Part shown: piece after piece, positions 1 through 64,000 of the stretch
Position numbering within the stretch: position 1 is the stretch's first letter
How the letters are laid out: every line of letters starts with the position of its first letter
The notes under the pieces: model-generated
What the model saw: only the letters and a program-made list of their open reading frames with translations
Told to the model about the DNA's origin: nothing
Database searches by the model: none
Origin: Longicatena caecimuris
GTDB taxonomy: Bacteria; Bacillota_I; Bacilli_A; Erysipelotrichales; Erysipelotrichaceae
Reading direction: 5' to 3'
Assembly (NCBI RefSeq): GCF_004341945.1
Contig: NZ_SMBP01000002.1
Location: forward strand, 124,001 to 188,000
DNA: 64,000 bases
Made by a program: the position numbers and the translations under genes

Positions 1-104
1 TTTTTTGCATATTTTCTTCTTTATGTAAACTTTAAGATATTTATGTCATTTTTATAGATAATTTTTTTACAAATATTTCCAGAAATTATGTGTAAGGGTA
101 TACA

Positions 105-2699
105 TTACTTATCTTTTTTCACATCTTTTTGTTCCCTTAAAGCCGTCAATGCTTGATGACGGAAAACGGGTTGTTGCTTATATTCTTGTGAAGAAATTCG
201 ATGATGTTCCTCGACCTCTTTTTGAAATTCTCTGGCAGAAATTCTTTGTGCTCCCTGACCGATAACAATTAGCTGTTCCAAACCATCACTTGTTGCGACA
301 CGGACACGATACTCCTTTGCCAACTTATGTGTAGCCATCTCGATGTAGTTATCTGCTGTCTGTGAAGTTTTCGTATACACAACATGTATATTTCCGTGCT
401 TTCTGATTGTCTGTGCTGATTGCTTCACGCGATACGCATCAAAGACAAGGATTACCTCACATTTGCGATATCCCTGATAATTATTCAATTTATCAATCAA
501 GCGATCTCTTGCCGCATCCATCTGATCTTTTGCTAATGCACGCAATTCGTCCCAGTCATAAATAATATTATAACCATCGACCAATAGACATTCTGGTAAG
601 ATTTTCAGAGTCTTGATTTCCGTAGCAGGTATTTCTTTCCCTGGTTTCCTTTTCGGTTGTTTTTTATCCTTTGGCTTTCCATAAATACTTTCAAAAACAC
701 GCTGTAATTCTTTCTCATCAACCTTTGTATTTTCATGTTTGAAACTTGTTTCAGAAGGAGATTGCCTACGTAATGGTAAATGCATATAGTCTTCTACTTT
801 ATCCCATGATACCTGATAGCCACTGCCATGCATACAGAATATGGAAGAGGATGGATTATCCAAATCACGTTGTGCATCATAACCAATTTGTGAAATCACA
901 TCAGCGGCCTGTTGACATGGACGATAGCCATCCAGAAAACAGCTTAATTTCCCTTTTCCGCCAGTATACGATCGCAATTCAAGTTGGTAAGATTGCATAC
1001 ATGCAACAGGAGCTTCCCCTTCTAAAATACATAGATCCTCATCTTGTGACAAAATAGAAAAATGCGCCTTCATGGACTCTAGATCATAGATGAGACGGCT
1101 GAGATGCATCGCTGCCACTTCAGCATGAAAGCGATAATATGGTTCTAAAAGAACGCTTTTTGCTTTCATTAGTCCTTGACGTATCGCACGATATGTCGCC
1201 TGCCGGAAATCACCGCCTTCCGTATGTTTCAGATGTGCTTTTCCACATAATAAAGTGATTTTCATATCCGTTATTGGTGATCCACTCAATACTCCGAGAT
1301 GTTCTTTTTCTTGTATATGATTTAAAATAAGTCGCTGCCAGTGCCGATCCAATTTATCTAATGGAGCAATACTATCTACTTGGATACCACTGCCTGGCGC
1401 AAGTGGTTCCAATAGTAAATGAACTTCCGCGTAATGACGCAATGGTTCATAATGACCGACTCCTTCAACTTCCTGTTCTATCGTTTCCTTATAATTCACC
1501 ATGCCTTCATCAAACGTTACAGAAAGACCCAAACGCTGTGCAATCGTGTATTTCAGTATTTCCATCTGCACTTCACCCATTAGCTGTACACGTATTTCTT
1601 TTTTCATCTCTGAATAAGTAATATGTAACTGTGGATCTTCTTCCATTAAGGGAATTAATTTACGCATCGTCGCAAAAGCATCCGTATTCGCAGGTAAAAC
1701 CATTCGATAATTCATTGCGGCTACACTTTCCACTTCTGTATGATGTTCCTCAAAGCCCAAACCATCTCCTGCCTGCAGCTGACGTATCCCTTTGATAACA
1801 CAGATTTCACCAGGCAATGCTTCCTGAATCACCTCAAAGCGATTGCCACTATACCGCCGTAATTGATCTACTTTTTCTGTATCACTGATCTTCATTTTCG
1901 CTTTCAGGACACCACCACTTACTTTTACATGGGCAAGCCGATTTCCTTGTTCATCATGACTGATTTTATAAATGCGGGCTCCAAACGTATCGCCATATTG
2001 TTTTGGCTTGATCCATGTTTTTAAACCATCTAAAAAGGCATCAATACCATCCAATTTTAAAGCCGATCCAAAATAACAGGGGAACACCTTTCTTTGCGCA
2101 ATCGCTGTCTTTATCACATCTTTTTCAAGAACTCCCTGTGTCAGATACGCTTCCATTAATGCGTCATCACACATCGACACATCTTCCATCAAACTAGCAT
2201 CCTCTTGCATGAAATCAATACAACGGCTATCTAGCTTCTGATTCATTTCTTTTAATAGTTCTTCTTTACTATGATAAGAAATATCCATTTTATTCACAAA
2301 TACAAAAGTAGGTATCTGATGGGCCTTTAATAGCTGCCATATCGTTTCCGTATGGGCCTGTACCCCATCACTGCCACTGATAATCAAAATAGCATAATCT
2401 AAAATTGCTAAAGTCCTCTCCATTTCCGCACTGAAATCGACATGTCCGGGTGTATCCACAAAATTCATATGAAGCTGTTTCCAATGCAAAGCTGCCTGTT
2501 TCGCATATATGGTAATACCCCGATTTCTTTCTAGCTCATCATAATCAAGAAATGCATTTTGATGATCTACGCGGCCTAAGTTTCGTATGCTTCCACTGCG
2601 ATATAACATTGCCTCACTAAGCGTTGTTTTTCCGGCATCCACATGAGCCAACAGACCTGCACAAATATGCATGTTGTTATCTTTTTCCTGTTTGTCCAT
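105..2699 (-). CDS. Tet(M)-like ribosomal GTPase fused to a Rae1/YacP-like NYN nuclease domain
   Basis: An 864-residue protein. Residues 1-650 match EF-G-like ribosomal protection GTPases: G1 AHVDAGKT at 18-25, RGIT at 60-63, DTPGH at 82-86, NKMD at 136-139, then EF-G domains II-V. After a lysine/proline-rich linker (about 670-700), residues 704-840 form a YacP/NYN domain with acidic residues D708 (VDGYN), D754 (FDAY), D783 (TADNY) and D805 (TSDG) expected for a PIN-like metal site. B. subtilis Rae1 (YacP) is a ribosomal A-site mRNA endonuclease, so both halves should act at the A site. Tet(M) itself is about 640 residues, and its tip-loop sequence is not conserved here (HTEGGDF), so tetracycline resistance is doubtful. 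GGAGG lies 8 nt before the ATG. Confidence 0.9.
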   Translation of the reverse strand: MDKQEKDNNMHICAGLLAHVDAGKTTLSEAMLYRSGSIRNLGRVDHQNAFLDYDELERNRGITIYAKQAALHWKQLHMNFVDTPGHVDFSAEMERTLAILDYAILIISGSDGVQAHTETIWQLLKAHQIPTFVFVNKMDISYHSKEELLKEMNQKLDSRCIDFMQEDASLMEDVSMCDDALMEAYLTQGVLEKDVIKTAIAQRKVFPCYFGSALKLDGIDAFLDGLKTWIKPKQYGDTFGARIYKISHDEQGNRLAHVKVSGGVLKAKMKISDTEKVDQLRRYSGNRFEVIQEALPGEICVIKGIRQLQAGDGLGFEEHHTEVESVAAMNYRMVLPANTDAFATMRKLIPLMEEDPQLHITYSEMKKEIRVQLMGEVQMEILKYTIAQRLGLSVTFDEGMVNYKETIEQEVEGVGHYEPLRHYAEVHLLLEPLAPGSGIQVDSIAPLDKLDRHWQRLILNHIQEKEHLGVLSGSPITDMKITLLCGKAHLKHTEGGDFRQATYRAIRQGLMKAKSVLLEPYYRFHAEVAAMHLSRLIYDLESMKAHFSILSQDEDLCILEGEAPVACMQSYQLELRSYTGGKGKLSCFLDGYRPCQQAADVISQIGYDAQRDLDNPSSSIFCMHGSGYQVSWDKVEDYMHLPLRRQSPSETSFKHENTKVDEKELQRVFESIYGKPKDKKQPKRKPGKEIPATEIKTLKILPECLLVDGYNIIYDWDELRALAKDQMDAARDRLIDKLNNYQGYRKCEVILVFDAYRVKQSAQTIRKHGNIHVVYTKTSQTADNYIEMATHKLAKEYRVRVATSDGLEQLIVIGQGAQRISAREFQKEVEEHHRISSQEYKQQPVFRHQALTALREQKDVKKDK

Positions 2700-2907
2700 C
2701 TAAATACCTCCTCATCATCTTTTCCCATTATCTGCTACATCTTGCAGTGTTCTATATTCTGTAATATCGGCATGCTGAATTGATCACATACAGGACATTT
2801 TCTCTTCTTTATGCATGGTATCCCTTCATCTAGTTGTACGGTTTTTAAACTTTTTTTGTGTCATCTGCACATATCTAAAACTGCTTTATGATTCCCAAGC
2901 TATTATA
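2700..2907 (-). promoter_or_regulatory. Leader and -10 box of the GTPase-nuclease gene
   Basis: On the minus strand a perfect TATAAT lies at 2907-2902, which would give a leader of about 195 nt; no good -35 is visible. The leader holds a possible 10-codon peptide starting ATG CAT AAA with an AAGGGA element upstream. Another frame reads a CPVC...EHC zinc-ribbon-like stretch but has no usual start codon. Long leaders with short peptides are known upstream of tet(M). I see no clear attenuator hairpin here. Confidence 0.35.
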
Positions 2908-2977
2908 TCATTTCCTTTTGAAACCGAAAACAAAGTTCTTACATTATGCTCCATTTGGGTACACATTGATGTGAAGA

Positions 2978-3006
2978 TGAAGAAAGGCTATGCATCTGCA
3001 CAGCCC
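2978..3006 (-). terminator. Terminator after the PurF-like gene
   Basis: Inverted repeat with arms GGCTATGCA (2986-2994) and TGCACAGCC (2997-3005), one mismatch, followed on the minus strand by TTTCTTC. It lies directly downstream of the stop codon. Confidence 0.55.
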
Positions 3007-3012
3007 TTAACT

Positions 3013-4452
3013 TTAGTCTTTTCCTTCGCCATCTTTTCCTTTATCATCTTCTACACCATCAAAACAATAGGTACATAGCTGACATTTATCCAAACCGATT
3101 GCCTTTACCATATCGTCAATGCGATGATAGCGCAATGATGTGAAATTAGAACGTTGACAGATTTCGCTACACATCTTTTTATAACGATCACTGTCTGGAT
3201 CGGCATATTCTGCTAATACCTCATCAGAAACATCGTCCCCCTCCAGTTTGCGAATCACCCGACGGGTAATCAGATCCATCTCGGATTTGGAACGTGAGAA
3301 GTTGAGATATTTACAGCCAAAGATAATCGGTGGACATGCAGGTCTAACATGAACTTCTTTTGCGCCACTTTCATACAAGAACTCAGTCGTTTCACCTAAC
3401 TGTGTACCGCGAACAATGGAATCATCTATCAAAAGCAGACGTTTATCTTTGATTTTTTCTTGTACCGGAATCAGTTTCATCTTCGCTATCATTGAGCGCT
3501 GTTTCTGACTGGTCGGCATGAAGGAACGTGGCCAGGTTGGCGTATATTTAATGAATGGACGTGCAAATGGTACACCTGATGCATTGGCATAGCCCACGGC
3601 ATGAGCAATCCCTGAATCAGGAACACCTGCTACACTGTCAACTTCTACATCATCACGATTTGCCAACAGTTCGCCACAGCGATTACGCATACACTCTACA
3701 TTGACACCTTCATATGTAGAGGTAGGATAACCATAATATACCCATAAGAAACTACAGATTTTCATCTTTTCCAATGGTTTCTGTTTTACTTCAATACGCT
3801 GAGGCGTGATGAAAACGATTTCCCCGGGACCTAAATCACGATAATGATGATACCCTAAGTTAAGGAAGGCACTACTTTCAAAGGTTGCACAAAAACCTGT
3901 TTCTTTTTCACCAATGACAATCGGAGTTCTTCCTACACGATCTCTAGCGGCATAAATACCTTCTGAAGTCATTAACAGAATGCTCATACTGCCTTTTACA
4001 ACATCTTGTACATATCGCAGACCTTCGACAATCGTATCTTTATGATTGATAAGAGATGCCACAAGTTCGGTAGGATTCACTTCTCCTGTGCTCATTTCTA
4101 AGAAATGCGTAACTCCTTTTTCAAAACACAAATCTTGCAACTCCTGGACATTGTTGATACGTCCGATCGTGGTAATCGCAAAGGAACCTAAATGTGATTT
4201 TACCAATAATGGCTGCGCTTCGTTATCAGAAATACAGCCAATGCCGATATTCCCACTGAATTCTTCAATATCTTTCTCAAACTTTGTACGAAATGGTGAA
4301 TTCTCTATGTTATGGATTGCTCTTCCAAAACCTTTATCACCGTGAATCGCCATTCCACCACGTCTTGTTCCCAGATGGGAATGGTAGTCAACGCCAAAAA
4401 ATACATCTAATACACAGTCTTCTTTCGATGCTACACCAAAAAAACCACTCAT
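3013..4452 (-). CDS. PurF-like amidophosphoribosyltransferase without the catalytic N-terminal cysteine
   Basis: The ATG at 4452 (MSGFFGVASK) has GGAGGT 4 nt upstream; a TTG 12 nt earlier overlaps that site and is unlikely. The fold is PurF: N-terminal Ntn glutaminase-like domain, then a phosphoribosyltransferase domain with the PRPP loop LLIDDSIVRGT (about residues 340-350). The four cysteines that match the B. subtilis PurF [4Fe-4S] ligands are present (ICS near 233, FGC near 380, CQLC near 457-460). The essential CGVFG N-terminus is absent: FFGV occupies its place, so no Ntn cysteine can be exposed. It may use free ammonia, take ammonia from a partner, or regulate another PurF. No other purine gene is nearby. 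Family assignment is firm, activity is not. Confidence 0.85.
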   Translation of the reverse strand: MSGFFGVASKEDCVLDVFFGVDYHSHLGTRRGGMAIHGDKGFGRAIHNIENSPFRTKFEKDIEEFSGNIGIGCISDNEAQPLLVKSHLGSFAITTIGRINNVQELQDLCFEKGVTHFLEMSTGEVNPTELVASLINHKDTIVEGLRYVQDVVKGSMSILLMTSEGIYAARDRVGRTPIVIGEKETGFCATFESSAFLNLGYHHYRDLGPGEIVFITPQRIEVKQKPLEKMKICSFLWVYYGYPTSTYEGVNVECMRNRCGELLANRDDVEVDSVAGVPDSGIAHAVGYANASGVPFARPFIKYTPTWPRSFMPTSQKQRSMIAKMKLIPVQEKIKDKRLLLIDDSIVRGTQLGETTEFLYESGAKEVHVRPACPPIIFGCKYLNFSRSKSEMDLITRRVIRKLEGDDVSDEVLAEYADPDSDRYKKMCSEICQRSNFTSLRYHRIDDMVKAIGLDKCQLCTYCFDGVEDDKGKDGEGKD

Positions 4453-4654
4453 AATTACCTCCAATTAAACTCTCTCTTTTTGTAATACGTGTATATTTTA
4501 CCTTATTTTTTCATGAATGAATATAGAAAATATGATTTTTTCATGGGAATGCTTACATCTTCACAGAAATATAAAAATTTATCTTCTTCATACTGCCTTT
4601 CTTGAAAGACACACTAATTTACTATGCCAATTCTTATGACTTTAAAAGCACATG

Positions 4655-4683
4655 CAGAAGAAAAGGATAGAATTCTTCTATCC
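4655..4683 (-). terminator. Terminator after ddh
   Basis: Perfect 8-bp stem GGATAGAA (4665-4672) / TTCTATCC (4676-4683) with a 3-nt loop, followed on the minus strand by TTTTCTTC. Confidence 0.75.
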
Positions 4684-4692
4684 TGTGTAAGA

Positions 4693-5670
4693 TCATAATA
4701 GCTTTTTTCGTAATTCTTCACCACTTGCCTCATGCAAATAGGCTGGCGCAATATCAAATACTGTTTTACAGCCGTATTGTCCCTCTTGGGCTAAACGATA
4801 GGCTGCTCTGGCATATGCGGTTAACACACTTGACGTGAATTCTGGATTTGAATCTAACGTTAGTTTATACTCTATCACATGTTTATGCTCATCGTGCAAT
4901 CCTGTGGTACCACTGCGTAAGACAACTCCGCCATGTGGAATGCCTTTATGATGCGCATTCAACTCTTCCTGTGTGATAAAATGCACGGTCGTATCATAAT
5001 CCGCAAAGTAATTGGGCATCGTTTTGATTTCCTCTTCAATACGCGCAAGATCTGCACCTTCTTTGGCTACGACAAAACATTCCCGTGTATGTTTTTCACG
5101 AGCGCTCAACACCGGATGCTCACCATTGCGTACTTTTTCCATTGCTCCTTCTACAGGAATCGTATATTGTCGGGCATCTTGTACACCTTCTATGCGTCGT
5201 ATCGCATCAGAATGTCCCTGAGATACCCCTTTCCCCCAGAAGGTATAATCATGGCCATGTGGCAAAATAGCCTGTCCATACAAACGATTTAATGAAAATA
5301 AGCCCGGATCCCAGCCAACAGAAATTATACTGATATGCTTGCCTTCCATACTTGCTGAATTCACCATAGCAAAATGTTCCGGTATGTTTGCATGTGTATC
5401 AAAACTATCAATGACATTAAAATGTTTAGCCAGTTCAGCGGTTTGTTTAGGCAAATCGTTAGCACTGCCTCCACATAAGATTAAAACATCAATTTCATCC
5501 TTTTTCTCATATATGCAATCCATGGAATAAACTGGCGCTTGGGTCAATGTCTTTAATGTTGATGGCTCTCTACGCGTAAAAACACCGATAAGCTCCATAT
5601 CCTTGCTGTTTGTAACTGCACATTCGACACCTTTTCCAAGGTTGCCATATCCTACAATTCCTATTTTCAT
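4693..5670 (-). CDS. ddh: meso-Diaminopimelate D-dehydrogenase
   Basis: NADPH-dependent enzyme that makes meso-diaminopimelate from tetrahydrodipicolinate in one step for lysine and peptidoglycan synthesis. The N-terminus KIGIVGYGNLGKG is a Rossmann dinucleotide site. The Ddh signatures SVGWDPG and FWGKGVSQGHSDA are present, as is the substrate-binding C-terminal region. Length (about 325 residues) is normal. Two in-frame ATGs exist; GGAG is only 2 nt from the first but 8 nt from the second, so MKIGIVG is chosen. Monocistronic, with its own promoter and terminator. Confidence 0.93.
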   Translation of the reverse strand: MKIGIVGYGNLGKGVECAVTNSKDMELIGVFTRREPSTLKTLTQAPVYSMDCIYEKKDEIDVLILCGGSANDLPKQTAELAKHFNVIDSFDTHANIPEHFAMVNSASMEGKHISIISVGWDPGLFSLNRLYGQAILPHGHDYTFWGKGVSQGHSDAIRRIEGVQDARQYTIPVEGAMEKVRNGEHPVLSAREKHTRECFVVAKEGADLARIEEEIKTMPNYFADYDTTVHFITQEELNAHHKGIPHGGVVLRSGTTGLHDEHKHVIEYKLTLDSNPEFTSSVLTAYARAAYRLAQEGQYGCKTVFDIAPAYLHEASGEELRKKLL

Positions 5671-5720
5671 ATGCATTGCTCCTTCCTTACAGCCACTATT
5701 TTACCATTTTTTGAAACAAC

Positions 5721-5750
5721 AGTATAGGTTTAATTTCATTTTTATTACAA
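5721..5750 (-). promoter_or_regulatory. Promoter of ddh
   Basis: On the minus strand TTGTAA (5750-5745), an 18-nt spacer, then TATACT (5726-5721), about 50 nt before the ddh start. Confidence 0.6.
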
Positions 5751-5859
5751 TATTTTCTGAAAATATATGAAGCACTATTTTCAATGCATTATGAAGACGC
5801 AATGTATGCATACACCAAACGCCTGAAATTATTCAGGTTATGCAGATGGTATCTATCCT

Positions 5860-6684
5860 TTAGCGATGCTTTCGTTTGTAATGCAAGAAAGAAAAACCAA
5901 GGAAAATACAGATACCAAAACCCATTCCGATAGCCAAGCGATTCCATAAGCGTTCCTTCTCGATTCGTTTTTGTGATGCCGTGCTTGCTGGTTGTTTTGT
6001 AGTAGGCGTTTTTGTTTCTTCATGATCCTTGCTAGCCCGTTGTGCATAAACAAGATAGCGCTGTTTATTGGTCGGATATGGGTGGCAGGTAATCAAAGTA
6101 ATCATATCCTTGCCTTCCTGAATCCATACTTTCTCGATTTCATTAGGTTCAATGATTTCTGTCTTCATAACGACATATTGCAAGGTTTCCCAATGATTTC
6201 TTATATAAATACGATCTCCCTTTACTAATTTTTCAATATCTTTAAACATCGCTTCCCCTTCATATCCGCCTCGATGTCCTGCAATCACACTGTTTGCGGA
6301 AGCTTGGCCTAAGGGCATACTTGTATTGTTAAGTAATGCTAACCCTTTCCGTAAATGCTCTTCACTTGCTCCATGATATATAGGAAGATTTAGCTGCATC
6401 TTTGGTATTCGCATAATACCAATTACCGTTTCATCTGTACGATTCGTCTTACTCTTCCATGCATCCTGCACATCTATTTGACCTTCTTGACATAATCGCT
6501 TATTATATCTGACCATCTTTTGATACCATTCTTCCCTATCTGTAACACTGTCATTTTCAAATTGTTGAATGACCTTAGCTATCTGATGTTTACGCAGCTG
6601 TGTTTGAATATTGGGATACAGACAAATAAGCAATCCTCCTACTACCATGATTGCGGCAAGTAGATAGTTACGTCCCTTGTTCAT
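5860..6684 (-). CDS. Class C (pilus) sortase, distal copy
   Basis: Membrane-anchored transpeptidase of 274 residues. It has an N-terminal membrane segment (about 7-25), a lid-like DAW motif, catalytic His in AGHRGG, catalytic Cys in LITCHPY, Arg in VYAQR, and a second C-terminal membrane segment, the layout of class C pilin polymerases. Its start overlaps the stop of the other sortase. It is intact although the pilin and adhesin genes upstream are broken, so it may now have no local substrate. Confidence 0.9.
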   Translation of the reverse strand: MNKGRNYLLAAIMVVGGLLICLYPNIQTQLRKHQIAKVIQQFENDSVTDREEWYQKMVRYNKRLCQEGQIDVQDAWKSKTNRTDETVIGIMRIPKMQLNLPIYHGASEEHLRKGLALLNNTSMPLGQASANSVIAGHRGGYEGEAMFKDIEKLVKGDRIYIRNHWETLQYVVMKTEIIEPNEIEKVWIQEGKDMITLITCHPYPTNKQRYLVYAQRASKDHEETKTPTTKQPASTASQKRIEKERLWNRLAIGMGFGICIFLGFSFLHYKRKHR

Positions 6685-7510
6685 GCTTTGCCTTCTTTCT
6701 CAATTTTAAAACGCATACCAAACTAAGCAATATGATAATGCCTCCACCTATTATCCATAGGTTTTCCGTTTTCTCTTTTTCTTGCGATGTCACATCCACT
6801 TCATGGATGGCTTGTACGCGTTTACCTCTTACTAACAAACGATGCGTATTTATTCCATATGGTGTACATGTCATTAAAGTTACATAGTCCTTACCTTTTA
6901 TGATGCGCAATTTTTCGACTTCTTTGGGTTTTACTACGCGTATCTCATCTACTTCATAGAAAAAAGTTTTATCTAATACCGTTATGCGAAAGGAATCCCC
7001 TTTTTCCAACTCATTCAACTTAGTAAACAGTAATGCACTTGGTAAACCTCGATGGGCACATAAAATTGCATGCTGGCTATTTCTTCCAATCGGTAGGGAG
7101 GTCCCTTCCAAATGTCCAGCCCCTTTTTTCAAGGCCTCTTCACCACAACCATGATAGATAGGTAAAGATACATTGATTTTACTGATAGTTAAATGGCCCA
7201 TCACACCGTCATGATTGACATTTAAAACTTCTTCATAATCCTTTGGAAGCACATAGCCGCTACCTTTCACAAAAGGGTCATGTACCGGGTCACCGGAAAG
7301 ATTTTCATTATATGTAATAGCGGCTTTCCATAACTTCTGTATGTCCTCTTGTTTCTCACGAGCTATGCTTGTCTGATATTGATGAATCACTTTTTTTGGC
7401 TGCTCTTCCATATACCAGTTACTGATATGAGGATAAAGGAAAATCCCGGCACCTATCGCTATAAATAGCACAGGTACCAGGAAGGCCGACCATTTTCTTT
7501 TCTTATGCAT
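6668..7510 (-). CDS. Class C (pilus) sortase, proximal copy
   Basis: 280 residues. N-terminal membrane anchor (about 10-28), DPF lid motif (HDPFVKGSG), catalytic His in CAHRG, Cys in LMTCTPYG, Arg in VRGKR, and a C-terminal membrane segment (about 255-272). Family members join pilin subunits through a pilin-motif lysine and an LPxTG threonine. It overlaps the pilin stop codon by 8 nt and the second sortase by 17 nt, so the genes were one operon. Open and apparently functional. Confidence 0.9.
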   Translation of the reverse strand: MHKKRKWSAFLVPVLFIAIGAGIFLYPHISNWYMEEQPKKVIHQYQTSIAREKQEDIQKLWKAAITYNENLSGDPVHDPFVKGSGYVLPKDYEEVLNVNHDGVMGHLTISKINVSLPIYHGCGEEALKKGAGHLEGTSLPIGRNSQHAILCAHRGLPSALLFTKLNELEKGDSFRITVLDKTFFYEVDEIRVVKPKEVEKLRIIKGKDYVTLMTCTPYGINTHRLLVRGKRVQAIHEVDVTSQEKEKTENLWIIGGGIIILLSLVCVLKLRKKAKHEQGT

Positions 7511-8785
7511 GTCGCTTGCTATTTCTTACAATCACAAGGACACCACCAAGCATAAAGACAATTCCGACTATGCTAAACAATACGGTTCCAGCTCCCCCTG
7601 TAATTGGCAGTTGCATATCTTTTGCTTTGCTGTTTTTTACTATCATTACTACTTTATTCGTTTCTAGTTCCACGGTTCCTTCTAATTCATAAGTCCCTTT
7701 TGTTGTTAATGTTACCTCATCTTGTTCTAAACTTCCATTCCCATTTTTATCTTTTAACGCTATCGTTATATCTCCATTCGGTAATACATAGCCACCATCC
7801 GGAACCTTTGTTTCTTTTAAGACATAACTTCCTTCATCTATACCCTGTATCGTAAAATGCCCATCAGTTCCTACTGTTAAAACAGTATCCCCCTTTGGAT
7901 CGATAACATAAGAACCATCTGTTGCTTTTTTAAACTTCAATGAAGTACCATCTTTAGATAACGTAAATTCTGCATTCTTTAAAATATCAGTTCCGCTTTC
8001 GCCGACCTTCAATACCTTAATCCCATAAGTATATACCAATTTTCTGTCGTTTTTTCTTTATAAGATTGTATATCATAAGGATCGTGATTATATCCGATAT
8101 AGGCAATATTCTTTAATGCGTCCATCGTTAAGGCTTTATCATTAACTTCGGCATCATAAGTAACCTGTACGTTTAACATAGGATTCGTTTTTATATAAGC
8201 TTCCTTGAATACTATTTCAAATGTATAATCAGTTAGCTTAGCCGTTTTTCCAGGATCTTTCTTAACGTCGTAATTGGTTGCGGCTATTTCTTTTCCACTA
8301 GCATCCTTCACGGCAATCGTATCTGGCTTTAAAGTCAATCCTTCTGATAATTTATCACCGATTGCAAAAGTGATTGCACTAGCATCTTCTGGATATGTCG
8401 GAATTTGAGCTGTCAGCTGATAGCAGACGCTATCTGTAATAGCTACCGTCGTATCCGTTGGATCAATAACCGTTTTAACGATTGTCGGAGTTGAAGATTT
8501 CATAGTAACCGTTTGATCATTCACACTCCATGTCCCTTCCTCTTCGACTGGTGCTATATTGAAACCTGTAGGTGTATAAACCTGTTCTACACCATGTTTT
8601 GCGCAAATCAGATAATATCCCAAGCCAATATCCGTTAACGTAACAGAAGGCGCACTGGCAGTAGCCGTTTTCGCTGCTGTTATCGCGATCGTTGAAGGTG
8701 AGCGATGAATTTCTGCCGCCATTTTTTCATAAAAGCTTTTTGCTGTTTCCACATCCTCAAGCAAATTCTTGAATTCTGTTGTCAC
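7503..8785 (-). pseudogene. Backbone pilin, frameshifted and 5'-truncated
   Basis: The downstream part (7503-8039) encodes a CnaB-like domain (IKVLKV, YVLKET, IVKN) and an LPITG sortase signal with membrane segment and basic tail. The upstream part (8009-8785) encodes a D2-type fimbrial isopeptide domain. They join without a gap (KTTENWY to TYGIKVL) if one TA is removed from the TATATA tract at 8030-8035. Thus a +2 shift splits one pilin gene. The 5' part starts abruptly (GTG at 8785, TTEFKNL) with no signal peptide, so the N-terminal region is also lost. A sequencing error at the short tract cannot be excluded, but the missing 5' end argues for real decay. Confidence 0.75.
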
Positions 8786-11498
8786 CTCATGTTCTCTCCT
8801 ATATAACTAGGATAATAAAACAAGAAATCGGCTGTTGTAATATCCAATTCGTGATACGTTGTTTCGCTTTCTTTTTCAAAAAAATGCTGATGAACCTCGA
8901 TGATTTTCGCCGTATTTACAAATAGAGTATCATCGCCATTATCAGTTACTTTGGTAGGAATGACAAAATGGAGCTCTTGCTCAGCCTGCAGCGCTTCAAT
9001 TGTAAAGATCAGCTTCTGTTTGTTTTTAGCATCTTGCATCACCTCTACAAATTGCGAATCTTTCACAAGTTGCTGTTTTGTGGAATCATTACCCAAATAC
9101 CACACAATAGCATCCAATTGGATATCCAATCCTGAAGGCAGGATATCCTCCACCTTAATAGCATTCAATAAGAAAGATGTTTCCCCATTTTTTACACTGA
9201 TATCATAGTTGATTTCATCATGCTTTTTCACCTTTGTCGGATGATCCTGAGTTCCGGAGACAGGTGTTGATGTTTTATGGATTTCCATTTCAGGTTCACG
9301 TATAGCCACCGTTGTTTCCGTTGTTTCTAATAAAGAATCTTGCCACTCAACATTGGAAACCTGTGTGTTTGCATTTACCCATGAGGTATTGTATGCCAAT
9401 ATCTTCTTTTCCATATCTTGCTTTATTATATCAATTGGTGCCTTCATATGAAGAATCGCAGAGACTTGTTGCTGTGATTCTAATACAAATGGAGTTCCTT
9501 CTACGGTATTACGCATATCAATAGCAACTGCTGTAACTTTTGACATATATCCGCTGGTTTTTCTGCACTCCATATTGTCTCATCTTCAATATTGGCATCC
9601 CCTTTTAAACCGGCATCATCATGAGATAATATGATATCTTTTTTCATGGAATATAAAACCTTAGCATCCACACCTTTACGAAGCGCCGATGACACATCAA
9701 CACTTTGTAAAGTTCCTTTCCAATGTTCTCTTTCTCCAGCATTATTTTCCAAAACATCAAATAAAACTAAATTATTAGCTTTCGCTGTATCTTGTGAAGA
9801 ATACTGTAAACGATAACTATAGCTATCGCCCGTTAATACTTCTGTGGAAGCTGTATATTTCAATTCCTGTTGGTTTTTCACAGACTTAAAGAACCCTAAT
9901 TTTGAAAATGTATCCCCTGTAAGACTCGTCGAAACAGAAGCATACAAAGTATCTTTCTGAGCACTTTCCCCCGCTTTTCCATCTTCGTCGATATCAATGA
10001 ACCATTTTTGATCAGAAAATGATGCATCCGGCATATCCGGATAGCCATTTGTTATACTTTCATTACCAGATTTGTAGGCAATACTATTGCTTATATTTCT
10101 TCCAAAATCAAAACAAGATTCCCAAGGATAATACCCATGATATTGTAACAGAAAACCACTTTCCTATTCCCAGCCATTAGGTTGAATATTTGTATATTTT
10201 ATACTATTTTTTTCACCTGGTTTCATACTTACCTGAATGATCATCATGGTTCTTCCGGAGTTCTTCCAATTTTCTTTTAATTGTACCGTAAAATCACATG
10301 GTCTATCTGGTAAAAAAGTAGTACCACCCTGTCGATATACAGTAGTCACTTTAATCTTTCCTACATCTACATACATTCCTTTTGGTAATAAATCATAAAA
10401 CGTTCCTGACTTTTGTTCTTTGAGCGTTCCATTATCTGATGTTTCATCAAAGGGATCGGCATAATTTGAATATGCTGCCTCATATGCATAGCTCTGATAC
10501 TCAATATCGTATTGTTGATTTTTTGTATCATTTGTCGTTTTAACTATTTCTTTCTGCATATTGCTGGTTGTTGGATAACCTTCTAAAAGAACCCAAGCTT
10601 TGCTATGATTTCCTAACGCACCTTCCATACCATATTCTGCTTTATCTCTTTCTATCATCTGTTCTTTTATTTTTTCAGAGCCTTCAATGGTAAGGGTATT
10701 TTTCTGGTTTACCCATTTCCCATTACTATCAAATATTCTGCCCGAATTTATGTTATAGAGCATAATCGAATCTTTTCCCTCAATCAGACTAGCAACATGG
10801 GCGGTTTTTCTTAATTGAATGCGAATATCTAAATTCAATTTGTTTTTAAAATACTTTGATTCGTGTTCTAATTTCAATGCAATAATCCCTGCTGGCAATT
10901 TTACTGTATTATTTCTATCAATGTTTTCAAATACTTTACCATCGTTATCTATAAAATTAAATATTTTATTGCCAACACATACAAACTTTCCTAATTTTAT
11001 CCATTCACCATCAAAGCTTTTTCTACCATATAGATCAGCAGGTTCCCAATTCCCATATTCCGTATTTTCATTAAATAGATAGCCTCCTATATCCTCATTC
11101 GCCGTCATATCAAACTCATTGATAACCACATGCACAGCGCTAAATACATAATCGTTCTCTTGCAGTCGCTCATCCTCTAATGTAACAAAATCATCTACTA
11201 ATTCGGTTTTATAGCTCTTTTTCCCATAACTATCCAAAACATTGTCAGGCAATCCATCGCCTTTGGTATAAATACCTCCATCCGTTGTCATTTCATTCGC
11301 CCAATGCCCCTGTAATTCAGGTAATTCATCATTTATATGAGCTTGTTCCATTAAATTGAAGAAACCCGGTGCGTTGCCGCCCCAACATATATAATTATGA
11401 AATCCCTTATTAATCCAACTGTTCCCTTCAGGGTATTTAAAGTTAAAATCTACATAACTGTAACTTGCATCAGCACTTTTTTCCTGATTTATGGATTA
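8782..11498 (-). pseudogene. Pilus adhesin / fimbrial isopeptide-domain protein, multiply disrupted
   Basis: Three stretches read as one ancestral surface protein. The frame open from 11495 (no start codon; YSYVDFNFKYPEGN resembles the mature start of such adhesins) ends at an in-frame TAG at 10164-10166. The same frame continues to a +2 shift at the ATATAT tract 9545-9550: removing AT joins EKPAD to MSKVTAVAID, a motif continuous in homologous adhesins. The last stretch (DILPSG, fimbrial D2-like) runs to 8782 and stops without LPxTG or anchor. So there is one nonsense codon, one frameshift, and missing ends. Frame joins are read from the sequence; homology is recognised by pattern. Confidence 0.7.
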
Positions 11499-11517
11499 TA
11501 AAATGTTTTTTCAGAAA

Positions 11518-11591
11518 TTACAAGGCGAATGACGATGCAACCATACCAAATGCAACAGCCTTTTTCTTAATGATGTTTAGCTTTTTGAAAG
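11518..11591 (-). other. Signal-peptide-like remnant upstream of the adhesin relic
   Basis: A minus-strand frame reads FKKLNIIKKKAVAFG then MVASSFAL and stops (TAA 11520-11518). This looks like a secretion signal with a basic n-region and small residues before a cleavage site. It lacks a start codon and ribosome site and is out of frame with the adhesin relic 20 nt downstream. I read it as the eroded 5' end of that gene. The rest of 11.6-11.78 kb shows nothing I can name. Confidence 0.35.
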
Positions 11592-11786
11592 AGTTGCTAT
11601 AAATAACGGAAAAATTGAATAATAAATAACAAATATATCACTTAGCATAAAAAAAGAAAAGAAACCCTTTCAGAATTTAGTTGGTGATGAAAGATTATTC
11701 CCTTTTTCTAGTGATGCATCTTAAGCTTACCTTCTTTACAAAAGGATAACTATTATTTTTTTATAACCATGCATAGTAAATTACCG

Positions 11787-11819
11787 AAAAAAAACGTCAT
11801 TCTCTTATGAGCCTGACGT
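11787..11819 (-). terminator. Terminator of the fatty acid operon
   Basis: Stem ACGTCA (11794-11799) / TGACGT (11814-11819) followed by a run of eight T on the minus strand. The stem overlaps the plsC stop codon. Confidence 0.75.
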
Positions 11820-12503
11820 AGCTTTCTTTTGCAATGCTTCCTGCATTTCTTTTTGCAGAATGGCACATAAACCATCTGCTTTCTCTTTACGGTATTCTTC
11901 ATATGTGCGTGCCTTTAGAAAAGTCACCTCAAAAGCAGTACCGTGCAGTAATACACGTTTAAAATCATAAGAATTCTTTAAGACCATTGGCACAATGGTT
12001 GCTTTTGCCATAAAAGCAGGCTGTAATGATCCGGCATGCAATTCTAACAACTGCCCATCTTTCGCTCTTGTTCCTTCAGGAAAAATTAATAGATTTCTTC
12101 CTTTTTTTAAGCGGCGTGCACTTTCTCTTAACATATGAATGGCACTGGATTGTTCCTCGCGATCAAAATAAATTAGCTCTAAGGTTTTTGCCCAATTGGC
12201 CACATAAGGTATTTTTTCATTTTCTTTCTTTGATATAAACGTAAATGGGGTCGTAATGATGGCAAGCTGTATCAACATATCAAATGCACTTTGGTGATTA
12301 GACACAAACAGAATCTCGCCTTCTTTAGGCATTTCTTCTGTTACATCAATTTGGATACGACAGCCAAAAGCTTTGATGATACGCTTTGACCAACTAGCCA
12401 TATGCTGATACCGCACTTCAAATGGTTTCTTTCGTACCAAAAAAGCATCCATCCAAGATGCCGGAAGTAGATACAACATACGTAAACAACCTACTATAAA
12501 CAT
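11805..12503 (-). CDS. plsC: 1-Acyl-sn-glycerol-3-phosphate acyltransferase
   Basis: Transfers an acyl chain to lysophosphatidic acid to make phosphatidic acid at the membrane. The acyltransferase motif NHQSAFD gives H70 and D75 (HX4D); the second motif FPEGTRAKDG follows near residue 140. Length of 232 residues is normal, with a hydrophobic N-terminus. It is the last gene of the operon, overlapping acpS by 10 nt, so acyl-chain production and phospholipid assembly are co-transcribed. Confidence 0.93.
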   Translation of the reverse strand: MFIVGCLRMLYLLPASWMDAFLVRKKPFEVRYQHMASWSKRIIKAFGCRIQIDVTEEMPKEGEILFVSNHQSAFDMLIQLAIITTPFTFISKKENEKIPYVANWAKTLELIYFDREEQSSAIHMLRESARRLKKGRNLLIFPEGTRAKDGQLLELHAGSLQPAFMAKATIVPMVLKNSYDFKRVLLHGTAFEVTFLKARTYEEYRKEKADGLCAILQKEMQEALQKKATSGS

Positions 12504-12853
12504 GAATCATCCATCTCCTTAGACTGTACGATTGCATATGCAATGGCATAGTCATGCTCATGTGCAATGGAAATCTGTATATCATATGTTTCCATTGTAC
12601 AATACGGTGCCCCATGGGCATCACTTAATATCTCGATATCACAAAGAGGAACATTGCAGTGCGCTGACAGTGCCTTATAAATCGCTTCCTTACCGGCAAA
12701 ACGTCCGGCTATCCATTCGGCCTTACGTTTTGACTGCATATGTGCACAGCATGCTTGTTCCTTCTGCGTTAATATTCTTTGCATATGTCCTTTTTCCATA
12801 GCATTTGCGACACGGTAAATATCCACAATGTCACATCCGATTCCTATTATCAT
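12494..12853 (-). CDS. acpS: Holo-[acyl-carrier-protein] synthase
   Basis: Moves 4'-phosphopantetheine from CoA onto the ACP serine. The 119-residue sequence has the AcpS motifs GIGCDIVDI at the N-terminus (metal-binding Asp) and RFAGKEAIYKAL in the middle (catalytic Glu and Lys). It overlaps birA by 4 nt (ATGA) and plsC by 10 nt. Its substrate ACP is the first gene of the same operon. Confidence 0.95.
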   Translation of the reverse strand: MIIGIGCDIVDIYRVANAMEKGHMQRILTQKEQACCAHMQSKRKAEWIAGRFAGKEAIYKALSAHCNVPLCDIEILSDAHGAPYCTMETYDIQISIAHEHDYAIAYAIVQSKEMDDSCL

Positions 12854-13521
12854 ATGATTGGCTCCTTATATATACTGGATAATGTGACTTCTCCTCCATG
12901 TAAGATGCGTCTTCCTTTCGCATTCCTAATTGTCAAAGTTCCATCACTGTTTACATCCTGTACTTCCCATACTACATCATCCAGCTTAATTTTTCTACCT
13001 TTTAACATATGATATTGACGATATCTTTCACACAGCTCTTCTTGGGAAAGTCTTGCTAAAGAGGTACACTGATGTAAAATGTCCGTTAGGAGAACTTCTT
13101 TATTTATATTAACATAACCGGCTTTTGCCTTTAAAGAGCCTTCCTTTTCCGACAGATTACATCCAATACCAACGATCATTGCGGCCTTTTGATTCCCTTC
13201 ATATACTGTTTCAATTAGAATCCCACATACCTTTTTCCCAGCCACCAAAATATCATTCGGCCATTTGATCAAAGCTGCCACATGAAAGCTTTCTAACGCT
13301 TTAACGATGGCCAATGGAAAAAGGATAGGAGAAGGGAAATGCTGTTTATAAAGGATGGAAAAGGTCAGATCCTCATTGCTTTCCCATGTTCGCTCAAAGC
13401 GCCCTCTTCCCTTAGTCTGATGTTCAGCTAGGATGACGCTTTGATCTGAGAGCATCGCATAATTATGCTTGCAAGTATCATTGGTACTGGCTAATTCAGA
13501 AAAGCGCTGTATGGTGTACAT
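12850..13521 (-). CDS. birA: Biotin-[acetyl-CoA-carboxylase] ligase, no DNA-binding domain
   Basis: Biotinylates the AccB lysine using ATP. It has the biotinyl-AMP loop motif KGRGRFERTW and the IKWPNDILV motif. At 223 residues it starts directly in the catalytic domain and lacks the winged-helix repressor domain of group II BirA, so it cannot repress biotin genes itself. It overlaps fabZ by one base (TAATG) and acpS by four. Its place here supplies the ligase for accB upstream; biotin itself probably comes through divergent bioY. Confidence 0.93.
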   Translation of the reverse strand: MYTIQRFSELASTNDTCKHNYAMLSDQSVILAEHQTKGRGRFERTWESNEDLTFSILYKQHFPSPILFPLAIVKALESFHVAALIKWPNDILVAGKKVCGILIETVYEGNQKAAMIVGIGCNLSEKEGSLKAKAGYVNINKEVLLTDILHQCTSLARLSQEELCERYRQYHMLKGRKIKLDDVVWEVQDVNSDGTLTIRNAKGRRILHGGEVTLSSIYKEPII

Positions 13522-13949
13522 TACGCCTCATCAATGGCAAACATCAGTTCTCCACTGACTGCAACTTCATCATCAACGGTTGCCACAGCATTCACAAAGA
13601 CGATTCCCATGCGCTCTTTCGTGACTTCACAGGTCAAGGTCAATTTGTCCCCGGGAATAACCTGACGTTTAAAGCGCGCTTTGTTGATACCGGCAAATAA
13701 ACCAATCTTTCCTTTATTCTCTTCCTTGCTTAACAACATCACCGCCACGGTTTGTGCTAAAGCCTCCAGCATCAGTACCCCGGGCATAATGTGCTTCTGG
13801 GGAAAGTGTCCTAGAAATTGCATCTCATTTGCGCTGATGCATTTACTTCCTACAACCTTATTTCCCTCAATGCTCTCAATGCGATCCACCAGTAGAAAAG
13901 GATAACGGTGGGGAATGATCTTTTGGATATCGTTGCTATTGTATAACAT
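13521..13949 (-). CDS. fabZ: 3-Hydroxyacyl-ACP dehydratase
   Basis: Hot-dog fold dehydratase of chain elongation. The signature IPHRYPFLLVDRI carries the catalytic His, and GHFPQKHIMPGVLMLEA carries the catalytic Glu. The ATG at 13949 (MLYNSND) has GGGAGG 7 nt upstream; a GTG 15 nt earlier overlaps that site and the fabF stop. It is the only dehydratase in the cluster and no FabM/FabN is present in the window, so the source of unsaturated chains cannot be told here. Confidence 0.95.
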   Translation of the reverse strand: MLYNSNDIQKIIPHRYPFLLVDRIESIEGNKVVGSKCISANEMQFLGHFPQKHIMPGVLMLEALAQTVAVMLLSKEENKGKIGLFAGINKARFKRQVIPGDKLTLTCEVTKERMGIVFVNAVATVDDEVAVSGELMFAIDEA

Positions 13950-13951
13950 AT

Positions 13952-15190
13952 TTATTCCTCCCACTTTTGAATGATAATGCTGGCATTATGACCGCCAAAT
14001 CCTAAGGAATTGGACATTGCCACATGCACAGGTGTATGCAGGCCTTCATTGACCACCAGATTCAAGTCACAAGCTTCATCCTTCTGCTGGTAATTGATCG
14101 TTGCCGGCACAAAGTCGTTTTGTACTGCTAATGTGGAAATAATAGCTTCCAAAGCACCGCTGGCACCTAATAAATGACCGCTCATCGATTTGGTGCTGGA
14201 TACATATGGCTTCATAGCATCCTTACCGAAAGCTTTTTTTACTGCCAGTGTTTCACTGGAATCATTTAGCGGTGTACTAGTACCATGGGCATTGATATAA
14301 TCAACATCTTGCATTTGCATAGCGGCATCTTTTACTGCCATTTGCATAGCTTTTGCGGCACTGCTGCCATCGGCCAATGGAGCCGTGATATGATTGGCAT
14401 CACAAGTACTTCCATATCCTACAATTTCGCCATAGATGTTTGCTTTACGGGCAAGGGCATGTTCCAATTCTTCTAAAATCAGCACACCGGCGCCTTCTCC
14501 CATAACAAAGCCTTTACGCTGCGCATCAAATGGGATGCTGGCACGCATTGGATCTTCCCCCTCGTGTAAGGCACGCATCGAGGCAAAGCCTGCCATGGCA
14601 ACCGGTGTAATACTAGCTTCACTTCCTCCGGCTGCGATGATATCTTCATAGCCATCACGAATACGATGGAAAGCTTCTCCGATAGCATTGGTACTTGCTG
14701 CACAAGCTGTTACCACACTGGAAACATTCCCTTTCGCTCCCAGATCAATTGCTACACTTCCCGGTGCCAGATTAATCAATGCCATAGGGATAAAATAAGG
14801 AGAAACGCGACTTGGTCCGCGATCTTTCAAAGTTGTGCTTGCACCTTCAATCGTTGCAATACCACCAATACCACTTCCTAGGATTACCCCAAAGGCATCG
14901 GCCTTGATCGTATCTTCAGACAAACCGCTGTCAGCATATGCCTGTTTCGCGGCAATACGCACAAACTGGGTAAAACGATCATTAAATTTCAATTCACGTT
15001 TTGTGAAATATTGTTCCATATCTAAATCTTTGACTTCACCTGCAAGTTTCGCACGAAACTCACTTGTATCAAAATGGGTAACCTTTCCAATGCCACAACG
15101 GCCTTCCTGCAAAGCATCCCATACTTCTTCTACGTTATTTCCAATTGGGCTTACAACACCCATTCCGGTTATGACAACTCTTCTTTTCAT
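13952..15190 (-). CDS. fabF: 3-Oxoacyl-ACP synthase II
   Basis: Condensing enzyme that elongates acyl-ACP with malonyl-ACP. The catalytic triad is visible: Cys163 in VTACAAS, His in NAHGTSTPLND, His in SGHLLGASGA. 412 residues, full length, ending GFGGHNASIIIQKW. The gene begins one base after the fabG stop and ends just before fabZ. Confidence 0.96.
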   Translation of the reverse strand: MKRRVVITGMGVVSPIGNNVEEVWDALQEGRCGIGKVTHFDTSEFRAKLAGEVKDLDMEQYFTKRELKFNDRFTQFVRIAAKQAYADSGLSEDTIKADAFGVILGSGIGGIATIEGASTTLKDRGPSRVSPYFIPMALINLAPGSVAIDLGAKGNVSSVVTACAASTNAIGEAFHRIRDGYEDIIAAGGSEASITPVAMAGFASMRALHEGEDPMRASIPFDAQRKGFVMGEGAGVLILEELEHALARKANIYGEIVGYGSTCDANHITAPLADGSSAAKAMQMAVKDAAMQMQDVDYINAHGTSTPLNDSSETLAVKKAFGKDAMKPYVSSTKSMSGHLLGASGALEAIISTLAVQNDFVPATINYQQKDEACDLNLVVNEGLHTPVHVAMSNSLGFGGHNASIIIQKWEE

Positions 15191-15922
15191 TTACATCACC
15201 ATCCCGCCATCAACTGCGATGACTTGTCCTGTTATATAATCACTATCTTCACTGCATAAAAACTTCACGACGTTGGCAACATCCTGCACACTGCCGAATT
15301 TTTTCATCGGTATATTGTTTTTAGCATTCGCCTGTACGTCTTCACTTAATGTATCGGTCATCGCTGTCTGGATAAAACCAGGGGCTACGGCATTGACATT
15401 AATGCCTCTAGGTGCCAGCTCTTTTGCTACCGCCTTGGTCATCGCAATGACTCCACCTTTACTAGCCGCATAATTGACTTGACCGATATTGCCGCATAAA
15501 CCGACAACACTTGCCATATTGACAATCTTGCCATGACGCTGTTTCATCATGATCCTTGCCACATGGCGGATACAGTTATACGTTCCTTTTAGATTAATGC
15601 GAATGACATCATCAAATTCTTCTTCACGCATTCTTAATAATAAATTATCTTTCGTGATGCCGGCATTATTCACAACGACATCCAGATGTCCATATTCTTT
15701 CACGATGGTATCCATCATTTCCTTAACATCCTGTTCATTGGCAACATCACATTGCATCATCTTATGTTTGCCGCTTGGATCAAGCTTGGCTAAGACTGCT
15801 TTTGCGCCTGCTTCACTGTTGGCATAATTGATGATGACATCGTATTCCTTTGATAAGGTGATAGCGATAGCTTCTCCGATACCGCGGGAAGCACCGCTGA
15901 TAAATGCTGTTTTTCTTTCCAT
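15191..15922 (-). CDS. fabG: 3-Oxoacyl-ACP reductase
   Basis: NADPH-dependent short-chain dehydrogenase/reductase for the first reduction step of elongation. Cofactor loop SGASRGIGEA at the N-terminus, NNAGITKDNLLLRM, catalytic Ser in NMASVVG and YxxxK in NYAASKGG. 243 residues is standard. It lies 4 nt after fabD and abuts fabF. Confidence 0.96.
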   Translation of the reverse strand: MERKTAFISGASRGIGEAIAITLSKEYDVIINYANSEAGAKAVLAKLDPSGKHKMMQCDVANEQDVKEMMDTIVKEYGHLDVVVNNAGITKDNLLLRMREEEFDDVIRINLKGTYNCIRHVARIMMKQRHGKIVNMASVVGLCGNIGQVNYAASKGGVIAMTKAVAKELAPRGINVNAVAPGFIQTAMTDTLSEDVQANAKNNIPMKKFGSVQDVANVVKFLCSEDSDYITGQVIAVDGGMVM

Positions 15923-15926
15923 ATGA

Positions 15927-16853
15927 CTATCCTTTCAATGCATTAAGGCATTCCTTCAAGCTTGCCTCATCTTCGACATGCAAGATTTTTACGTCATGCC
16001 CTTTGCAACATTTTTTCACAAAACCACTGACAGCTTTTCCCGGACCAACTTCAATAAAGGTATCTACACCATCTTCCAGCATATGTTCAATCGTCTGCGT
16101 AAAATAGACAGAATGTGCAATTTGTTTACTTAAGATTGTGTTCAGATCGGTCTTCTCTGGTTTTCCCGATATATTGTGATACACCGGAATGGATGGCTGT
16201 TTAATATTGTATTGTGCTAAGACCTTACGCAACTCTTTAGCCGCATCTAGTAATAAGGAAGAATGAAACGCCCCGCTGACCTGTAAAGGAATCACGCGTC
16301 TTGCTCCCAATTCTAAGCATCGCTTACTTGCTGCTTCAACGGCAGCTTTATGCCCGGTGATTACGATTTGTCCCGGACAATTATAATTGGCAATTTCACA
16401 TACGCCCAACGCCTTAACTTCTTCACAAGCCTGTAAGATTTTCGCTTCTTCTAACATCAGAATAGCCGCCATACTGCTGATTCCTGAAGGCAGTGCATTG
16501 GCCATGATCTTGCCTCGCTGAGCAACGATCTTCGTACCATCTTCAATTGAGAAAGCATTCGCATAACATAAGGCACTGTATTCTCCCAATGATAAGCCAG
16601 CGCACACATCTGCTTCAACGCCAAAAGAACGTAGCAGCGTTGCACAAGCCATGCTGTGCAAGAAGATTGCAGGCTGGGCATATTGTGTATCATCCAAAGT
16701 TTCCTTTGGACCTTCAAAACAAAGTTGTTTCACATCGAAATCTAAAGTACTGCTGTCAAAGATGGCTCTGACGATAGCGTAGTTGTCATATAAATCTTTT
16801 CCCATGCCGGGATGCTGAGCACCCTGACCAGAGAATAAAAAGGCTGTTTTCAT
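15927..16853 (-). CDS. fabD: Malonyl-CoA:ACP transacylase
   Basis: Loads malonyl groups onto ACP. GQGAQHPGMG forms the N-terminal loop; the active serine is in GLSLGEYSA and the His in SGAFHSSL. The ATG at 16853 (MKTAFLF) has AAGGAGG 6 nt upstream; the ATG 33 nt earlier has no ribosome site. About 308 residues, normal. An 84-nt gap separates it from the upstream gene with no obvious promoter. Confidence 0.95.
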   Translation of the reverse strand: MKTAFLFSGQGAQHPGMGKDLYDNYAIVRAIFDSSTLDFDVKQLCFEGPKETLDDTQYAQPAIFLHSMACATLLRSFGVEADVCAGLSLGEYSALCYANAFSIEDGTKIVAQRGKIMANALPSGISSMAAILMLEEAKILQACEEVKALGVCEIANYNCPGQIVITGHKAAVEAASKRCLELGARRVIPLQVSGAFHSSLLLDAAKELRKVLAQYNIKQPSIPVYHNISGKPEKTDLNTILSKQIAHSVYFTQTIEHMLEDGVDTFIEVGPGKAVSGFVKKCCKGHDVKILHVEDEASLKECLNALKG

Positions 16854-16937
16854 GAATGTCCTCCTTACGTATATGATGGCATGCATCTGCTTAGAATGCA
16901 GATGATACGCTCATAACTCATTCGTATATAAATGAAC

Positions 16938-18005
16938 CTAAATAAAAGCTGCTTTTAGTTCATCCATCAATTGTTTTACCGTGACGATTTCCGTAATACG
17001 CCACGCATTGGCTCCTGCAAATACTAAGCCCTGTTCTACCTCACCATGTACGGCATGAATCAATGCCTCACTGATACAATATGGCGTTGTTGCCGGTTTA
17101 CATGGCAACATACAGCCAATACAATGGGATGGTGCTATGCGCTTTTCTTTTACCTGACGCATAAAATCCGTCATCACCGCTCTTCCCGGTAATCCAGCAG
17201 GACTTTTCACCAGTTCGATATCTTCCTTTTGGGCTTGCACAATCGCTTCTTTAAAAGCAGGCGATGCATCACATTCCTGTGTGGCGATAAAACGCGTGCC
17301 CATTTGTACACCGGCAGCTCCTAAATCACAAAAGTGACGGATATCTTGCGCATCATAAATGCCCCCTGCTACAAAAATTGGTACCTGTCGCTGATAGCGT
17401 TCTTCAAATTCAGGAAGAAGGGCTTTTACATCGGCTAAGATTTTTTCTAAAGGCTCTGCCTTATTTGTGATAAGATCTTCTTTCTTAAAGCCCAAATGAC
17501 CTCCTGCTAAAGAACCTTCAATGACGATAAAATCAGGCAGGCGATGATGATGGCGATCCCAGGTCTTCAAAATCAGCTTTGCCGCTCTGCCACTGGATAC
17601 GATTGGTGCTAGTAAAATATCCGCATCCTTAACAATGGCTGGCAAATGCATTGGCAGCCCTGCTCCGGAAATAATGGCATCCGCTTGAGCATTAACGGCA
17701 GCTTTCACATAAAACTCATAATCTTTACTTGCCACCATGATATTTACACCACATAAGCCCTTTCCCTGTGCCCATTCTTTTGCCTTTGCAATTTCTTCAT
17801 GCATTGCCTGAATATTACAGATCATGCTGTTTTCCCAGAAATCCGGTTTCTGATATCCCGGGTGTGCTGCACTGATTACCCCCATGCCGCCTTCCTTCAT
17901 CACAGCACCGGCTAAGGAAGATAGTGAAATACCAACTCCCATACCACCTTGTATCACAGGTACTTCTAAGCTTTTTCCATTATGGAAAAGAATCCTATTC
18001 TGCAT
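16938..18005 (-). CDS. Nitronate monooxygenase / FabK-like flavoprotein
   Basis: 355-residue FMN-binding TIM-barrel protein of the 2-nitropropane dioxygenase superfamily: VIQGGMGVGIS at the N-terminus, ISGAGLP, IEGSLAGGHLG and VAGGIYDAQDI phosphate-binding loops, and AAGVQMGTRF. A C-terminal cysteine group, CIGCMLPC then PYC, is absent from the neighbouring FabK and could bind a metal or cluster. It overlaps fabK by 11 nt, so it belongs to the fatty acid operon, but its substrate is unknown: nitronate detoxification or a second enoyl reductase are both possible. Confidence 0.8.
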   Translation of the reverse strand: MQNRILFHNGKSLEVPVIQGGMGVGISLSSLAGAVMKEGGMGVISAAHPGYQKPDFWENSMICNIQAMHEEIAKAKEWAQGKGLCGVNIMVASKDYEFYVKAAVNAQADAIISGAGLPMHLPAIVKDADILLAPIVSSGRAAKLILKTWDRHHHRLPDFIVIEGSLAGGHLGFKKEDLITNKAEPLEKILADVKALLPEFEERYQRQVPIFVAGGIYDAQDIRHFCDLGAAGVQMGTRFIATQECDASPAFKEAIVQAQKEDIELVKSPAGLPGRAVMTDFMRQVKEKRIAPSHCIGCMLPCKPATTPYCISEALIHAVHGEVEQGLVFAGANAWRITEIVTVKQLMDELKAAFI

Positions 18006-18948
18006 AAATTAATCCCTTTACTTTTTCGTTTAATGTAATGATTTCTTCCTGACTTTCCTGGATCAAGGAAGCGAAAATGTCTTTGAGTGGACGAATTTCC
18101 TTACACATACCGGCAACCTGTCCCATCATGACAGAACCATGCTTCACATCACCATCAAATACGGCTTTTCGCAAACCGCCTAAGGTCAGTTTTTCCAATT
18201 CTTCCTTTGGCGCATTTTCATGTTCCAACTTCAGATATTGGATTGCCATCTGGTTTTTCAAGATACGTACCGGTGCCCCCGCATTACGCCCGGTCACGAC
18301 ACTATCCAGATCCTTTGCCCGCAGCACCGCTTTTTTATAATTTTCATGAATTGGACATTCTTCACTCACCAATAAACAGGTACCTACCTGTACGCCGACT
18401 GCCCCTAAGCTTAGCGCTGCATTCAATTGTTTCCCACTGGCAATACCACCAGCTGCAATTACTGGAATAGATACAGCATTTACGACCTGTGGTACTAATG
18501 ACATTGTCGTGGTTTCACCAACATGACCACCACTTTCGCCACCTTCTGCGATCAGTCCATCAACACCGCTTTTTGCTAAACGGCGTGCTAAAGCCACACT
18601 GGCAACAACAGGAAAGACTTTACAGCCACTTGCTTTTAATCCTTCGATATAAGGTCCGGGATTTCCCGCACCGGTTGTCACAACAGCAACCTTTTCTTCA
18701 ATGATCACCTGCATGATTGCCTCCGTATGCGGATTCATCAGCATTACATTGACCCCAAAGGGTTGCTTTGTCAATTGTTTGCATTTTTTGATAGCAGCTC
18801 TTGTCTGCACCTCATCCATCGCACCGGTGGCAATGATGCCTAAACCACCGCAATTGGATACCGCAGCCGCAAATTCTGCTGTCGCGATATTGGCCATCGC
18901 TCCTTGAAAGATCGGATAGCGAATACCTAAGAGTTCATTGATTAACAT
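17995..18948 (-). CDS. fabK: Enoyl-ACP reductase II (FMN)
   Basis: Flavin enoyl-ACP reductase that ends each elongation cycle and replaces FabI. FabK hallmarks: YPIFQGAMANIA, TTGAGNPGPYI, EGGESGGHVGE, IPVIAAGGIASG and GAVGVQVGT. The ATG at 18948 (MLINELLG) has AAGGAG 7 nt upstream, giving about 317 residues; the ATG 36 nt earlier lacks a site. Enzymes of this type are resistant to triclosan in streptococci. No fabI is in the window. Confidence 0.93.
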   Translation of the reverse strand: MLINELLGIRYPIFQGAMANIATAEFAAAVSNCGGLGIIATGAMDEVQTRAAIKKCKQLTKQPFGVNVMLMNPHTEAIMQVIIEEKVAVVTTGAGNPGPYIEGLKASGCKVFPVVASVALARRLAKSGVDGLIAEGGESGGHVGETTTMSLVPQVVNAVSIPVIAAGGIASGKQLNAALSLGAVGVQVGTCLLVSEECPIHENYKKAVLRAKDLDSVVTGRNAGAPVRILKNQMAIQYLKLEHENAPKEELEKLTLGGLRKAVFDGDVKHGSVMMGQVAGMCKEIRPLKDIFASLIQESQEEIITLNEKVKGLIYAE

Positions 18949-18996
18949 GATTGTTCTCCTTTTGTTCCTGATACATCGTATCATTGCGAACCTTTT

Positions 18997-19971
18997 CTAT
19001 AACTCGATATAAGCTCCGGCCCAAGTAAAACCTGCACCAAAGCCACTTAATACTAATTTCATCCCTTCTTTTAACAGACCTTTTTCCTTCATTTCCCCAA
19101 GGGCTAAAGGAATGCTGGCTGCAGATGTATTCCCATACTCCGCAATATTCATATAAACATGAGCCATATCAATATGACAGCGACGACACACATTCGCAAT
19201 AATACGCGAATTGGCCTGATGAGGAATGATCCAATCGATTTCCTCCATCTTAACACCAGCCTGTTGCAATACAGCTTCCATGCTTTCTTGCATAGCCTTT
19301 ACGGCAAAGCGAAAGGTTTCACTGCCATTCATGCGGACAAGGGATGGCGTATATATCTGTTTTTCAAATAACTTACGAGGAAGTGGAGCATCACTGTGAA
19401 TAATGCCTTGCTCATCCCCCATGCTGCGCGCATAGTGAAACATTCGACAAGCTGTATCTTCCTGCTTTAAGACCATGGCTCCTGCCCCATCCGCAAAGAT
19501 AATACAAGTAGCGCGATCTTCCCAATCCAATTGTTTACTGATAACCTCTGCACCAATGATCAAAGCACATTTTGCCTGATTCATCGCTAATAAGCTGTGT
19601 GCCGTCTGTAAGGCATAGAGAAAGCCAGAACATGCTGCATTAATATCAAACGCCATGACCGCCTGCTCCTTCATCCCAAGTTTGGATTGAATCAGACAAG
19701 CAGTGCTTGGTGTCGTTTTATCCGGCGTAAAGGTCGCCGTAATAATCAGATCAATCTCTTTCGGATCTATTTGCGCATCCTGCAAGGCCATTTTCGCGGC
19801 TCTCACACCTAAATCACTCGTATTTTCATCCTCTGAAATATAGCGGCTTTCAATACCTGTACGTGTCTGTATCCATTCATGATTTGTATCAACATAAGTT
19901 GATAGCTCATCATTGGTTACCTTCCGTTTGGCTTTGGCATAGCCAAGCCCTTTTACTTTACATCCCTTCAT
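18997..19971 (-). CDS. fabH: 3-Oxoacyl-ACP synthase III
   Basis: Starts chain synthesis by condensing acetyl-CoA (or branched primers) with malonyl-ACP. Triad: Cys114 in NAACSGFLYA, His in IIPHQANSRI, Asn in YGNTSAAS. The ATG at 19971 (MKGCKVKG) gives 324 residues, the usual length, and lies inside the end of accA (14-nt overlap). GTG 20010 and ATG 20001 would add residues not found in family members. Start choice is moderately sure. Confidence 0.92.
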   Translation of the reverse strand: MKGCKVKGLGYAKAKRKVTNDELSTYVDTNHEWIQTRTGIESRYISEDENTSDLGVRAAKMALQDAQIDPKEIDLIITATFTPDKTTPSTACLIQSKLGMKEQAVMAFDINAACSGFLYALQTAHSLLAMNQAKCALIIGAEVISKQLDWEDRATCIIFADGAGAMVLKQEDTACRMFHYARSMGDEQGIIHSDAPLPRKLFEKQIYTPSLVRMNGSETFRFAVKAMQESMEAVLQQAGVKMEEIDWIIPHQANSRIIANVCRRCHIDMAHVYMNIAEYGNTSAASIPLALGEMKEKGLLKEGMKLVLSGFGAGFTWAGAYIEL

Positions 19972-20893
19972 AGGATTGTCCCATCCTTCTGAATTTCTCA
20001 TATCGTTCACTTAACAGTGTTTTTTCTTTCTTTTTCATTAAACGCTCCAACTGTTTCAGCAATTCTTCATCCAATTGGGCAATAACATAATCTAAATCAT
20101 GATGAGCACCGCCCAAAGGTTCTTTGATGATCGTATCGATTACACCCTTACGTTTTAAATCCTGTGCTCGTAATTCCATAACTTTGGCTGCCTCTGCTGC
20201 CCGCTTTTCATCTTTCCACAAAATGCTGGCAAACCCTTCCGGAGATAGTACCGAATAAATCGCATGTTCCAACATCATGATCTGATCTGCAACACTGAAA
20301 GCCAAAGCACCACCACTGCCTCCTTCACTTAAGACAACGGCAATAACGGGAGTTTTCAGATCGGCAAATACTTGCAAACATTGCGCAATAGCTTCTGCCT
20401 GTCCGCGTTCTTCCGCTCCTTTTCCCGGATAAGCACCACTGGTATCTACCAGCGTAATGATCGGGCGATGAAATTTTTCGGCCTGTTTTGCCAGACGCAA
20501 GGCCTTACGATACCCTTCCGGCTGCAGCATTCCAAAATTACGCTTCATATTTTCTTCCAGCGTTTTTCCCTTGCTTTGTGCCAAGACCGTTACCGGAATC
20601 CCATGAAAACTTGCCAAGCCCCCTTGACAGGCACCATCATCCCCATAGAAACGATCGCCATGCAATTCCATAAAATCATCAAACAGCCTGGCGATATAAT
20701 CACTCGCTTTGGGGCGTTTGGGATGTCTAGCCAGATATACACTATCCCAGGCATCCATATGGGTATACGCCGTTTGGCGTATTTCTTCTATTTGTTTTAC
20801 AATCGCCTCTTTTTGCAAGATATCCTCGCTTTCTAAGGATGCTAAAGAGGCTTCTAAAGAGGCAATCTTTGCCTCACTTTCTCTTAATCCCAT
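19958..20893 (-). CDS. accA: Acetyl-CoA carboxylase carboxyltransferase, alpha subunit
   Basis: With AccD, transfers CO2 from carboxybiotin to acetyl-CoA. It has an N-terminal helical segment, HPKRPKASDYI, ELHGDRFYGDDGA, and the glycine-rich oxyanion region SEGGSGGALAF. 311 residues, full length. It overlaps accD by 10 nt and fabH by 14 nt, favouring balanced subunit synthesis. Confidence 0.95.
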   Translation of the reverse strand: MGLRESEAKIASLEASLASLESEDILQKEAIVKQIEEIRQTAYTHMDAWDSVYLARHPKRPKASDYIARLFDDFMELHGDRFYGDDGACQGGLASFHGIPVTVLAQSKGKTLEENMKRNFGMLQPEGYRKALRLAKQAEKFHRPIITLVDTSGAYPGKGAEERGQAEAIAQCLQVFADLKTPVIAVVLSEGGSGGALAFSVADQIMMLEHAIYSVLSPEGFASILWKDEKRAAEAAKVMELRAQDLKRKGVIDTIIKEPLGGAHHDLDYVIAQLDEELLKQLERLMKKKEKTLLSERYEKFRRMGQSYEGM

Positions 20894-21759
20894 GAAACTC
20901 TCCTTTCATGAAGACGCAGCAGTTGGATCAACACATTGCGTGAATCTTTGCGTTCCACGATACGGTCAATAAAACCTTTTTCCAACACAAATTCAGCCGT
21001 TTGGAAATCAGCTGGCAGCTCTTCATTAACAGTCGAGGCAATAACCCGCTTTCCAGCAAATCCAATCAGACATTTCGGTTCTGCCAAAATAATATCTCCC
21101 AGCATCGCAAAGCTGGCAGATACACCACCGGTGGTAGGATGCGTCAGATAGCTGATGTACAATAACCCTGCCTCATGATGTTTAGCAAGCGCTGCACTTG
21201 TCTTTGCCATTTGTACAAGAGATAAAATACCTTCTTGCATACGCGCTCCTCCACTTGTACAAAAAATGATAAGTGGCAGTTTTTTCTTCGTCGCATATTC
21301 GATACACCGGGTAATCTTTTCTCCGACGATCTGCCCCATGCTGCCCATAAAGAAATTGCTGTCCATAATAGCTAGTGCGCATTTGATACCACCTAATTTT
21401 GCCGTACCGGTAACCACTGCTTCATATAAACCAGTCTTTTTTTGTAAACGCTCCAACTTTTCCTCATACCCAGGGAATGTTCTTCCCTCAAGTAACGTCA
21501 TACGTTTATCCATTTCCACAAAGCTACCCTCATCGACGATCTGCCGTATGCGTTCATGCGCAGTTAGTTTTAAATGTGCTCCACAATGCGGACAAACATA
21601 TAAATTATGCATTAGATCCTCAAATGGAATGCTTTCTTTGCATTCGCTGCAACTGCGAAAAAGATTCTCAGGAACATCAATCGGCTGTTTCTGATCACTG
21701 CTGCGACGGCTTTTGAATAAATCCAAGCGCATCTTGCGTGTTTTAAATAATTGTTCCAT
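20884..21759 (-). CDS. accD: Acetyl-CoA carboxylase carboxyltransferase, beta subunit
   Basis: Partner of AccA. An N-terminal zinc ribbon is visible as CSEC (about 36-39) and CPHC (about 57-60). The crotonase-like domain carries FCTSGGARMQEG and HPTTGGVSASFA. 291 residues, normal. It overlaps accC by 17 nt at its start and accA by 10 nt at its end. Confidence 0.95.
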   Translation of the reverse strand: MEQLFKTRKMRLDLFKSRRSSDQKQPIDVPENLFRSCSECKESIPFEDLMHNLYVCPHCGAHLKLTAHERIRQIVDEGSFVEMDKRMTLLEGRTFPGYEEKLERLQKKTGLYEAVVTGTAKLGGIKCALAIMDSNFFMGSMGQIVGEKITRCIEYATKKKLPLIIFCTSGGARMQEGILSLVQMAKTSAALAKHHEAGLLYISYLTHPTTGGVSASFAMLGDIILAEPKCLIGFAGKRVIASTVNEELPADFQTAEFVLEKGFIDRIVERKDSRNVLIQLLRLHERRVSWD

Positions 21760-23110
21760 CCTCTTTCAGCTCCTTTATGAATGTTTCCATAAAACCGGTA
21801 TCATACTTGCCGCTGACAAATGTCGGATGATGCAGCAACAGATACTGAAATTCAATATTAGTTTCGACTCCTTCAATGATCAATTCTTCCAAGGCAATGC
21901 GCATACGTTTGATACATTCTAAACGAGTTGGCGCAAAGGTAATGATCTTGGCAATCATGGAATCATAAAACGGAGGAATTTGATAACCGTTGTAGACGGC
22001 ACTTTCCACACGTACATTGCGTCCTTGGGGAAAGTTGATAAATTTGATAGTTCCAGGACTAGGCGCAAAATTCATTTTAATATTTTCCGCATTGATGCGG
22101 CATTCGATGGCATGTCCAAGACAAGGAATATCCTCTTGTTTGATATGCAGTTTTTGATGCTCGGCAATGCGAATTTGCATTTTGATAAGATCAATTCCCG
22201 TGATTTCCTCGGAGATGGTATGTTCCACCTGAATACGGGTATTCATTTCCATAAAATAATACTGCCCACGTGCATCTAATAAAAACTCTATCGTTCCTAC
22301 ACTATCATAGCCAACTGCTTTGCAGGCATTGACAGCGTCCTGTAATAAATGATTTCGTGTGTTCGCATCCAGTGTATGACATTGTGCTTCTTCCAATAGC
22401 TTTTGATTGCGCCGCTGGCAAGAACAGTCACGTTCATATAAATGCAAAACATTGCCAAAATGATCACCCATCAGCTGTACTTCAACATGTTTGGGCTCAA
22501 CGATGAATTTTTCCATATACACCGCATCATCCCCAAAGCAGACCTTTGCCTCAGCTCTTGCCGTTTCATAGGCATCCATGACCTCTTCTGCACAATCGGC
22601 TCTGCGCATACCACGACCACCGCCGCCATTCGCTGCCTTGATCAATACCGGATAACCGATGGATTCTGCCATAGCTAACGCATCTTCCTTGGTTTTCAAG
22701 ATATCCTTACTGCCGGGAATCACTGGTACACCGGCCTTTATCATTACTTGACGGGCATGATTTTTATCTCCCATCTTATCAATGATATCCGGACTAGGAC
22801 CGATAAAGATTAGACCACATTGCTGAACCAAACGGGCAAACTTGGCATTTTCACTCAAAAAACCAAAGCCGGGATGAATGGCATCACAGCCCGTCATGCA
22901 TGCTGCACTTAAGATATTTTTCATATTTAAATAGCTGTCAGCGCTTTTTGCTTTCCCGATACAGACAGCATAATCTGCCAGCTGCACATGCAATGCTTCT
23001 TTATCCGCTGTTGAATACACCGCAACCGTTTCAATGTTCATCTCTTTACATGTACGAATAATGCGAACAGCAATTTCGCCACGGTTGGCAATTAATATTC
23101 TGCGAATCAT
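21743..23110 (-). CDS. accC: Acetyl-CoA carboxylase biotin carboxylase subunit
   Basis: ATP-grasp enzyme that carboxylates biotin on AccB. IANRGEIAVRIIRT at the N-terminus, the glycine-rich ATP loop AANGGGGRGMR, the EKFIVEPKHVEVQ stretch, catalytic region MNTRIQVEH. 455 residues, full length. It overlaps accB by 4 nt (ATGA). Confidence 0.96.
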   Translation of the reverse strand: MIRRILIANRGEIAVRIIRTCKEMNIETVAVYSTADKEALHVQLADYAVCIGKAKSADSYLNMKNILSAACMTGCDAIHPGFGFLSENAKFARLVQQCGLIFIGPSPDIIDKMGDKNHARQVMIKAGVPVIPGSKDILKTKEDALAMAESIGYPVLIKAANGGGGRGMRRADCAEEVMDAYETARAEAKVCFGDDAVYMEKFIVEPKHVEVQLMGDHFGNVLHLYERDCSCQRRNQKLLEEAQCHTLDANTRNHLLQDAVNACKAVGYDSVGTIEFLLDARGQYYFMEMNTRIQVEHTISEEITGIDLIKMQIRIAEHQKLHIKQEDIPCLGHAIECRINAENIKMNFAPSPGTIKFINFPQGRNVRVESAVYNGYQIPPFYDSMIAKIITFAPTRLECIKRMRIALEELIIEGVETNIEFQYLLLHHPTFVSGKYDTGFMETFIKELKEDGTII

Positions 23111-23556
23111 GCGGCCTCTCCAATACGAATCAGCTCTTGATCAAATTCCACCATAGACTCATTCGTAACTAAGATTTCCGCAATGACACCATCGATTGGC
23201 GAATGAATTTCATTCATTACTTTCATCGCCTCAATAATACAAAGAACATCGCCTTTTTTCACCTTCTGACCGATTTCCACAAATGGCGTACTGCCAGCTG
23301 CGCGACTGCTGTAAAATGTTCCAACAATCGGTGCTTTCACCCAATAACCTGCCTTTTTTTCTTCTTGTACAGCTGTTTGCACAGGTGCTTCCTTAGGCTG
23401 TGGAGCTAAGGGAAGCGTCGTAGTTGGCGCATAGGTTACTTCTTTTCCTGTCGGCTTTTCCATTTTTATTTTCATATCATCTGCTTCAAGTTCCATTTTT
23501 GCTAATTGGGAATCTTCAAAGATCTTGATGATTTCTTTTATCGTTTCTGTGTTCAT
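23107..23556 (-). CDS. accB: Biotin carboxyl carrier protein
   Basis: Carries biotin between AccC and AccDA. The biotinyl lysine is K112 in IIEAMKVMNEI. The N-terminal 40 residues are the helical assembly region, followed by a Pro/Ala/Gln-rich linker (about 44-65) and the lipoyl-like domain. 149 residues. It is separated from acpP by a 55-nt gap holding a terminator-like hairpin. Confidence 0.96.
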   Translation of the reverse strand: MNTETIKEIIKIFEDSQLAKMELEADDMKIKMEKPTGKEVTYAPTTTLPLAPQPKEAPVQTAVQEEKKAGYWVKAPIVGTFYSSRAAGSTPFVEIGQKVKKGDVLCIIEAMKVMNEIHSPIDGVIAEILVTNESMVEFDQELIRIGEAA

Positions 23557-23581
23557 GCTTTACCTCCCATGAATAGATTTT

Positions 23582-23606
23582 AAAAAAGCCAAGTCATCTT
23601 GGCTTT
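23582..23606 (-). terminator. Internal terminator between acpP and accB
   Basis: Perfect stem AAGCCAAG (23586-23593) / CTTGGCTT (23598-23605) with a 4-nt loop and a T-run on the minus strand, 5 nt after the acpP stop. Within an operon this should act as a partial terminator, making acpP transcript more abundant than the downstream enzyme genes. Confidence 0.75.
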
Positions 23607-23611
23607 GCGTT

Positions 23612-23836
23612 TTATTGCTTGCTTTCCAGTAATTTAACGATATCAGCAACACTTACCAATTTCGCAAGCTCTTCATCCTCAATGCGGACATCAAATTCTG
23701 TTTCCAGCTCTAAGGAAAGCTCTACTGCTGCTAAAGAATCAATACCTAAATCATCTTTCAGGTTTGCTTCCATAGTAATCATATCTTCATCGACGTTAAT
23801 TGCTTCTACTAATACTTCTTTTACTTTTTCAAACAT
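23612..23836 (-). CDS. acpP: Acyl carrier protein
   Basis: 74-residue acidic helical protein that carries growing acyl chains. The phosphopantetheine site is Ser34 in LGIDSLAAVEL. AGGAGG lies 8 nt upstream of the ATG. First gene of the operon, directly behind the regulated promoter and ahead of an internal terminator, consistent with high expression. Confidence 0.96.
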   Translation of the reverse strand: MFEKVKEVLVEAINVDEDMITMEANLKDDLGIDSLAAVELSLELETEFDVRIEDEELAKLVSVADIVKLLESKQ

Positions 23837-23894
23837 ATTTTGTTCCTCCTGGTTACTCTGTAACTGCTAAAAGATTAACACTCCTAGTTTTAAT

Positions 23895-23942
23895 TGTCAA
23901 TAGTTTTAGTATTAAAAACTAGATAACATTTCAACTAGGAGG
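23895..23942 (-). promoter_or_regulatory. Leader of acpP: possible second promoter and inverted repeats
   Basis: A perfect TTGACA on the minus strand (23900-23895) has no convincing -10. Around it, CTCCTAGTT (23881-23889) and AACTAGGAG (23933-23941) form a 9-bp inverted repeat, with an inner pair TAGTTTT / AAAACTA (23901-23921). These could fold in the leader RNA of the upstream promoter. Function is unknown. Confidence 0.35.
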
Positions 23943-23979
23943 TTAATAGTGTTTTTGTTGTCGAGGTGAATTCCAATAT

Positions 23980-24040
23980 TTTGAAATTCAAACGTATTTT
24001 AATACTTTGATATTCAAAAGTAAATAGTTTGATGGTCAAA
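23980..24040. promoter_or_regulatory. Three FabT-like operators upstream of acpP
   Basis: Three 13-bp sites share TTTGA-N3-TCAAA: TTTGAAATTCAAA (23980-23992, a perfect palindrome), TTTGATATTCAAA (24006-24018) and TTTGATGGTCAAA (24028-24040). They resemble the box bound by the streptococcal MarR-family regulator FabT. They sit at the start site, in the spacer and upstream of the -35 of the promoter. No MarR gene is in the window, so the regulator must lie elsewhere. Confidence 0.7.
23996..24024 (-). promoter_or_regulatory. Main promoter of the fatty acid operon
   Basis: On the minus strand TTTACT (24024-24019), a 17-nt spacer, TAAAAT (24001-23996). The spacer contains one operator palindrome, and two more flank the promoter on either side, the layout of a repressed promoter. 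Confidence 0.6.
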
Positions 24041-24338
24041 TTTTAATTTTCACATAGTTTCACATAATTAGTAATGCTATCTTTTTCTCTCATTTCCCTT
24101 GAAAATAGGCTGTTTTTAACACCTAGGTTCGCAGAAATCGTCTTCCTTTTTCCTCATATAGCTTAATCGTACCACCAGTAAGCGTACGATGATTCATAAT
24201 ATTTCATATCATTTTTCAACGAACCATCTTCAAGTTTTCTTTTTCTTTTACACTTTCATTTTCCCTTTTCCAAATAAAAAATATGTAATATCTTCTCTCT
24301 TTCATATAGTTTATGAAATTATCAATAAAGTAAAAAAG

Positions 24339-24368
24339 TTTGACAATCAAAATAAGTCGCAGTATACT
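24339..24368 (+). promoter_or_regulatory. bioY promoter with overlapping FabT-like operator
   Basis: TTGACA (24340-24345), a 17-nt spacer, TATACT (24363-24368). The operator TTTGACAATCAAA (24339-24351) covers the -35 box and has the same TTTGA-N3-TCAAA form as the three sites before acpP. Confidence 0.75.
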
Positions 24369-24395
24369 CTCTTTCGTGAACAGGAGGATTTACAA

Positions 24396-24953
24396 ATGAA
24401 AACAAAACAATTAACACTATGTGCCTTTTTTACGATCTTATATATACTGGGTTCTCGTATTACAATTCCCACTGGAATCATACCTTTGACCCTTCAAACG
24501 ATGATGGTGATTATCGCCGGTATTCTCTTACGTCCAAAAGAAATTTTAGCCTCTTATGGTGTTTACTTTCTGATGGGATTTGTCGGATTACCTGTTTTTG
24601 CCAGCGGTGGTGGTCTCAGTTATGTCTTACAGCCATCTTTTGGTTTCCTATTATCTTTCCCTTTTGCGGCTTGTCTGATTTCAGCTCTTCGTCATAAATA
24701 TGAGCTTACACATTTTTATCAGCTATATCCACTTTGCTTATGTGCGTTATGCTTTATTTATCTAATAGGTTGTGGCTATATGTATCTGATTTTTAACTAT
24801 TATATGGGAAGTGCTAAAGATATTTCCAGTATCATTGCCATTGGAGCTGCACCTTTTGTTATCAGTGATTCCATTAGCATGGCCGTTGGTTGTTTCTGTG
24901 CCATTCGTTTATCCATGGTATCTTCCATTAAACGTATTCTAATCTGTGAATAA
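24396..24953 (+). CDS. bioY: Biotin transporter substrate-binding subunit
   Basis: S-component of an ECF biotin importer, 185 residues with about six membrane segments and the BioY pattern TIPTGIIPLTLQTM followed by GLPVFASGGG. The ATG at 24396 has AGGAGG 7 nt upstream and lies about 28 nt from the -10; the frame stays open upstream but that part precedes the promoter. It imports the biotin needed by AccB. It is divergent from the fatty acid operon and shares its operator type. No biotin synthesis genes are in view. Confidence 0.92.
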   Translation: MKTKQLTLCAFFTILYILGSRITIPTGIIPLTLQTMMVIIAGILLRPKEILASYGVYFLMGFVGLPVFASGGGLSYVLQPSFGFLLSFPFAACLISALRHKYELTHFYQLYPLCLCALCFIYLIGCGYMYLIFNYYMGSAKDISSIIAIGAAPFVISDSISMAVGCFCAIRLSMVSSIKRILICE

Positions 24954-25068
24954 GACTGTTTTTGAATGATCAAAACCTTTCTAATAGAACAAAATATCTT
25001 ATTTTAGAAAATTATCATTCGAATAATTCCTTCCTTCATAGTACAATATAGAGTATTGGAGGACGTAT

Positions 25069-26313
25069 ATGGAAGATATTATCGTTGTATTTGCAGATAT
25101 TGATACACCGCAAGAAGAAAATGAGGAATTCATCGAGCTTATCAAAGCTTGTGATATGAACATCGTAACATGTTTTAAACAGCCGCTAAAGGCTATCAAC
25201 TTTCGTACCTTTATCGGTAAAGGAAAATGTTTAGAAATTCAAACGTATCTGACCTCAACAAAAGTAGATACTATCATCTTTAATCAGGAGCTATCTCCTT
25301 TACAGATACGAAATCTTGAGGAAATATTTCAGATTCCGGTACTGGATCGTACCGATTTGATTCTTGCTATCTTTGAAAAACGTGCAGTGACGCCGGTTGC
25401 TCGTTTGCAGATAGAAAGTGCCCAATTAAAAAAACTCTTACCACGTTTGATTGGGGCAAATACCCAATTAGGCAGACAAAGTGCCAGTGGTAAGAATAAA
25501 GGTGCCGGAGAGAAGCAATTGGAGCTCGATCGCAGACGCATCAAAGCCCGCATTCATGAGGTGGATCGAGAGTTAAAAAAAGTAGAAGCGCAGCGTCATA
25601 CCCAACGAAGAGCAAGACAGCGTTCCCGCTTACCCTTAGTAGCCTTAGTCGGCTACACCAATGCCGGTAAATCGACGATCATGAATCAACTCTTGCGCTG
25701 CAGTGCACATAAAGAAGAAAAACAGGTTGTTGAAAAAGATATGCTATTTGCGACATTGGATACATCTATACGCTGTATTACACAGCCACATGGACATAGC
25801 TTTCTTTTAAGTGATACCGTTGGTTTTGTGAATCGGCTGCCACATGAATTAATTGAAGCCTTTCACTCTACTTTAGAAGAAGTAAAATACGCCGATATGC
25901 TCTTGCAGGTTGTAGATGCCAGTGATGAAGAAAAAGCAAAGCATATGGCTGTTACCATGGAAACCTTACGGGAAATCGGCGCTGGAGATCTTCCTATGCT
26001 AACAGTTTTTAATAAATGTGATAAAACAGAGTATCCTTATCCTCATAGCAAAGGACATGAGCTCTATATCAGCGCCAAGGCAAAAGATAATATGGATGCT
26101 TTATTATCGGCCTTAAACAAACAGCTTTTCGCCCAAGAACACCATGTAAAATTACAGCTTCCTTATGAACAAACCGCTATTTATGCAGCCTTGATGCAAC
26201 AAGCCTGTATCCTAGAGCGTGAAGATCAAGAGGAAGGCATGTATTTGGATGCCTTGTTGAATGAAAAATTGTATCAAAAGTATCAACAATACATCATACA
26301 GCTTTATGCCTAA
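25069..26313 (+). CDS. hflX: Ribosome-associated GTPase HflX
   Basis: Ribosome-splitting/rescue GTPase. The N-terminal nucleotide-binding domain has the glycine stretch FIGKGKCLE; a helical linker rich in Arg/Lys follows; then G1 VGYTNAGKST, G3 DTVGFVNRLPHELIEAF and G4 NKCD. 414 residues, normal. TTGGAGG lies 7 nt before the ATG. Single gene with its own terminator. Confidence 0.95.
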   Translation: MEDIIVVFADIDTPQEENEEFIELIKACDMNIVTCFKQPLKAINFRTFIGKGKCLEIQTYLTSTKVDTIIFNQELSPLQIRNLEEIFQIPVLDRTDLILAIFEKRAVTPVARLQIESAQLKKLLPRLIGANTQLGRQSASGKNKGAGEKQLELDRRRIKARIHEVDRELKKVEAQRHTQRRARQRSRLPLVALVGYTNAGKSTIMNQLLRCSAHKEEKQVVEKDMLFATLDTSIRCITQPHGHSFLLSDTVGFVNRLPHELIEAFHSTLEEVKYADMLLQVVDASDEEKAKHMAVTMETLREIGAGDLPMLTVFNKCDKTEYPYPHSKGHELYISAKAKDNMDALLSALNKQLFAQEHHVKLQLPYEQTAIYAALMQQACILEREDQEEGMYLDALLNEKLYQKYQQYIIQLYA

Positions 26314-26335
26314 GCCGCTAAAATGCGGCTTTTTA
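26314..26335 (+). terminator. Terminator after hflX
   Basis: Stem GCCGC (26314-26318) / GCGGC (26325-26329) followed by TTTTTATGTTTT, directly after the stop codon. Confidence 0.8.
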
Positions 26336-26390
26336 TGTTTTATGACAAAGTACTATTTCATTAACATAACGCGATGACACTTGTATATCG

Positions 26391-26462
26391 CCAAGAAAAC
26401 TTTGCAATAATCGTTGACAATAAAACTTGGCATGATATACTGTAATTACCAAGTAAACTTGG
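26391..26462 (+). promoter_or_regulatory. Promoter and palindromic operators of the XRE operon
   Basis: TTGACA (26414-26419), a 16-nt spacer, TATACT (26436-26441). A perfect-arm palindrome CCAAGT-AA-ACTTGG (26449-26462) lies over the start site, a near copy CCAAGAAAACTTTG at 26391-26404, and a half-site ACTTGG inside the spacer at 26425-26430. The XRE regulator encoded at the end of the operon is the obvious candidate to bind. Confidence 0.65.
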
Positions 26463-26479
26463 CAAATGGAGGAACACTT

Positions 26480-26794
26480 ATGAATAAAGATGAAATTTTA
26501 ATGAAGAGTAGGCAGGAATATCAAAGAGAAGATGAACGTGAAATTTATATCACTACCCAAGGCTTCATGTATGGTGCTGTTGGGATGGCAATTATTTTCT
26601 TTATCCTTGTCTTTCTCAAGCTATTTCTTAAAGAGCAACGTATTGATGACATATTAGCTATGTATGCAGCTTTTCTATTTGCCCATTATGTATATAAATA
26701 TCGTATGGATAAAGTGCATAAAAATATCTATCCTATGCTATGCTGGGGCATATGTGCTATACTGAATTTAATCGTCTTTATATGGAAAGGATAA
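26480..26794 (+). CDS. Small DUF6442-like membrane protein, copy 1
   Basis: 104 residues: N-terminal motif KDEILMKSRQEYQ then REDERE, followed by three to four membrane segments. Proteins with this N-terminal acidic signature often neighbour small XRE regulators. GGAGG lies 7 nt before the ATG at 26480; a frame extends upstream but covers the promoter. Function unknown. Its paralog follows and a regulator closes the operon. Confidence 0.75.
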   Translation: MNKDEILMKSRQEYQREDEREIYITTQGFMYGAVGMAIIFFILVFLKLFLKEQRIDDILAMYAAFLFAHYVYKYRMDKVHKNIYPMLCWGICAILNLIVFIWKG

Positions 26795-26856
26795 ACAATC
26801 TCCTATTAGACAAGATATTTTCAAAAATGGATAAATAGGAAAGCAGTGGAAAAATA

Positions 26857-27177
26857 ATGGAAAAAGAAGAAATACTTGCCAAAAGCCGCATAGAGCAGCA
26901 AGGTAAGGATGAAAGAGAGCTTTATATTTTACGTAACGCAAGTAACATTGCTGTTTATACTGGTTTTGTAGCTTGCTTTATAATTAGTATCCTAGAACTT
27001 TTGTTTATGGGAAGTTTAAGCTTTAGCAACTGGGCCGTATATTGTGCTATGATGGCTGGCTTGTTTTATGTAAAATACATGGCTTTGCATCTACGCCATG
27101 AAGGTATTGCTTTCTTTGTTTATAGCGTGCTGACACTTCTTTTCACAGCTATTTATGTCTATAGGATCATTCTATGA
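26857..27177 (+). CDS. Small DUF6442-like membrane protein, copy 2
   Basis: 106 residues, paralogous to the gene before it: KEEILAKSRIEQQ then KDERELYIL at the N-terminus and about three to four hydrophobic segments. Probably arose by tandem duplication, since motif order and spacing match. Function unknown. It lies between copy 1 and the XRE regulator. Confidence 0.75.
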   Translation: MEKEEILAKSRIEQQGKDERELYILRNASNIAVYTGFVACFIISILELLFMGSLSFSNWAVYCAMMAGLFYVKYMALHLRHEGIAFFVYSVLTLLFTAIYVYRIIL

Positions 27178-27227
27178 TCAATCTTGATAAGAATGGTATC
27201 TAAGCATCGTATAGAAAGGATGACAAT

Positions 27228-27437
27228 ATGAAAGAACAGCTGATATTAAGAAATCATATAAAAGATGTACGTAGTGAAAAGAAGCTATCACAAAGTCAAT
27301 TGGCGGAACTGGTGGGTGTTTCACGCAATACGATCAGCTCCATTGAAACCGGTCAGTTTAATCCCACAGCGAAACTGGCTTTGATTTTATGTATCGCATT
27401 AGATAAAAAATTTGAAGAGCTTTTCTATTTTGAATAA
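27228..27437 (+). CDS. Small XRE-family transcriptional regulator
   Basis: 69 residues, almost entirely one helix-turn-helix domain: KLSQSQLAELVGVSRNTIS then ETGQFNPTAKLALILC. It resembles short Xre/YozG-type repressors paired with small membrane proteins. AAAGGATG lies just before the ATG. It is the last gene of the operon and probably binds the CCAAGT palindromes at its promoter. Confidence 0.85.
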   Translation: MKEQLILRNHIKDVRSEKKLSQSQLAELVGVSRNTISSIETGQFNPTAKLALILCIALDKKFEELFYFE

Positions 27438-27463
27438 ACCTATTTTCAAATTCATAATAACGA

Positions 27464-27516
27464 AAAAGATTCTATCCGCGTATCCATCACTGATTTGCTC
27501 TAGAATCTTTTCTTTT
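27464..27516 (+). terminator. Terminator of the XRE operon
   Basis: Long-loop hairpin: AAAAGATTCTA (27464-27474) pairs with TAGAATCTTTT (27501-27511), followed by CTTTTAT. Confidence 0.6.
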
Positions 27517-27602
27517 ATCTATGCATTACTTATGTTTTTCATACTGTGTCTGATAGTTCTTTTGCCATAAGATGCATACTTTTGCTATGCTGGTATGCTT
27601 TA

Positions 27603-28295
27603 TTACAGTAATTGTCCTTCACTTGTAATAATCATCACATCACATGGCACGATCTTCCCACTATTTGTGATTGCCTTAGTGACTGCATGCTCTAACCCTT
27701 TACAACAAGGCACCTGCATACGAACAACACTAATTTTACGGATATCATTGCGTTTGATGATTTCCGTTAATTTCTCGCTATAATCTACCACATCTAATTT
27801 AGGACAACCAATCAAGGTGGTTTTTCCATGCATAAACCTATTATGGAAGTTACCATAAGCATATGCCGTACAATCAGCCGCAATCAATAATTCTGCTCCA
27901 TCATAATATGGTGCTTGCAATGGTACTAGCTGTATCTGTAACGGCCATTGACGAAGCTGTGAAGAAGGTCCGCTAAGCTCTGTTGATGGTTTGGGTTGAG
28001 ATAGTTGTATAGAAGCACTTCCTGGACAAGCACAAGTACCCTGTGCTTGCTGTTTGCGTTTTGCCATATGTTCTTTTACAGCCACTTCATCATAGGCTGC
28101 CGCTTCTCGTTCCACAAAATGAATGGCATCTTGCGGACATACCGGCAAACAATCACCCAAACCATCACAATAATCATCACGCAATAATTTTGCCTTTCCA
28201 TTCACCATGCCGATGGCACCCTCATGACATGCTTGAGCACATAACCCACAGCCATCACAACGTTCTTCCTCTATCTGTATAATTTTTCGCAACAT
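27603..28295 (-). CDS. Two-cluster 4Fe-4S ferredoxin-like protein with a cysteine-rich C-terminal domain
   Basis: 230 residues. The N-terminus carries two cluster motifs: CDGCGLCAQAC and, after DDYCDGLGDC, CLPVCP. After a Gln/Ser/Pro linker (about 90-115) comes a C-terminal domain with cysteines in ADC, IGCPKLD and VPCCKG. The ATG at 28295 has GGAGG 8 nt upstream. Similar ferredoxins sit beside Crp/Fnr regulators and hybrid-cluster protein genes in clostridia, suggesting redox or nitrosative stress, but no hcp is seen here. Divergent from the Crp gene with a shared palindrome. Confidence 0.8.
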   Translation of the reverse strand: MLRKIIQIEEERCDGCGLCAQACHEGAIGMVNGKAKLLRDDYCDGLGDCLPVCPQDAIHFVEREAAAYDEVAVKEHMAKRKQQAQGTCACPGSASIQLSQPKPSTELSGPSSQLRQWPLQIQLVPLQAPYYDGAELLIAADCTAYAYGNFHNRFMHGKTTLIGCPKLDVVDYSEKLTEIIKRNDIRKISVVRMQVPCCKGLEHAVTKAITNSGKIVPCDVMIITSEGQLL

Positions 28296-28312
28296 ACGAA
28301 ATTCCTCCTTTA

Positions 28313-28371
28313 TTGACATCACAATGGCAGTATACTACAATACAAATAGAAAGTATGTTGTTAAAACAACA
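28313..28371 (+). promoter_or_regulatory. Crp-gene promoter and palindromic operator
   Basis: TTGACA (28313-28318), a 17-nt spacer, TACAAT (28336-28341), then a 16-bp palindrome TGTTGTT-AA-AACAACA (28356-28371) in the leader just before the ribosome site. It lies upstream of the divergent ferredoxin gene, so one site could repress the regulator and control the ferredoxin. Confidence 0.65.
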
Positions 28372-28383
28372 AAAGGTGAAAAT

Positions 28384-29040
28384 ATGAAGGTTTCTTTCCT
28401 ATTAGAAACAGCATTGTTTCAAGGCATTGCTCCACAAGAATTAGAAACATTGCTGCCACGTCTTCGCATGCATAAAGAGCAATTCTCAAAAGGAGCAATC
28501 ATTTACCATGCCGGTGAAAGGATACGCGAACTGGGAATTGTTGTATCTGGCCGTATCCAAATAGAAACCTATGATTTATGGGGCAATCGCAGTGTCTTAG
28601 ATAGTATTGGTCCAAAAACCATTTTTGCGGAAACTTATGCCTGTCTGCCAGATGAAGTAATGTTGGTAACCGTGAGTGCCAGTGAAGATAGTGAGGTTTA
28701 TTTTCTGGATGCCCACGCTATGATCAAGGCTGCTTCTACTCACCCTGCTTTAATTCAAAATCTGTTAACATTGACAGCACAAAAAAATCTTAATCTATCG
28801 CGTAGAATTTTCCATACCTCTGCTAAAACAATACGAGCGCGCTTACAATCCTATCTATCCTTTGAGGCAACTCGACAACACAGCAATGATTTTTATCTTC
28901 CTTTTAACCGCCAACAGCTGGCTGATTATTTAAGCGTTGATCGCAGTGCTTTATCAAATGAATTATCAAAGATGCAAAAGGAAGGCTACTTACGCATCCA
29001 TAAAAACCATGTGATATTTTCTAAAACTAAAACACGTTAA
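28384..29040 (+). CDS. Crp/Fnr-family transcriptional regulator
   Basis: 218 residues. N-terminal cyclic-nucleotide-like beta-roll (GAIIYHAGERIRELGIVVSG) and C-terminal winged helix with the recognition region RQQLADYLSVDRSALSNEL. No N-terminal cysteine cluster as in Fnr, so the sensed signal is unclear. The ATG at 28384 follows AAAGGTG; the frame extends 60 nt upstream over the promoter spacer. Divergent from the ferredoxin-like gene. Confidence 0.88.
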   Translation: MKVSFLLETALFQGIAPQELETLLPRLRMHKEQFSKGAIIYHAGERIRELGIVVSGRIQIETYDLWGNRSVLDSIGPKTIFAETYACLPDEVMLVTVSASEDSEVYFLDAHAMIKAASTHPALIQNLLTLTAQKNLNLSRRIFHTSAKTIRARLQSYLSFEATRQHSNDFYLPFNRQQLADYLSVDRSALSNELSKMQKEGYLRIHKNHVIFSKTKTR

Positions 29041-29086
29041 AAGTATACACTTGGTTACCTTGTACAAATCCTTGCATAGTTTACAT

Positions 29087-29147
29087 AAAAAAAGACGGTT
29101 ATGGCAATAAGAGCGCATCGTTGCTCATATCCCATTTCCGCTTTTTT
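29087..29147. terminator. Bidirectional terminator between crp-like gene and nnr
   Basis: A long imperfect hairpin: an A-rich arm containing GACGG, ATGG and GAGC (29093-29114) pairs with GCTC, CCAT and CCG (29123-29140), with A-run on one side and T-run on the other. It can serve both converging genes. Confidence 0.65.
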
Positions 29148-29194
29148 ATATTGCTAAGATCGCTGTTTTATGCTGACTGCAGAAATTTGCGATG

Positions 29195-30727
29195 TTATTC
29201 TTCTTCTCGTAAGATCTGATAGGTTTCTGACAAAGAAGCAATTAAATCATTTGGCAATATACTGTTTGCGTCTTCATCCTGAAGTAATAAATCAGCAGTT
29301 AAGGCATGTACATAGACAGCACAGGCAGCACTTGTTAAAGCATCTTTGCTTTGTCCAAACAGACCGGCTAAGATACCACACAATACATCACCACTGCCCC
29401 CTTTTGCTAAAGCATGATTACCGGCAAGATTCAAATACATCTGCTGGCTATTGGCAATGATTGTATGTGCATCCTTTAAAGCAACCGTCGAAAAAGGATA
29501 TTTACGTAAAAATTCCTTTAATACGGCGATAGGATCCTGTTGAATATCTTTGATACTATGTCCACTGAGATAGCTCATTTCTTTTACATGTGGTGTTAAG
29601 ATTGTCGGATATGGACGTTGCAAAGCCGCGGTAATCTTCCCTGTTTCATATAAAGCATCGCCATCTAAAATACATGGGCGATCACTTTCTAACACGGTTC
29701 TTACAAGCTCTTTGCCTGCTTCATTGCGTCCCATGCCATTTCCTATGATGATCATATCATATTGCGATAGAATGCGTTTTAAGGCAGTAATGGCATCATG
29801 GGCAAAGAAACCATCTTCACTGGCTGCCCCAATGATCATACTTTCTTCCAATTTACTGGCCAATAATAAGGTAATACAATCCGGTACAAATAAAGTAAGT
29901 GTTCCAATTCCACTGCGCAAAGCAGCTTTTGCCGCCATGGTGACTGCACCATGCATCTCCTTGCTGCCACCAATCATTAACGCTTTTCCATAAGTACCCT
30001 TATGCGAATGAGAAGAACGCTGCGGCAATAACGTTTTTACAAGATCGTCTTCTAAGACAAGCAGTCCCTCTGCCATTTGCTCGATGGCTTTCGGCATCTG
30101 AATAGATAAAGGAATGATCTTTCCACTATAGGCACTGCCCGGATATAAAATTTGCCCCAATTTATAGCTTTCAAACGTCAAGGTGATATCTGCTTGTATT
30201 GCACATCCCATAATTTGTCCGCTATTTCCATGAATACCACTGGCGATATCGATACTGATAACCATTTTATCAGCCAAGTTAATCTGAAGAATCAAGCGAT
30301 CATAAAAACCTGATATCGTTCTTGATAAGCCTGTTCCAAATAAAGCATCTACAATAATATCCGCATCCTGTATGAGTTGTTCGATATCCTTTCGTTCCTC
30401 ACTATGTGAGCATGGAATCTGATAACTATTTGCTACCTTAGCAAAAACGGCCTCATCCAAAGACATATGCCCATAATCCACACAACAATGTAATTGTACA
30501 TGCGTATAACCTTCCTGTACCAATAAACGCGCTAACGCAAAACCATCGCCGCCATTATTTCCTGGACCACAAACGATCAAAACATGTTTGCTTTTTTCTA
30601 TATGTGCTAAAAAGTAGCCACATACCGCCATCGCCGCATGTTCCATTAAGACGGTTGATGGAATTCCATAAGTGTGAATTGCTGTTTCATCCATCTTTCG
30701 CATTGTCTCTACGGTAACTGCCTTCAT
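29195..30727 (-). CDS. nnr: Bifunctional NAD(P)H-hydrate epimerase / ADP-dependent NAD(P)HX dehydratase
   Basis: Repairs hydrated NADH/NADPH. Residues 1-210 are the YjeF N-terminal epimerase (VLMEHAAMAV, CGPGNNGGDGFALAR). Residues 225-505 are the ribokinase-like dehydratase (KGTYGKALMIGGSKEMHGA, TPHVKEMSYL, NHALAKGGSGDVL). 510 residues matches the fused bacterial form. Monocistronic. Confidence 0.94.
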   Translation of the reverse strand: MKAVTVETMRKMDETAIHTYGIPSTVLMEHAAMAVCGYFLAHIEKSKHVLIVCGPGNNGGDGFALARLLVQEGYTHVQLHCCVDYGHMSLDEAVFAKVANSYQIPCSHSEERKDIEQLIQDADIIVDALFGTGLSRTISGFYDRLILQINLADKMVISIDIASGIHGNSGQIMGCAIQADITLTFESYKLGQILYPGSAYSGKIIPLSIQMPKAIEQMAEGLLVLEDDLVKTLLPQRSSHSHKGTYGKALMIGGSKEMHGAVTMAAKAALRSGIGTLTLFVPDCITLLLASKLEESMIIGAASEDGFFAHDAITALKRILSQYDMIIIGNGMGRNEAGKELVRTVLESDRPCILDGDALYETGKITAALQRPYPTILTPHVKEMSYLSGHSIKDIQQDPIAVLKEFLRKYPFSTVALKDAHTIIANSQQMYLNLAGNHALAKGGSGDVLCGILAGLFGQSKDALTSAACAVYVHALTADLLLQDEDANSILPNDLIASLSETYQILREEE

Positions 30728-30855
30728 AGTACCACTTCCTTTACTTATATTATAACGGATTCCGCTATGAAACGCTTTCTTTTCTTACGAAAAACATAAT
30801 CTTTTTCCTGAAATCAGTGCTTGTGAATTTTTTCTCATTTTTCATTTAGTAATTC

Positions 30856-30884
30856 TTGTGGTGTTTTCCGGTTTGCGTTATAAT
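30856..30884 (+). promoter_or_regulatory. Promoter of coaBC-coaX
   Basis: TTGTGG (30856-30861), a 17-nt spacer, perfect TATAAT (30879-30884), about 44 nt before the coaBC start. Confidence 0.7.
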
Positions 30885-30934
30885 GATTAAGACTTAAATG
30901 AAAATAAATAGTTACATCCTGAAGAGGTGCGTTT

Positions 30935-32143
30935 ATGAAAAAAACGATTGTATTGGGGGTCACTGGCGGCATTGCGGCATTTAAGGCAGCCCAGTTGACA
31001 AGCAATTTCATTAAAAAGGGGTATGATGTAGAAGTCATCATGACAAAGAATGCAACAGAATTTATTACCCCTCTCACTTTTGAATCTCTGACAAAACACA
31101 ATGTGATGGTGTCTACGTTTGAAAAAGTAGCCGATCGCAGTGTCAAACATATTTCCATCGCACAGCGTGCAGATATCTTTGTAATCGTTCCGGCGACGGC
31201 AAATGTCATTGCGAAGATAGCACATGGCATTGCCGATGATATGCTGACGACAACCTTTCTGGCTGCCAGCTGTAAGAAGGTCATCTGCCCGGCAATGAAT
31301 ACCGGTATGTATGAAAATCCTATCACCCAGAAAAACTTAGACCTATGTCGTTCTTATGGCTATGAAATCTTTGAACCAGCGAGCGGTTTTCTGGCATGCG
31401 GTGATATCGGTAAAGGAAAATTAGAAGATATTACCATCATTGAAGAACGTGTAGAACAGCTATTGATGGAAGAACAATTACTAACAGGAAAACATGTTTT
31501 AGTTACGGCTGGTCCAACGCAGGAAGCTTTGGATCCGGTACGCTATTTAACCAATCATTCCACTGGCAAAATGGGCTATGAAATAGCTCGTGCCGCAAAA
31601 GATATGGGAGCAGAGGTCACCTTGATCAGCGGTCCTACTTCCTTAGCTGTTCCTGCAGGTGTGAAACGTATTTCCATCACCTCAGCTGCCGAGATGTTTC
31701 AAGCGGTCAAGCAGGAATATGAAACGCAGGACTTCATCATTAAAGCTGCTGCTGTCGGAGATTATCGTCCCGAAGCCATCGCACAGGATAAAATAAAAAA
31801 AGCTGGGGATGTCTTGGAAGTTCGTTTCGTAAAAAACGAAGATATCCTTGCTTATGTAGGCGAGCATAAAAAAGCTCAACAAGTGCTATGCGGCTTTGCC
31901 ATGGAAACACAAAATCTCATCGAAAATGCGACCATCAAGCTGAAAAAGAAGAATTGTGATATGATCGTTGCGAACAATCTTCGTGTGGAAGGTGCCGGTT
32001 TTGCCGGTGATACAAATGTCGCAACACTGATTCATCAAGATCATATGGAAACATTAGATAAAATGAGCAAGTATGAATTAGGGAAAAAGATCCTGCAGAT
32101 TCTTTTAGAAAAACAAAAGCAGAAAGGACAAGCCTCATGTTAA
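30935..32143 (+). CDS. coaBC: Bifunctional phosphopantothenoylcysteine decarboxylase / phosphopantothenate-cysteine ligase
   Basis: Two successive steps of CoA synthesis. The N-terminal flavoprotein decarboxylase (1-180) has VTGGIAAFKAAQL, a PATANVIAKIAHG stretch and PAMNTGMYENP. The C-terminal ligase has TAGPTQEALDPVRYLTNHSTGKMG and the AAAVGDYRP substrate loop. 402 residues. GAGGTG precedes the ATG. It overlaps coaX by 7 nt. CoA supplies acetyl-CoA and the ACP prosthetic group for the fatty acid operon. Confidence 0.95.
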   Translation: MKKTIVLGVTGGIAAFKAAQLTSNFIKKGYDVEVIMTKNATEFITPLTFESLTKHNVMVSTFEKVADRSVKHISIAQRADIFVIVPATANVIAKIAHGIADDMLTTTFLAASCKKVICPAMNTGMYENPITQKNLDLCRSYGYEIFEPASGFLACGDIGKGKLEDITIIEERVEQLLMEEQLLTGKHVLVTAGPTQEALDPVRYLTNHSTGKMGYEIARAAKDMGAEVTLISGPTSLAVPAGVKRISITSAAEMFQAVKQEYETQDFIIKAAAVGDYRPEAIAQDKIKKAGDVLEVRFVKNEDILAYVGEHKKAQQVLCGFAMETQNLIENATIKLKKKNCDMIVANNLRVEGAGFAGDTNVATLIHQDHMETLDKMSKYELGKKILQILLEKQKQKGQASC

Positions 32144-32934
32144 TTGTTATTGATATTGGTAATACGAATATTACTATTGGAATTTATAAAGATGATAAAT
32201 TGATTGGCAATTATCGTCTGACTACCAAAATGAAACGTACCAGTGATGAATATGGATTTATGATCTTAAACTTCCTCTCTGCTTCCAAAGCCAGTGCCGA
32301 TGATATCAAGGATGTTATCATTTCCAGCGTCGTACCTAAGATCATGCATTCTTTCTTGAATGGTATTCGCAAGTATATGCATAAAGAACCGATCGTTGTT
32401 GGTCCTGGCATCCGTACCGGCATTTCGGTCAAGGCAGAAAACCCTAAAGCGGTTGGCGCTGATCGTATCGTTGATGCAGCCGGTGCTTATTATGAATATG
32501 GAGGGCCTTGTCTAGTCGTCGACTTTGGCACAGCTACAACCTATGATTATGTCGATGCAAATGGCAATTTTGAATTTGGTGTCATTGCTTTAGGCATTGA
32601 AACAAGCGCACAGGCGATGTGGACACAGGCTGCTAAGCTTCCGGAAATTGAAATTAAAAAACCGAAGACGATCTTAAACAAGACTACTACCACTAGCATG
32701 CAGGCCGGTTTGGTTTATGGTTATATCGGACAAAGTGAGTATATCATCAAACAGTTTAAAAAAGAGCTGGGTGTGGATATGAAGGTCATTGCGACAGGTG
32801 GTTTAGGAAAGATTATCTATAAAAATACGGATGAAATTGATATTTATGACCGTGATCTGACGTTTAAAGGCTTAAAGCATATTTATGAGAAGTATACCAA
32901 TGAAAAGAAACGTTTAGAAACAAAAGTAGGTTGA
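32137..32934 (+). CDS. coaX: Type III pantothenate kinase
   Basis: First step of CoA synthesis. ASKHA-fold kinase with the N-terminal phosphate loop DIGNTNITIGIY, GPGIRTGISVK, the GADRIVDAAGAY substrate motif, and DFGTATTYDYVD. 265 residues, normal. It follows coaBC with overlapping ends, so two CoA enzymes are co-translated. A terminator begins at its stop codon. Confidence 0.95.
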   Translation: MLIVIDIGNTNITIGIYKDDKLIGNYRLTTKMKRTSDEYGFMILNFLSASKASADDIKDVIISSVVPKIMHSFLNGIRKYMHKEPIVVGPGIRTGISVKAENPKAVGADRIVDAAGAYYEYGGPCLVVDFGTATTYDYVDANGNFEFGVIALGIETSAQAMWTQAAKLPEIEIKKPKTILNKTTTTSMQAGLVYGYIGQSEYIIKQFKKELGVDMKVIATGGLGKIIYKNTDEIDIYDRDLTFKGLKHIYEKYTNEKKRLETKVG

Positions 32935-32958
32935 GATGTGCAATTCTCAACCTTTTTT
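32928..32958 (+). terminator. Terminator after coaX
   Basis: Perfect 9-bp stem AGGTTGAGA (32928-32936) / TCTCAACCT (32945-32953) followed by a T-run. The stem includes the stop codon. Confidence 0.85.
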
Positions 32959-32977
32959 ATGTCCTATTTTAATGAAT

Positions 32978-34270
32978 TTAATGTCGTTTACGATAACATT
33001 TTTCGACCATTCGGATAGCTCCATCTTCTTTCTTTTTATCAACTTCGACATAATGAACAGCTGTATTTGATTTTACAAAGCGCTTATCAGACATCTGTAA
33101 AAGACGAGAATCTTCTTCAGAAATAACATATAGTGTAGTAAAAGCTTTTTTCAGCATTACTTCACTGATTATACGATCTTTACATGCTGTTGCACTATAT
33201 ATTTCCAAAATGGCATATGCATGATGTTCTTCATCATTCTTATAAATCATGCGAATGGAAGGATCTTGCAAGGCAAGCAGCTGCTCATAGAGAAGTGACA
33301 GCTTTTCCTTTTTTTCCATTACCAATATCATCAAGGCATTTTTCATATCTTTCACATCCTGACAGATGTAGTTTTTATAAGGCGTCTTTCGCATACGATG
33401 ATAATACTCTTCTTCTACGGCATGATGCAGATCTTGGTAATAGACATGTAAGATCTGATGGATTACCGTATGAATAAAACAATTGATCTTTGCGTCTTGA
33501 AAGATGGTCAACAGACGTTTCATGCTTGCCTCATTTATGTACTGGCAATGTTGATACTCTTGTTTTTTTATATCGTAACAACAGGCACCATTCATAGCAA
33601 TTAACGGTAACTGCAATGGAATATCCTTGAGTTCTGATAAAACATCCACCGGACTTTGCTCACTCATGATAGCAATATTGGCATGTCGTTCCAGCAACTG
33701 TTTCATTTTTACTTTGGTATATGCGCTGAGTTGTCCTTCTTCATTATATAAACCATGTTCTAAACTAACAACAAATAAGCTGGTATCATGATGATGGTTA
33801 GGTAAATGCACACCGTTGATGAATAAGGCAACGAAAATACCGATTAATGTATCAATCATACGATTTATGGCAAATAGATAAGGATTTACATCCATTGCAT
33901 GGGATACGGTTATACTCATAAATACGACACAAGAAATATAAGAAGCGCTTTTCATATTTAACAATACGCTTAGATAGATGACAACGATGATCGTTACAGA
34001 AATGATGATATATTGAATCAGCATATAGTCCTGAGAAATAAAGCTTTGTTCAAATAATAATACCGCCATGCCGATAAAACCGCCTAAAAAAGTTCCTTTG
34101 ATACGGTTAAAAGCGACACGTTTACTATTTGTAACATCTTGTTGAATGCATAATACCGCAGCGATACAGGAATAAAACACGATGCCTTCCTGCCCACGCA
34201 GCAAATAAATGACAAAGCATAAAAACACCGCAAGACTGGATTTTAAGATACGTCTTCCAATTCTTGGCAT
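32978..34270 (-). CDS. FUSC/aromatic-acid-exporter-like membrane protein fused to a degenerate HAD domain
   Basis: Residues 1-155 hold four to six membrane segments and the FUSC pattern (FYSCIAAVLCIQQD, RIKGTFLGGFIG). Residues 165-425 follow the layout of Cof-type HAD hydrolases: FVVSLEHGLYNEEG in place of DxDGTL, NIAIMSEQSPVDV as motif II, LPLIAMNGA as cap entry, and VISEEDSRLLQMSD in place of GDxxND. The nucleophile and metal aspartates are replaced (S169, E171, and SEEDSR), so the domain should be catalytically dead and may bind a ligand. What it transports is unknown. Confidence 0.75.
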   Translation of the reverse strand: MPRIGRRILKSSLAVFLCFVIYLLRGQEGIVFYSCIAAVLCIQQDVTNSKRVAFNRIKGTFLGGFIGMAVLLFEQSFISQDYMLIQYIIISVTIIVVIYLSVLLNMKSASYISCVVFMSITVSHAMDVNPYLFAINRMIDTLIGIFVALFINGVHLPNHHHDTSLFVVSLEHGLYNEEGQLSAYTKVKMKQLLERHANIAIMSEQSPVDVLSELKDIPLQLPLIAMNGACCYDIKKQEYQHCQYINEASMKRLLTIFQDAKINCFIHTVIHQILHVYYQDLHHAVEEEYYHRMRKTPYKNYICQDVKDMKNALMILVMEKKEKLSLLYEQLLALQDPSIRMIYKNDEEHHAYAILEIYSATACKDRIISEVMLKKAFTTLYVISEEDSRLLQMSDKRFVKSNTAVHYVEVDKKKEDGAIRMVEKCYRKRH

Positions 34271-34319
34271 CCAATCCCTCCAATCTTCCTTATTATAAGC
34301 AGTTTGCTAGTAATTGTAA

Positions 34320-34343
34320 AGAAAAACGAGGCCTATGCCTCGT
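34320..34343 (-). terminator. Terminator after manA
   Basis: Stem ACGAGG (34326-34331) / CCTCGT (34338-34343) followed by TTTTTC on the minus strand, overlapping the manA stop codon. Confidence 0.7.
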
Positions 34344-35286
34344 CCTTCTCATTGCGATAACTTGCTAAAAACAAATCCATCGCTCCTTTGAATTCTAACA
34401 TGCCCATACCATGAGGCACTAGAATGGTTTCTCCTTGACGTATAGGTACGCCCTGAATGCTGCCTTCGCCTTTCACACAGGTATAAAAGGCGAAACGATC
34501 ATGTTTAAAGCTTCCTTGTGCTTCCACTTGTAAGCGCAGCAGAGTATATAGACCGGGTTCATCCCAATAGCGCGTCACATGAATTCCTCTTTCATAGGCA
34601 CTTGGATAGACGACAAATGTTGTGGAGGTGTCAGGTATATTCACATTATCATAAACCGCTTTAGGTTGAATATCACGTTTTTTTCCGGTTGCAGGATCAA
34701 TGCGATCATAATCATATAAACGTAAGGTACAATCTGCATTGCGTGAAATATTGTAAGTCAAGACTCCTTTGCCAATGGCATGTAAGGTACCGCTTGGAAT
34801 ATCAATAAACCCATCCTTTACTGCCTTTAAGTATTTTAATAAATGCACAAAATCATTTGCTTCTGTCATTTGCATAAATTCTTCTTTGGTTTTCGCATGA
34901 TGACCGAATTGGATTTCTCCATCTTCTGTAGTATCTAAGATGACCCAAGCCTCTGGTTTTCCACGGCCGCCATTATAGTGTTTCGCAAAAGCATCGTCAG
35001 GATGAATCTGGACTGAAAGTTTATCCATAGGATCCAAGATGTTTACTCGAATCGGTAATTCAGCAGTTTCACATTGAAACCAATCCGGTTTTTGTTCATA
35101 CAACTGAGATAAGGTCATCTGCAGTTCTTCCACCATACAATCTGCATGGTTCTTTAATGCGACAACATTGTACACCTCTCCAAGTGGCGCAATCGTTGTT
35201 TCATAATGAAATTCCTCCCGTAAACGCTTGCCGCCTCCCCACATACGCGTCTCATAAAAGGGGGATATCTTCACAATCTTTTTCAT
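34333..35286 (-). CDS. manA: Mannose-6-phosphate isomerase, class I
   Basis: Zinc enzyme interconverting mannose-6-phosphate and fructose-6-phosphate. Starts with SPFYETRMWGG; the zinc site appears in VQIHPDD and GRGKPEAW; DIPSGTLHAIGKGVLTYN and ISRNADCTLRLYDYDR follow. 317 residues matches the short Firmicute form. AAGGAG lies 7 nt before the ATG. No mannose transporter is adjacent, so its role (mannose use or GDP-mannose supply) is open. Confidence 0.94.
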   Translation of the reverse strand: MKKIVKISPFYETRMWGGGKRLREEFHYETTIAPLGEVYNVVALKNHADCMVEELQMTLSQLYEQKPDWFQCETAELPIRVNILDPMDKLSVQIHPDDAFAKHYNGGRGKPEAWVILDTTEDGEIQFGHHAKTKEEFMQMTEANDFVHLLKYLKAVKDGFIDIPSGTLHAIGKGVLTYNISRNADCTLRLYDYDRIDPATGKKRDIQPKAVYDNVNIPDTSTTFVVYPSAYERGIHVTRYWDEPGLYTLLRLQVEAQGSFKHDRFAFYTCVKGEGSIQGVPIRQGETILVPHGMGMLEFKGAMDLFLASYRNEKDEA

Positions 35287-35475
35287 ACTATATCTCCTTA
35301 CTTATCCATCGAATAAAGTTTTTTTACAAAAGTATCTTAGCATACTTTCTGTGCTTCCTCTAGCATGCACGTCAAATTACATTAATACCAAGCAACAAAT
35401 ATTGGCATTTGATTATTTCTATCATAAAAACACAAACGGGATACTTTCTTATCCTTTCACCCATTCTGTACATTA

Positions 35476-35504
35476 TGAAAAAGATGCCCCTAAAAGAGCA
35501 TCTT
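35476..35504 (-). terminator. Terminator after the P-type ATPase gene
   Basis: Stem AGATGC / GCATCT (35481-35503) with a loop of about 11 nt, followed by TTTTTC on the minus strand. Confidence 0.65.
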
Positions 35505-35511
35505 TCATACA

Positions 35512-38109
35512 TTATAAATGATGAAACATTTTGTATGCCTGTATCAATATGGTTGGTGTGATGGCCAAACCTACGATTACCAAGAGCTGTTCCCATGATA
35601 AAGTAGTTACAGAGAATAAGCCATGCAATGCCGGTATCAATAAGATACAAGATAAGAATAGAACACCTATGATAAATGCTCCAATTGTATACAGGTTTGA
35701 AAAAAGACCGATACGATACAAGGAATGTTTGCTGCGACAGTTAAAGCCATGAAATAAACGAGCTAAACACAAGGTCGAAAATGCCATCGTCGTAGCAATC
35801 TCCCAACTGCTTTTTAATCCTATGAAATAAGCACTCATGGTTACCAAGGCAATCAAAATACCTTGGATGCCTAATTGCTTCATAGTAGCCGGGGTTAAAA
35901 TGCCTTCCTTAGGATTGCGTGGTTTCTCTTTTAAAATATCCTTAGTTGAATGTTCCATGCCGATGGCAATGGCTGGCAAGGAATCTGTTACAAGATTAAT
36001 GAATAACAAATGCACTGGTAAAAAAGGTAGTGGTAATGCTAATAAAGAAGCCGCAAGTACACAGATGATGCCGGATAAATTCCCGCTTAATAAATAAATG
36101 ATGCTGTTTTTAATATTGGCATAGATGTTTCTTCCGGTAGCTACCGCTTTTACAATCGTCGCAAAGTTATCATCTGTTAAGATCATGCTGGCTGCATCTT
36201 TACTGACTTCCGTACCGGTAATACCCATGGCAATACCAATATCTGCTTGTTTTAACGCCGGTGCGTCATTTACGCCATCCCCTGTCATCGCTGCGATATG
36301 CCCCTTCTTTTGCCATGCATGAACGATACGTATCTTATGTTCCGGTGCCACACGTGCATAAACCTTGATGCTTTCTAAACGTTCCATAAGCTCTTCTTCA
36401 CTCATAGCATTTAATTCATTGCCATCAATACATACATCGCCATCCTGGTAAATACCCAATGCTTTGGCAATACTACGGGCAGTCACCTTATGATCGCCTG
36501 TAATCATCACCGGTGTAATGCCTGCGCGAAGACAATGTTCCACAGCTGCTTTGCTTTCTTCACGCGGTGGATCCATTAACGATACCAGACCAAGGAAAAT
36601 GAGTTCTTCCTCATCCGCTAACGTAATTTTAGTATAGCTATCCGGTAAGATTCGATAAGCAAAGCCTAAGACTCTTAGCCCTTGATCGGCAAATTGCATA
36701 TTTCTTTGTAAGATTTCCTGACGCTCTTTCTCATCGATTTCATGAATCCCATCTGTCTTCATGATATGTGTCGTCTTTCGCAAGATTTCATCACAAGCAC
36801 CTTTTAACAGCAATGTCTTTTTCCCATCGATAACATGCAAGGTAGACATCAGTTTTCGTTGGGAATCGAATGGATTCTCATCAATTCTTGGATATTTGCT
36901 TCTTGTTGTCAACTCATCAATATGGTGCAATTCTAATAGATCGACCAATGCCAATTCTGTAGGATCGCCAATGCGCTGGGAAGGCGTTGTCTGTGCATCA
37001 CAGCATAAAGCAAAACCTAGCATCATCATGCGCTCCAATGGACGTCCTTCTTCCATATTGGCAGCGGCTAGTAAGGTATTGTTGCAATATACTTGTTGTG
37101 CAGTCATTTTATTTTGCGTCAGCGTACCGGTTTTATCGGAACAAATGACGGATACACAGCCTAAGCTTTCAACAGAATTGATATTTTTAATGATGGCATG
37201 TTCCTTTGCCATTTGGGATGTTCCCATCGCAAGCACGATCGTTACGATACTGGCAAGTGCCTCTGGAATTGCCGCAACTGCTAAAGCTACCGCAAACATC
37301 AAAGCATCTAAGATAGGATTTCCTTGCCATACATTTAAGCCAAAGACAATGATACAAATTGCGATGATTGCCATACTGAGCTTGCGGCTGAAATCATCCA
37401 ATGTCAACTGCAATGGTGTCTTTCGCTCTTTTGTCGCATTCATCAACGTGGCAATTTTCCCGATTTCCGTTTGCATGCCAATGGCTGTGACAACGCATTT
37501 GGCTCGTCCATAGGTGACAAGACCGCTAGCAAACACCATGTTTTTTTGATCGCCCAATGCACATTCTCCATATAATGGCACACTGCTTTTTTCCACACTT
37601 TCCACTTCACCGGTCAATGCACTCTCATTCACCTGCAAAGAATAATTTTCAATGATTCTGGCATCTGCCCCAACAACATCGCCTGCCTCTAGCAACATGA
37701 TATCGCCAACCGTTAATTCACTGCTTTTTACCTCCATCGTTTCACCATCACGCATAATGCGTGTATGAGGTGTAGAAAGCTGCTTTAATGCATCCAATGA
37801 TTTTTGGGCTTTTACACTTTGATATGTTCCCAAAAATGCATTTAAGGTAATCACAGACAATATAACGATCGTACTTTCCACTTCTCCGCTAATCATCGAG
37901 ATAATACCAGCCACAATCAAAATGATAACAAGCAGATCCTTAAATTGTGCTAAAAAAATCTGCCAGATTGGTTTTGCCTTAACTTCCTCTAATACATTTT
38001 TGCCATAGCGTTCCTGACGATGAAAAACTTCTGTTTGGGATAAGCCAGCTTGCTTTGTTTCCAACAGCTGCAGAGTTTCTTCACATTCCATCTGATAAAA
38101 CTGTTTCAT
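35512..38109 (-). CDS. P2A-type cation-transporting ATPase (Ca2+/Mn2+ export)
   Basis: 865 residues with the order of SERCA-like pumps: N-terminal cation ATPase domain, actuator TGE loop (ALTGEVESV), M4 motif IPEALAS, phosphorylation site SDKTGTLTQN, hinge MTGDGVNDAPALK, M6 motif NLVTDSLPA and a C-terminal membrane bundle. Ion-binding residues of one site (PEAL, N..TD) are present. Calcium is the usual substrate, but the manganese riboswitch in front of this gene favours Mn2+ efflux, as for L. lactis YoaB and S. pneumoniae MgtA. Confidence 0.92.
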   Translation of the reverse strand: MKQFYQMECEETLQLLETKQAGLSQTEVFHRQERYGKNVLEEVKAKPIWQIFLAQFKDLLVIILIVAGIISMISGEVESTIVILSVITLNAFLGTYQSVKAQKSLDALKQLSTPHTRIMRDGETMEVKSSELTVGDIMLLEAGDVVGADARIIENYSLQVNESALTGEVESVEKSSVPLYGECALGDQKNMVFASGLVTYGRAKCVVTAIGMQTEIGKIATLMNATKERKTPLQLTLDDFSRKLSMAIIAICIIVFGLNVWQGNPILDALMFAVALAVAAIPEALASIVTIVLAMGTSQMAKEHAIIKNINSVESLGCVSVICSDKTGTLTQNKMTAQQVYCNNTLLAAANMEEGRPLERMMMLGFALCCDAQTTPSQRIGDPTELALVDLLELHHIDELTTRSKYPRIDENPFDSQRKLMSTLHVIDGKKTLLLKGACDEILRKTTHIMKTDGIHEIDEKERQEILQRNMQFADQGLRVLGFAYRILPDSYTKITLADEEELIFLGLVSLMDPPREESKAAVEHCLRAGITPVMITGDHKVTARSIAKALGIYQDGDVCIDGNELNAMSEEELMERLESIKVYARVAPEHKIRIVHAWQKKGHIAAMTGDGVNDAPALKQADIGIAMGITGTEVSKDAASMILTDDNFATIVKAVATGRNIYANIKNSIIYLLSGNLSGIICVLAASLLALPLPFLPVHLLFINLVTDSLPAIAIGMEHSTKDILKEKPRNPKEGILTPATMKQLGIQGILIALVTMSAYFIGLKSSWEIATTMAFSTLCLARLFHGFNCRSKHSLYRIGLFSNLYTIGAFIIGVLFLSCILLIPALHGLFSVTTLSWEQLLVIVGLAITPTILIQAYKMFHHL

Positions 38110-38163
38110 CTAAAAAACCTCACTTTTCTTATGAGCACTTCTATAGTCTTGACCGTTTTATCA

Positions 38164-38300
38164 ATAAAAAACAAGACTCATAAAAAGTGCATTCCTTTTA
38201 TAAGTCTTGTCATATTAAGAATCTGACCAGAATAGGTTCTATTCGGGGTTGTTGACCAGATCCGCACCACGTATATGGTACTGACTACTCCCTTATTGTT
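38164..38300 (-). promoter_or_regulatory. yybP-ykoY manganese riboswitch with terminator
   Basis: On the minus strand the leader reads AAGGGAGTAG (38294-38285), GGTCAACA (near 38254) and ATGACAAGACTT (near 38212-38201), the conserved loops of the yybP-ykoY aptamer. The last element also starts a terminator: ACAAGACTTATAAAA pairs with TTTTTATGAGTCTTGT (38210-38171), followed by a T-run. Metal binding in the aptamer would compete with this terminator and switch the ATPase gene on. Confidence 0.85.
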
Positions 38301-38359
38301 AACGATTTTATCATTGTTTGTTCATAAAGTAAACCATAAACCACAATTTAACACAATCT

Positions 38360-39994
38360 TTACAATTCCCCCAATTGTTTTGAAAGGGCCGGAATGATTT
38401 GTTTTTTACGTGAGATTACGCCATCCACAAAGTATAAATCATCCATGATATCTTCCTTAAATGCTTCATCTACTACACCAGCTAAAGGACCGATAAATAA
38501 GAGATTACTGCCACTGCCATCAGCAGAAGTAAAACACATCATCAATAAATCAAACTTATTGATTGCATTGATGGTTTCCATGTAATCTAAAAAGGCTTCG
38601 CGAACTTCTACGATTTCTTGTTCATCCGCAATATTAATCTGACCAATGGCGATACGCTTACCATCAATATTGTATTCTTTGAAATCATTATATAAGATTT
38701 CTGACATCGTTCTTCCTTTAATGGTTGCTACGGCACCAAACATTTCCTTTGCTAGGGCATCAAGATCAACTTCTGCTAATTCCGCAAGTCCTTTGGCGAT
38801 TTCTTTATCTGCGGGTGTTGTCGTTGGTGAATTAAAATTCATTGTATCAGAGATAATAGCACAGCATAAAATAGCTGCCGTTGTTTTTTCCGGTGCAATA
38901 TGTGCTTCCTGATACATTTTCGCAATGATCGAGCAAGTACTGCCAATAATTTCATTACGGAAACGAATCGGTGTCGTTGTTTCTACATCTCCGATGCGAT
39001 GATGATCGACAACTTCCAATACCTCAGCTTCTTTTAAATAATCGATACTTTGGCTTAACTCATTATGATCAACCAAAATAAATTTTTTCTTCTGATAATT
39101 TAATAGGTGATATCGTGAGATGGAGCCTAAGACCACCCCTTGATTGTTTACGACCGGATAAGAACGGAAACGACTCTTCGACATCTTATTGTAAACATCA
39201 TCAATATACGCATGATTGTTAAAACATATGATCTTCCGTTTCATGATCATTCCTACACAAGGTGCTTTAAACACTCTTCTAACCGTACATAACATACTGA
39301 GATCAGTTTTGATAATCGTCGTATGTTTTTCCTTTGCTAAACGTTGTATGCCCTGGGAAATAATATCCACATCAACTAAGATCAGACAGGCTGCCCCATC
39401 TTGAATGACACGTTTTTGTAATGCCAAATCATCTCGCATGATGACGATACTATCTTTATAACTAATGTCCGCATAACAGTCTTTGCGACTGCCTAGGATA
39501 TGCACTTCCCCATTGGGATGATAGCGTTCACTTTTAAATACATATTTTCCCTGTAACACCTTTACGATATTGTCGCTTGGTGTATTGCGCATTAACGTTT
39601 TATTTCCAGGCCCCTTATCATTTAATAAAATATTGGAAATATCCGACATGGACACAACTCCAATCAGCTTCTGTTCTTTATCCACAACATATAATGCACT
39701 TGTGCGATTGGCTGCTATACGCTCCCACGCCTCTTTGATCGTACATTCTTTTCGTATGATCAATGGATCATCAAAAGGTACATCATAAAGCTTTACTTTT
39801 GCATTTTGTATATACACCGGTTCATTCACATGAAATTTCTTTAAAACAAAATCCGTCTCTGGATTCAGATCGCCAATGCGGCAAGCAATAGCATTCATTC
39901 CCATCTTCCGTTTCAATTCTGCATAGGCAATGGATGCGACAATGGAATCTGTGTCTGGATTCTTGTGACCGATGATATGAATGATATCCTTCAT
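38360..39994 (-). CDS. ppaC: Manganese-dependent inorganic pyrophosphatase with CBS and DRTGG domains
   Basis: Family II pyrophosphatase of the DHH superfamily. The N-terminal metal motif GHKNPDTDS and the later VDHN and VVDHHRIGD motifs surround an insert of about 245 residues: CBS (about 65-120), DRTGG (about 125-240), CBS (about 245-300). In clostridial enzymes the CBS pair binds adenine nucleotides and tunes activity. 544 residues fits this subclass. It needs Mn2+ (or Co2+), and the next gene downstream is a pump under manganese riboswitch control. Confidence 0.94.
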   Translation of the reverse strand: MKDIIHIIGHKNPDTDSIVASIAYAELKRKMGMNAIACRIGDLNPETDFVLKKFHVNEPVYIQNAKVKLYDVPFDDPLIIRKECTIKEAWERIAANRTSALYVVDKEQKLIGVVSMSDISNILLNDKGPGNKTLMRNTPSDNIVKVLQGKYVFKSERYHPNGEVHILGSRKDCYADISYKDSIVIMRDDLALQKRVIQDGAACLILVDVDIISQGIQRLAKEKHTTIIKTDLSMLCTVRRVFKAPCVGMIMKRKIICFNNHAYIDDVYNKMSKSRFRSYPVVNNQGVVLGSISRYHLLNYQKKKFILVDHNELSQSIDYLKEAEVLEVVDHHRIGDVETTTPIRFRNEIIGSTCSIIAKMYQEAHIAPEKTTAAILCCAIISDTMNFNSPTTTPADKEIAKGLAELAEVDLDALAKEMFGAVATIKGRTMSEILYNDFKEYNIDGKRIAIGQINIADEQEIVEVREAFLDYMETINAINKFDLLMMCFTSADGSGSNLLFIGPLAGVVDEAFKEDIMDDLYFVDGVISRKKQIIPALSKQLGEL

Positions 39995-40062
39995 ACAGCA
40001 CCTTCTCCCTTTTCTATAGTATCATTTTACCTTATCTGTCATGATTATGCCAGTAAATGCAT

Positions 40063-40106
40063 AAGAAAAAGAGTGCAATTTTTGTCAAATGATAGCGTTT
40101 GCACTC
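40063..40106 (-). terminator. Terminator after the amidase gene
   Basis: Stem GAGTGCAA (40071-40078) / TTGCACTC (40099-40106) with a 20-nt loop and TTTTTCTT on the minus strand, about 75 nt beyond the stop codon. Confidence 0.55.
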
Positions 40107-40180
40107 GTTTGGTTTTATGATGCATTGTATTTGGCTTAGTTCTTCTTTTTCGTTCTTATGAATATCTTCTCATGTACCTA

Positions 40181-40936
40181 TTATGAATGTTTCTTCTTTT
40201 CATCTTGTAAGGTCTTATATATCCCCTCAGCAATCTTATTCGCAAAAGCTTTGCGTCTGCCATCCTGCAAGAGATATGTTCGATCACGCTCACTTTCCAG
40301 AAATCCTGCCTCTAATAAGACACTTGGCAATTTATTCTTATACAAAACTTGTAAAGGGGAAATAGCGACATCCTTCAACCCACGATCCATTGTATAACCT
40401 AATGTGTTAACACTGGTCTGGATATGCTTGGCGAAGTTTAAAATCGTTTTATCGTTATAATCGCCCCATATTTCAAAGCCACTGCCCGTTTTGGTTTCAC
40501 TGGCATTGGTATGAATCGACACAAATAGTTTTGCCCCACTTGTGTTTGCGATCTGAACACGTGCATCTAGATCCTTTATATTATCTGCAGGCCAAGCAAC
40601 GTCATCACTCTCTCTTGTATAACAAACAGGAATTCCTTTTGCTTCTAAGGCAGCCCCTATATCTTTTGTTAATGCCAGTGTTACATCTTTTTCAAGAACC
40701 CCATTAAATTCGCTGCCACTATCATATCCACCATGTCCGGCATCCAAAACCACCTCAGGAATGGGATCTATCATTTTATGTAAGGCAGTAGATATCGGGT
40801 TATCAGGATGATAGATGTATAAATACAGCAGTATGCCAAGCAACACAACTAACTCTGTCAATAGAATGAAAAGAAAGCGTATGGGACTTTTTCCTTTTTT
40901 CTTTTTCCTTCGCTGCACTCTTTTCTTATTTGCCAT
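40181..40936 (-). CDS. N-acetylmuramoyl-L-alanine amidase (Amidase_3, CwlD-like)
   Basis: Cuts the muramic acid-peptide bond of peptidoglycan. A strongly basic start is followed by one membrane segment (about 20-40), then the Amidase_3 fold: VVLDAGHGGYDSG with zinc His, GVLEKDVTLAL with zinc Glu, CYTRESD, and SIHTNA with zinc His, then VLLEAGFLES with the catalytic Glu. About 251 residues. The start at 40936 follows GGTGG. Length and anchor fit CwlD, which acts in spore cortex, but a general wall role is equally possible. Confidence 0.88.
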   Translation of the reverse strand: MANKKRVQRRKKKKGKSPIRFLFILLTELVVLLGILLYLYIYHPDNPISTALHKMIDPIPEVVLDAGHGGYDSGSEFNGVLEKDVTLALTKDIGAALEAKGIPVCYTRESDDVAWPADNIKDLDARVQIANTSGAKLFVSIHTNASETKTGSGFEIWGDYNDKTILNFAKHIQTSVNTLGYTMDRGLKDVAISPLQVLYKNKLPSVLLEAGFLESERDRTYLLQDGRRKAFANKIAEGIYKTLQDEKKKHS

Positions 40937-41071
40937 ACATCCACCTTCTTTGATGATATTCATTATAACAAAATATGCCTGAAATTCCTACATGACGTTA
41001 GAAAAGTATTTTTTAAAACATGAAGAATGAAAAAAAGCATGATGTTGTATGCCTATCGCATAGCCGCGGAT

Positions 41072-41100
41072 GAAAAAAGCTGACACGTTTGTGCCAGCTT
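41072..41100 (-). terminator. Terminator after nifJ
   Basis: Stem AAGCTGACAC (41077-41086) / GTGCCAGCTT (41091-41100), one mismatch, 4-nt loop, then TTTTTTC on the minus strand. Confidence 0.8.
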
Positions 41101-41110
41101 TACAAGTTTC

Positions 41111-44100
41111 TTACATTGATTCTTTAGCGATAGCCAGTAATCTCTTATGACGTTTCATAGCATCTTTCTTTGTCTTTTCAAACATTTCGTATGCTGTTTC
41201 GCCTTTCAGCTTAGGCAGCTGAGAGTAGCGTGTTTCCGTCATCATGAAGTCTAACATCTTATCGTAATCAGGCTCTTTAGAGTCGATTGTCAAAGGCTGT
41301 TCTTTTCTTGGGTCATAACGATACAGATCGAAGTAACCACATTCTACAGCTTTCGCCTGTGTTCTCTGGTGGTTAGCTAAACCGCCCTTGATACCGTGTT
41401 CAGCACAAGGAGAGTAAGCCAAGATCAGAGATGGTCCATCATAGCTTTCTGCCTCTTTGATTGCTTTCAGTGTCTGTGCCTTATTTGCACCCATAGAGAT
41501 AGCAGCTACATATACATGACCATATGCCATAGCAATCTGTCCTAAATCTTTCTTAGCTGTTGTCTTACCACCAGCTGCAAACTTCGCGATAGAAGCTGCC
41601 TGACTAGATTTAGAAGACTGACCACCTGTGTTAGAGTAAACTTCAGTATCTAATACCAGAACGTTTACGTTCAAATCGTTTGCCAATACATGGTCTAATC
41701 CACCGTAACCGATGTCATAAGCCCATCCGTCACCACCGACGATCCAGATAGATTTGCTTACTAAGTCAACTTCAGCCAATTCTTTTACAGCTGGAATGTC
41801 AGATTTAGCAGCCAATTCTTTAATCGTTGGAGCAATTGCTCTTTCCGCTTCACGATCACCGTGAACTTCCAGATACTTAGCAAATGCATCTTTCAGAGCT
41901 GGTTCAACATTTTCCATGTTGTCTTCCATAGCTTTCAAGATACGAGCTTCTTTGTAGTTCTGAGATAATGCCATACCATAACCGAATTCTGCATTGTCTT
42001 CGAACAGAGAGTTCGCCCAAGCAACACCTTCACCGTTTGCATCATTTACAAATGGAGTAGATGGAGTTGAAGAACAGTAGATCATTGAACATCCAGTAGC
42101 GTTTGCAACCAGCATGTCTTTACCGAATAACTGAGAAACCAGTTTGTAGTATGAAGTTTCTCCACATCCAGGACAAGATCCACTTACTTCAAAGTAAGGC
42201 ATCAAGAACTGAGAACCCTTCACTGTATCTGTTGGGAAGTATTCTGTTTTGTATTCTGTTTGTTTGAACAGGTAATCTGCCAATGGTTCCTGATCAAGTT
42301 TTTCATTGATATCAACCATTTCCAGAGCCTTGTTACCGCCCTTACCTGGACATTCAACAGCACACAATCCACATCCTACACAGTTAGCAGGAGTTACCTG
42401 GATACGGTATTTCAAGTTTTCAACACCTTTACCCATTGCCTGGATTGTCTTGAATTCCATTGGAGCGTTAGCAACTTCTTCATCTGTCAATAAGAATGGA
42501 CGAATCGTTGCATGAGGACATACGAAGCTACAGATACCACACTGGATACAGTTTTCTGGATGCCAAGTAGGAACCTGAACAGCAATTGTACGTTTTTCAT
42601 TAAATGCTACATTATTACGGATAGAACCATCCAGTAAGAAGTCTCCTGCAAATGCAGATACTGGCATATCGTATCCTTCCAAACCGTTGATAACTGCGAC
42701 ATGGTTATCGAAGTATTCATCACCAGTCAGTTTACGATCTGAGTTGTAAGGCAGATCAGCCCAAGTTGGGTCAACTGCGATTTCAACCAAGCCGTCTTTA
42801 CCAGCATCAATAGCCTTGTAGTTCAGCTGAACAACAGCATCACCCTTCTTAGAGTAAGATTTCTTAGCAGCTGCTTTCATCAGATCAACAGCCGTTTCTA
42901 ATGGCATGATCTGCTCATTCAATGCGAAGAATGCAGACTGCAGAATGGTATTTGTTCTACGACCCATACCGATTTCCTGAGCAATCTTCGTTGCGTTGAT
43001 GATGTAGAATTTCGCATGTTTCTTAGCCAACTGTGCTTTCATACGATTTGGCATATGCGCAACGATTTCTTCCTTAGAGAATGTTGTATTCAGCAAGAAA
43101 GTACCGCCTTCTTTAATATCTTTGACCATGTCATATTTGAACATGTAAGCGTCTAATGAACAAGAAATGAAGTCAGCGTTGCTGATGTAATATGTTGAGT
43201 GAATTGGAGAATGTCCAAAACGCAAGTGAGAACGTGTTACACCACCGGCTTTTTTAGAGTCATATGCAAAGTAAGCCTGTGCATACATATCTGTGTTATC
43301 ACCAATGATCTTAACGGTAGATTTGTTTGCAGAAACGGTACCATCAGAACCTAATCCCCAGAACAGGCAGCTAGTGTAGTCTGCAGGGATATGGAAGTTT
43401 TCATCCCAAGGCAAGCTCAAATGCGTTACATCATCATTGATACCAACAGTGAAGCCATTGATCATTTTTTCTTCTTTCAAGTGATCAAATACGCCCTTGA
43501 TGTGGTATGCCTGCGTATCCTTAGATCCCATACCATAACGTCCACCGATGATTTCGATATCTGTATCTTTCAATGCAGCAAGTACATCTAAGTACAGAGG
43601 TTCACCAGTAGCACCAGTTTCTTTTGTACGGTCTAATACAGCAATTTTCTTCACTGTCTTAGGCAATACAGCAGTTAAGTATTTTACAGAGAATGGACGA
43701 TACAAGTGTACCTTGATCATACCAACTTTTTCACCCTGTGCAACTAATGCATCAATGGTTTCTTTTGCAGCTTCTGTTACAGAACCCATCGCAACGATGA
43801 TACGTTCTGCATCTTCAGCACCATAGTAAGTAAATGGCGCATATTCACGTCCTGTGATCTCGCTGATTTTCTTCATGTAATCAGCAACGATATCAGGGAT
43901 TGCTTCAAAGTGTTTATTTCTAGCTTCGACACCCTGGAAGAAAATGTCGTCGTTTTCAGCACCACCACGGGTAACTGGGTTCGTGTGTGGGTTCAAAGCA
44001 TTTTTACGGAATTTAGCCAAAGCTTCCTGATCGATCAGGTCTTTGAATACTTCCGTATCCATTACTTCAATTTTCTGAATTTCATGAGATGTACGGAATC

Positions 44101-44617
44101 CATCAAAGAAGTGCAGGAATGGTACAGAACCTTTGATTGCTGCCAAGTGAGCAACACCAGCTAAGTCCATAGCTTCCTGTACAGAGTGGCTTGCCAACAT
44201 ACAAGCACCAGTCTGACGGCATGCATATACGTCTTCGTGATCACCGAAGATGTTTAATGCTCTTGTAGCTAATGCACGTGCAGCAACGTGGATAACGCCT
44301 GGCAGACATTCACCAACCATCTTATAGATGTTAGGAATCATCAGCAACAGACCCTGAGAAGCTGTAAATGTCGTAGCCAGTGTACCTGCCTGCAATGCAC
44401 CGTGTACAGCACCAGCAGCTCCACCTTCAGACTGTAATTCAGCAACTTTTACTACGCTGTCAAAAATATTCTTGCGACCTTGAGTAGCCCACTGATCCAC
44501 AACTTCAGCCATTGGTGAAGATGGAGTGATTGGGTAAATCGCAGATAGTTCGGTAAACGCATAGGCGCAATGAGCCGCAGCTGTATTACCGTCCATTGAC
44601 ATAAATTTCTTAGTCAT
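41111..44617 (-). CDS. nifJ: Pyruvate:ferredoxin (flavodoxin) oxidoreductase
   Basis: Oxygen-sensitive enzyme that turns pyruvate and CoA into acetyl-CoA, CO2 and reduced ferredoxin. Single-chain form of 1,168 residues. N-terminal domain (AYAFTELSAIYPITPSSPM), a two-cluster ferredoxin insert (CIQCGICSFVCPH; CVGCGLCAVECPG), cluster cysteines in CPGCGET, and the TPP site GGDGWAYDIGYGGLDH then SNTGGQSSKS. The ATG at 44617 has AAGGAGG 7 nt upstream. It marks an anaerobe and supplies acetyl-CoA for the fatty acid operon. Confidence 0.97.
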   Translation of the reverse strand: MTKKFMSMDGNTAAAHCAYAFTELSAIYPITPSSPMAEVVDQWATQGRKNIFDSVVKVAELQSEGGAAGAVHGALQAGTLATTFTASQGLLLMIPNIYKMVGECLPGVIHVAARALATRALNIFGDHEDVYACRQTGACMLASHSVQEAMDLAGVAHLAAIKGSVPFLHFFDGFRTSHEIQKIEVMDTEVFKDLIDQEALAKFRKNALNPHTNPVTRGGAENDDIFFQGVEARNKHFEAIPDIVADYMKKISEITGREYAPFTYYGAEDAERIIVAMGSVTEAAKETIDALVAQGEKVGMIKVHLYRPFSVKYLTAVLPKTVKKIAVLDRTKETGATGEPLYLDVLAALKDTDIEIIGGRYGMGSKDTQAYHIKGVFDHLKEEKMINGFTVGINDDVTHLSLPWDENFHIPADYTSCLFWGLGSDGTVSANKSTVKIIGDNTDMYAQAYFAYDSKKAGGVTRSHLRFGHSPIHSTYYISNADFISCSLDAYMFKYDMVKDIKEGGTFLLNTTFSKEEIVAHMPNRMKAQLAKKHAKFYIINATKIAQEIGMGRRTNTILQSAFFALNEQIMPLETAVDLMKAAAKKSYSKKGDAVVQLNYKAIDAGKDGLVEIAVDPTWADLPYNSDRKLTGDEYFDNHVAVINGLEGYDMPVSAFAGDFLLDGSIRNNVAFNEKRTIAVQVPTWHPENCIQCGICSFVCPHATIRPFLLTDEEVANAPMEFKTIQAMGKGVENLKYRIQVTPANCVGCGLCAVECPGKGGNKALEMVDINEKLDQEPLADYLFKQTEYKTEYFPTDTVKGSQFLMPYFEVSGSCPGCGETSYYKLVSQLFGKDMLVANATGCSMIYCSSTPSTPFVNDANGEGVAWANSLFEDNAEFGYGMALSQNYKEARILKAMEDNMENVEPALKDAFAKYLEVHGDREAERAIAPTIKELAAKSDIPAVKELAEVDLVSKSIWIVGGDGWAYDIGYGGLDHVLANDLNVNVLVLDTEVYSNTGGQSSKSSQAASIAKFAAGGKTTAKKDLGQIAMAYGHVYVAAISMGANKAQTLKAIKEAESYDGPSLILAYSPCAEHGIKGGLANHQRTQAKAVECGYFDLYRYDPRKEQPLTIDSKEPDYDKMLDFMMTETRYSQLPKLKGETAYEMFEKTKKDAMKRHKRLLAIAKESM

Positions 44618-44651
44618 TTGTTTTCCTCCTTGCATAACTTTATACTCCCAT

Positions 44652-44789
44652 ATTATAAAACTAAATTTGTGATTTTACTAGGTATTTTCTTGTATTTTTA
44701 TGAGTTTCTAACTATTCTTACTCAAAAATTTCCAACTTTGAAAAGTTTGTTGCTTATTTTTTCACAAATTGTAAATAAATGATTTACAA
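44652..44789 (-). promoter_or_regulatory. nifJ upstream region: -10 box and 21-bp palindrome
   Basis: TATAAT on the minus strand (44657-44652), with no strong -35. About 115 nt further up lies an inverted repeat with 8-bp perfect arms TTGTAAAT (44769-44776) and ATTTACAA (44782-44789) around a 5-nt centre. It recalls Rex-type TTGT...ACAA operators, but arms and spacing differ from the consensus, so the regulator is open. Confidence 0.45.
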
Positions 44790-44795
44790 ATGAAA

Positions 44796-44822
44796 GAAAA
44801 GAGGCGTTTTCATCCTCTTTTC
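44796..44822. terminator. Hairpin downstream of the CnaB-repeat gene
   Basis: Perfect stem GAAAAGAGG (44796-44804) / CCTCTTTTC (44814-44822) with a 9-nt loop; T-rich tracts follow on both strands. It is about 200 nt beyond the stop codon of the giant gene. The rest of 44.82-45.03 kb is C/T-rich and shows nothing I can name. Confidence 0.55.
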
Positions 44823-45028
44823 CTTTACCGATATTGTTATTTAGGCATGTGAAAAACCTTATGGATCCTCGTTTTTCATATGCTTCATTTCTCATGCATC
44901 AGTTCTTATAAAAGCCTTCCCCTCTGCTCTTTTTCTCTTTCAAAACATTCTGATTCGCAAGGCTTTCTCCACCTGTTTGCTTGTTTTTTTCATCATTTAA
45001 TTCTTTTCCATCCCCTTATTTATTTCAT

Positions 45029-48000
45029 TTATTGAATAACGATGGTCAGATCATCTAACTCGCTGCCAACATCGTAAAATAAATCATTACGGGTATTAAT
45101 AATGGTGATCGTGCGTGTCGCATCACTATTGATATCCACGCTGGCTGTACTTGTTTCCTTTCCATCATCAATGATATAGCTGACGGCATAAGGACTGGAC
45201 ATTTCTTCGATCGTATAGCTTTGATATGCCAGATTTTCCAATCGCTCACTGAAGCCATTTTCCTTATCCAAAGTCACCATGCGCTCAAAGTCATTTCCAC
45301 TGACTCGGATAATGAAGCTTTGCGTGGTTGGTAAGACCAAAGAACCATCTTTTTGACGCAGGCGTTTGGTTAAGGTCATCGTTCCATTTTGTACGTTAGG
45401 CAGACGATTGATGATACCGATGATATTGGTACGCTGGGCCGTTGCCTCAAAACGTGCTTCATCTAATAATTCAGCGGAATTCACCAAATATTGCACAGGA
45501 TATGGAGAACCAATCTCACGAATTTCATACATGCCGCTTGGATATTGCGTCAAGGAACGATGCCAAGAATTTGCTTCGTTTAACTCATAGCTGTCACGAA
45601 TATTTTCACCGATGATTTCAAAGCGGAAAACCTGTCCGCTAGCCGGTGGTAGATAGTTATCCTCATTATCCAACATATATTTAAACACTTCAATTGTATT
45701 TTGATTGATAGTTCGCTCATTAATGACTTCTACGATATGGCGTTTCCCCGGAGTAATGGTAACCGCTGCACTATCGGTTTCCGTTCCGCCATTGACACGA
45801 TAGGTCACCCGATAAGCATCCTGATCAATTTCGCGAATATTATAAATTCCTTCACTTAAATCCCGTAGTGTATACGTGAACGCATTGCCCCCATTCAAAA
45901 GAAGTTGCTGCTGGAAGGAAGCATTGGATACCTCAACCACATATTCATCCCCATCGGCTGGACGTACCAGCGTACCATTTGCCTGACGGATAAATTTTGT
46001 AATTTCTAACGTCGATAAGATGGAAGCGCGAGTATTGAGAATCTTTACCGTATGCATCGTGCCATCAACATCAAACGCAGCCTGCTCGCTTTCTTCTTCA
46101 TTATCTACAATATAAGAAACCTGATAATTTTTTGCCAGTTGCTCAATGACCTGATATCTTCCCCTTGGCAAGTCATTCACATGAATCTGCCAATTATTAT
46201 CCTTATCTAATATAAAGCGACGTTCATATACATCACTGATGATATCCACATCAAAACGTTCATGATCATTTGGGACGACCAATTGACCTTGGGCATTGCG
46301 CACTACTTTATTAATTGTCAATGATCCAAGTGTACTCGTATTGCTTGTATTGATCATCAAAACCAGATTACGGTTGCCTTGCACCCTGACGATGCCATGA
46401 CGTACCTCACTGCCGCCATTGACGATAAAGCTGACTTCATCATTTGTGTCGACCTCATCAATTACATATGTGCCATCCATCAGGTTGCTAAGTGTAATCG
46501 CAAAACGATTGGCGGCATTTAAAGTAAACACCTCATTATAACCCGGTTTTGATACATGAACACGAATGCTGAAGGAGGCAGGAGGTAATTCTAATTCTCC
46601 ACTTGTCAGATTGCGGACATATTTTTCGATACGGATACTGCCGGTTTCCTTTGGTTGTGCATCAATAATATTTACCGTATTGACATTATTGCGAACCGTT
46701 ACCACAGCTCTGGCAACTTCGCTGCCGCCATTGATGATGAAACTCACATCATCCTGTGCATCAACTTCATCAATCACATAAATACCATTTTCCAGATGAT
46801 CTAAACGAATCATCCAGTTATTCTCTTTATTTAAGATAAAGTTCTGATTAAAGCCTGGTTTGGATACATGCATGGTAATCTGGAAATCATTGGATGGTTT
46901 TACAAGAGCATGATTTCGACGAATAAATTTCTCCATCAAAATACTGCCGCCAGGCTGTTTTCGCGTATTGATGATTTGTACGGTATTACTATTTCCCGCT
47001 ACTTCAACGATGCCATAATCACATTCACTGCCGCCATTGACGATAAAGCTGACCTTATCGCTAGTTGTTGTTTCCGCAATGACATATTGTCCGTCTTCTA
47101 AATGCTCCAAAGTAGCCATCCAACCATTTTCTTCATTCAGTGTGACGAGTTGATTGAAATTTGGTCTTGAGATATGGAAGACATATTCCCCTTTGGTTGG
47201 TCGTATGAGTTCCCCATGCTCACGTACATATTTAGCAAGTGTGATACTGCCATGTTCTCTTTCATGGTTCACCACTTGCACACTTGTCTGATTGCCTGCT
47301 ACCTTGATAATTGCCTCATCCAAATGTTGTGTGCGATTGATGATATATGAAACGCGTTCACCATGCAGCTCTATCACCTCATACGTACCAGGACGCAGAT
47401 TCTTTACACTTGCTCTAAAGTCATTTTCACTCGTCAAGGTAAAGGTTTTTTCTTCTCCATTGCCCCTTACCATGACTTCAAAAGATCCACTCGTTGGACG
47501 AATCAATAAATCACCACTCATGATATATTTCGAAATGTCAATACGCCCCAACTGTGTCTGATAAGGATTAATAACATTGACGGTGTTGGCATTGCCCTGT
47601 ACATGCACCATGGCCCGTTTGCTTGGGGTGGCATTGTTTACTACATATAAGACATCACGACCACTTTCCTCACTTACCTCATACCAGCCATCCTCTAAAT
47701 TCCGCACACTGGCATAAAAATGATTGGCATGATTTAATAATACCCTGCTACTATGCGTTTCTCCTTTGATCATGATCCAATACATAGCATCAACATCCGG
47801 ATAACGATAACAACCTTCTTCATCCTTAAGCAGTTTACATATTTCAATACTTCCCTGATGGTGCGTTGTCTCATTGATGATCTTCACCGTATTCATCGTA
47901 TTTGCAATCTGCAGCTGCGCCTTTTCACTTTCCATTTCGCCATTGACAATATAGCGCGTATCCTGTGCACCCAACTCTTTTACTTGATACATGCCCCATG

Positions 48001-51000
48001 CCAGATCCTGTAAATGCACACGCCATTTATTATCGGCAGATAGAGTCAACACTTCACGGAAAGCATTTGGTCCACTTACTTCCACTTCATATTCCATATC
48101 GGTATCCGGACGTTTGAAACAGCCACAATTTTCATCACGGATGACCTTGCTGATTTCCAGTGTGCCTTTTGCACAATTGGCTACATTCACACTAGTGATA
48201 CGCATATCCTTTTGTTTCAGCACAATGTCCACACTTGGCTGCTGCACGCCATCTACCAGATAATAATGTTCATCAAACGCTTCATTTGTCTGCTGCATGA
48301 TACGATATGCACCACGATCGACTTCCACACTTTGACACCAATGATTTGCCTGATTTAAAACGAATGTTTTTTTCTTCTCTTGACTGATCACATCCATATA
48401 AAAGACATCAGACGCATTTGGAGATACGATATCCTGCGTACAATTTTTCACCACAGCCTCTAAATGCAATTTCACTCTGCTTGGTTGACGGTTAATTACA
48501 TGCACCGTAACATCGTCTTTCCCCACTTCAAAATAACCGCGCTTACTTACTTCCCCATCATCGATTTGATAGACAACATCAGTTCCGCCATGCACCTCGA
48601 TGATTTCATAAACCCCGCTTTCCTGCTGTTGGAGCACCTTCGTCCAATGATTTTTTGCATTTAGTTCAAACATCTGCTTGCGCCCATTATGCAGCAGTGT
48701 AATCTGAAACTGCTCCTCTGGCTTAGGCATCTGCAAACTTCCATCTGCATCCTGGATATGCTTTTGGATGGTGATATCCGCTTTTTTATTGAAAGATACC
48801 ACAACATTGACACAAACATGTTCTCCATTTAATTCAATACATACCACATCTTCAAATACCTGACCTTCGATTTCAAAACGCACCTTGTAATTTCCTTGAA
48901 CACTTACCGTATATGCCTGTGGTTTCAGATCACACAAGCAATCACAAAATTCATTTTCATCTTGTAAGGTTAACGTATATTCTTCCTGTTTGCTTGTAAT
49001 TGTGACTGCTATTTCATCCTTTGGCTTTGGCATCAATAAAGTACCATCCTCATCTATGCAGCCTTGAAATTCAATACAGCCCTTCTTTATTGCATGATTG
49101 ATGATTGTAACACAAACATCCTGTTCATCAAGATCAACAACAGCACTTTCACATGGCAATTCATTGACAATATAGCTGACATGATCCGCATTTGCTTCAC
49201 GAACTTCATAATGACCTTTTGGCAAATCATACAGACGCATACAGAAATCATTCTCATGCGATAAGACGATTTTACGTTTATACTCTTCACTTTCCACAAT
49301 GACATCAAAACGTTCCCAGCGTTGTGGGCGGCGCAGTGTGCCATCTTCATCTTCTACTTGCTTGTTGATTTCCATACAGCCAATGAAATCTTCTTCATTT
49401 ATCAGCGTGATATGCTTTTCTTCTCCATCATATAGGAAATAGCCGGTATCTTGTAAACTACCGTTGATATCAAACAGTTTGCATTCATGCTCTAATTCAC
49501 TAATTTCATAATGCTGCTTTGCCAGATTGGTAAGACAGACACAGAAGTCATTATCGTGATGCAGTTCATAAATCTCATGACAGTTTTTACCTTTTAATAA
49601 GATACGATAACAGCTGTCAGGATCTGGCATAATGATACGATCTGCACAGCGCAGACGCTTTTCAATACATACCATACCATGCATACGTGGTGTATTGATG
49701 ATATCTACACCGATATCTTCCATACCTAAGGTAACATCAGCTGAGGCTACCGGTTTCCCGTTTATGCGATAGGTGGCATCATAATCCTCACATAACTCGC
49801 GAATGCTATACTGTCCCTCTTCTAAATCATCAAAATATACACAGAAATCGTTGCGTTCATTCAGGTGGTACGTGTGTGAAAAACCTCTGCCCTTTAATTC
49901 AAATGTGAAACTATCTTGGGGACAAGGCATGACAAGACTTCCATCCTCTTGCTGTACATATTTAGTAACGGTTAGCATTCCACTGCAATCTCTAACTTGA
50001 TTAATGATACCAATCGAAATATCATTTAATCCCAATGTCACCTTAGCAAAATTAGATTCTTCACCATTGATGACATAGCTGACATGATACCCCATCGTAT
50101 CCTTTTGAATGATACGATATACTCCTTCAGCCAGATCATCCAATAATACACACCAACCATTGCTGGCTTTTAAGGTCGTATGCACACAGGTGTCAACACC
50201 TTCCACAAGAACATCAAATGCCTCTTTGGGCCGTGGAAGACGTGTCGTTTTATCACAATCCCGAATAAGGGTATATAGTTTTAAACGTCCGCTGTGTTTA
50301 CGATGATTGATAATCAAAACTTCCTGATTACAGGTTCCCAGATAAACAAAGGCTTCCTCCATCACTTCACGATTCACCAGATAACTGACATCATAATTCT
50401 CACAATCACATTCACGTATCTGATATTCTCCCGGCTGTAAGCCTTCTAATAAAATACACCAGTTATTGGAAGAGCGCAGGGTATAGTTTTCACAGAAACA
50501 AGGACCGCTGACTTCCACACAAAATTCTTCATCTTGACTTGGTTTTACCAGCTCTTGACTGTTGGTTTCTTCATATTTACAAATTTTTAAAATACCGCTG
50601 CTGCAAGTACGCATAGAATTGATGATTTTTACCTCGTTGTCGCAACAATCATCAATCACAAAACGCGCACTGCTGCATTCTTTCCCTCCATTGACCTGAT
50701 ATTGTACCTGATACTCTGAATCACTGCATTCTCTGACTTCATAGCCTCCAAAACGCAGATCACAAAAGCTCATGCACCAGTCATTATCAACATTTAATTC
50801 AAAATCACGTTTACAGAAATAAGAGCTCAGTGAGACTTGAAAGCACTCATCTTTTTGAGGCTTTACCAAATCACCATTGGCATTACGGACATATTTACAA
50901 ATACTCACACTGCCCCGATTGCGTTCTTCATTGATAATCGCAACACTGTTACAGCCTCCACACATGATATCAACAATGGCACTGGTACGCTCTGGTCCAT

Positions 51001-52312
51001 CGTTCACACGATAGGTCGTCATGTAATCTTTATCTGAACATTCTACGACCTCGTAACAGCCTTCACAAAGATCTGCCACATCGACACAAAAATTATTATT
51101 GGCATTTAATAAGAAGGTATCATTACGACCACAACCACACAACATGACCTTGAAAGAGTCCTTCTTATCCGGCTGTGTGATACAACCATCACAGCGACGA
51201 ATAAACTTACAGATGCGAAGAGGACTTTCTTGTTGTGGATTACAGGTATTATCAGGATCGGTGTTAATAATCAGCACCGATGCTTCCTCACAGCTGTTTA
51301 ATTCTAAATTGGCATAATTTGTTTCTTTTCGCCCATTGACGATATAACTGACCTCATAGCTGGCATTATCGCTGATTTCCGTAATATCATAATAGCCCGG
51401 TTCCATATCGAATAAGGTGACACAGAAATTATTTCGCTCATTTAAACGAATGATGCGATCTTGATTCCAGGCGATAATACGGACCTGAAATTCTTCAAAA
51501 CGATTTGGCCGGCATAATTCACCGCAAGTGCTGCGAATGTATTTCTCAATGGTTATGCTGGTCGTATCACTTTGGGCATTGATGATTTGCAAATGATTTT
51601 CACCCTGTGTCATTTCAAAGACATTATCGACATTCGCCACATCGTTAAAGCTATAACTGACAGAAAAGCCTCGCTGTGGCATTTCTTCAATTGTATAACG
51701 ATTTCCCACACGCAGTTGCTCAATGACGATGTGAAATTGGTTTTCCACATTCAAAGTGAAGCATTGTTCACATCCTCGCATATCCACGATACGTATTGGA
51801 AATTCCCATTGCGGATCTATTGGCATACGGCAGCCATCACGATCCAGCACTACTTTTTCAATATGCAATGATGTTAAAGGAATGCGACGATTGATAATTT
51901 CAACTTCTCTTGTTTCGCTTGATCTCTCGTCAAAAACAAAATTGATATAATCCATGTCACTTTCTTCACCATCTAGTTTATAGGTGATGGCATATTCGTC
52001 TTCATGTAACATCTGTTGGCCATTTTCATCCACCTGTACTAAAGCCAACTGTACTCCTTCCACATATTCCACTACGACACTGCCCGTACCGCTTTGCGCA
52101 TCAATGGGAATATCATATTCACGGCATACGTCCTGTGAATCGCAAAGTTTGACATGACGCGTCGTTTCATGCAGCCATGGCGTTCCATCTTCCTGCTGCT
52201 CTCTTACTGTAATCCGCATGGTTCCTACAAAATCACAGGGATCATTTTCTATCGTTTCAAGAAAGCTAATGTGCAGCCTGTTTGCCAAGACTTCCTTTAA
52301 GCGTTTGCTCAT
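45029..52312 (-). CDS. Giant tandem CnaB-like isopeptide-domain protein (2,427 residues)
   Basis: An atypical domain (1-147) is followed by about 22 repeats of roughly 102 residues and a short acidic tail. Repeats share strand-1 Lys (IEKYV), a GELxxP loop, LNxxNxW, LxxGxYxIxE and a final IIN. This Lys/Glu/Asn layout matches CnaB domains that form internal isopeptide bonds. The start (MSKRLKEVLANRL) shows no signal peptide, and the end (DLTIVIQ) has no LPxTG or membrane anchor. Start at 52312: GGAGG is 6 nt before this ATG but touches the earlier ATG at 52318. Cysteines crowd the first half. Function unknown; it may be a scaffold or use an unusual export route. Confidence 0.85.
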   Translation of the reverse strand: MSKRLKEVLANRLHISFLETIENDPCDFVGTMRITVREQQEDGTPWLHETTRHVKLCDSQDVCREYDIPIDAQSGTGSVVVEYVEGVQLALVQVDENGQQMLHEDEYAITYKLDGEESDMDYINFVFDERSSETREVEIINRRIPLTSLHIEKVVLDRDGCRMPIDPQWEFPIRIVDMRGCEQCFTLNVENQFHIVIEQLRVGNRYTIEEMPQRGFSVSYSFNDVANVDNVFEMTQGENHLQIINAQSDTTSITIEKYIRSTCGELCRPNRFEEFQVRIIAWNQDRIIRLNERNNFCVTLFDMEPGYYDITEISDNASYEVSYIVNGRKETNYANLELNSCEEASVLIINTDPDNTCNPQQESPLRICKFIRRCDGCITQPDKKDSFKVMLCGCGRNDTFLLNANNNFCVDVADLCEGCYEVVECSDKDYMTTYRVNDGPERTSAIVDIMCGGCNSVAIINEERNRGSVSICKYVRNANGDLVKPQKDECFQVSLSSYFCKRDFELNVDNDWCMSFCDLRFGGYEVRECSDSEYQVQYQVNGGKECSSARFVIDDCCDNEVKIINSMRTCSSGILKICKYEETNSQELVKPSQDEEFCVEVSGPCFCENYTLRSSNNWCILLEGLQPGEYQIRECDCENYDVSYLVNREVMEEAFVYLGTCNQEVLIINHRKHSGRLKLYTLIRDCDKTTRLPRPKEAFDVLVEGVDTCVHTTLKASNGWCVLLDDLAEGVYRIIQKDTMGYHVSYVINGEESNFAKVTLGLNDISIGIINQVRDCSGMLTVTKYVQQEDGSLVMPCPQDSFTFELKGRGFSHTYHLNERNDFCVYFDDLEEGQYSIRELCEDYDATYRINGKPVASADVTLGMEDIGVDIINTPRMHGMVCIEKRLRCADRIIMPDPDSCYRILLKGKNCHEIYELHHDNDFCVCLTNLAKQHYEISELEHECKLFDINGSLQDTGYFLYDGEEKHITLINEEDFIGCMEINKQVEDEDGTLRRPQRWERFDVIVESEEYKRKIVLSHENDFCMRLYDLPKGHYEVREANADHVSYIVNELPCESAVVDLDEQDVCVTIINHAIKKGCIEFQGCIDEDGTLLMPKPKDEIAVTITSKQEEYTLTLQDENEFCDCLCDLKPQAYTVSVQGNYKVRFEIEGQVFEDVVCIELNGEHVCVNVVVSFNKKADITIQKHIQDADGSLQMPKPEEQFQITLLHNGRKQMFELNAKNHWTKVLQQQESGVYEIIEVHGGTDVVYQIDDGEVSKRGYFEVGKDDVTVHVINRQPSRVKLHLEAVVKNCTQDIVSPNASDVFYMDVISQEKKKTFVLNQANHWCQSVEVDRGAYRIMQQTNEAFDEHYYLVDGVQQPSVDIVLKQKDMRITSVNVANCAKGTLEISKVIRDENCGCFKRPDTDMEYEVEVSGPNAFREVLTLSADNKWRVHLQDLAWGMYQVKELGAQDTRYIVNGEMESEKAQLQIANTMNTVKIINETTHHQGSIEICKLLKDEEGCYRYPDVDAMYWIMIKGETHSSRVLLNHANHFYASVRNLEDGWYEVSEESGRDVLYVVNNATPSKRAMVHVQGNANTVNVINPYQTQLGRIDISKYIMSGDLLIRPTSGSFEVMVRGNGEEKTFTLTSENDFRASVKNLRPGTYEVIELHGERVSYIINRTQHLDEAIIKVAGNQTSVQVVNHEREHGSITLAKYVREHGELIRPTKGEYVFHISRPNFNQLVTLNEENGWMATLEHLEDGQYVIAETTTSDKVSFIVNGGSECDYGIVEVAGNSNTVQIINTRKQPGGSILMEKFIRRNHALVKPSNDFQITMHVSKPGFNQNFILNKENNWMIRLDHLENGIYVIDEVDAQDDVSFIINGGSEVARAVVTVRNNVNTVNIIDAQPKETGSIRIEKYVRNLTSGELELPPASFSIRVHVSKPGYNEVFTLNAANRFAITLSNLMDGTYVIDEVDTNDEVSFIVNGGSEVRHGIVRVQGNRNLVLMINTSNTSTLGSLTINKVVRNAQGQLVVPNDHERFDVDIISDVYERRFILDKDNNWQIHVNDLPRGRYQVIEQLAKNYQVSYIVDNEEESEQAAFDVDGTMHTVKILNTRASILSTLEITKFIRQANGTLVRPADGDEYVVEVSNASFQQQLLLNGGNAFTYTLRDLSEGIYNIREIDQDAYRVTYRVNGGTETDSAAVTITPGKRHIVEVINERTINQNTIEVFKYMLDNEDNYLPPASGQVFRFEIIGENIRDSYELNEANSWHRSLTQYPSGMYEIREIGSPYPVQYLVNSAELLDEARFEATAQRTNIIGIINRLPNVQNGTMTLTKRLRQKDGSLVLPTTQSFIIRVSGNDFERMVTLDKENGFSERLENLAYQSYTIEEMSSPYAVSYIIDDGKETSTASVDINSDATRTITIINTRNDLFYDVGSELDDLTIVIQ
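45089..51871 (-). repeat. About 22 tandem protein-level repeats of about 300 bp
   Basis: Each unit runs from an IxIxK start to an IIN end. Units 17-19 (counting the atypical domain as 1) are the most alike, all with VSFI(V/I)NGGSE and two with VSKPG, suggesting recent duplication. Units 3-8 are cysteine-rich, while the last seven lack cysteine almost entirely. Units 7, 11 and 13 have lost the Lys and the Glu. Confidence 0.85.
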
Positions 52313-52427
52313 CTTCATCCTCCTATCGTATATAAGCAATCCAATCCTTATACATTCTAGTATATGAGCCCGCCCAGAAATTGTTCTATGTACCGTTCGA
52401 AAAGATAGGCAAATTCCACATCATCAT

Positions 52428-52456
52428 TTAAAAAAACCGCTAATTCCAAAGCGGTT
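52428..52456 (-). terminator. Terminator of the small membrane-protein operon
   Basis: Stem AACCGC (52435-52440) / GCGGTT (52451-52456) followed by seven T on the minus strand. The stem overlaps the stop codon of a 43-codon reading frame. Confidence 0.8.
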
Positions 52457-52571
52457 CTACTTGAATAAGCAAATAAGGCTGATCATCCTTGCGTAAGAAA
52501 TGTATCCGCAAGGTCACATACGTATCGTCTAATTGAAGTGTAATAACGATCGGTATAGATACTTCATTCAT
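52440..52571 (-). CDS. Possible 43-residue small protein
   Basis: A minus-strand frame begins MNEVSIPIVITLQ with AAGGAT about 9 nt upstream and ends VEPLWN inside a terminator stem. The tight coupling of stop codon and terminator, and its place 53 nt after the membrane-protein gene, suggest it is the last gene of that operon. The composition predicts beta strands with no membrane segment. The frame is open about 45 nt further upstream but without a start codon. No family recognised. Confidence 0.45.
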   Translation of the reverse strand: MNEVSIPIVITLQLDDTYVTLRIHFLRKDDQPYLLIQVEPLWN

Positions 52572-52624
52572 CCATTCATCATCCTTTACCTTATAGTATG
52601 TTCCTATTTCAACATGTCACAAGC

Positions 52625-53434
52625 TTATACATGAATATCATCATCAAAAATACAAATTAAGACCATATAATAAAAACTTAAAGCAATGCACATGATTATG
52701 CCATAAAGTAGAGAAAGTATTGCCGGTATCGCAATATTCACATTATCCAGGACACTTGCCATTAACGTAAACAGTTGTAAAAAAGGATTTGCTCGTGTCA
52801 TGATATCAATAACGGCCGTTGCCGGAACCAATGAAATAGAAATCTCAAACATCGCATCCATACAGCTATAATATATGGCAGCGATTGCTCCCAAAGCAAG
52901 CAATGAGTAAAAGACGGATTGATAATGTCGTAAAATAATCAGCAAGGCATCTTTCAATATGCGCAAGGGATGCTTCTTACCATTTAGTATTTCCAAAATA
53001 GCAAATACTTGCCAGGGAATATAAAGCATAAGCAGTAGCAGCAAGATTGGTGTCAACAGATATTGTAAAAACGCCAGATCTTGATTTTCCATAAGTAAGT
53101 AGGATACAAAACTGCCCCCAGCCATCAATAGAAAAAACACACTTTGGGTCATAATCAGCGGTATGCGACAAGCTTTCATATCCACACGCAAATCATCATC
53201 TCGCTTTTTCTTTAGAAACTGATACAATACCAGCATGTACACATAAGCAGAAACAATGACTAACACATATAAAATCCCATAAAATAATAGGGTATTTCCA
53301 TTCCAATACATGAAATTCGCCAAAATTGTATATACGGAACAATACAAAAAGCTAGTCAGCATTAAGAGCATGACAAAATTCTTTACTTGTCCTTTAAGAT
53401 TTGTAAATTCCATAAATTCTTTCCATGCTTTCAT
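52625..53434 (-). CDS. Unknown six-segment membrane protein
   Basis: 269 residues with about six hydrophobic segments and a short basic loop (KKKRDDDLRVD). The shape recalls YesL/DUF624-type proteins, but I cannot assign a family. GAGG lies before the ATG. Third gene of a run of small membrane proteins (54759 to 52440) ending just upstream of the giant repeat protein; a link to that protein is possible but unproven. Confidence 0.7.
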   Translation of the reverse strand: MKAWKEFMEFTNLKGQVKNFVMLLMLTSFLYCSVYTILANFMYWNGNTLLFYGILYVLVIVSAYVYMLVLYQFLKKKRDDDLRVDMKACRIPLIMTQSVFFLLMAGGSFVSYLLMENQDLAFLQYLLTPILLLLLMLYIPWQVFAILEILNGKKHPLRILKDALLIILRHYQSVFYSLLALGAIAAIYYSCMDAMFEISISLVPATAVIDIMTRANPFLQLFTLMASVLDNVNIAIPAILSLLYGIIMCIALSFYYMVLICIFDDDIHV

Positions 53435-53465
53435 ATCCTTACCTCATTTTTCTCTATCAGATTTA

Positions 53466-54242
53466 TTACGAGCGTTCTCTGCTCATTTCATATACATTTG
53501 CTAAAAAGGTATACAGCACGACAAGTATTACATATTGTACTAAGAAATACACAATACAAAATGCTAATAACAGCCAGATCGTTTCCATATGATCTGCCCC
53601 TTGCTGAACAAGTGTTAACAAAGCCTGTTCTAAGGAATCGCTCTCCTTGATAAATGGCTTTAATACCATGCTTAAACCAATTTGCGATAGGATATTCCAC
53701 AGCACATAGAAACCACCTGCCCAAAATAAGGCGGATGCCTGTACTTTCATAATGTGCAATGGTTTTATGAATAAATCTTTAATGTGTGTATCCTGATCAT
53801 AGATCAGCCAGGCAATGCAGGCATACCAATAGACGAAAAACAGGCTGAGAAACGCAGATACCAGCATGTATAAGATTGGTAAAAAGGCACATACACTGAC
53901 AGCTATCTGCAAAAACAGTTGCAACAAGCTTAAGCATAAACCAATGACAATCTGTTCACCGGCCTTAGAAAAAGAATAGCGGATATCCTGTTTGCGGAAA
54001 CGTAAACTTCTGACCCTTTGAATAAACAGAAAGAGCATCGTATTATTGACCACTACACAAAGCAGCGATAATGCCAAAGAAAGCAAGGTTGCTCCTAACC
54101 CATTACCCAAAAAACCGCCAACATTTTGGATGAGCGCTATTAGTAAGGAAACAAACAGCAGCCATCCATATAGAAATAGGAAATGCCCTTTTAACTGCGT
54201 TTTCACCTGCATCTTGATTTCATGATAAGTATCCATGTCCAT
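53466..54242 (-). CDS. Unknown multi-pass membrane protein, possibly DUF975-like
   Basis: About 258 residues, six predicted membrane segments, with a short polar N-terminus (YHEIKMQVKTQLKGH) reminiscent of DUF975 proteins. Two ATGs 6 nt apart (54242 and 54236) both fit the GAGG site. It precedes the other membrane gene by 31 nt. No catalytic motif is visible. Role unknown. Confidence 0.65.
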   Translation of the reverse strand: MDMDTYHEIKMQVKTQLKGHFLFLYGWLLFVSLLIALIQNVGGFLGNGLGATLLSLALSLLCVVVNNTMLFLFIQRVRSLRFRKQDIRYSFSKAGEQIVIGLCLSLLQLFLQIAVSVCAFLPILYMLVSAFLSLFFVYWYACIAWLIYDQDTHIKDLFIKPLHIMKVQASALFWAGGFYVLWNILSQIGLSMVLKPFIKESDSLEQALLTLVQQGADHMETIWLLLAFCIVYFLVQYVILVVLYTFLANVYEMSRERS

Positions 54243-54297
54243 CTTCCTCTCAAACACAGTGTATTATATCATATCGTCCGTAAAGAAAAAAGCAACA

Positions 54298-54759
54298 TTA
54301 CAATGCATGCTGCTTTCCTATGGCTTTTTCACAGGGAGTGGACACATACGTAACAAAGTAACGTGCCACCTTTTTTCTTCCCAAACATTTTAAAGCAATG
54401 CTTTCCTGATTACGCAATACGATATTGAGTACATCCAGATCATTGCGACTGCTGCTAATACTCCATTTTTCAACATCTTCCCAAAACAGCAAGAAACATT
54501 CATCCTTGCCATTATTTAAATAAAAGATGGCATATTTATCATAAAACTCAATCAACGTCACATCTTTCACAAACAGCAGATAATATAAAAACATGAACGT
54601 AATAACGATACCAATCAGATATAGACGCGTAAACATCAATGCTAAGCCTATCGCAATACAAACCAAGATAAACAGATAAGGTTTTGCGTTGATATGGTCA
54701 ATCAATTCTCCATCTGTGGGAAGATTTCGGATTTTTAATATCTTACTTCTAACGTTCAT
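54298..54759 (-). CDS. Small membrane protein with a PH/YcxB-like cytosolic domain
   Basis: 153 residues. Two adjacent membrane segments (about 28-62) are followed by a beta-rich tail (LIEFYDKYAIFYL, LLFWEDVEKWSISSS) resembling bacterial PH-like or YcxB-like domains. First gene of the operon leading to the 43-residue frame. Family assignment is tentative. Confidence 0.65.
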   Translation of the reverse strand: MNVRSKILKIRNLPTDGELIDHINAKPYLFILVCIAIGLALMFTRLYLIGIVITFMFLYYLLFVKDVTLIEFYDKYAIFYLNNGKDECFLLFWEDVEKWSISSSRNDLDVLNIVLRNQESIALKCLGRKKVARYFVTYVSTPCEKAIGKQHAL

Positions 54760-54945
54760 CTTCAGACACCTTCTTATCTAAAATTTATTATATCTGAAAA
54801 TTTATTTATATCAATAATATCACACAATTCCACTTATTTACTTAGATATTTTCGACAATCATCCTCTACATTTCCATATTCTTCTGACATTGCCTCTTCA
54901 CTATCAGCTTTTGACGTTTTTCTCTTATGATCCACTTCTTTTTCT

Positions 54946-54974
54946 TTGACAAAGCATACAATCTGACATAAGAT
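54946..54974 (+). promoter_or_regulatory. Promoter of mscS
   Basis: TTGACA (54946-54951), a 17-nt spacer, TAAGAT (54969-54974), 27 nt before the start codon. Confidence 0.65.
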
Positions 54975-55001
54975 AATCTTGTTATAGAAAGGTGGCGTCA
55001 C

Positions 55002-55892
55002 ATGGACATTTTTCATGAAATCAATCAATGGGGCAAAGGCTCTGTGTTTAAATATGGATTCTTAGATACCCTAATGATCATGTTATGTTTTCTAGTATGC
55101 GCTTATCTGTTAAAACGTCTTATCAATCGTTCTATTAAGCGCCATGTTAAAGTAAATACCAGATTTGTTATGCGCTTAGTGAAAATCACGTTATATACCA
55201 TTGCTATTTATGGCTGTTTATCCCTATTAACACCATTTGAAAGCGTACTGGGCAAAGTATGGGGATCTGCCGGCATCATTGCGGTTGTGATTGGTTTCGC
55301 GGCACAAGAGGCTATGGGGAATTTTGTAAATGGTCTTTTGATCACAACGTTTAAACCATTCAAGATCGGGGATTTGGTTAAGGTCAATCAAGGGGAATAT
55401 GAAGGCTATGTCGTTGATATTTCCTTACGGGATACTGTCATTCAAACATATGAAAACACCAAGGTGATCATACCAAACAGTGTTATGAATAAAGCGGTAT
55501 TGGAAAACGTTAGTTTAAATGACAATACCAAAGGAAACTTTTTAGAATTGGATATTAGTTATGAAAGTGATATGGATAAAGCAATGCGCATCATCAAGGA
55601 AGAAGTTATGGCACACCCTAATTTTTTGGATCATCGCAGCCAAGATGAAGTTACGGCCGGTGTAGAACCCGTCATCGTCCGTCTGATACGCTTTAACGAT
55701 TCCAGTATTACTTTGCGAACAACGGTTTATTCTACGTCAAATGCGGAAGGCTTTGCTTTACTATCTGATTTAAGAATTGCCATCAAGCATCGCTTTGATG
55801 CTGAGGGCATTGATTTTCCTTATCCACATCGTACAATTATTACAAAATCCCAACACCCGAATGCTAACGACGATTCTATAGAAACAAGATAA
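55002..55892 (+). CDS. mscS: Small-conductance mechanosensitive channel
   Basis: Membrane channel opened by tension during osmotic down-shock. 296 residues: three membrane segments, the third being the glycine/alanine-rich pore helix (GSAGIIAVVIGFAAQEAMGN then FVNGLL), then the beta domain (FKIGDLVKV, VIIPNSVMNKAV) and C-terminal domain ending FPYPHRTI. GGTGG precedes the ATG. Single gene with a terminator. Confidence 0.94.
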   Translation: MDIFHEINQWGKGSVFKYGFLDTLMIMLCFLVCAYLLKRLINRSIKRHVKVNTRFVMRLVKITLYTIAIYGCLSLLTPFESVLGKVWGSAGIIAVVIGFAAQEAMGNFVNGLLITTFKPFKIGDLVKVNQGEYEGYVVDISLRDTVIQTYENTKVIIPNSVMNKAVLENVSLNDNTKGNFLELDISYESDMDKAMRIIKEEVMAHPNFLDHRSQDEVTAGVEPVIVRLIRFNDSSITLRTTVYSTSNAEGFALLSDLRIAIKHRFDAEGIDFPYPHRTIITKSQHPNANDDSIETR

Positions 55893-55913
55893 CTTGATAA
55901 GAAAAATGACTTC

Positions 55914-55946
55914 GGAGAACCTAGGCGATACGTTCTCCTTTTTTAT
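55914..55946 (+). terminator. Terminator after mscS
   Basis: Stem GGAGAAC (55914-55920) / GTTCTCC (55932-55938) followed by a T-run. Confidence 0.85.
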
Positions 55947-56052
55947 AATATTTTCAATATCTTTACAGAAACAAGCCCTTTTCATGTTATTTCTTTACAT
56001 GTACTAACGATAACCGTAAAAACAATGGGAAATTGAGATACCACTACTTATA

Positions 56053-56077
56053 TAAAAAAAAGAGGCACTATGCCTCT
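56053..56077 (-). terminator. Terminator after the helicase gene
   Basis: Stem AGAGGC (56061-56066) / GCCTCT (56072-56077) followed by eight T on the minus strand, 13 nt beyond the stop codon. Confidence 0.85.
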
Positions 56078-56089
56078 AACAATCTTTCT

Positions 56090-57832
56090 TTACTTTGCTT
56101 TCCTTTTTGCACTTTTGCGAACACTCTTATCATGATTTCCAGGACGTTTTGCTCCTCTTCGTGTGGAACCATCCCCAGCATGACGATTGTTTCGTCTAGA
56201 TGCATCACGAGTGTTATTTTTTGCCCCATCACGGCGATTCGTCTTGCGTTTTGGCGCACTGTCAATTTCAACCATGACTTCCTGTTTACGAATGGTCGTA
56301 CGCTGCATGTTATTCAACACAATGTCTACTTTATCTGCTGCAATATCAACCAAAGAGAAATTTGGTCGAACATCAATACGTCCAATCGCTTTCGGACTCA
56401 TGCCACATTCTTCAATAATTGCCGCCACGATGTTACCAGGTTGAATGCCATGGGTGCGACCTACGGAGAATTTCAATGTGATGGCATCAAAATCTGATGC
56501 ATAACGTTTTACATTTTCTTCTTCTTCAATATCAATGACCTCATTCTTATAGTTCATAGAAATCAAAGCACTGATGATATTTTCAAGGGCAATGCCATCT
56601 GCCATCAAAGCATTGGCAATTTCTATACTTTCTTCCGTGATTCCTTCATCGCAAGCTTCTTTAACTTTAGCAATAAAAGCATTACGATTCGCTTCCATCA
56701 TTTGAGCACTGGTTGGCAGGGCATGACGAGTGATATTTGTTTTTGTATAGCGGATGACATCTTTGATAGCACCGCGCTGTTTTCCCCCACTGATTAATGT
56801 GATAGCAAGTCCTTTTTTACCGGCACGACCCGTACGCCCTACCCGGTGTATGTAATATTCCATATCCTGAGGAATATCAAAGTTTACAACCAGATCAATA
56901 TCGTCTACATCAATACCTCTTGCGGCAACATCTGTCGCAATCAAGATAGGACTTGTCCCATTACGAAATTGTTCCATTACACGGCTACGGAATTCTTGTT
57001 TCATATCTCCATGCAAGGAAGTCGCTTTAATATCATGCTTATTTAATTCTTCGCATAATTCATCTACCATCTTTTTGGTATTACAGAAGATCATACACAG
57101 ATCAGGATCATAATGATTTAAAAGAACCCGCAAGGCATTCGCTTTTTTGCCTCGTGGTGCTTCATAATAAATCTGTTCCACAGTATCTATCGTACGCTGA
57201 GAAGATTTAATTTCTACACGTACAGGATCTTTTTGAAACTGTTCGGTGATTTTTAAAATCGCTTGTGGCCATGTAGCTGAGAATAAAATTGTCTGATGCT
57301 CATTATCCGCCGGCATCATAGAAAGAATCTCTTCAATATCTTCCTTAAATCCCATGTTCAGCATTTCATCTGCCTCATCCAGAATGATCATGTTGACATC
57401 CTGCAATTTCAAGGTACGGCGATTTAGATGATCCATAATTCTTCCTGGTGTACCTACCACGATACCACAGCCGCGTTTTAACAGCTGAATCTGGCGATCA
57501 ATGGGCTGACCACCATAAATCGGAACGATTTTTACACCTTCCTTATACTTGGAAAACTTGCGCAGTTCAGTTGCGACTTGCGTCACTAATTCTCTGGTTG
57601 GACAGATGATCAGTGCATTGGGAAACTTATTTCCAGGAATAACTTTTTCGATTGCTGGAATACCAAATGCGGCTGTTTTACCTGTTCCTGTATTAGAACG
57701 ACCCAGCACATCTTTTCCTTCCAGAATGCATGGAATGGATTGTGCCTGAATGTCGGTTGCATTTTCGTATCCCATTTCCTCAACAGCCTTCATAATTTCG
57801 CTGCTGATTGGTAATTCATTAAATGTTGTCAT
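56090..57832 (-). CDS. DEAD-box RNA helicase (DeaD/CshA type)
   Basis: 580 residues: Q motif (ATDIQAQSIP), Walker A SNTGTGKT, DEADEMLNMGF, SAT, and the second RecA domain with TDVAARGIDV and HRVGRTGR. A DbpA-type RNA-binding domain follows (about 460-530), then a basic Arg/Asn/Lys tail. Such enzymes remodel ribosomal RNA and join degradosomes. The ATG at 57832 follows GAAGGT by 6 nt; the ATG 36 nt earlier has no site. The leader contains TTGACG without a clear -10. Confidence 0.94.
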   Translation of the reverse strand: MTTFNELPISSEIMKAVEEMGYENATDIQAQSIPCILEGKDVLGRSNTGTGKTAAFGIPAIEKVIPGNKFPNALIICPTRELVTQVATELRKFSKYKEGVKIVPIYGGQPIDRQIQLLKRGCGIVVGTPGRIMDHLNRRTLKLQDVNMIILDEADEMLNMGFKEDIEEILSMMPADNEHQTILFSATWPQAILKITEQFQKDPVRVEIKSSQRTIDTVEQIYYEAPRGKKANALRVLLNHYDPDLCMIFCNTKKMVDELCEELNKHDIKATSLHGDMKQEFRSRVMEQFRNGTSPILIATDVAARGIDVDDIDLVVNFDIPQDMEYYIHRVGRTGRAGKKGLAITLISGGKQRGAIKDVIRYTKTNITRHALPTSAQMMEANRNAFIAKVKEACDEGITEESIEIANALMADGIALENIISALISMNYKNEVIDIEEEENVKRYASDFDAITLKFSVGRTHGIQPGNIVAAIIEECGMSPKAIGRIDVRPNFSLVDIAADKVDIVLNNMQRTTIRKQEVMVEIDSAPKRKTNRRDGAKNNTRDASRRNNRHAGDGSTRRGAKRPGNHDKSVRKSAKRKAK

Positions 57833-58012
57833 TGTTACCTTCTTTCTATCATTCGCGATAGCTTTCACTTGACGCGATAACTCACTAAGTTTATCACATG
57901 TTGTTTCACACCGTCAATTCATTTCTTTTACATACTACCCAAAAAAGACCTAACTATTCGCATATCTCCCATATGTATCAAAATGTAACCTCTTTCCTGA
58001 AATACAAAGATG

Positions 58013-58021
58013 TGCTATAGT
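58013..58021 (+). promoter_or_regulatory. Extended -10 promoter before the lipoprotein leader
   Basis: TG-C-TATAGT (extended -10) with no clear -35. Transcription would start near 58028, just before a short reading frame and a pseudoknot-like element. Confidence 0.45.
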
Positions 58022-58040
58022 TAAAGAGGAGTAAGTTTAC

Positions 58041-58097
58041 ATGAAAGCGTTAAAACCGCAGATGATACGCATACTCATCCCCAATTACATTATATAA
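58041..58097 (+). CDS. Possible 18-codon leader peptide
   Basis: ATG to TAA frame beginning MKALKPQMIRIL and ending NYII, with GAGGAG about 9 nt upstream. It lies at the 5' end of the transcript leading to the lipoprotein gene, directly before a pseudoknot-like structure. It may be a regulatory leader peptide; nothing proves it is translated. Confidence 0.35.
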   Translation: MKALKPQMIRILIPNYII

Positions 58098-58104
58098 ATA
58101 CCAA

Positions 58105-58137
58105 TAACCGTCATCAACCACGGTTAAAAAGGTTGAT
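58105..58137 (+). promoter_or_regulatory. H-type pseudoknot-like leader element
   Basis: TAACCGT (58105-58111) pairs with ACGGTTA (58120-58126); the loop ATCAACC (58113-58119) pairs with GGTTGAT (58131-58137). Two 7-bp perfect stems with 1-nt and 4-nt connectors fit an H-type pseudoknot. An AAGGAAG ribosome-site-like sequence follows at 58141. No known riboswitch class recognised. Confidence 0.5.
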
Positions 58138-58206
58138 AGAAAGGAAGCGTATATTGTAAGAATGACTGCTTAGATGCGTCATTATTCAGATATACCAGAT
58201 AATCAG

Positions 58207-58692
58207 ATGAAATTACGAAAATTACTGGCTGTATGGCTACTGTGTTTCGCTATGGCCGGCTGTTCTTCCAACGATAGCCCTTCCATGGAAGAAATCGATT
58301 TCCGTTTAGAAAATGCAGGATATGAAGTAACAGGCTATAAAGGCTCGGAAGATAAAATTATCGGTATGGTAATTATAAAACTCAATACAAAAATAACGTT
58401 AACGAATGAAAAAGGTAAATTGTCCAGCATTACGTATATGGATACGTTATCAAAAAATCAATATACCATTGATGTAACCAATGATTCTGCCATGTCCATC
58501 GTTAATCATAAACAGCAGGTATGCATGTATGATATTGAAGGTGGCAAGCAACAAAAAAATCCATCCATCTGTGATCAAAAGGATGAAGAACACGGCAAAA
58601 AATTGCATGATGATTTTTACGCTTTCTTAAAAGAACTTGATATTGATGTATCTGAATTGACGCAATATTACAACTGGTTTATGACGGATTAG
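58207..58692 (+). CDS. Small secreted lipoprotein of unknown function
   Basis: About 161 residues from the ATG at 58207. The N-terminus KLRKLLAVWLLCFAMAGC is a lipoprotein signal with the lipidated Cys at position 19. The mature part is polar (SSNDSPSMEEID) and matches no family I know. An upstream in-frame ATG at 58174 directly follows a TAG and would add 11 residues that do not suit a signal peptide; neither start has a good ribosome site nearby. Confidence 0.7.
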   Translation: MKLRKLLAVWLLCFAMAGCSSNDSPSMEEIDFRLENAGYEVTGYKGSEDKIIGMVIIKLNTKITLTNEKGKLSSITYMDTLSKNQYTIDVTNDSAMSIVNHKQQVCMYDIEGGKQQKNPSICDQKDEEHGKKLHDDFYAFLKELDIDVSELTQYYNWFMTD

Positions 58693-58771
58693 GATGTTTC
58701 GTTGATTAACCTTTTGATATCTATGCAAGTCCTTCCCTTTTATCAATATCTAATTGAGTAGGAGGAAACAA

Positions 58772-58828
58772 TTGAGTTTCCAAGCTCTCACACCACCTAG
58801 TATGTCCCATACCTGGCACACCACATAA
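58772..58828 (+). CDS. Possible 18-residue peptide with TTG start
   Basis: GGAGG (58761-58765), 6 nt, then TTG and 17 further codons (start MSFQALTPPS) to TAA, which runs straight into a terminator-like hairpin. The ribosome site is strong but the coding evidence is weak. The same stretch also folds: GGAAAC/GTTTCC and a GTATG-TCC-CATAC hairpin, so it may instead be a 3' UTR or a small RNA. Confidence 0.25.
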   Translation: MSFQALTPPSMSHTWHTT

Positions 58829-58856
58829 AGAAGACCCTGACAAACAGGGTCTTCTT
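58828..58856. terminator. Terminator-like hairpin downstream of the lipoprotein gene
   Basis: Perfect 12-bp stem AAGAAGACCCTG (58828-58839) / CAGGGTCTTCTT (58845-58856), 5-nt loop, with only short T tracts beyond. It could serve either strand. Confidence 0.6.
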
Positions 58857-58993
58857 CACTATAGGGGATAGAATGATCAATACGTAAATAGGGATAGTCT
58901 TCGGGGATTATTTACGCATAGTAGCAGTTCTCACTGCCATCGTTAGTATACAATATAGCGAATAGAAAGATTTGTCGAATTATGTCAGACGCT

Positions 58994-59377
58994 TCATTTT
59001 TTTTCACAAATCGTAATTTGGTCCTTTATGAAATCATAAAAATCTTCATATAATACAAATTGTATGGCATTCTCTTGTTCATAAGCAACATAACAAATAT
59101 CACGGCTGTCATAAATAATTTCATAGGCATCCTGCTTTGTATAGATGATTGATAAAGGTATTTTATAACGCGTTTTATTGCCGTTTACCATCTTATCTTC
59201 ATATGCATAATGCGTACTGACATAAACCGGATATGTTACAGACATGATCTGTATTTCACCTTTTTCAATATCCGGAAGATAAAAATCAACATCATCCTGC
59301 TCAATATAGGCATGAGGGAATTGCTGTTTCGCCGCCGTAAGTATCTTTTCTTTATCTAAATTCAAAAAACTTATCAT
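58994..59377 (-). CDS. Hypothetical protein, 127 residues
   Basis: Soluble, mixed alpha/beta composition with many Tyr and acidic residues (YVSTHYAYEDK, YDSRDICYVAYEQ). No signal peptide, membrane segment or recognised motif. A strong GGGGAGG lies before the ATG, so it is likely real. It stands alone between the lipoprotein gene and the small-RNA array. Confidence 0.6.
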   Translation of the reverse strand: MISFLNLDKEKILTAAKQQFPHAYIEQDDVDFYLPDIEKGEIQIMSVTYPVYVSTHYAYEDKMVNGNKTRYKIPLSIIYTKQDAYEIIYDSRDICYVAYEQENAIQFVLYEDFYDFIKDQITICEKK

Positions 59378-59431
59378 TTTTTACACCTCCCCATCATGGT
59401 AACATGATATCACATAACCATGGTTGGATTC

Positions 59432-59489
59432 CACATAATTTACCACAGATTCAACATACTTATCTGATGACTTTTTACTATACTATAGT
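59432..59489 (+). promoter_or_regulatory. Conserved promoter module of small RNA A
   Basis: A 58-bp block from CACATAATTT to TATAGT that aligns without gaps with the blocks before RNAs B and D. Shared parts: CACATAaTTT at the upstream end, ACTTaTCT (TTATCT as -35) and, 18 nt on, TATAGT. Confidence 0.65.
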
Positions 59490-59491
59490 CA

Positions 59492-59626
59492 GCAGGAAGG
59501 AACTAACCTCCTGCTAAGTATGACATATTTTCCCCTCAAAATTTCATACTTTCTCCCTTTCAAAAACATAATAATTTAAAGAAAAGAAACGAGAGCTTCC
59601 CCCTAAGTTCGCGTTTCTTTTCTTTA
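59492..59626 (+). ncRNA. Candidate small RNA A of a tandem family
   Basis: About 135 nt. A 5' hairpin (AGCAGG / CCTGCT plus AGG / CCT) is followed by AAGTATGA / TCATACTT enclosing a TTTTCCCCTC loop, a single-stranded TCTCCCTTTC, and a terminator of 14 bp (59578-59591 with 59612-59625) whose loop holds TTCCCCC. So three C-rich motifs are exposed, as in sRNAs that pair with Shine-Dalgarno sequences. Boundaries are predicted from promoter and terminator. Confidence 0.65.
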
Positions 59627-59894
59627 TCCTATGCAAGAGATGTCTATCTAGCCAAAGCCTCATCGCTATAGATAAAAAAAGTTATCTGTAAAGCCAGCAG
59701 AACATCACATAAGATTCTTCATACCTTCCTATTTCCATAGTACGAATAGAAAAAACCGCAGTTGCTATGATGTACCCTTAAAAGTCAGACCTAAAATCAA
59801 ACGATGGAAGGCCGATCAAAACATGGCTTTCCGTTGCAAATAAGCGATCCTTCTTTTCAGTTTCCCATAATTCAAAGAAAAACAATGCGATTTA

Positions 59895-59952
59895 CACATA
59901 ATTTTCCATACTCCTTACATACTTATCTCACATCTTTTTTGTATACTATAGT
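59895..59952 (+). promoter_or_regulatory. Conserved promoter module of small RNA B
   Basis: 58-bp block matching module A in length and spacing: CACATAATTT, ACATACTTATCT, an 18-nt spacer, TATAGT. Sequence 59627-59894 before it shows no gene or clear structure. Confidence 0.65.
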
Positions 59953-59953
59953 C

Positions 59954-60084
59954 AGCAGGAAGGGATATGACCTCCTGCGGTAAGTATGATGATTCCCTCA
60001 AAAATTCATACTTTCTCCCTTTCCATTTAATATACTATAATTTATCAAGCAAAAAAGACGTTTCCCCAAGTAACGTCTTTTTTG
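59954..60084 (+). ncRNA. Candidate small RNA B of a tandem family
   Basis: About 130 nt with the layout of RNA A: GCAGG / CCTGC hairpin, AAGTATGA / TCATACTT hairpin with a TTCCCTC loop, identical TCTCCCTTTC, then a perfect 12-bp terminator AAAAAAGACGTT (60051-60062) / AACGTCTTTTTT (60072-60083) with a TCCCC loop. Loop and linker sequences differ from A while the stems and C-rich motifs are kept. Confidence 0.65.
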
Positions 60085-60172
60085 TTGGATGTTCTATTTT
60101 ATAAGGCATATGCTTTTTATAAACTTCATAAAGTATTAGGATGAGCAGATTATAGATTTTTGTTTTAACCAA

Positions 60173-60225
60173 ATTCTTTCATCACAAATTTATAACTTAT
60201 GGATATGATGGCTTTTTATTATACT
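60173..60225 (+). promoter_or_regulatory. Diverged promoter module of small RNA C
   Basis: CACAAATTT, then TGATGGCTTTTTATTATACT, which matches module A (TGATGACTTTTTACTATACT) at 18 of 20 positions; the downstream TATAGT is changed to TAGGT. Confidence 0.45.
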
Positions 60226-60231
60226 AGGTGT

Positions 60232-60336
60232 GTGCAAAAGGATTTACCTTACCTATAGATATGACCAATTTTCCAAATGACAAATCACACTACTCTTTTC
60301 CATAAATTAAAGGAAAAAGGTACAACGCCTTTTTGT
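60232..60336 (+). ncRNA. Diverged fourth unit of the small-RNA array (C)
   Basis: About 105 nt. It keeps ATATGAC and ACTACTCTTTTCC at positions matching AGTATGAC and CATACTTTCTCCCTTTC of the other units, and a terminator AAAAAGG / CCTTTTT (60314-60334), but has lost the CCC motifs and the first hairpin is weak. It may be a decaying copy or one with a new target. Confidence 0.4.
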
Positions 60337-60389
60337 TTATGATTTGCTAAAAGAAAGAATACCTACCTCTTTTTTTCCAGAAAATTTCT

Positions 60390-60447
60390 CACATATTTTT
60401 ACATGATTCAACGAAACTTGTCTGACATCCTTTTATTATACTATAGT
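60390..60447 (+). promoter_or_regulatory. Conserved promoter module of small RNA D
   Basis: 58-bp block: CACATATTTT, ACTTGTCT (TTGTCT as -35), an 18-nt spacer, TATAGT; ungapped against modules A and B. Confidence 0.65.
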
Positions 60448-60449
60448 TG

Positions 60450-60575
60450 ACAGGAAGGAGTTCCTGTTAGAAGTATGACTAAATTTCCCCTCAAAGTTAT
60501 TCATACTTTCTCCCTTTCAAAATTGAGTTTGAGTTAAGAAAAGAAGTACCATCCCTCAGGTACTTCTTTTCTTTG
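60450..60575 (+). ncRNA. Candidate small RNA D of a tandem family
   Basis: About 126 nt. The 5' hairpin is ACAGGAA / TTCCTGT, a G-C to A-T change on both arms relative to A and B, which is compensatory. AAGTATGA / TCATACTT with a TTTCCCCTC loop, identical TCTCCCTTTC, then a perfect 15-bp terminator (60536-60550 with 60559-60573) with an ATCCCTCA loop. The terminator also faces the end of the convergent DUF554 gene. Confidence 0.65.
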
Positions 60576-60587
60576 TATAGATATAAT

Positions 60588-61301
60588 TTAGAAAATAAGC
60601 TGCATCAGCTCATATAATATCGGCACCAATAACGCAGGCAATAGATTGCCGATACGTATCTGTTTGCCAAAAAACAAATTAATACCGACACCAAAGATCA
60701 ATACCGATCCAACATAAGATAAGTTTTGAATCAAAGCATCAGAAAAAATAGGCGCCATGAAGGATGCCAGTAAGGTAATACCTCCTTGATATATGAGTAA
60801 TGGCAAGGCCGCAAAAATTACACCGATGCCTAATGCAGAAGCAAATACCATGGAGATAACGCCATCCAAAATAGCTTTTGTGATCAACATAGTAGGATCA
60901 TGAAGCAAACCATCCTGTAATGCCCCAACGACTGCCATAGCCCCCACACAAATAATCAGACTGTTACTGACAAAACCCTCCACAAAGCGGCTATCACTGG
61001 ATTTAGTTAGCTTCTTCAGATATTCTGCCAATGCCTCCATACGATCTTCTAGTCGTAATGCTTCTCCCAATAATGCCCCAATGCCTAAAGAAAAAATTAA
61101 CAGCATAGTTCCACCGGAGATAAGCGTTGCCCCGTCTACCTTCATCATGCCACTGATAGCACCGCTAATCCCTATAAACATTGTACAAAGCCCAAGAGCT
61201 TGCATCAACAAATCGCGCATACGGGAAGGCAAACCGCCTTTCACAAATAATCCGATACCGCCACCGATAACAACAGCTATTACATTGATGATCGTACCCA
61301 T
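60588..61301 (-). CDS. DUF554 family membrane protein (YdfK/YqgA-like)
   Basis: 237 residues with about six to seven membrane segments and the family start GTIINVIAVVIGGGIGL, then GIGALLGEALRLEDRME and a GVGINLFFGK segment near the end. The ATG at 61301 has GAGGG 8 nt upstream; the frame extends 38 codons further but without a site. Function is unknown for the family. Confidence 0.88.
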   Translation of the reverse strand: MGTIINVIAVVIGGGIGLFVKGGLPSRMRDLLMQALGLCTMFIGISGAISGMMKVDGATLISGGTMLLIFSLGIGALLGEALRLEDRMEALAEYLKKLTKSSDSRFVEGFVSNSLIICVGAMAVVGALQDGLLHDPTMLITKAILDGVISMVFASALGIGVIFAALPLLIYQGGITLLASFMAPIFSDALIQNLSYVGSVLIFGVGINLFFGKQIRIGNLLPALLVPILYELMQLIF

Positions 61302-61480
61302 GTCCCAAACCCTCTTTCTATCTTGTGTTTCACTGTACACGGAAGAAAAGTAATTGTCAACAAATATTTTCAAACATATGACATTTTCTTTCATATAACA
61401 TGAAAATAATATCATTTCATTTCCATCACCATGTAAATTTTGTCGTTTAGCTTAATCTGTAAGCGCAGAAACACATAGGC

Positions 61481-61533
61481 AAAAAAAGAATTCCTGTAAG
61501 ATCCATGTTAAACAACAGATCGTACAAGAATTC
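61481..61533 (-). terminator. Terminator after trxA
   Basis: Arms GAATTC-TGTA-GATC (61488-61503) and GATC-TACA-GAATTC (61518-61533) with two mismatches, followed by seven T on the minus strand. Confidence 0.75.
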
Positions 61534-61561
61534 CGTTTCTATTAATAGTAACGATGTTCTT

Positions 61562-61870
61562 TTAGATAACTTTCTTGAGTTCATTCATTAACTGTGCTTT
61601 TGGCATAAAGCCCTGTAGCTGTGTCATTGGCTGTCCATCTTTAAAAATAATCATAGTAGGAACTGACATGATGCCAAAACGCATTGCCAATTCACCATCC
61701 TGATCGACATCTACCTTTACAATATCCAGTTTTCCTTCTACTTCCTTTGCGACTTCTTCTAATACCGGAGACAGCATCTTACAAGGGCCGCACCATGTCG
61801 CAAAGAAATCAACTAAGACAACACCTTGTGCAATTACCGAATCGAATTCAGATTTGTTTATAATTTTCAT
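61562..61870 (-). CDS. trxA: Thioredoxin
   Basis: Disulfide reductase of the cytosol. 102 residues from the ATG at 61870, with the active site WCGPC (Cys27, Cys30), VDQDGELAMRFGIMSVPT containing the cis-proline, and the usual C-terminal helix. GGAGG is 8 nt from this ATG and only 2 nt from the ATG six bases earlier. Monocistronic. Confidence 0.95.
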   Translation of the reverse strand: MKIINKSEFDSVIAQGVVLVDFFATWCGPCKMLSPVLEEVAKEVEGKLDIVKVDVDQDGELAMRFGIMSVPTMIIFKDGQPMTQLQGFMPKAQLMNELKKVI

Positions 61871-61923
61871 AGTCATTACCTCCAACTGTTTACAGTATAG
61901 CATGTTTTTTTTATTTCATGCAT

Positions 61924-62802
61924 TTAAATGCCCAAATGCTTATGAATTGCGGCCACGATTCCATCTTGCATATTGGTAGCCGTCACATCATCCGCAATTC
62001 TCTTTACATTCTCCATCGCATTTCCCATGGCAATACCAAGCCCAGCCATCTGCAGCATTTCTATATCATTTTCCCCATCACCAATCGCCATCATCTCATC
62101 CAGTTTGATACCGGTAAGCATTTCTAATTTCTTTAATCCATATGCTTTTGTCACGTTTGGCATCATCACTTCTAACCATTTATCACTTGTTAAACCGATC
62201 CAATAACGGTCCTTTAAATCCTCTTTCGCCCGTTTAGCGACTTCTTTCATGACATATGGCCAATAAGTTACGGATATTTTATTTACATCTTCCATAATCT
62301 CTTCTTTTGCATGAATATAGCGTAAATCCGGATAACCTTGACGATTATCCATCATAAATTCAAATGCTCCTCCGGTCCATGGAAAATCATTTGGCAAAGA
62401 ATGCAATTTGCGATACGCTTTCTTTTCTTCCAATAAAGCCGGTGGATTATAATCATACATTCCCTCATCCATATTTCCTATGATTTCTACTTTCCATTTT
62501 GAGAAATAGGTAAATACTTCTTGAGCGTTTTCTTTTGGCATCCGTCCATCCACATGACGCTTCGCATGTGCCAGATCATACACCGCCATACCATTAACCT
62601 CAATCAAATAGCCGCCATATTTCTGCATCTGTAGCTGTTGTGCATACGGTAATAATTTAGCATAACTGCGCCCGCTTGCCAAAGCTAAGATGATTCCCTT
62701 TTTCTGTGCTTCTAATAATATATTTTTGGTATTTTGCGAAATGGTATTATCACTGCGTAATAAAGTGCCATCCATGTCCATTGCGATTAGTTTTATTGTC
62801 AT
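61924..62802 (-). CDS. Cof-type HAD family phosphatase
   Basis: 292 residues with intact HAD motifs: AMDMDGTLLRSD (nucleophile Asp), LALASGRSY (motif II), a C2 cap domain, and GDGENDIEMLQMAG (motif IV). Family members dephosphorylate sugar phosphates or similar small molecules; the substrate cannot be told. GGGAGGG lies before the ATG at 62802. A second Cof-type gene lies 0.6 kb away. Confidence 0.92.
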   Translation of the reverse strand: MTIKLIAMDMDGTLLRSDNTISQNTKNILLEAQKKGIILALASGRSYAKLLPYAQQLQMQKYGGYLIEVNGMAVYDLAHAKRHVDGRMPKENAQEVFTYFSKWKVEIIGNMDEGMYDYNPPALLEEKKAYRKLHSLPNDFPWTGGAFEFMMDNRQGYPDLRYIHAKEEIMEDVNKISVTYWPYVMKEVAKRAKEDLKDRYWIGLTSDKWLEVMMPNVTKAYGLKKLEMLTGIKLDEMMAIGDGENDIEMLQMAGLGIAMGNAMENVKRIADDVTATNMQDGIVAAIHKHLGI

Positions 62803-62917
62803 AAACACCCTCCCAGCATAAGATGCATCTATGTTCATTATACACATTTTACGATGAATTTCATTACTTTTCTCATTTGCAAAAAAGTGTTATACTACTG
62901 GCAATGGAGGGATATCA

Positions 62918-63394
62918 ATGAAATTGCAGAAGACCAACGCCATGCGTTTGTTAGATAAAGAACAGATACCTTATGAAGTATTTACTTATGCCCATGGCAA
63001 AGAAGCTATCGGTGGTACACATGTTGCCGAGTTACTTCAACAAAATCCCGATCAGGTGTTTAAAACGCTAGTGACCATTGCCAATACCAAAGAATATCTT
63101 GTCTTTGTGATTCCGGTGGCACAGGAATTAGATTTGAAAAAGTGCGCAAAGGCAGCAAATGTTAAAGCTGTCGAAATGATTCATGTAAAGGATATAAATA
63201 AAATAACCGGTTATATCCGCGGAGGTTGTTCTCCTATTGGAATGAAAAAAAGCTATCGAACCTTCCTGCATGAAAGTTGTTTAGCTTTTTCCACGATCAT
63301 GTTTAGCGGTGGCAAGATTGGTTATCAGATTGCCATGGAACCAAGAAAACTGACAGCACTTATTCACGCTCAAACAGCCGATATCATAAAATAA
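62918..63394 (+). CDS. ybaK: Cys-tRNA(Pro) deacylase, YbaK/EbsC family
   Basis: Removes cysteine wrongly attached to tRNA-Pro. 158 residues: N-terminal KTNAMRLLDKEQIPYEV, the family region DQVFKTLVTIANTKEYLVFVIP with a conserved Lys, GYIRGGCSPIGMKK and MFSGGKIGYQI. GGAGGG lies 7 nt before the ATG. The stop codon is inside a strong terminator. Confidence 0.93.
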   Translation: MKLQKTNAMRLLDKEQIPYEVFTYAHGKEAIGGTHVAELLQQNPDQVFKTLVTIANTKEYLVFVIPVAQELDLKKCAKAANVKAVEMIHVKDINKITGYIRGGCSPIGMKKSYRTFLHESCLAFSTIMFSGGKIGYQIAMEPRKLTALIHAQTADIIK

Positions 63395-63418
63395 GGTCCT
63401 CTAATAGGACCTTATTTT
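63388..63418. terminator. Bidirectional terminator after ybaK
   Basis: Perfect 13-bp stem AAAATAAGGTCCT (63388-63400) / AGGACCTTATTTT (63406-63418) with a 5-nt loop. It also serves the convergent HAD gene. Confidence 0.9.
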
Positions 63419-63431
63419 ATAATCTACCAAA

Positions 63432-64000
63432 CTATTTTTTAGCCCTTGCAGGATAAAAAATATATTTATCTAATGCTTTCGCAATTCCCATCTGATCATT
63501 GGTATCCGTAACATCATATGCATAACGTTTCAACGATTCCATCGCGTTCCCCATTGCGATTCCATAACGGACACTTTGAAACATGGTCAGATCATTTTCG
63601 GCATCGCCAAAGGCCATCATTTCATCTGGCGAGATATGATTTTCTTTACCGATTTTCAATAAAGCACTTCCCTTACTAACACCCTTTGGCATAATCTCGA
63701 TCCATGCCGGTCCGACTTCGAGTATGTCATAATCACTTAATTCGCGGCGAATACTGTTCAAATGCTTTTTAAAATATGCGGCAGTTTGAATCAAAACGAA
63801 TTTATTTATATCCTGTGTGATTTCATATTCACAATCCTGAATAGGTAAAAAGCGTCGTTTGCCTTGATTAAAGCCATAATCCATTGGTGCACCAAACAGT
63901 AAGCTGCGGATTTTTTTCTTTGCTTTTAACTTTTTGCTGATGAAATCATAGTTATCATAGCCACAACAACTAATAACTTCAAAATCGTATTTCTTTCCCA
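63432..64000 (-). CDS. Cof-type HAD phosphatase, 5' end beyond the window
   Basis: The frame is open to the window edge, so only the C-terminal 189 residues or so are present. Visible are part of the cap domain (FEVISCCGYDNYDF), the motif-III Lys in MPKGVSKGSAL and motif IV FGDAENDLTMFQ. The catalytic DxD motif must lie beyond 64000. An internal ATG at 63884 is not the true start. It is a paralog of the Cof-type gene at 61.9-62.8 kb. Confidence 0.88.
   Translation of the reverse strand, partial: GKKYDFEVISCCGYDNYDFISKKLKAKKKIRSLLFGAPMDYGFNQGKRRFLPIQDCEYEITQDINKFVLIQTAAYFKKHLNSIRRELSDYDILEVGPAWIEIMPKGVSKGSALLKIGKENHISPDEMMAFGDAENDLTMFQSVRYGIAMGNAMESLKRYAYDVTDTNDQMGIAKALDKYIFYPARAKK

Follow-up and report, generated by a model that had tools for sequence, protein, structure and literature searches.

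Predicted FabT-type operators at the biotin importer gene bioY of Longicatena caecimuris and several relatives apparently replace biotin-sensing control where the biotin ligase is without a DNA-binding part

Introduction

In its textbook form, biotin regulation in bacteria is a feedback by biotinyl-AMP through BirA. The locus described here lies in 64 kb of DNA from Longicatena caecimuris (the whole stretch analysed, further referred to as the window) and raises the question of what controls the import and ligation of biotin when the ligase gene stands in a fatty acid synthesis operon and the importer gene, bioY, carries an operator of the same type as that operon. An earlier note on this DNA had suggested that a FabT-like lipid sensor, and not BirA, controls both biotin supply and ligation. 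This suggestion is supported, at the level of predicted regulation, by the presence of a FabT homologue in the genome, by the HTH-less sole ligase, by the absence of a BirA-like box and by bioY sites conserved in relatives. With considerable confidence, we propose that a FabT-family repressor acts on the bioY and acpP promoters via TTTGA-N3-TCAAA, BirA being solely an enzyme. The state of the membrane, and not biotin, appears to be what the importer and the ligase respond to.

Data and methods

The family scan covered 116 genomes of Erysipelotrichaceae and gave 40 BioY matches in 35 genomes. The ligase class, group I (HTH-less) or group II, was set for 33 of these 35 genomes, and all assignments were checked by Pfam. 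Two genomes were left out. In G050 the ligase gene is truncated at a contig edge, and the bioY of this genome has a BirA-like box with one mismatch; in G111 no ligase was matched. If a genome encoded several proteins of the ligase family, the class was taken from the best match.

The BirA-like box was initially defined as TTGTTAAC with N13-17 and was widened to TTGTWWAC with N14-17 after the first hits. Boxes with one mismatch or none were accepted if they lay in the 1500 bases upstream of bioY, a distance that takes in birA-bioY operons.

The class-level table contains 86 BioY genes, 85 from outside the family and one from G002. Six weak, partial or contig-edge rows, all from outside the family, are omitted from it (the second copies in G274 and G259, as well as G448, G455, G339 and G265). 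At this level a genome was considered FabT-positive given a FabT match with E of 1e-15 or better.

Results and discussion

Operators and promoters between acpP and bioY

The divergent genes acpP and bioY are separated by an intergenic region of 559 bp with 71% A+T (Table 1). The earlier note had listed four TTTGA-N3-TCAAA sites (that is, TTTGANNNTCAAA) within 370 bp of DNA, three around the acpP promoter and one on the −35 box of bioY; all four proved exact at the positions it gave, and the promoter coordinates bear out their placement. No further exact TTTGANNNTCAAA match occurs elsewhere in the window. Among 20,000 dinucleotide shuffles of the region, 19,878 contained no site and 122 contained one, whereas more than one was never seen. 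With one mismatch allowed, nine sites were found in the window versus a chance mean of 8.17; as this count is not above chance, such sites were dropped as evidence, and significance in the window belongs to the exact cluster only. The earlier note had also advised a search for further sites, and the whole genome (2,945,084 bases) yielded 15 exact ones versus two for the reversed control pattern. The acpP–bioY region holds four of the 15, and five of the remaining 11 fall within reading frames and are chance-like.

Table 1. Features of the acpP–bioY locus, in window coordinates
Feature	Position	Strand	Basis
acpS, plsC, last operon genes	11805..12853	-	Pfam
birA, HTH-less (group I) biotin protein ligase, 223 aa, within operon	12850..13521	-	TIGR00121 over cut-off; Pfam
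fabH, two fabK-like, fabD, fabG, fabF, fabZ	13521..19986	-	FabH, FabK models tested; rest by eye
accB, accC, accD, accA	19958..23556	-	translations, by eye; accB above BCCP model cut-off
acpP, acyl carrier protein, first fab operon gene	23612..23836	-	translation, named by eye
proximal acpP promoter, TTGACA (−35 23900-23895), 17 bp, TAATCT	23872..23900	-	sequence; conserved in G005
predicted FabT-type operator 3, just downstream of −10 (distal acpP)	23980..23992		exact; identical in G005
distal acpP promoter, TTTACT (24024-24019), 17 bp, TAAAAT (24001-23996)	23996..24024	-	sequence; TTTACT, 17 bp, TATAAT in G005
predicted FabT-type operator 2, in −35/−10 spacer of distal acpP promoter	24006..24018		exact; identical in G005
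predicted FabT-type operator 1, acpP array	24028..24040		exact match; G005 one-mismatch counterpart, same spacing
predicted FabT-type operator TTTGACAATCAAA over bioY −35	24339..24351		exact match; bioY promoters of relatives
bioY promoter, TTGACA (24340-24345), 17 bp, TATACT (24363-24368)	24340..24368	+	sequence; spacing recurs in relatives
bioY, biotin ECF transporter S component, 185 aa	24396..24953	+	Pfam BioY E 2.3e-31

The acpP array frames the distal promoter, with one site just upstream of its −35 box, one in the spacer and one just 3' of the −10 box; in the relative G005 the spacing of the array is identical, two of the sites are identical and one has a mismatch. The promoter at bioY is a good one, with about 28 bases between the −10 box and the ATG. 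We aligned eight bioY promoters, in all of which the site overlaps the −35 box and a −10-like hexamer follows at a matching distance; these promoters were picked for having a site and prove little alone. In other site-bearing bioY promoters, e.g. those of G087 and G037, the −10 box is less clear.

No site within one mismatch lies at the proximal acpP promoter, and for this reason the operon may be only partly controlled by FabT. The FabT repression described in the literature is also weak, 2- to 5-fold (PMC13046290). An imperfect inverted repeat, CTAGTTTTAAT...ATTAAAAACTAG (23884-23922), spans the proximal promoter and is kept only partly in G005; it is possibly the site of a second regulator.

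The fab operon and the biotin ligase

Downstream of acpP the genes follow in the order accB, accC, accD, accA, fabH, two fabK-like genes, fabD, fabG, fabF, fabZ, birA, acpS and plsC, overlapping or separated by short gaps. We infer that the run from acpP to plsC is one transcript. Since birA lies in the same tight run as acpP and the fab genes, it would share the promoter with the FabT-type sites.

As the earlier note had said, the ligase is without a repressor domain: Pfam finds the BPL domain only, starting at residue 10 of the 223, and no HTH_11. It is the single match to the biotin ligase family in the genome, as BioY is the single match to its own model. The window contains no exact BirA-like box, and none with at most one mismatch occurs within 1500 bases upstream of its bioY, where the best match has three mismatches. 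Biotin control of bioY through BirA is unlikely, because the sole ligase is without the repressor domain and the box is not found upstream of bioY.

Biotin could still reach bioY by another route, if FabT shared the promoter with a biotin-responsive factor other than BirA. Such regulators are known, namely BioR and BioQ (PMC4554459, PMC6593275). Nevertheless, no second conserved element is visible by eye in the aligned bioY promoters, and no Rfam element, riboswitch or other, reaches the gathering threshold in 23500-25000, on which ground a riboswitch in this interval was rejected. We consider such double control rather unlikely and return to FabT as the predicted regulator of bioY.

The FabT homologue

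The absence of a FabT homologue would have spoken against the earlier note; one is present on contig C3 (G000:C3:46146-46580, G000 being the genome of the window). It is one of 16 matches to MarR models in the genome, and its best family is NCBIfam FabT with 123.8 bits (E 6e-36, next family 51.7), a score below the strict cut-off of 200, as are all FabT matches in the 391 genomes of the class. Among solved structures the best match is PDB 6jbx (E 3.5e-25), which is named as a fatty acid biosynthesis transcriptional regulator. On the FabT model, three proteins out of the 15 remaining MarR matches gave 41.9 bits, 31.5 bits and no match.

In the window genome fabT is located not within the fab operon but on contig C3 behind the genes for IF-3 and L20 (rplT) (G000:C3:44945-46584; L112:4946-6584). 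Given this position, the level of FabT may follow the growth rate. No site within one mismatch was found upstream of the IF-3–L20–fabT run in L112. In Enterococcus faecalis and streptococci fabT is inside the fab operon (PMC13046290), a location that is typical of the FabT regulon and not defining. Among seven relatives for which the acpP/accB promoter was read, fabT stands beside the array and acpP/accB in four (G024, G037, G051 and G106), and in G024 fabT, the array and bioY with its own site are all neighbours. In the other three it is on a different contig (G015), about 16 kb away (G100) or not found (G005).

G005 has sites at bioY, acpP and degV and no recognizable fabT, the best match having 27% identity. 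The assembly is one contig rated 99% complete. The same genome gives no match to ribosomal protein L20, which is expected in every bacterium. Because the L20 gene precedes fabT in the window genome, a gap in the G005 sequence is the likely, if not proved, cause of the absence.

Sites upstream of bioY in relatives

An exact site is found upstream of nine of the 40 BioY genes of the family, in nine genomes, at −53 to −82 from the match start. In G073 the site, at −60, has one mismatch; this genome is left out of the nine, but the ligase tree labels it as a site genome. Some genomes have two BioY genes: in G037, G063 and G083 one of the two has the site, and in G001 and G077 neither has.

At class level, 10 of the 86 BioY genes have an exact site, and all ten are in FabT-positive genomes (10/57 versus 0/29, p 0.014), which leaves 47 of the 57 genes in such genomes without one. 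Sites in G351 and G380 overlie the start of the coding region and were rejected; after their removal the ratio is 8/55 versus 0/29 (p 0.046), the eight still including the site of G256, which has no clear promoter. Gene order differs among the genomes: it is fabT, bioY, site, acpP in G430, and birA, bioY and fabT are consecutive in G122 and G143, where bioY has no exact site. In Parvimonas micra (L289:9980-14589) bioY directly precedes three sites, two exact and one near-site, in front of acpP-accBCDA; the neighbourhood of bioY and fab genes hence reaches beyond Bacilli.

These data bear on whether the sites are bound by FabT or by another regulator, MarR-type or unrelated. The genome offers 16 MarR-model matches to choose from, and G005 keeps its sites without a recognizable fabT. 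On the other hand, fabT adjoins the array in four of the seven relatives read, and the site agrees with the palindrome described for FabT of pneumococcus (PMC8406281). At class level, every genome outside the family with a bioY site is FabT-positive, and in G005, where L20 is unmatched as well, fabT may simply be missing. Recognition by a regulator other than FabT is therefore quite improbable in our estimate, and the sites are further treated as predicted FabT operators.

Ligase class and operator type

The two ligase groups of the family differ clearly in domain structure. HTH_11 is present in 12 of 12 group II ligases, in which the ligase match is preceded by 83 to 113 residues, and in 0 of 21 group I ligases. 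In each of the ten site genomes (including G073) a single protein matches the ligase family, the match starting after 8 to 28 residues.

The operator upstream of bioY follows this division (Fisher tests, which ignore relatedness). An exact FabT site is found in 9/21 group I versus 0/12 group II genomes (p 0.012) or, among FabT-positive genomes only, in 8/14 versus 0/10 (p 0.006). The BirA-like box shows the reverse distribution, 0/21 in group I versus 8/12 in group II. Both operator types together occur in none of the 33 genomes. Two group I genomes have the bioY upstream region cut, G060 and G112 (the latter with a short ligase and other ligase-family matches); without them the counts are 9/19 versus 0/12 for the FabT site (p 0.005) and 0/19 versus 8/12 for the box. 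When genomes are merged into units of genus and ligase class, FabT sites are found in 7/16 versus 0/7 units (p 0.057) and the box in 0/16 versus 4/7 (p 0.004, a value that is partly after the fact because the box pattern was widened after the first hits had been seen).

The same counts bear on the possibility that the bioY site is a chance match aided by the promoter and that the acpP sites act alone. TTTGACA contains the −35 hexamer, and half of the palindrome is thus expected at strong promoters. Strong promoters alone would not explain, however, why the site is absent from all 12 group II genomes, nor why in a separate named collection of 80 BioY loci (mostly Clostridia and other phyla) exact upstream sites occur in just two, both from Erysipelotrichaceae already counted. 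We regard a chance origin as very improbable indeed, and the bioY site as a probable operator in its own right.

FabT sites apparently replace the usual biotin-sensing control where the ligase is without its DNA-binding part. Both states are found within one genus (g52). In G087 (MTC7, name inferred) the ligase is of group I and bioY has a FabT site at −82, whereas in G100 (Breznakia pachnodae, name inferred) the ligase has HTH_11 and bioY a BirA-like box; two FabT sites are present in G100 at acpP, about 2 kb from bioY. On the ligase tree (32 rows) the site genomes need three label changes by parsimony, and the well-supported branches force one. The pattern suggests that one operator was exchanged for the other, perhaps not just once. 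We think it somewhat probable that the bioY operator was repeatedly exchanged in Erysipelotrichaceae: upon loss of the DNA-binding domain from the ligase, the BirA box would vanish and FabT would take over bioY, import then following lipid demand and not the vitamin.

The exchange is not universal. An exact FabT site is missing from 12 of the 21 group I genomes, and under the limits applied both operator types are missing from four of the 12 group II genomes (G001, G055, G066 and G104). The ligase of G077 is very like that of the group II genome G001 but short, and G077 has neither a FabT site nor a box. These close ligases come from one genus (G077, L100; G001, L348), one without and one with the HTH. 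A recent domain loss and a broken or misread start are both possible for G077.

Proposed mechanism and relation to known systems

In the model that we favour, FabT, encoded elsewhere behind rplT, would bind TTTGA-N3-TCAAA as dimer sites at both promoters. The three sites over the distal acpP promoter would control the acp-acc-fab-birA-acpS-plsC operon, and the one over the bioY −35 box the biotin importer. With abundant long-chain acyl-ACP, FabT would bind, and the fatty acid enzymes, the biotin ligase and biotin import would all be lowered; biotin supply would thereby be matched to the demand of acetyl-CoA carboxylase, with BirA of the window genome acting as an enzyme only. FabT binding, repression and the acyl-ACP ligand are inferred here by analogy with streptococci and enterococci. 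Acyl-ACP is the published ligand of FabT (PMC13046290, PMC9083066).

The predicted system resembles the FabT regulon of streptococci, enterococci and lactococci in its MarR-family repressor, in the core of the palindrome and in the control of acc and fab genes. A further likeness is seen in pneumococcus, where both bioY and a DegV gene, SPD_0646, rise in the fabT mutant (log2 fold changes of 2.25 and 1.49, respectively; PMC8406281). It differs in that fabT of the window genome is outside the operon behind rplT, a three-site array covers one promoter, a separate exact operator lies on the −35 box of bioY, and birA is inside the operon. Control by BirA as described in Streptococcus suis and Lactococcus lactis, where BirA binds bioY in vitro (PMC4877710, PMC4861984), shares the target and a dedicated operator at the importer; in the window, however, the ligase is without the DNA-binding domain, the BirA-like box is absent and the operator is of the FabT type. 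A third comparison is with FapR. Its family and operator differ from those of FabT. Like FabT, it is a global regulator of lipid synthesis (PMC5052256).

The rise of bioY in the pneumococcal fabT mutant was already known (PMC8406281). It could be indirect, because bioY is also lowered, together with fabM and fakB3, in the mutant of a different pneumococcal regulator (PMC12647141). RegPrecise is credited with three FabT and one BirA target operons in pneumococcus, which are not named (PMC13055309). A 4.5-fold decrease of bioY with arachidonic acid has been described (PMC5958418), and in Streptococcus mitis bioY falls with serum, where the authors suggest that a mechanism not yet known is at work (PMC10269507). 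The mechanism proposed here would explain the fall of bioY with fatty acids or serum in streptococci.

Within the partial coverage of the open-licence literature, we found no statement of a FabT operator at bioY or of its exchange with a BirA operator. What appears to be new is a predicted FabT regulon that, through a dedicated operator and instead of BirA, also includes biotin import, along with the pattern relating ligase class to operator type. If the exchange is true, the vitamin no longer governs its own import, which depends on lipid demand instead. The family would offer a testable case of a cofactor gene changing its regulator when the old one loses the DNA-binding domain, and the ligase sequence suggests which relatives sense biotin at bioY.

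Other candidate sites and neighbouring genes

Two further exact sites of the genome are located at promoter-like sequences. One (L012:1501-1513; G000:C21:34500-34512) lies over the −35 box of a DegV (FakB-like) gene. The site is found at the same place in G005 only, that is, at 2 of the 30 DegV loci read out of 54 matches in 11 genomes; the DegV link is narrow. The other (L011:1501-1513; G000:C9:74502-74514) is on a promoter-like TTGACA-18-TATGAT between patatin-like phospholipase and ndk-like genes, both named by eye.

Within the window, the adjacent FabK-like genes (16938-18984) score 421.5 and 114.9 bits on the FabK model, and two FabK-like genes are also present in the fab operons of G005, G015, G051 and G106. 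Two sortases (Pfam) stand beside surface-protein genes at 5860-11351 in what looks by eye like a pilus cluster, and an EF-G-like GTPase with a C-terminal YacP-like NYN domain is encoded at 105-2699.

Follow-up and report, generated by a model that had tools for sequence, protein, structure and literature searches.

Tandem genes for a candidate family of C-rich, anti-Shine-Dalgarno-like small RNAs in Longicatena caecimuris and other Erysipelotrichaceae

Known C-rich small RNAs and the Longicatena array

The closest described systems are the LhrC small RNAs (sRNAs) of Listeria and the RsaE/RoxS sRNAs. LhrC binds the ribosome-binding site of lapB through three CU-rich sites, and the LhrC promoters carry a conserved element of the two-component regulator LisR (PMC4132741). 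The C-rich motifs of RsaE bind ribosome-binding sites (PMC6435200), the same was reported for RsaE/RoxS, and RoxS is activated by the two-component regulator ResD (PMC4409812). In an initial annotation, both systems were compared with a repeated, C-rich stretch of Longicatena caecimuris DNA, and the comparison proved apt in architecture. We know of no described trans-acting sRNA family of Erysipelotrichaceae, and no description of an sRNA from this family was found in the literature.

The window analyzed here is a stretch of 64,000 nucleotides of the L. caecimuris genome, and the array lies at positions 59432–60576 of its + strand. It consists of three intact repeat units (A, B, and D), each with its own promoter module, and fills the 1.2-kb gap between a gene for a 127-aa protein (58994–59377, minus strand) and a DUF554 gene (60588–61415, minus strand). 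The interval 59377–60588 holds a single, chance-like ORF of 59 aa, so the absence of a protein gene from about 59.4 to 60.6 kb was borne out. A predicted lipoprotein of 172 aa is encoded at 58174–58692; its sole Pfam match, to the poxvirus SECRET domain (E = 5e-5), is most likely spurious. The repeat was present where it had been annotated: a 72-bp promoter block and a CCCTC...TCATACTTTCTCCCTTTC block each occur three times in the window. A unit comprises a transcript of ~140 nt and a promoter of ~58 bp, and the units are not packed head to tail, as their spacing is 463 and 495 bp. Within each, the promoter block is followed by a 5′ hairpin (I), hairpin II, an unpaired stretch, a variable linker, and a strong terminator hairpin with CCC inside its loop. 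Hairpin II is formed by the stem AAGTATGA/TCATACTT with CCCTC in the loop (CCCUC as RNA), and the unpaired stretch after it reads TCTCCCTTTC in all three units, with the RNA core UCUCCCUUUC.

In unit A, the promoter module (59432–59490, +) begins with CACATA at 59432, has related half-sites near 59442 and 59453, and carries the -10 box TATACT at 59479–59484. The predicted sRNA gene A follows (59490–59626, +; the start site is putative), with hairpin I at 59491–59515, the arms of hairpin II at 59516–59523 and 59544–59551 around the loop TTCCCCTC, the unpaired TCTCCCTTTC at 59552–59561, and the terminator stem, an inverted repeat, at 59577–59598/59605–59626. Unit B is composed of the promoter module (59895–59953, +; TATACT at 59942–59947) and gene B (59953–60085, +), in which the arms of hairpin II lie at 59982–59989 and 60006–60013, the unpaired stretch at 60014–60023, and the terminator hairpin, with the loop TCCCCAAGT, at about 60048–60085. 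Unit D has its promoter module at 60390–60448 (+; TATACT at 60437–60442) and gene D at 60448–60576 (+), where hairpin I is present, the arms of hairpin II occupy 60471–60478 and 60501–60508, the unpaired stretch 60509–60518, and the terminator arms 60536–60550/60559–60573 with the loop ATCCCTCA. Inverted repeats mark both A and D. The folds of A, B, and D were more stable than those of dinucleotide shuffles (z = -8.4, -5.9, and -5.4, respectively), and none of 200 shuffles was equally good. A covariance model scored them at 86.6, 73.2, and 71.6 bits, all three being in its training set, and gave at most 12 bits in the rest of the window.

The initial annotation had counted four sRNA genes. This holds for A, B, and D by fold and model score, but not for unit C (about 60169–60317, +), which consists of a promoter-like stretch and a remnant of the body. 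The promoter and body of C are collinear with those of A for ~150 bp (summed alignment score z = 10 against shuffles). However, both stems and both C-rich motifs are gone from its body, its fold is at the chance level of dinucleotide shuffles (z = -0.6), and no covariance model matches it. Unit C is thus best called a decayed copy, and the array consists of three genes and one relic. The A-to-B and B-to-C spacers hold no further decayed copies.

Distribution of the family and its promoter module

Exact or near matches to the core in related genomes revealed a three-copy array in one of them (G006), adjoining an apparent gene for ribosomal protein L13, and single copies elsewhere. A covariance model (R1) of seven copies, built on the transcript with the promoter left out, found more copies in G062 (an Erysipelotrichales isolate), G075, G078 (Amedibacillus dolichus DSM 3991, which has two copies), and G121 (an uncultured Eubacterium MAG). 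With the iterated models R2 and R3, the family reached 47 members in 31 of the 273 genomes of the GTDB family Erysipelotrichaceae, a Longicatena sp. MAG (G014) being another carrier. Model E-values are rough, since calibrations were short. Variants of the sRNA, some near and some remote, are preceded by this promoter module in about 20 related genera. R3 was scanned over Erysipelotrichaceae and the class was sampled with R2, therefore absence elsewhere is provisional. The class-scan matches outside the family (L163, L164, L165, and L167; E = 0.003–0.02) were rejected, as they have neither the promoter module nor the right terminator. In a pattern scan of named genomes, six of 11 contigs held no worthwhile model match. 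Three tandem units at locus L184 (positions 417–1510; G020), whose hairpin II loop (GCAAACCCCUAAUGU) is divergent and whose C motifs are weaker, may represent a third sub-type. Two near-identical short members with a 59-nt core and the loop UAUCCCUAU (L178 and L198) lie 7.7 kb apart on contig C7 of G122, whose genome is 4.3 Mb.

The sRNA is found at or near a thioredoxin gene in L. caecimuris (G000), G014, G062, and G075. In G062 and G075, it also adjoins what appears to be the counterpart of the 127-aa gene, and G000, G062, and G012 have a DEAD-box helicase gene in the vicinity. These shared neighborhoods point to vertical inheritance of the family with local duplication. Tandem copies and a decayed one might also be expected of a repeat without regulatory function, or of a mobile element, whose folding is fortuitous, but the copies per genome are few, the same neighborhood (thioredoxin or DEAD-box helicase gene) recurs in several genera, the units carry a promoter footprint and a terminator, and phage and plasmid collections gave no match to the family. 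This explanation is already disfavored by the conserved position and the promoter, and we consider it very improbable.

The promoter module is itself a conserved feature of these putative sRNA genes. In the first 14 members, the footprint is ungapped, conservation begins sharply 47 bp upstream of TATACT, and three half-sites follow each other in steps of 10–11 bp (periodicity at lag 21, z = 3.75). The same positions are used in the 31 later members, which were found with the transcript-only model: CACATA, with at least five of six letters matching, occurs at -47 in 22, at -37 in 16, and at -26 in 15 of them, against a background of 0.16 per position elsewhere. As the model did not contain the promoter, the half-sites independently confirm both the matches and the module. 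Activators of the OmpR/PhoB type typically bind tandem half-sites that are spaced by one helical turn and extend into a weak -35 box. The three CACATA half-sites are placed as those of a response regulator would be, and we regard them as a putative site of this kind. Elsewhere in G000, G006, and G075, apart from the sRNA loci, the promoter motif was counted about as often as the reversed-pattern control, and no regulon emerged. In G006, the region ~1.7 kb downstream of the three-copy array encodes a response regulator paired with a histidine kinase (L033:5213–7001), noted here for its position alone.

Conserved structure and C-rich motifs

Across genera, the stems are kept by compensatory changes, which agrees with the initial reading of the units as non-coding RNA genes. 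In an alignment of 45 distinct members, such changes affect both stems, 10 of the 13 pairs are altered on both sides, and 96.4% of the cells pair. The two-sided cells number 56; shuffles gave 13.9 and slid controls no more than 7. As the members share ancestry and were aligned by fit to the model, these values are counts and not probabilities. Covariation was also counted in earlier alignments of 14 and 16 members. At one position of helix I, GC, AU, UA, and CG are all seen. The RNA structure is under selection.

These changes also bear on whether the units encode short peptides, either as small ORFs or as a leader or toxin peptide with its start codon at the AUG in hairpin II. Units A, B, and D each have an AUG with the SD-like sequence AGGAAGG ahead of it, and ORFs of 19–20 codons are present in A and D. 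However, ORF length varies from 2 to more than 40 codons across members, neither frame nor stop is kept, the loop lengths differ by non-multiples of three, and an ATG is lacking at this place in some members. Compensatory changes keep the stems and not codons. The small-ORF reading was rejected on the lack of conservation of length, frame, and stop, and peptide coding in either form is scarcely credible.

The C-rich motifs of these putative RNA genes are conserved and predicted to be unpaired; they had been annotated, as had a promoter and a terminator for each unit. Within the unpaired motif, the CCC core is nearly invariant, and a YCCC-type motif is present in nearly all of the 47 members. 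A terminator-like hairpin was found in all 47; its loop contains CCC in 33 and lacks it in 14, and one loop reads UCCUC. The predicted probability of being unpaired is 0.81 for the unpaired motif, which is predicted to be partly paired in some members (minimum 0.03), and 0.99 for the C motifs of loop II, in comparison with 0.44 for the whole RNA. Two sub-types can be distinguished: sub-type 1, that of the array in the window, has UUUCUCCCUUUC, and sub-type 2 has UUUUCUAUCCCCUUA and, usually, CCCCUUA within the terminator loop. Both are present in L. caecimuris, G014, G062, and G075. The single sub-type 2 copy of L. caecimuris is unlinked, on another contig (G000:C7:4909–4984, minus strand; L182:1410–1485), and the promoter motif was matched there before any model found the copy. 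It has the promoter half-sites and lies near genes for a small winged-helix-like regulator and an XRE-type regulator.

Several copies per locus with identical repeated loop motifs could also serve to titrate a protein, as a sponge like the CsrA-binding RNAs does, with no mRNA pairing, and some copies indeed have GGA in the loop of their 5′ hairpin. However, GGA in these loops is not conserved (e.g., in G14, G75, and G121), for which a CsrA sponge was disfavored, and the invariant parts are the CCC motifs complementary to Shine-Dalgarno sequences. We therefore consider titration improbable and prefer mRNA pairing.

Proposed function and relation to LhrC and RsaE/RoxS

The C-rich motifs resemble the anti-Shine-Dalgarno tail of 16S rRNA. 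Units A, B, and D likely encode, in tandem, a trans-acting sRNA of ~130–140 nt that belongs to a new Erysipelotrichaceae family and blocks Shine-Dalgarno sequences without Hfq. We hypothesize that a response regulator of the OmpR/PhoB kind binds the three direct CACATA half-sites upstream of the promoter and so probably switches the sRNA on, and transcription would stop at the sRNA's own terminator. The RNA would then display C-rich single strands in the hairpin II loop, the UCUCCCUUUC stretch, and the terminator loop, and these may pair with the G-rich ribosome-binding sites of target mRNAs. Translation would be blocked, or the mRNA marked for decay, with Hfq not required. Extra copies could provide a higher dose and more diverse loops. 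Hfq gave no match in seven carriers, while the control search found it in Escherichia coli and Bacillus subtilis.

Candidate targets were searched for by sequence pattern only. The seed complement followed by a start codon was commoner in L. caecimuris than the reversed pattern; such sites were found in all seven carriers searched and exceeded the reversed-pattern control in most. Antisense matches to the sRNA genes themselves account for part of this excess, and SD-like words are in any case to be expected close to an ATG. Candidates with the exact seed are few, and the genes behind them differ between genera and are not orthologous, therefore no target is claimed, and the regulon hub of partly redundant members suggested in the initial annotation is a hypothesis.

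An Rfam scan at gathering and relaxed thresholds gave no convincing match to the units, in line with the initial annotation, which recognized no known family; STnc50, snoRNA, and miRNA matches were rejected as low-complexity chance. The LhrC model (RF00616, gathering threshold 110 bits) matched neither the window nor the L. caecimuris genome, a weakly controlled result with no Listeria among 14 controls. Like LhrC1-5/Rli22/Rli33-1 of Listeria, which form a tandem cluster with unlinked members, the sRNAs are multicopy: three tandem, one decayed, and one unlinked of sub-type 2. Both families have three C-rich sites (hairpin loop, unpaired stretch, and terminator loop), here in A, B, and D, the third one being limited to the 33 of 47 members noted above. 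Both have a conserved promoter element, that of LisR in Listeria and the direct half-sites of a putative response regulator here. LhrC also acts without need for Hfq. Unlike LhrC, the Erysipelotrichaceae family has an added 5′ hairpin, a different hairpin II stem, and two seed sub-types.

The resemblance to RsaE/RoxS extends to the order of parts, in which a C-rich loop, an unpaired C-rich stretch, and a terminator follow each other, with the motifs UUUCUCCC and AUCCCCUU. RoxS has a two-component activator (PMC4409812), and one is suspected for the present family, for which pairing of the C-rich regions with ribosome-binding sites is likewise proposed. The family differs in its extra 5′ hairpin, tandem copies, and two sub-types in one genome. 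The RsaE consensus stretch UUUCUCCCAUCCCCUUU contains the motifs of both sub-types, each of which carries one half, and reads like both overlaid. The sRNAs could on this account be highly diverged true homologues of RsaE/RoxS under a ResD/SrrA-like regulator, with the same mechanism by common descent, for which the part order, the hairpin II stem closing straight onto UUUCUCCC, and the ResD activation of RoxS also speak. However, the RsaE model (RF01820, gathering threshold 79 bits) gave 19.5 bits on unit B and left 20 loci that hold other members without a score, the extra 5′ hairpin sets the family apart, and C-rich low-complexity motifs can converge. We regard homology as unlikely, and shared descent with RsaE as a possible lead rather than a test. 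It is also doubtful, though conceivable, that a single ancient Firmicutes lineage of anti-Shine-Dalgarno sRNAs, OmpR-type-regulated and capable of acting independently of Hfq, gave rise to the Erysipelotrichaceae family as well as to RsaE/RoxS and LhrC, and that its Erysipelotrichaceae branch diverged into two seed classes with the mRNA pool divided between them. The sRNAs are filed here as a new family of a known kind, which neither the LhrC nor the RsaE model of Rfam recognizes.

As a third case of the LhrC/RsaE design, the family would help to decide between common descent and convergence. Moreover, as a family that combines two seed classes with tandem dosage and a common promoter code, it would make Hfq-free control of mRNA testable in a cultured gut bacterium, A. 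dolichus DSM 3991.
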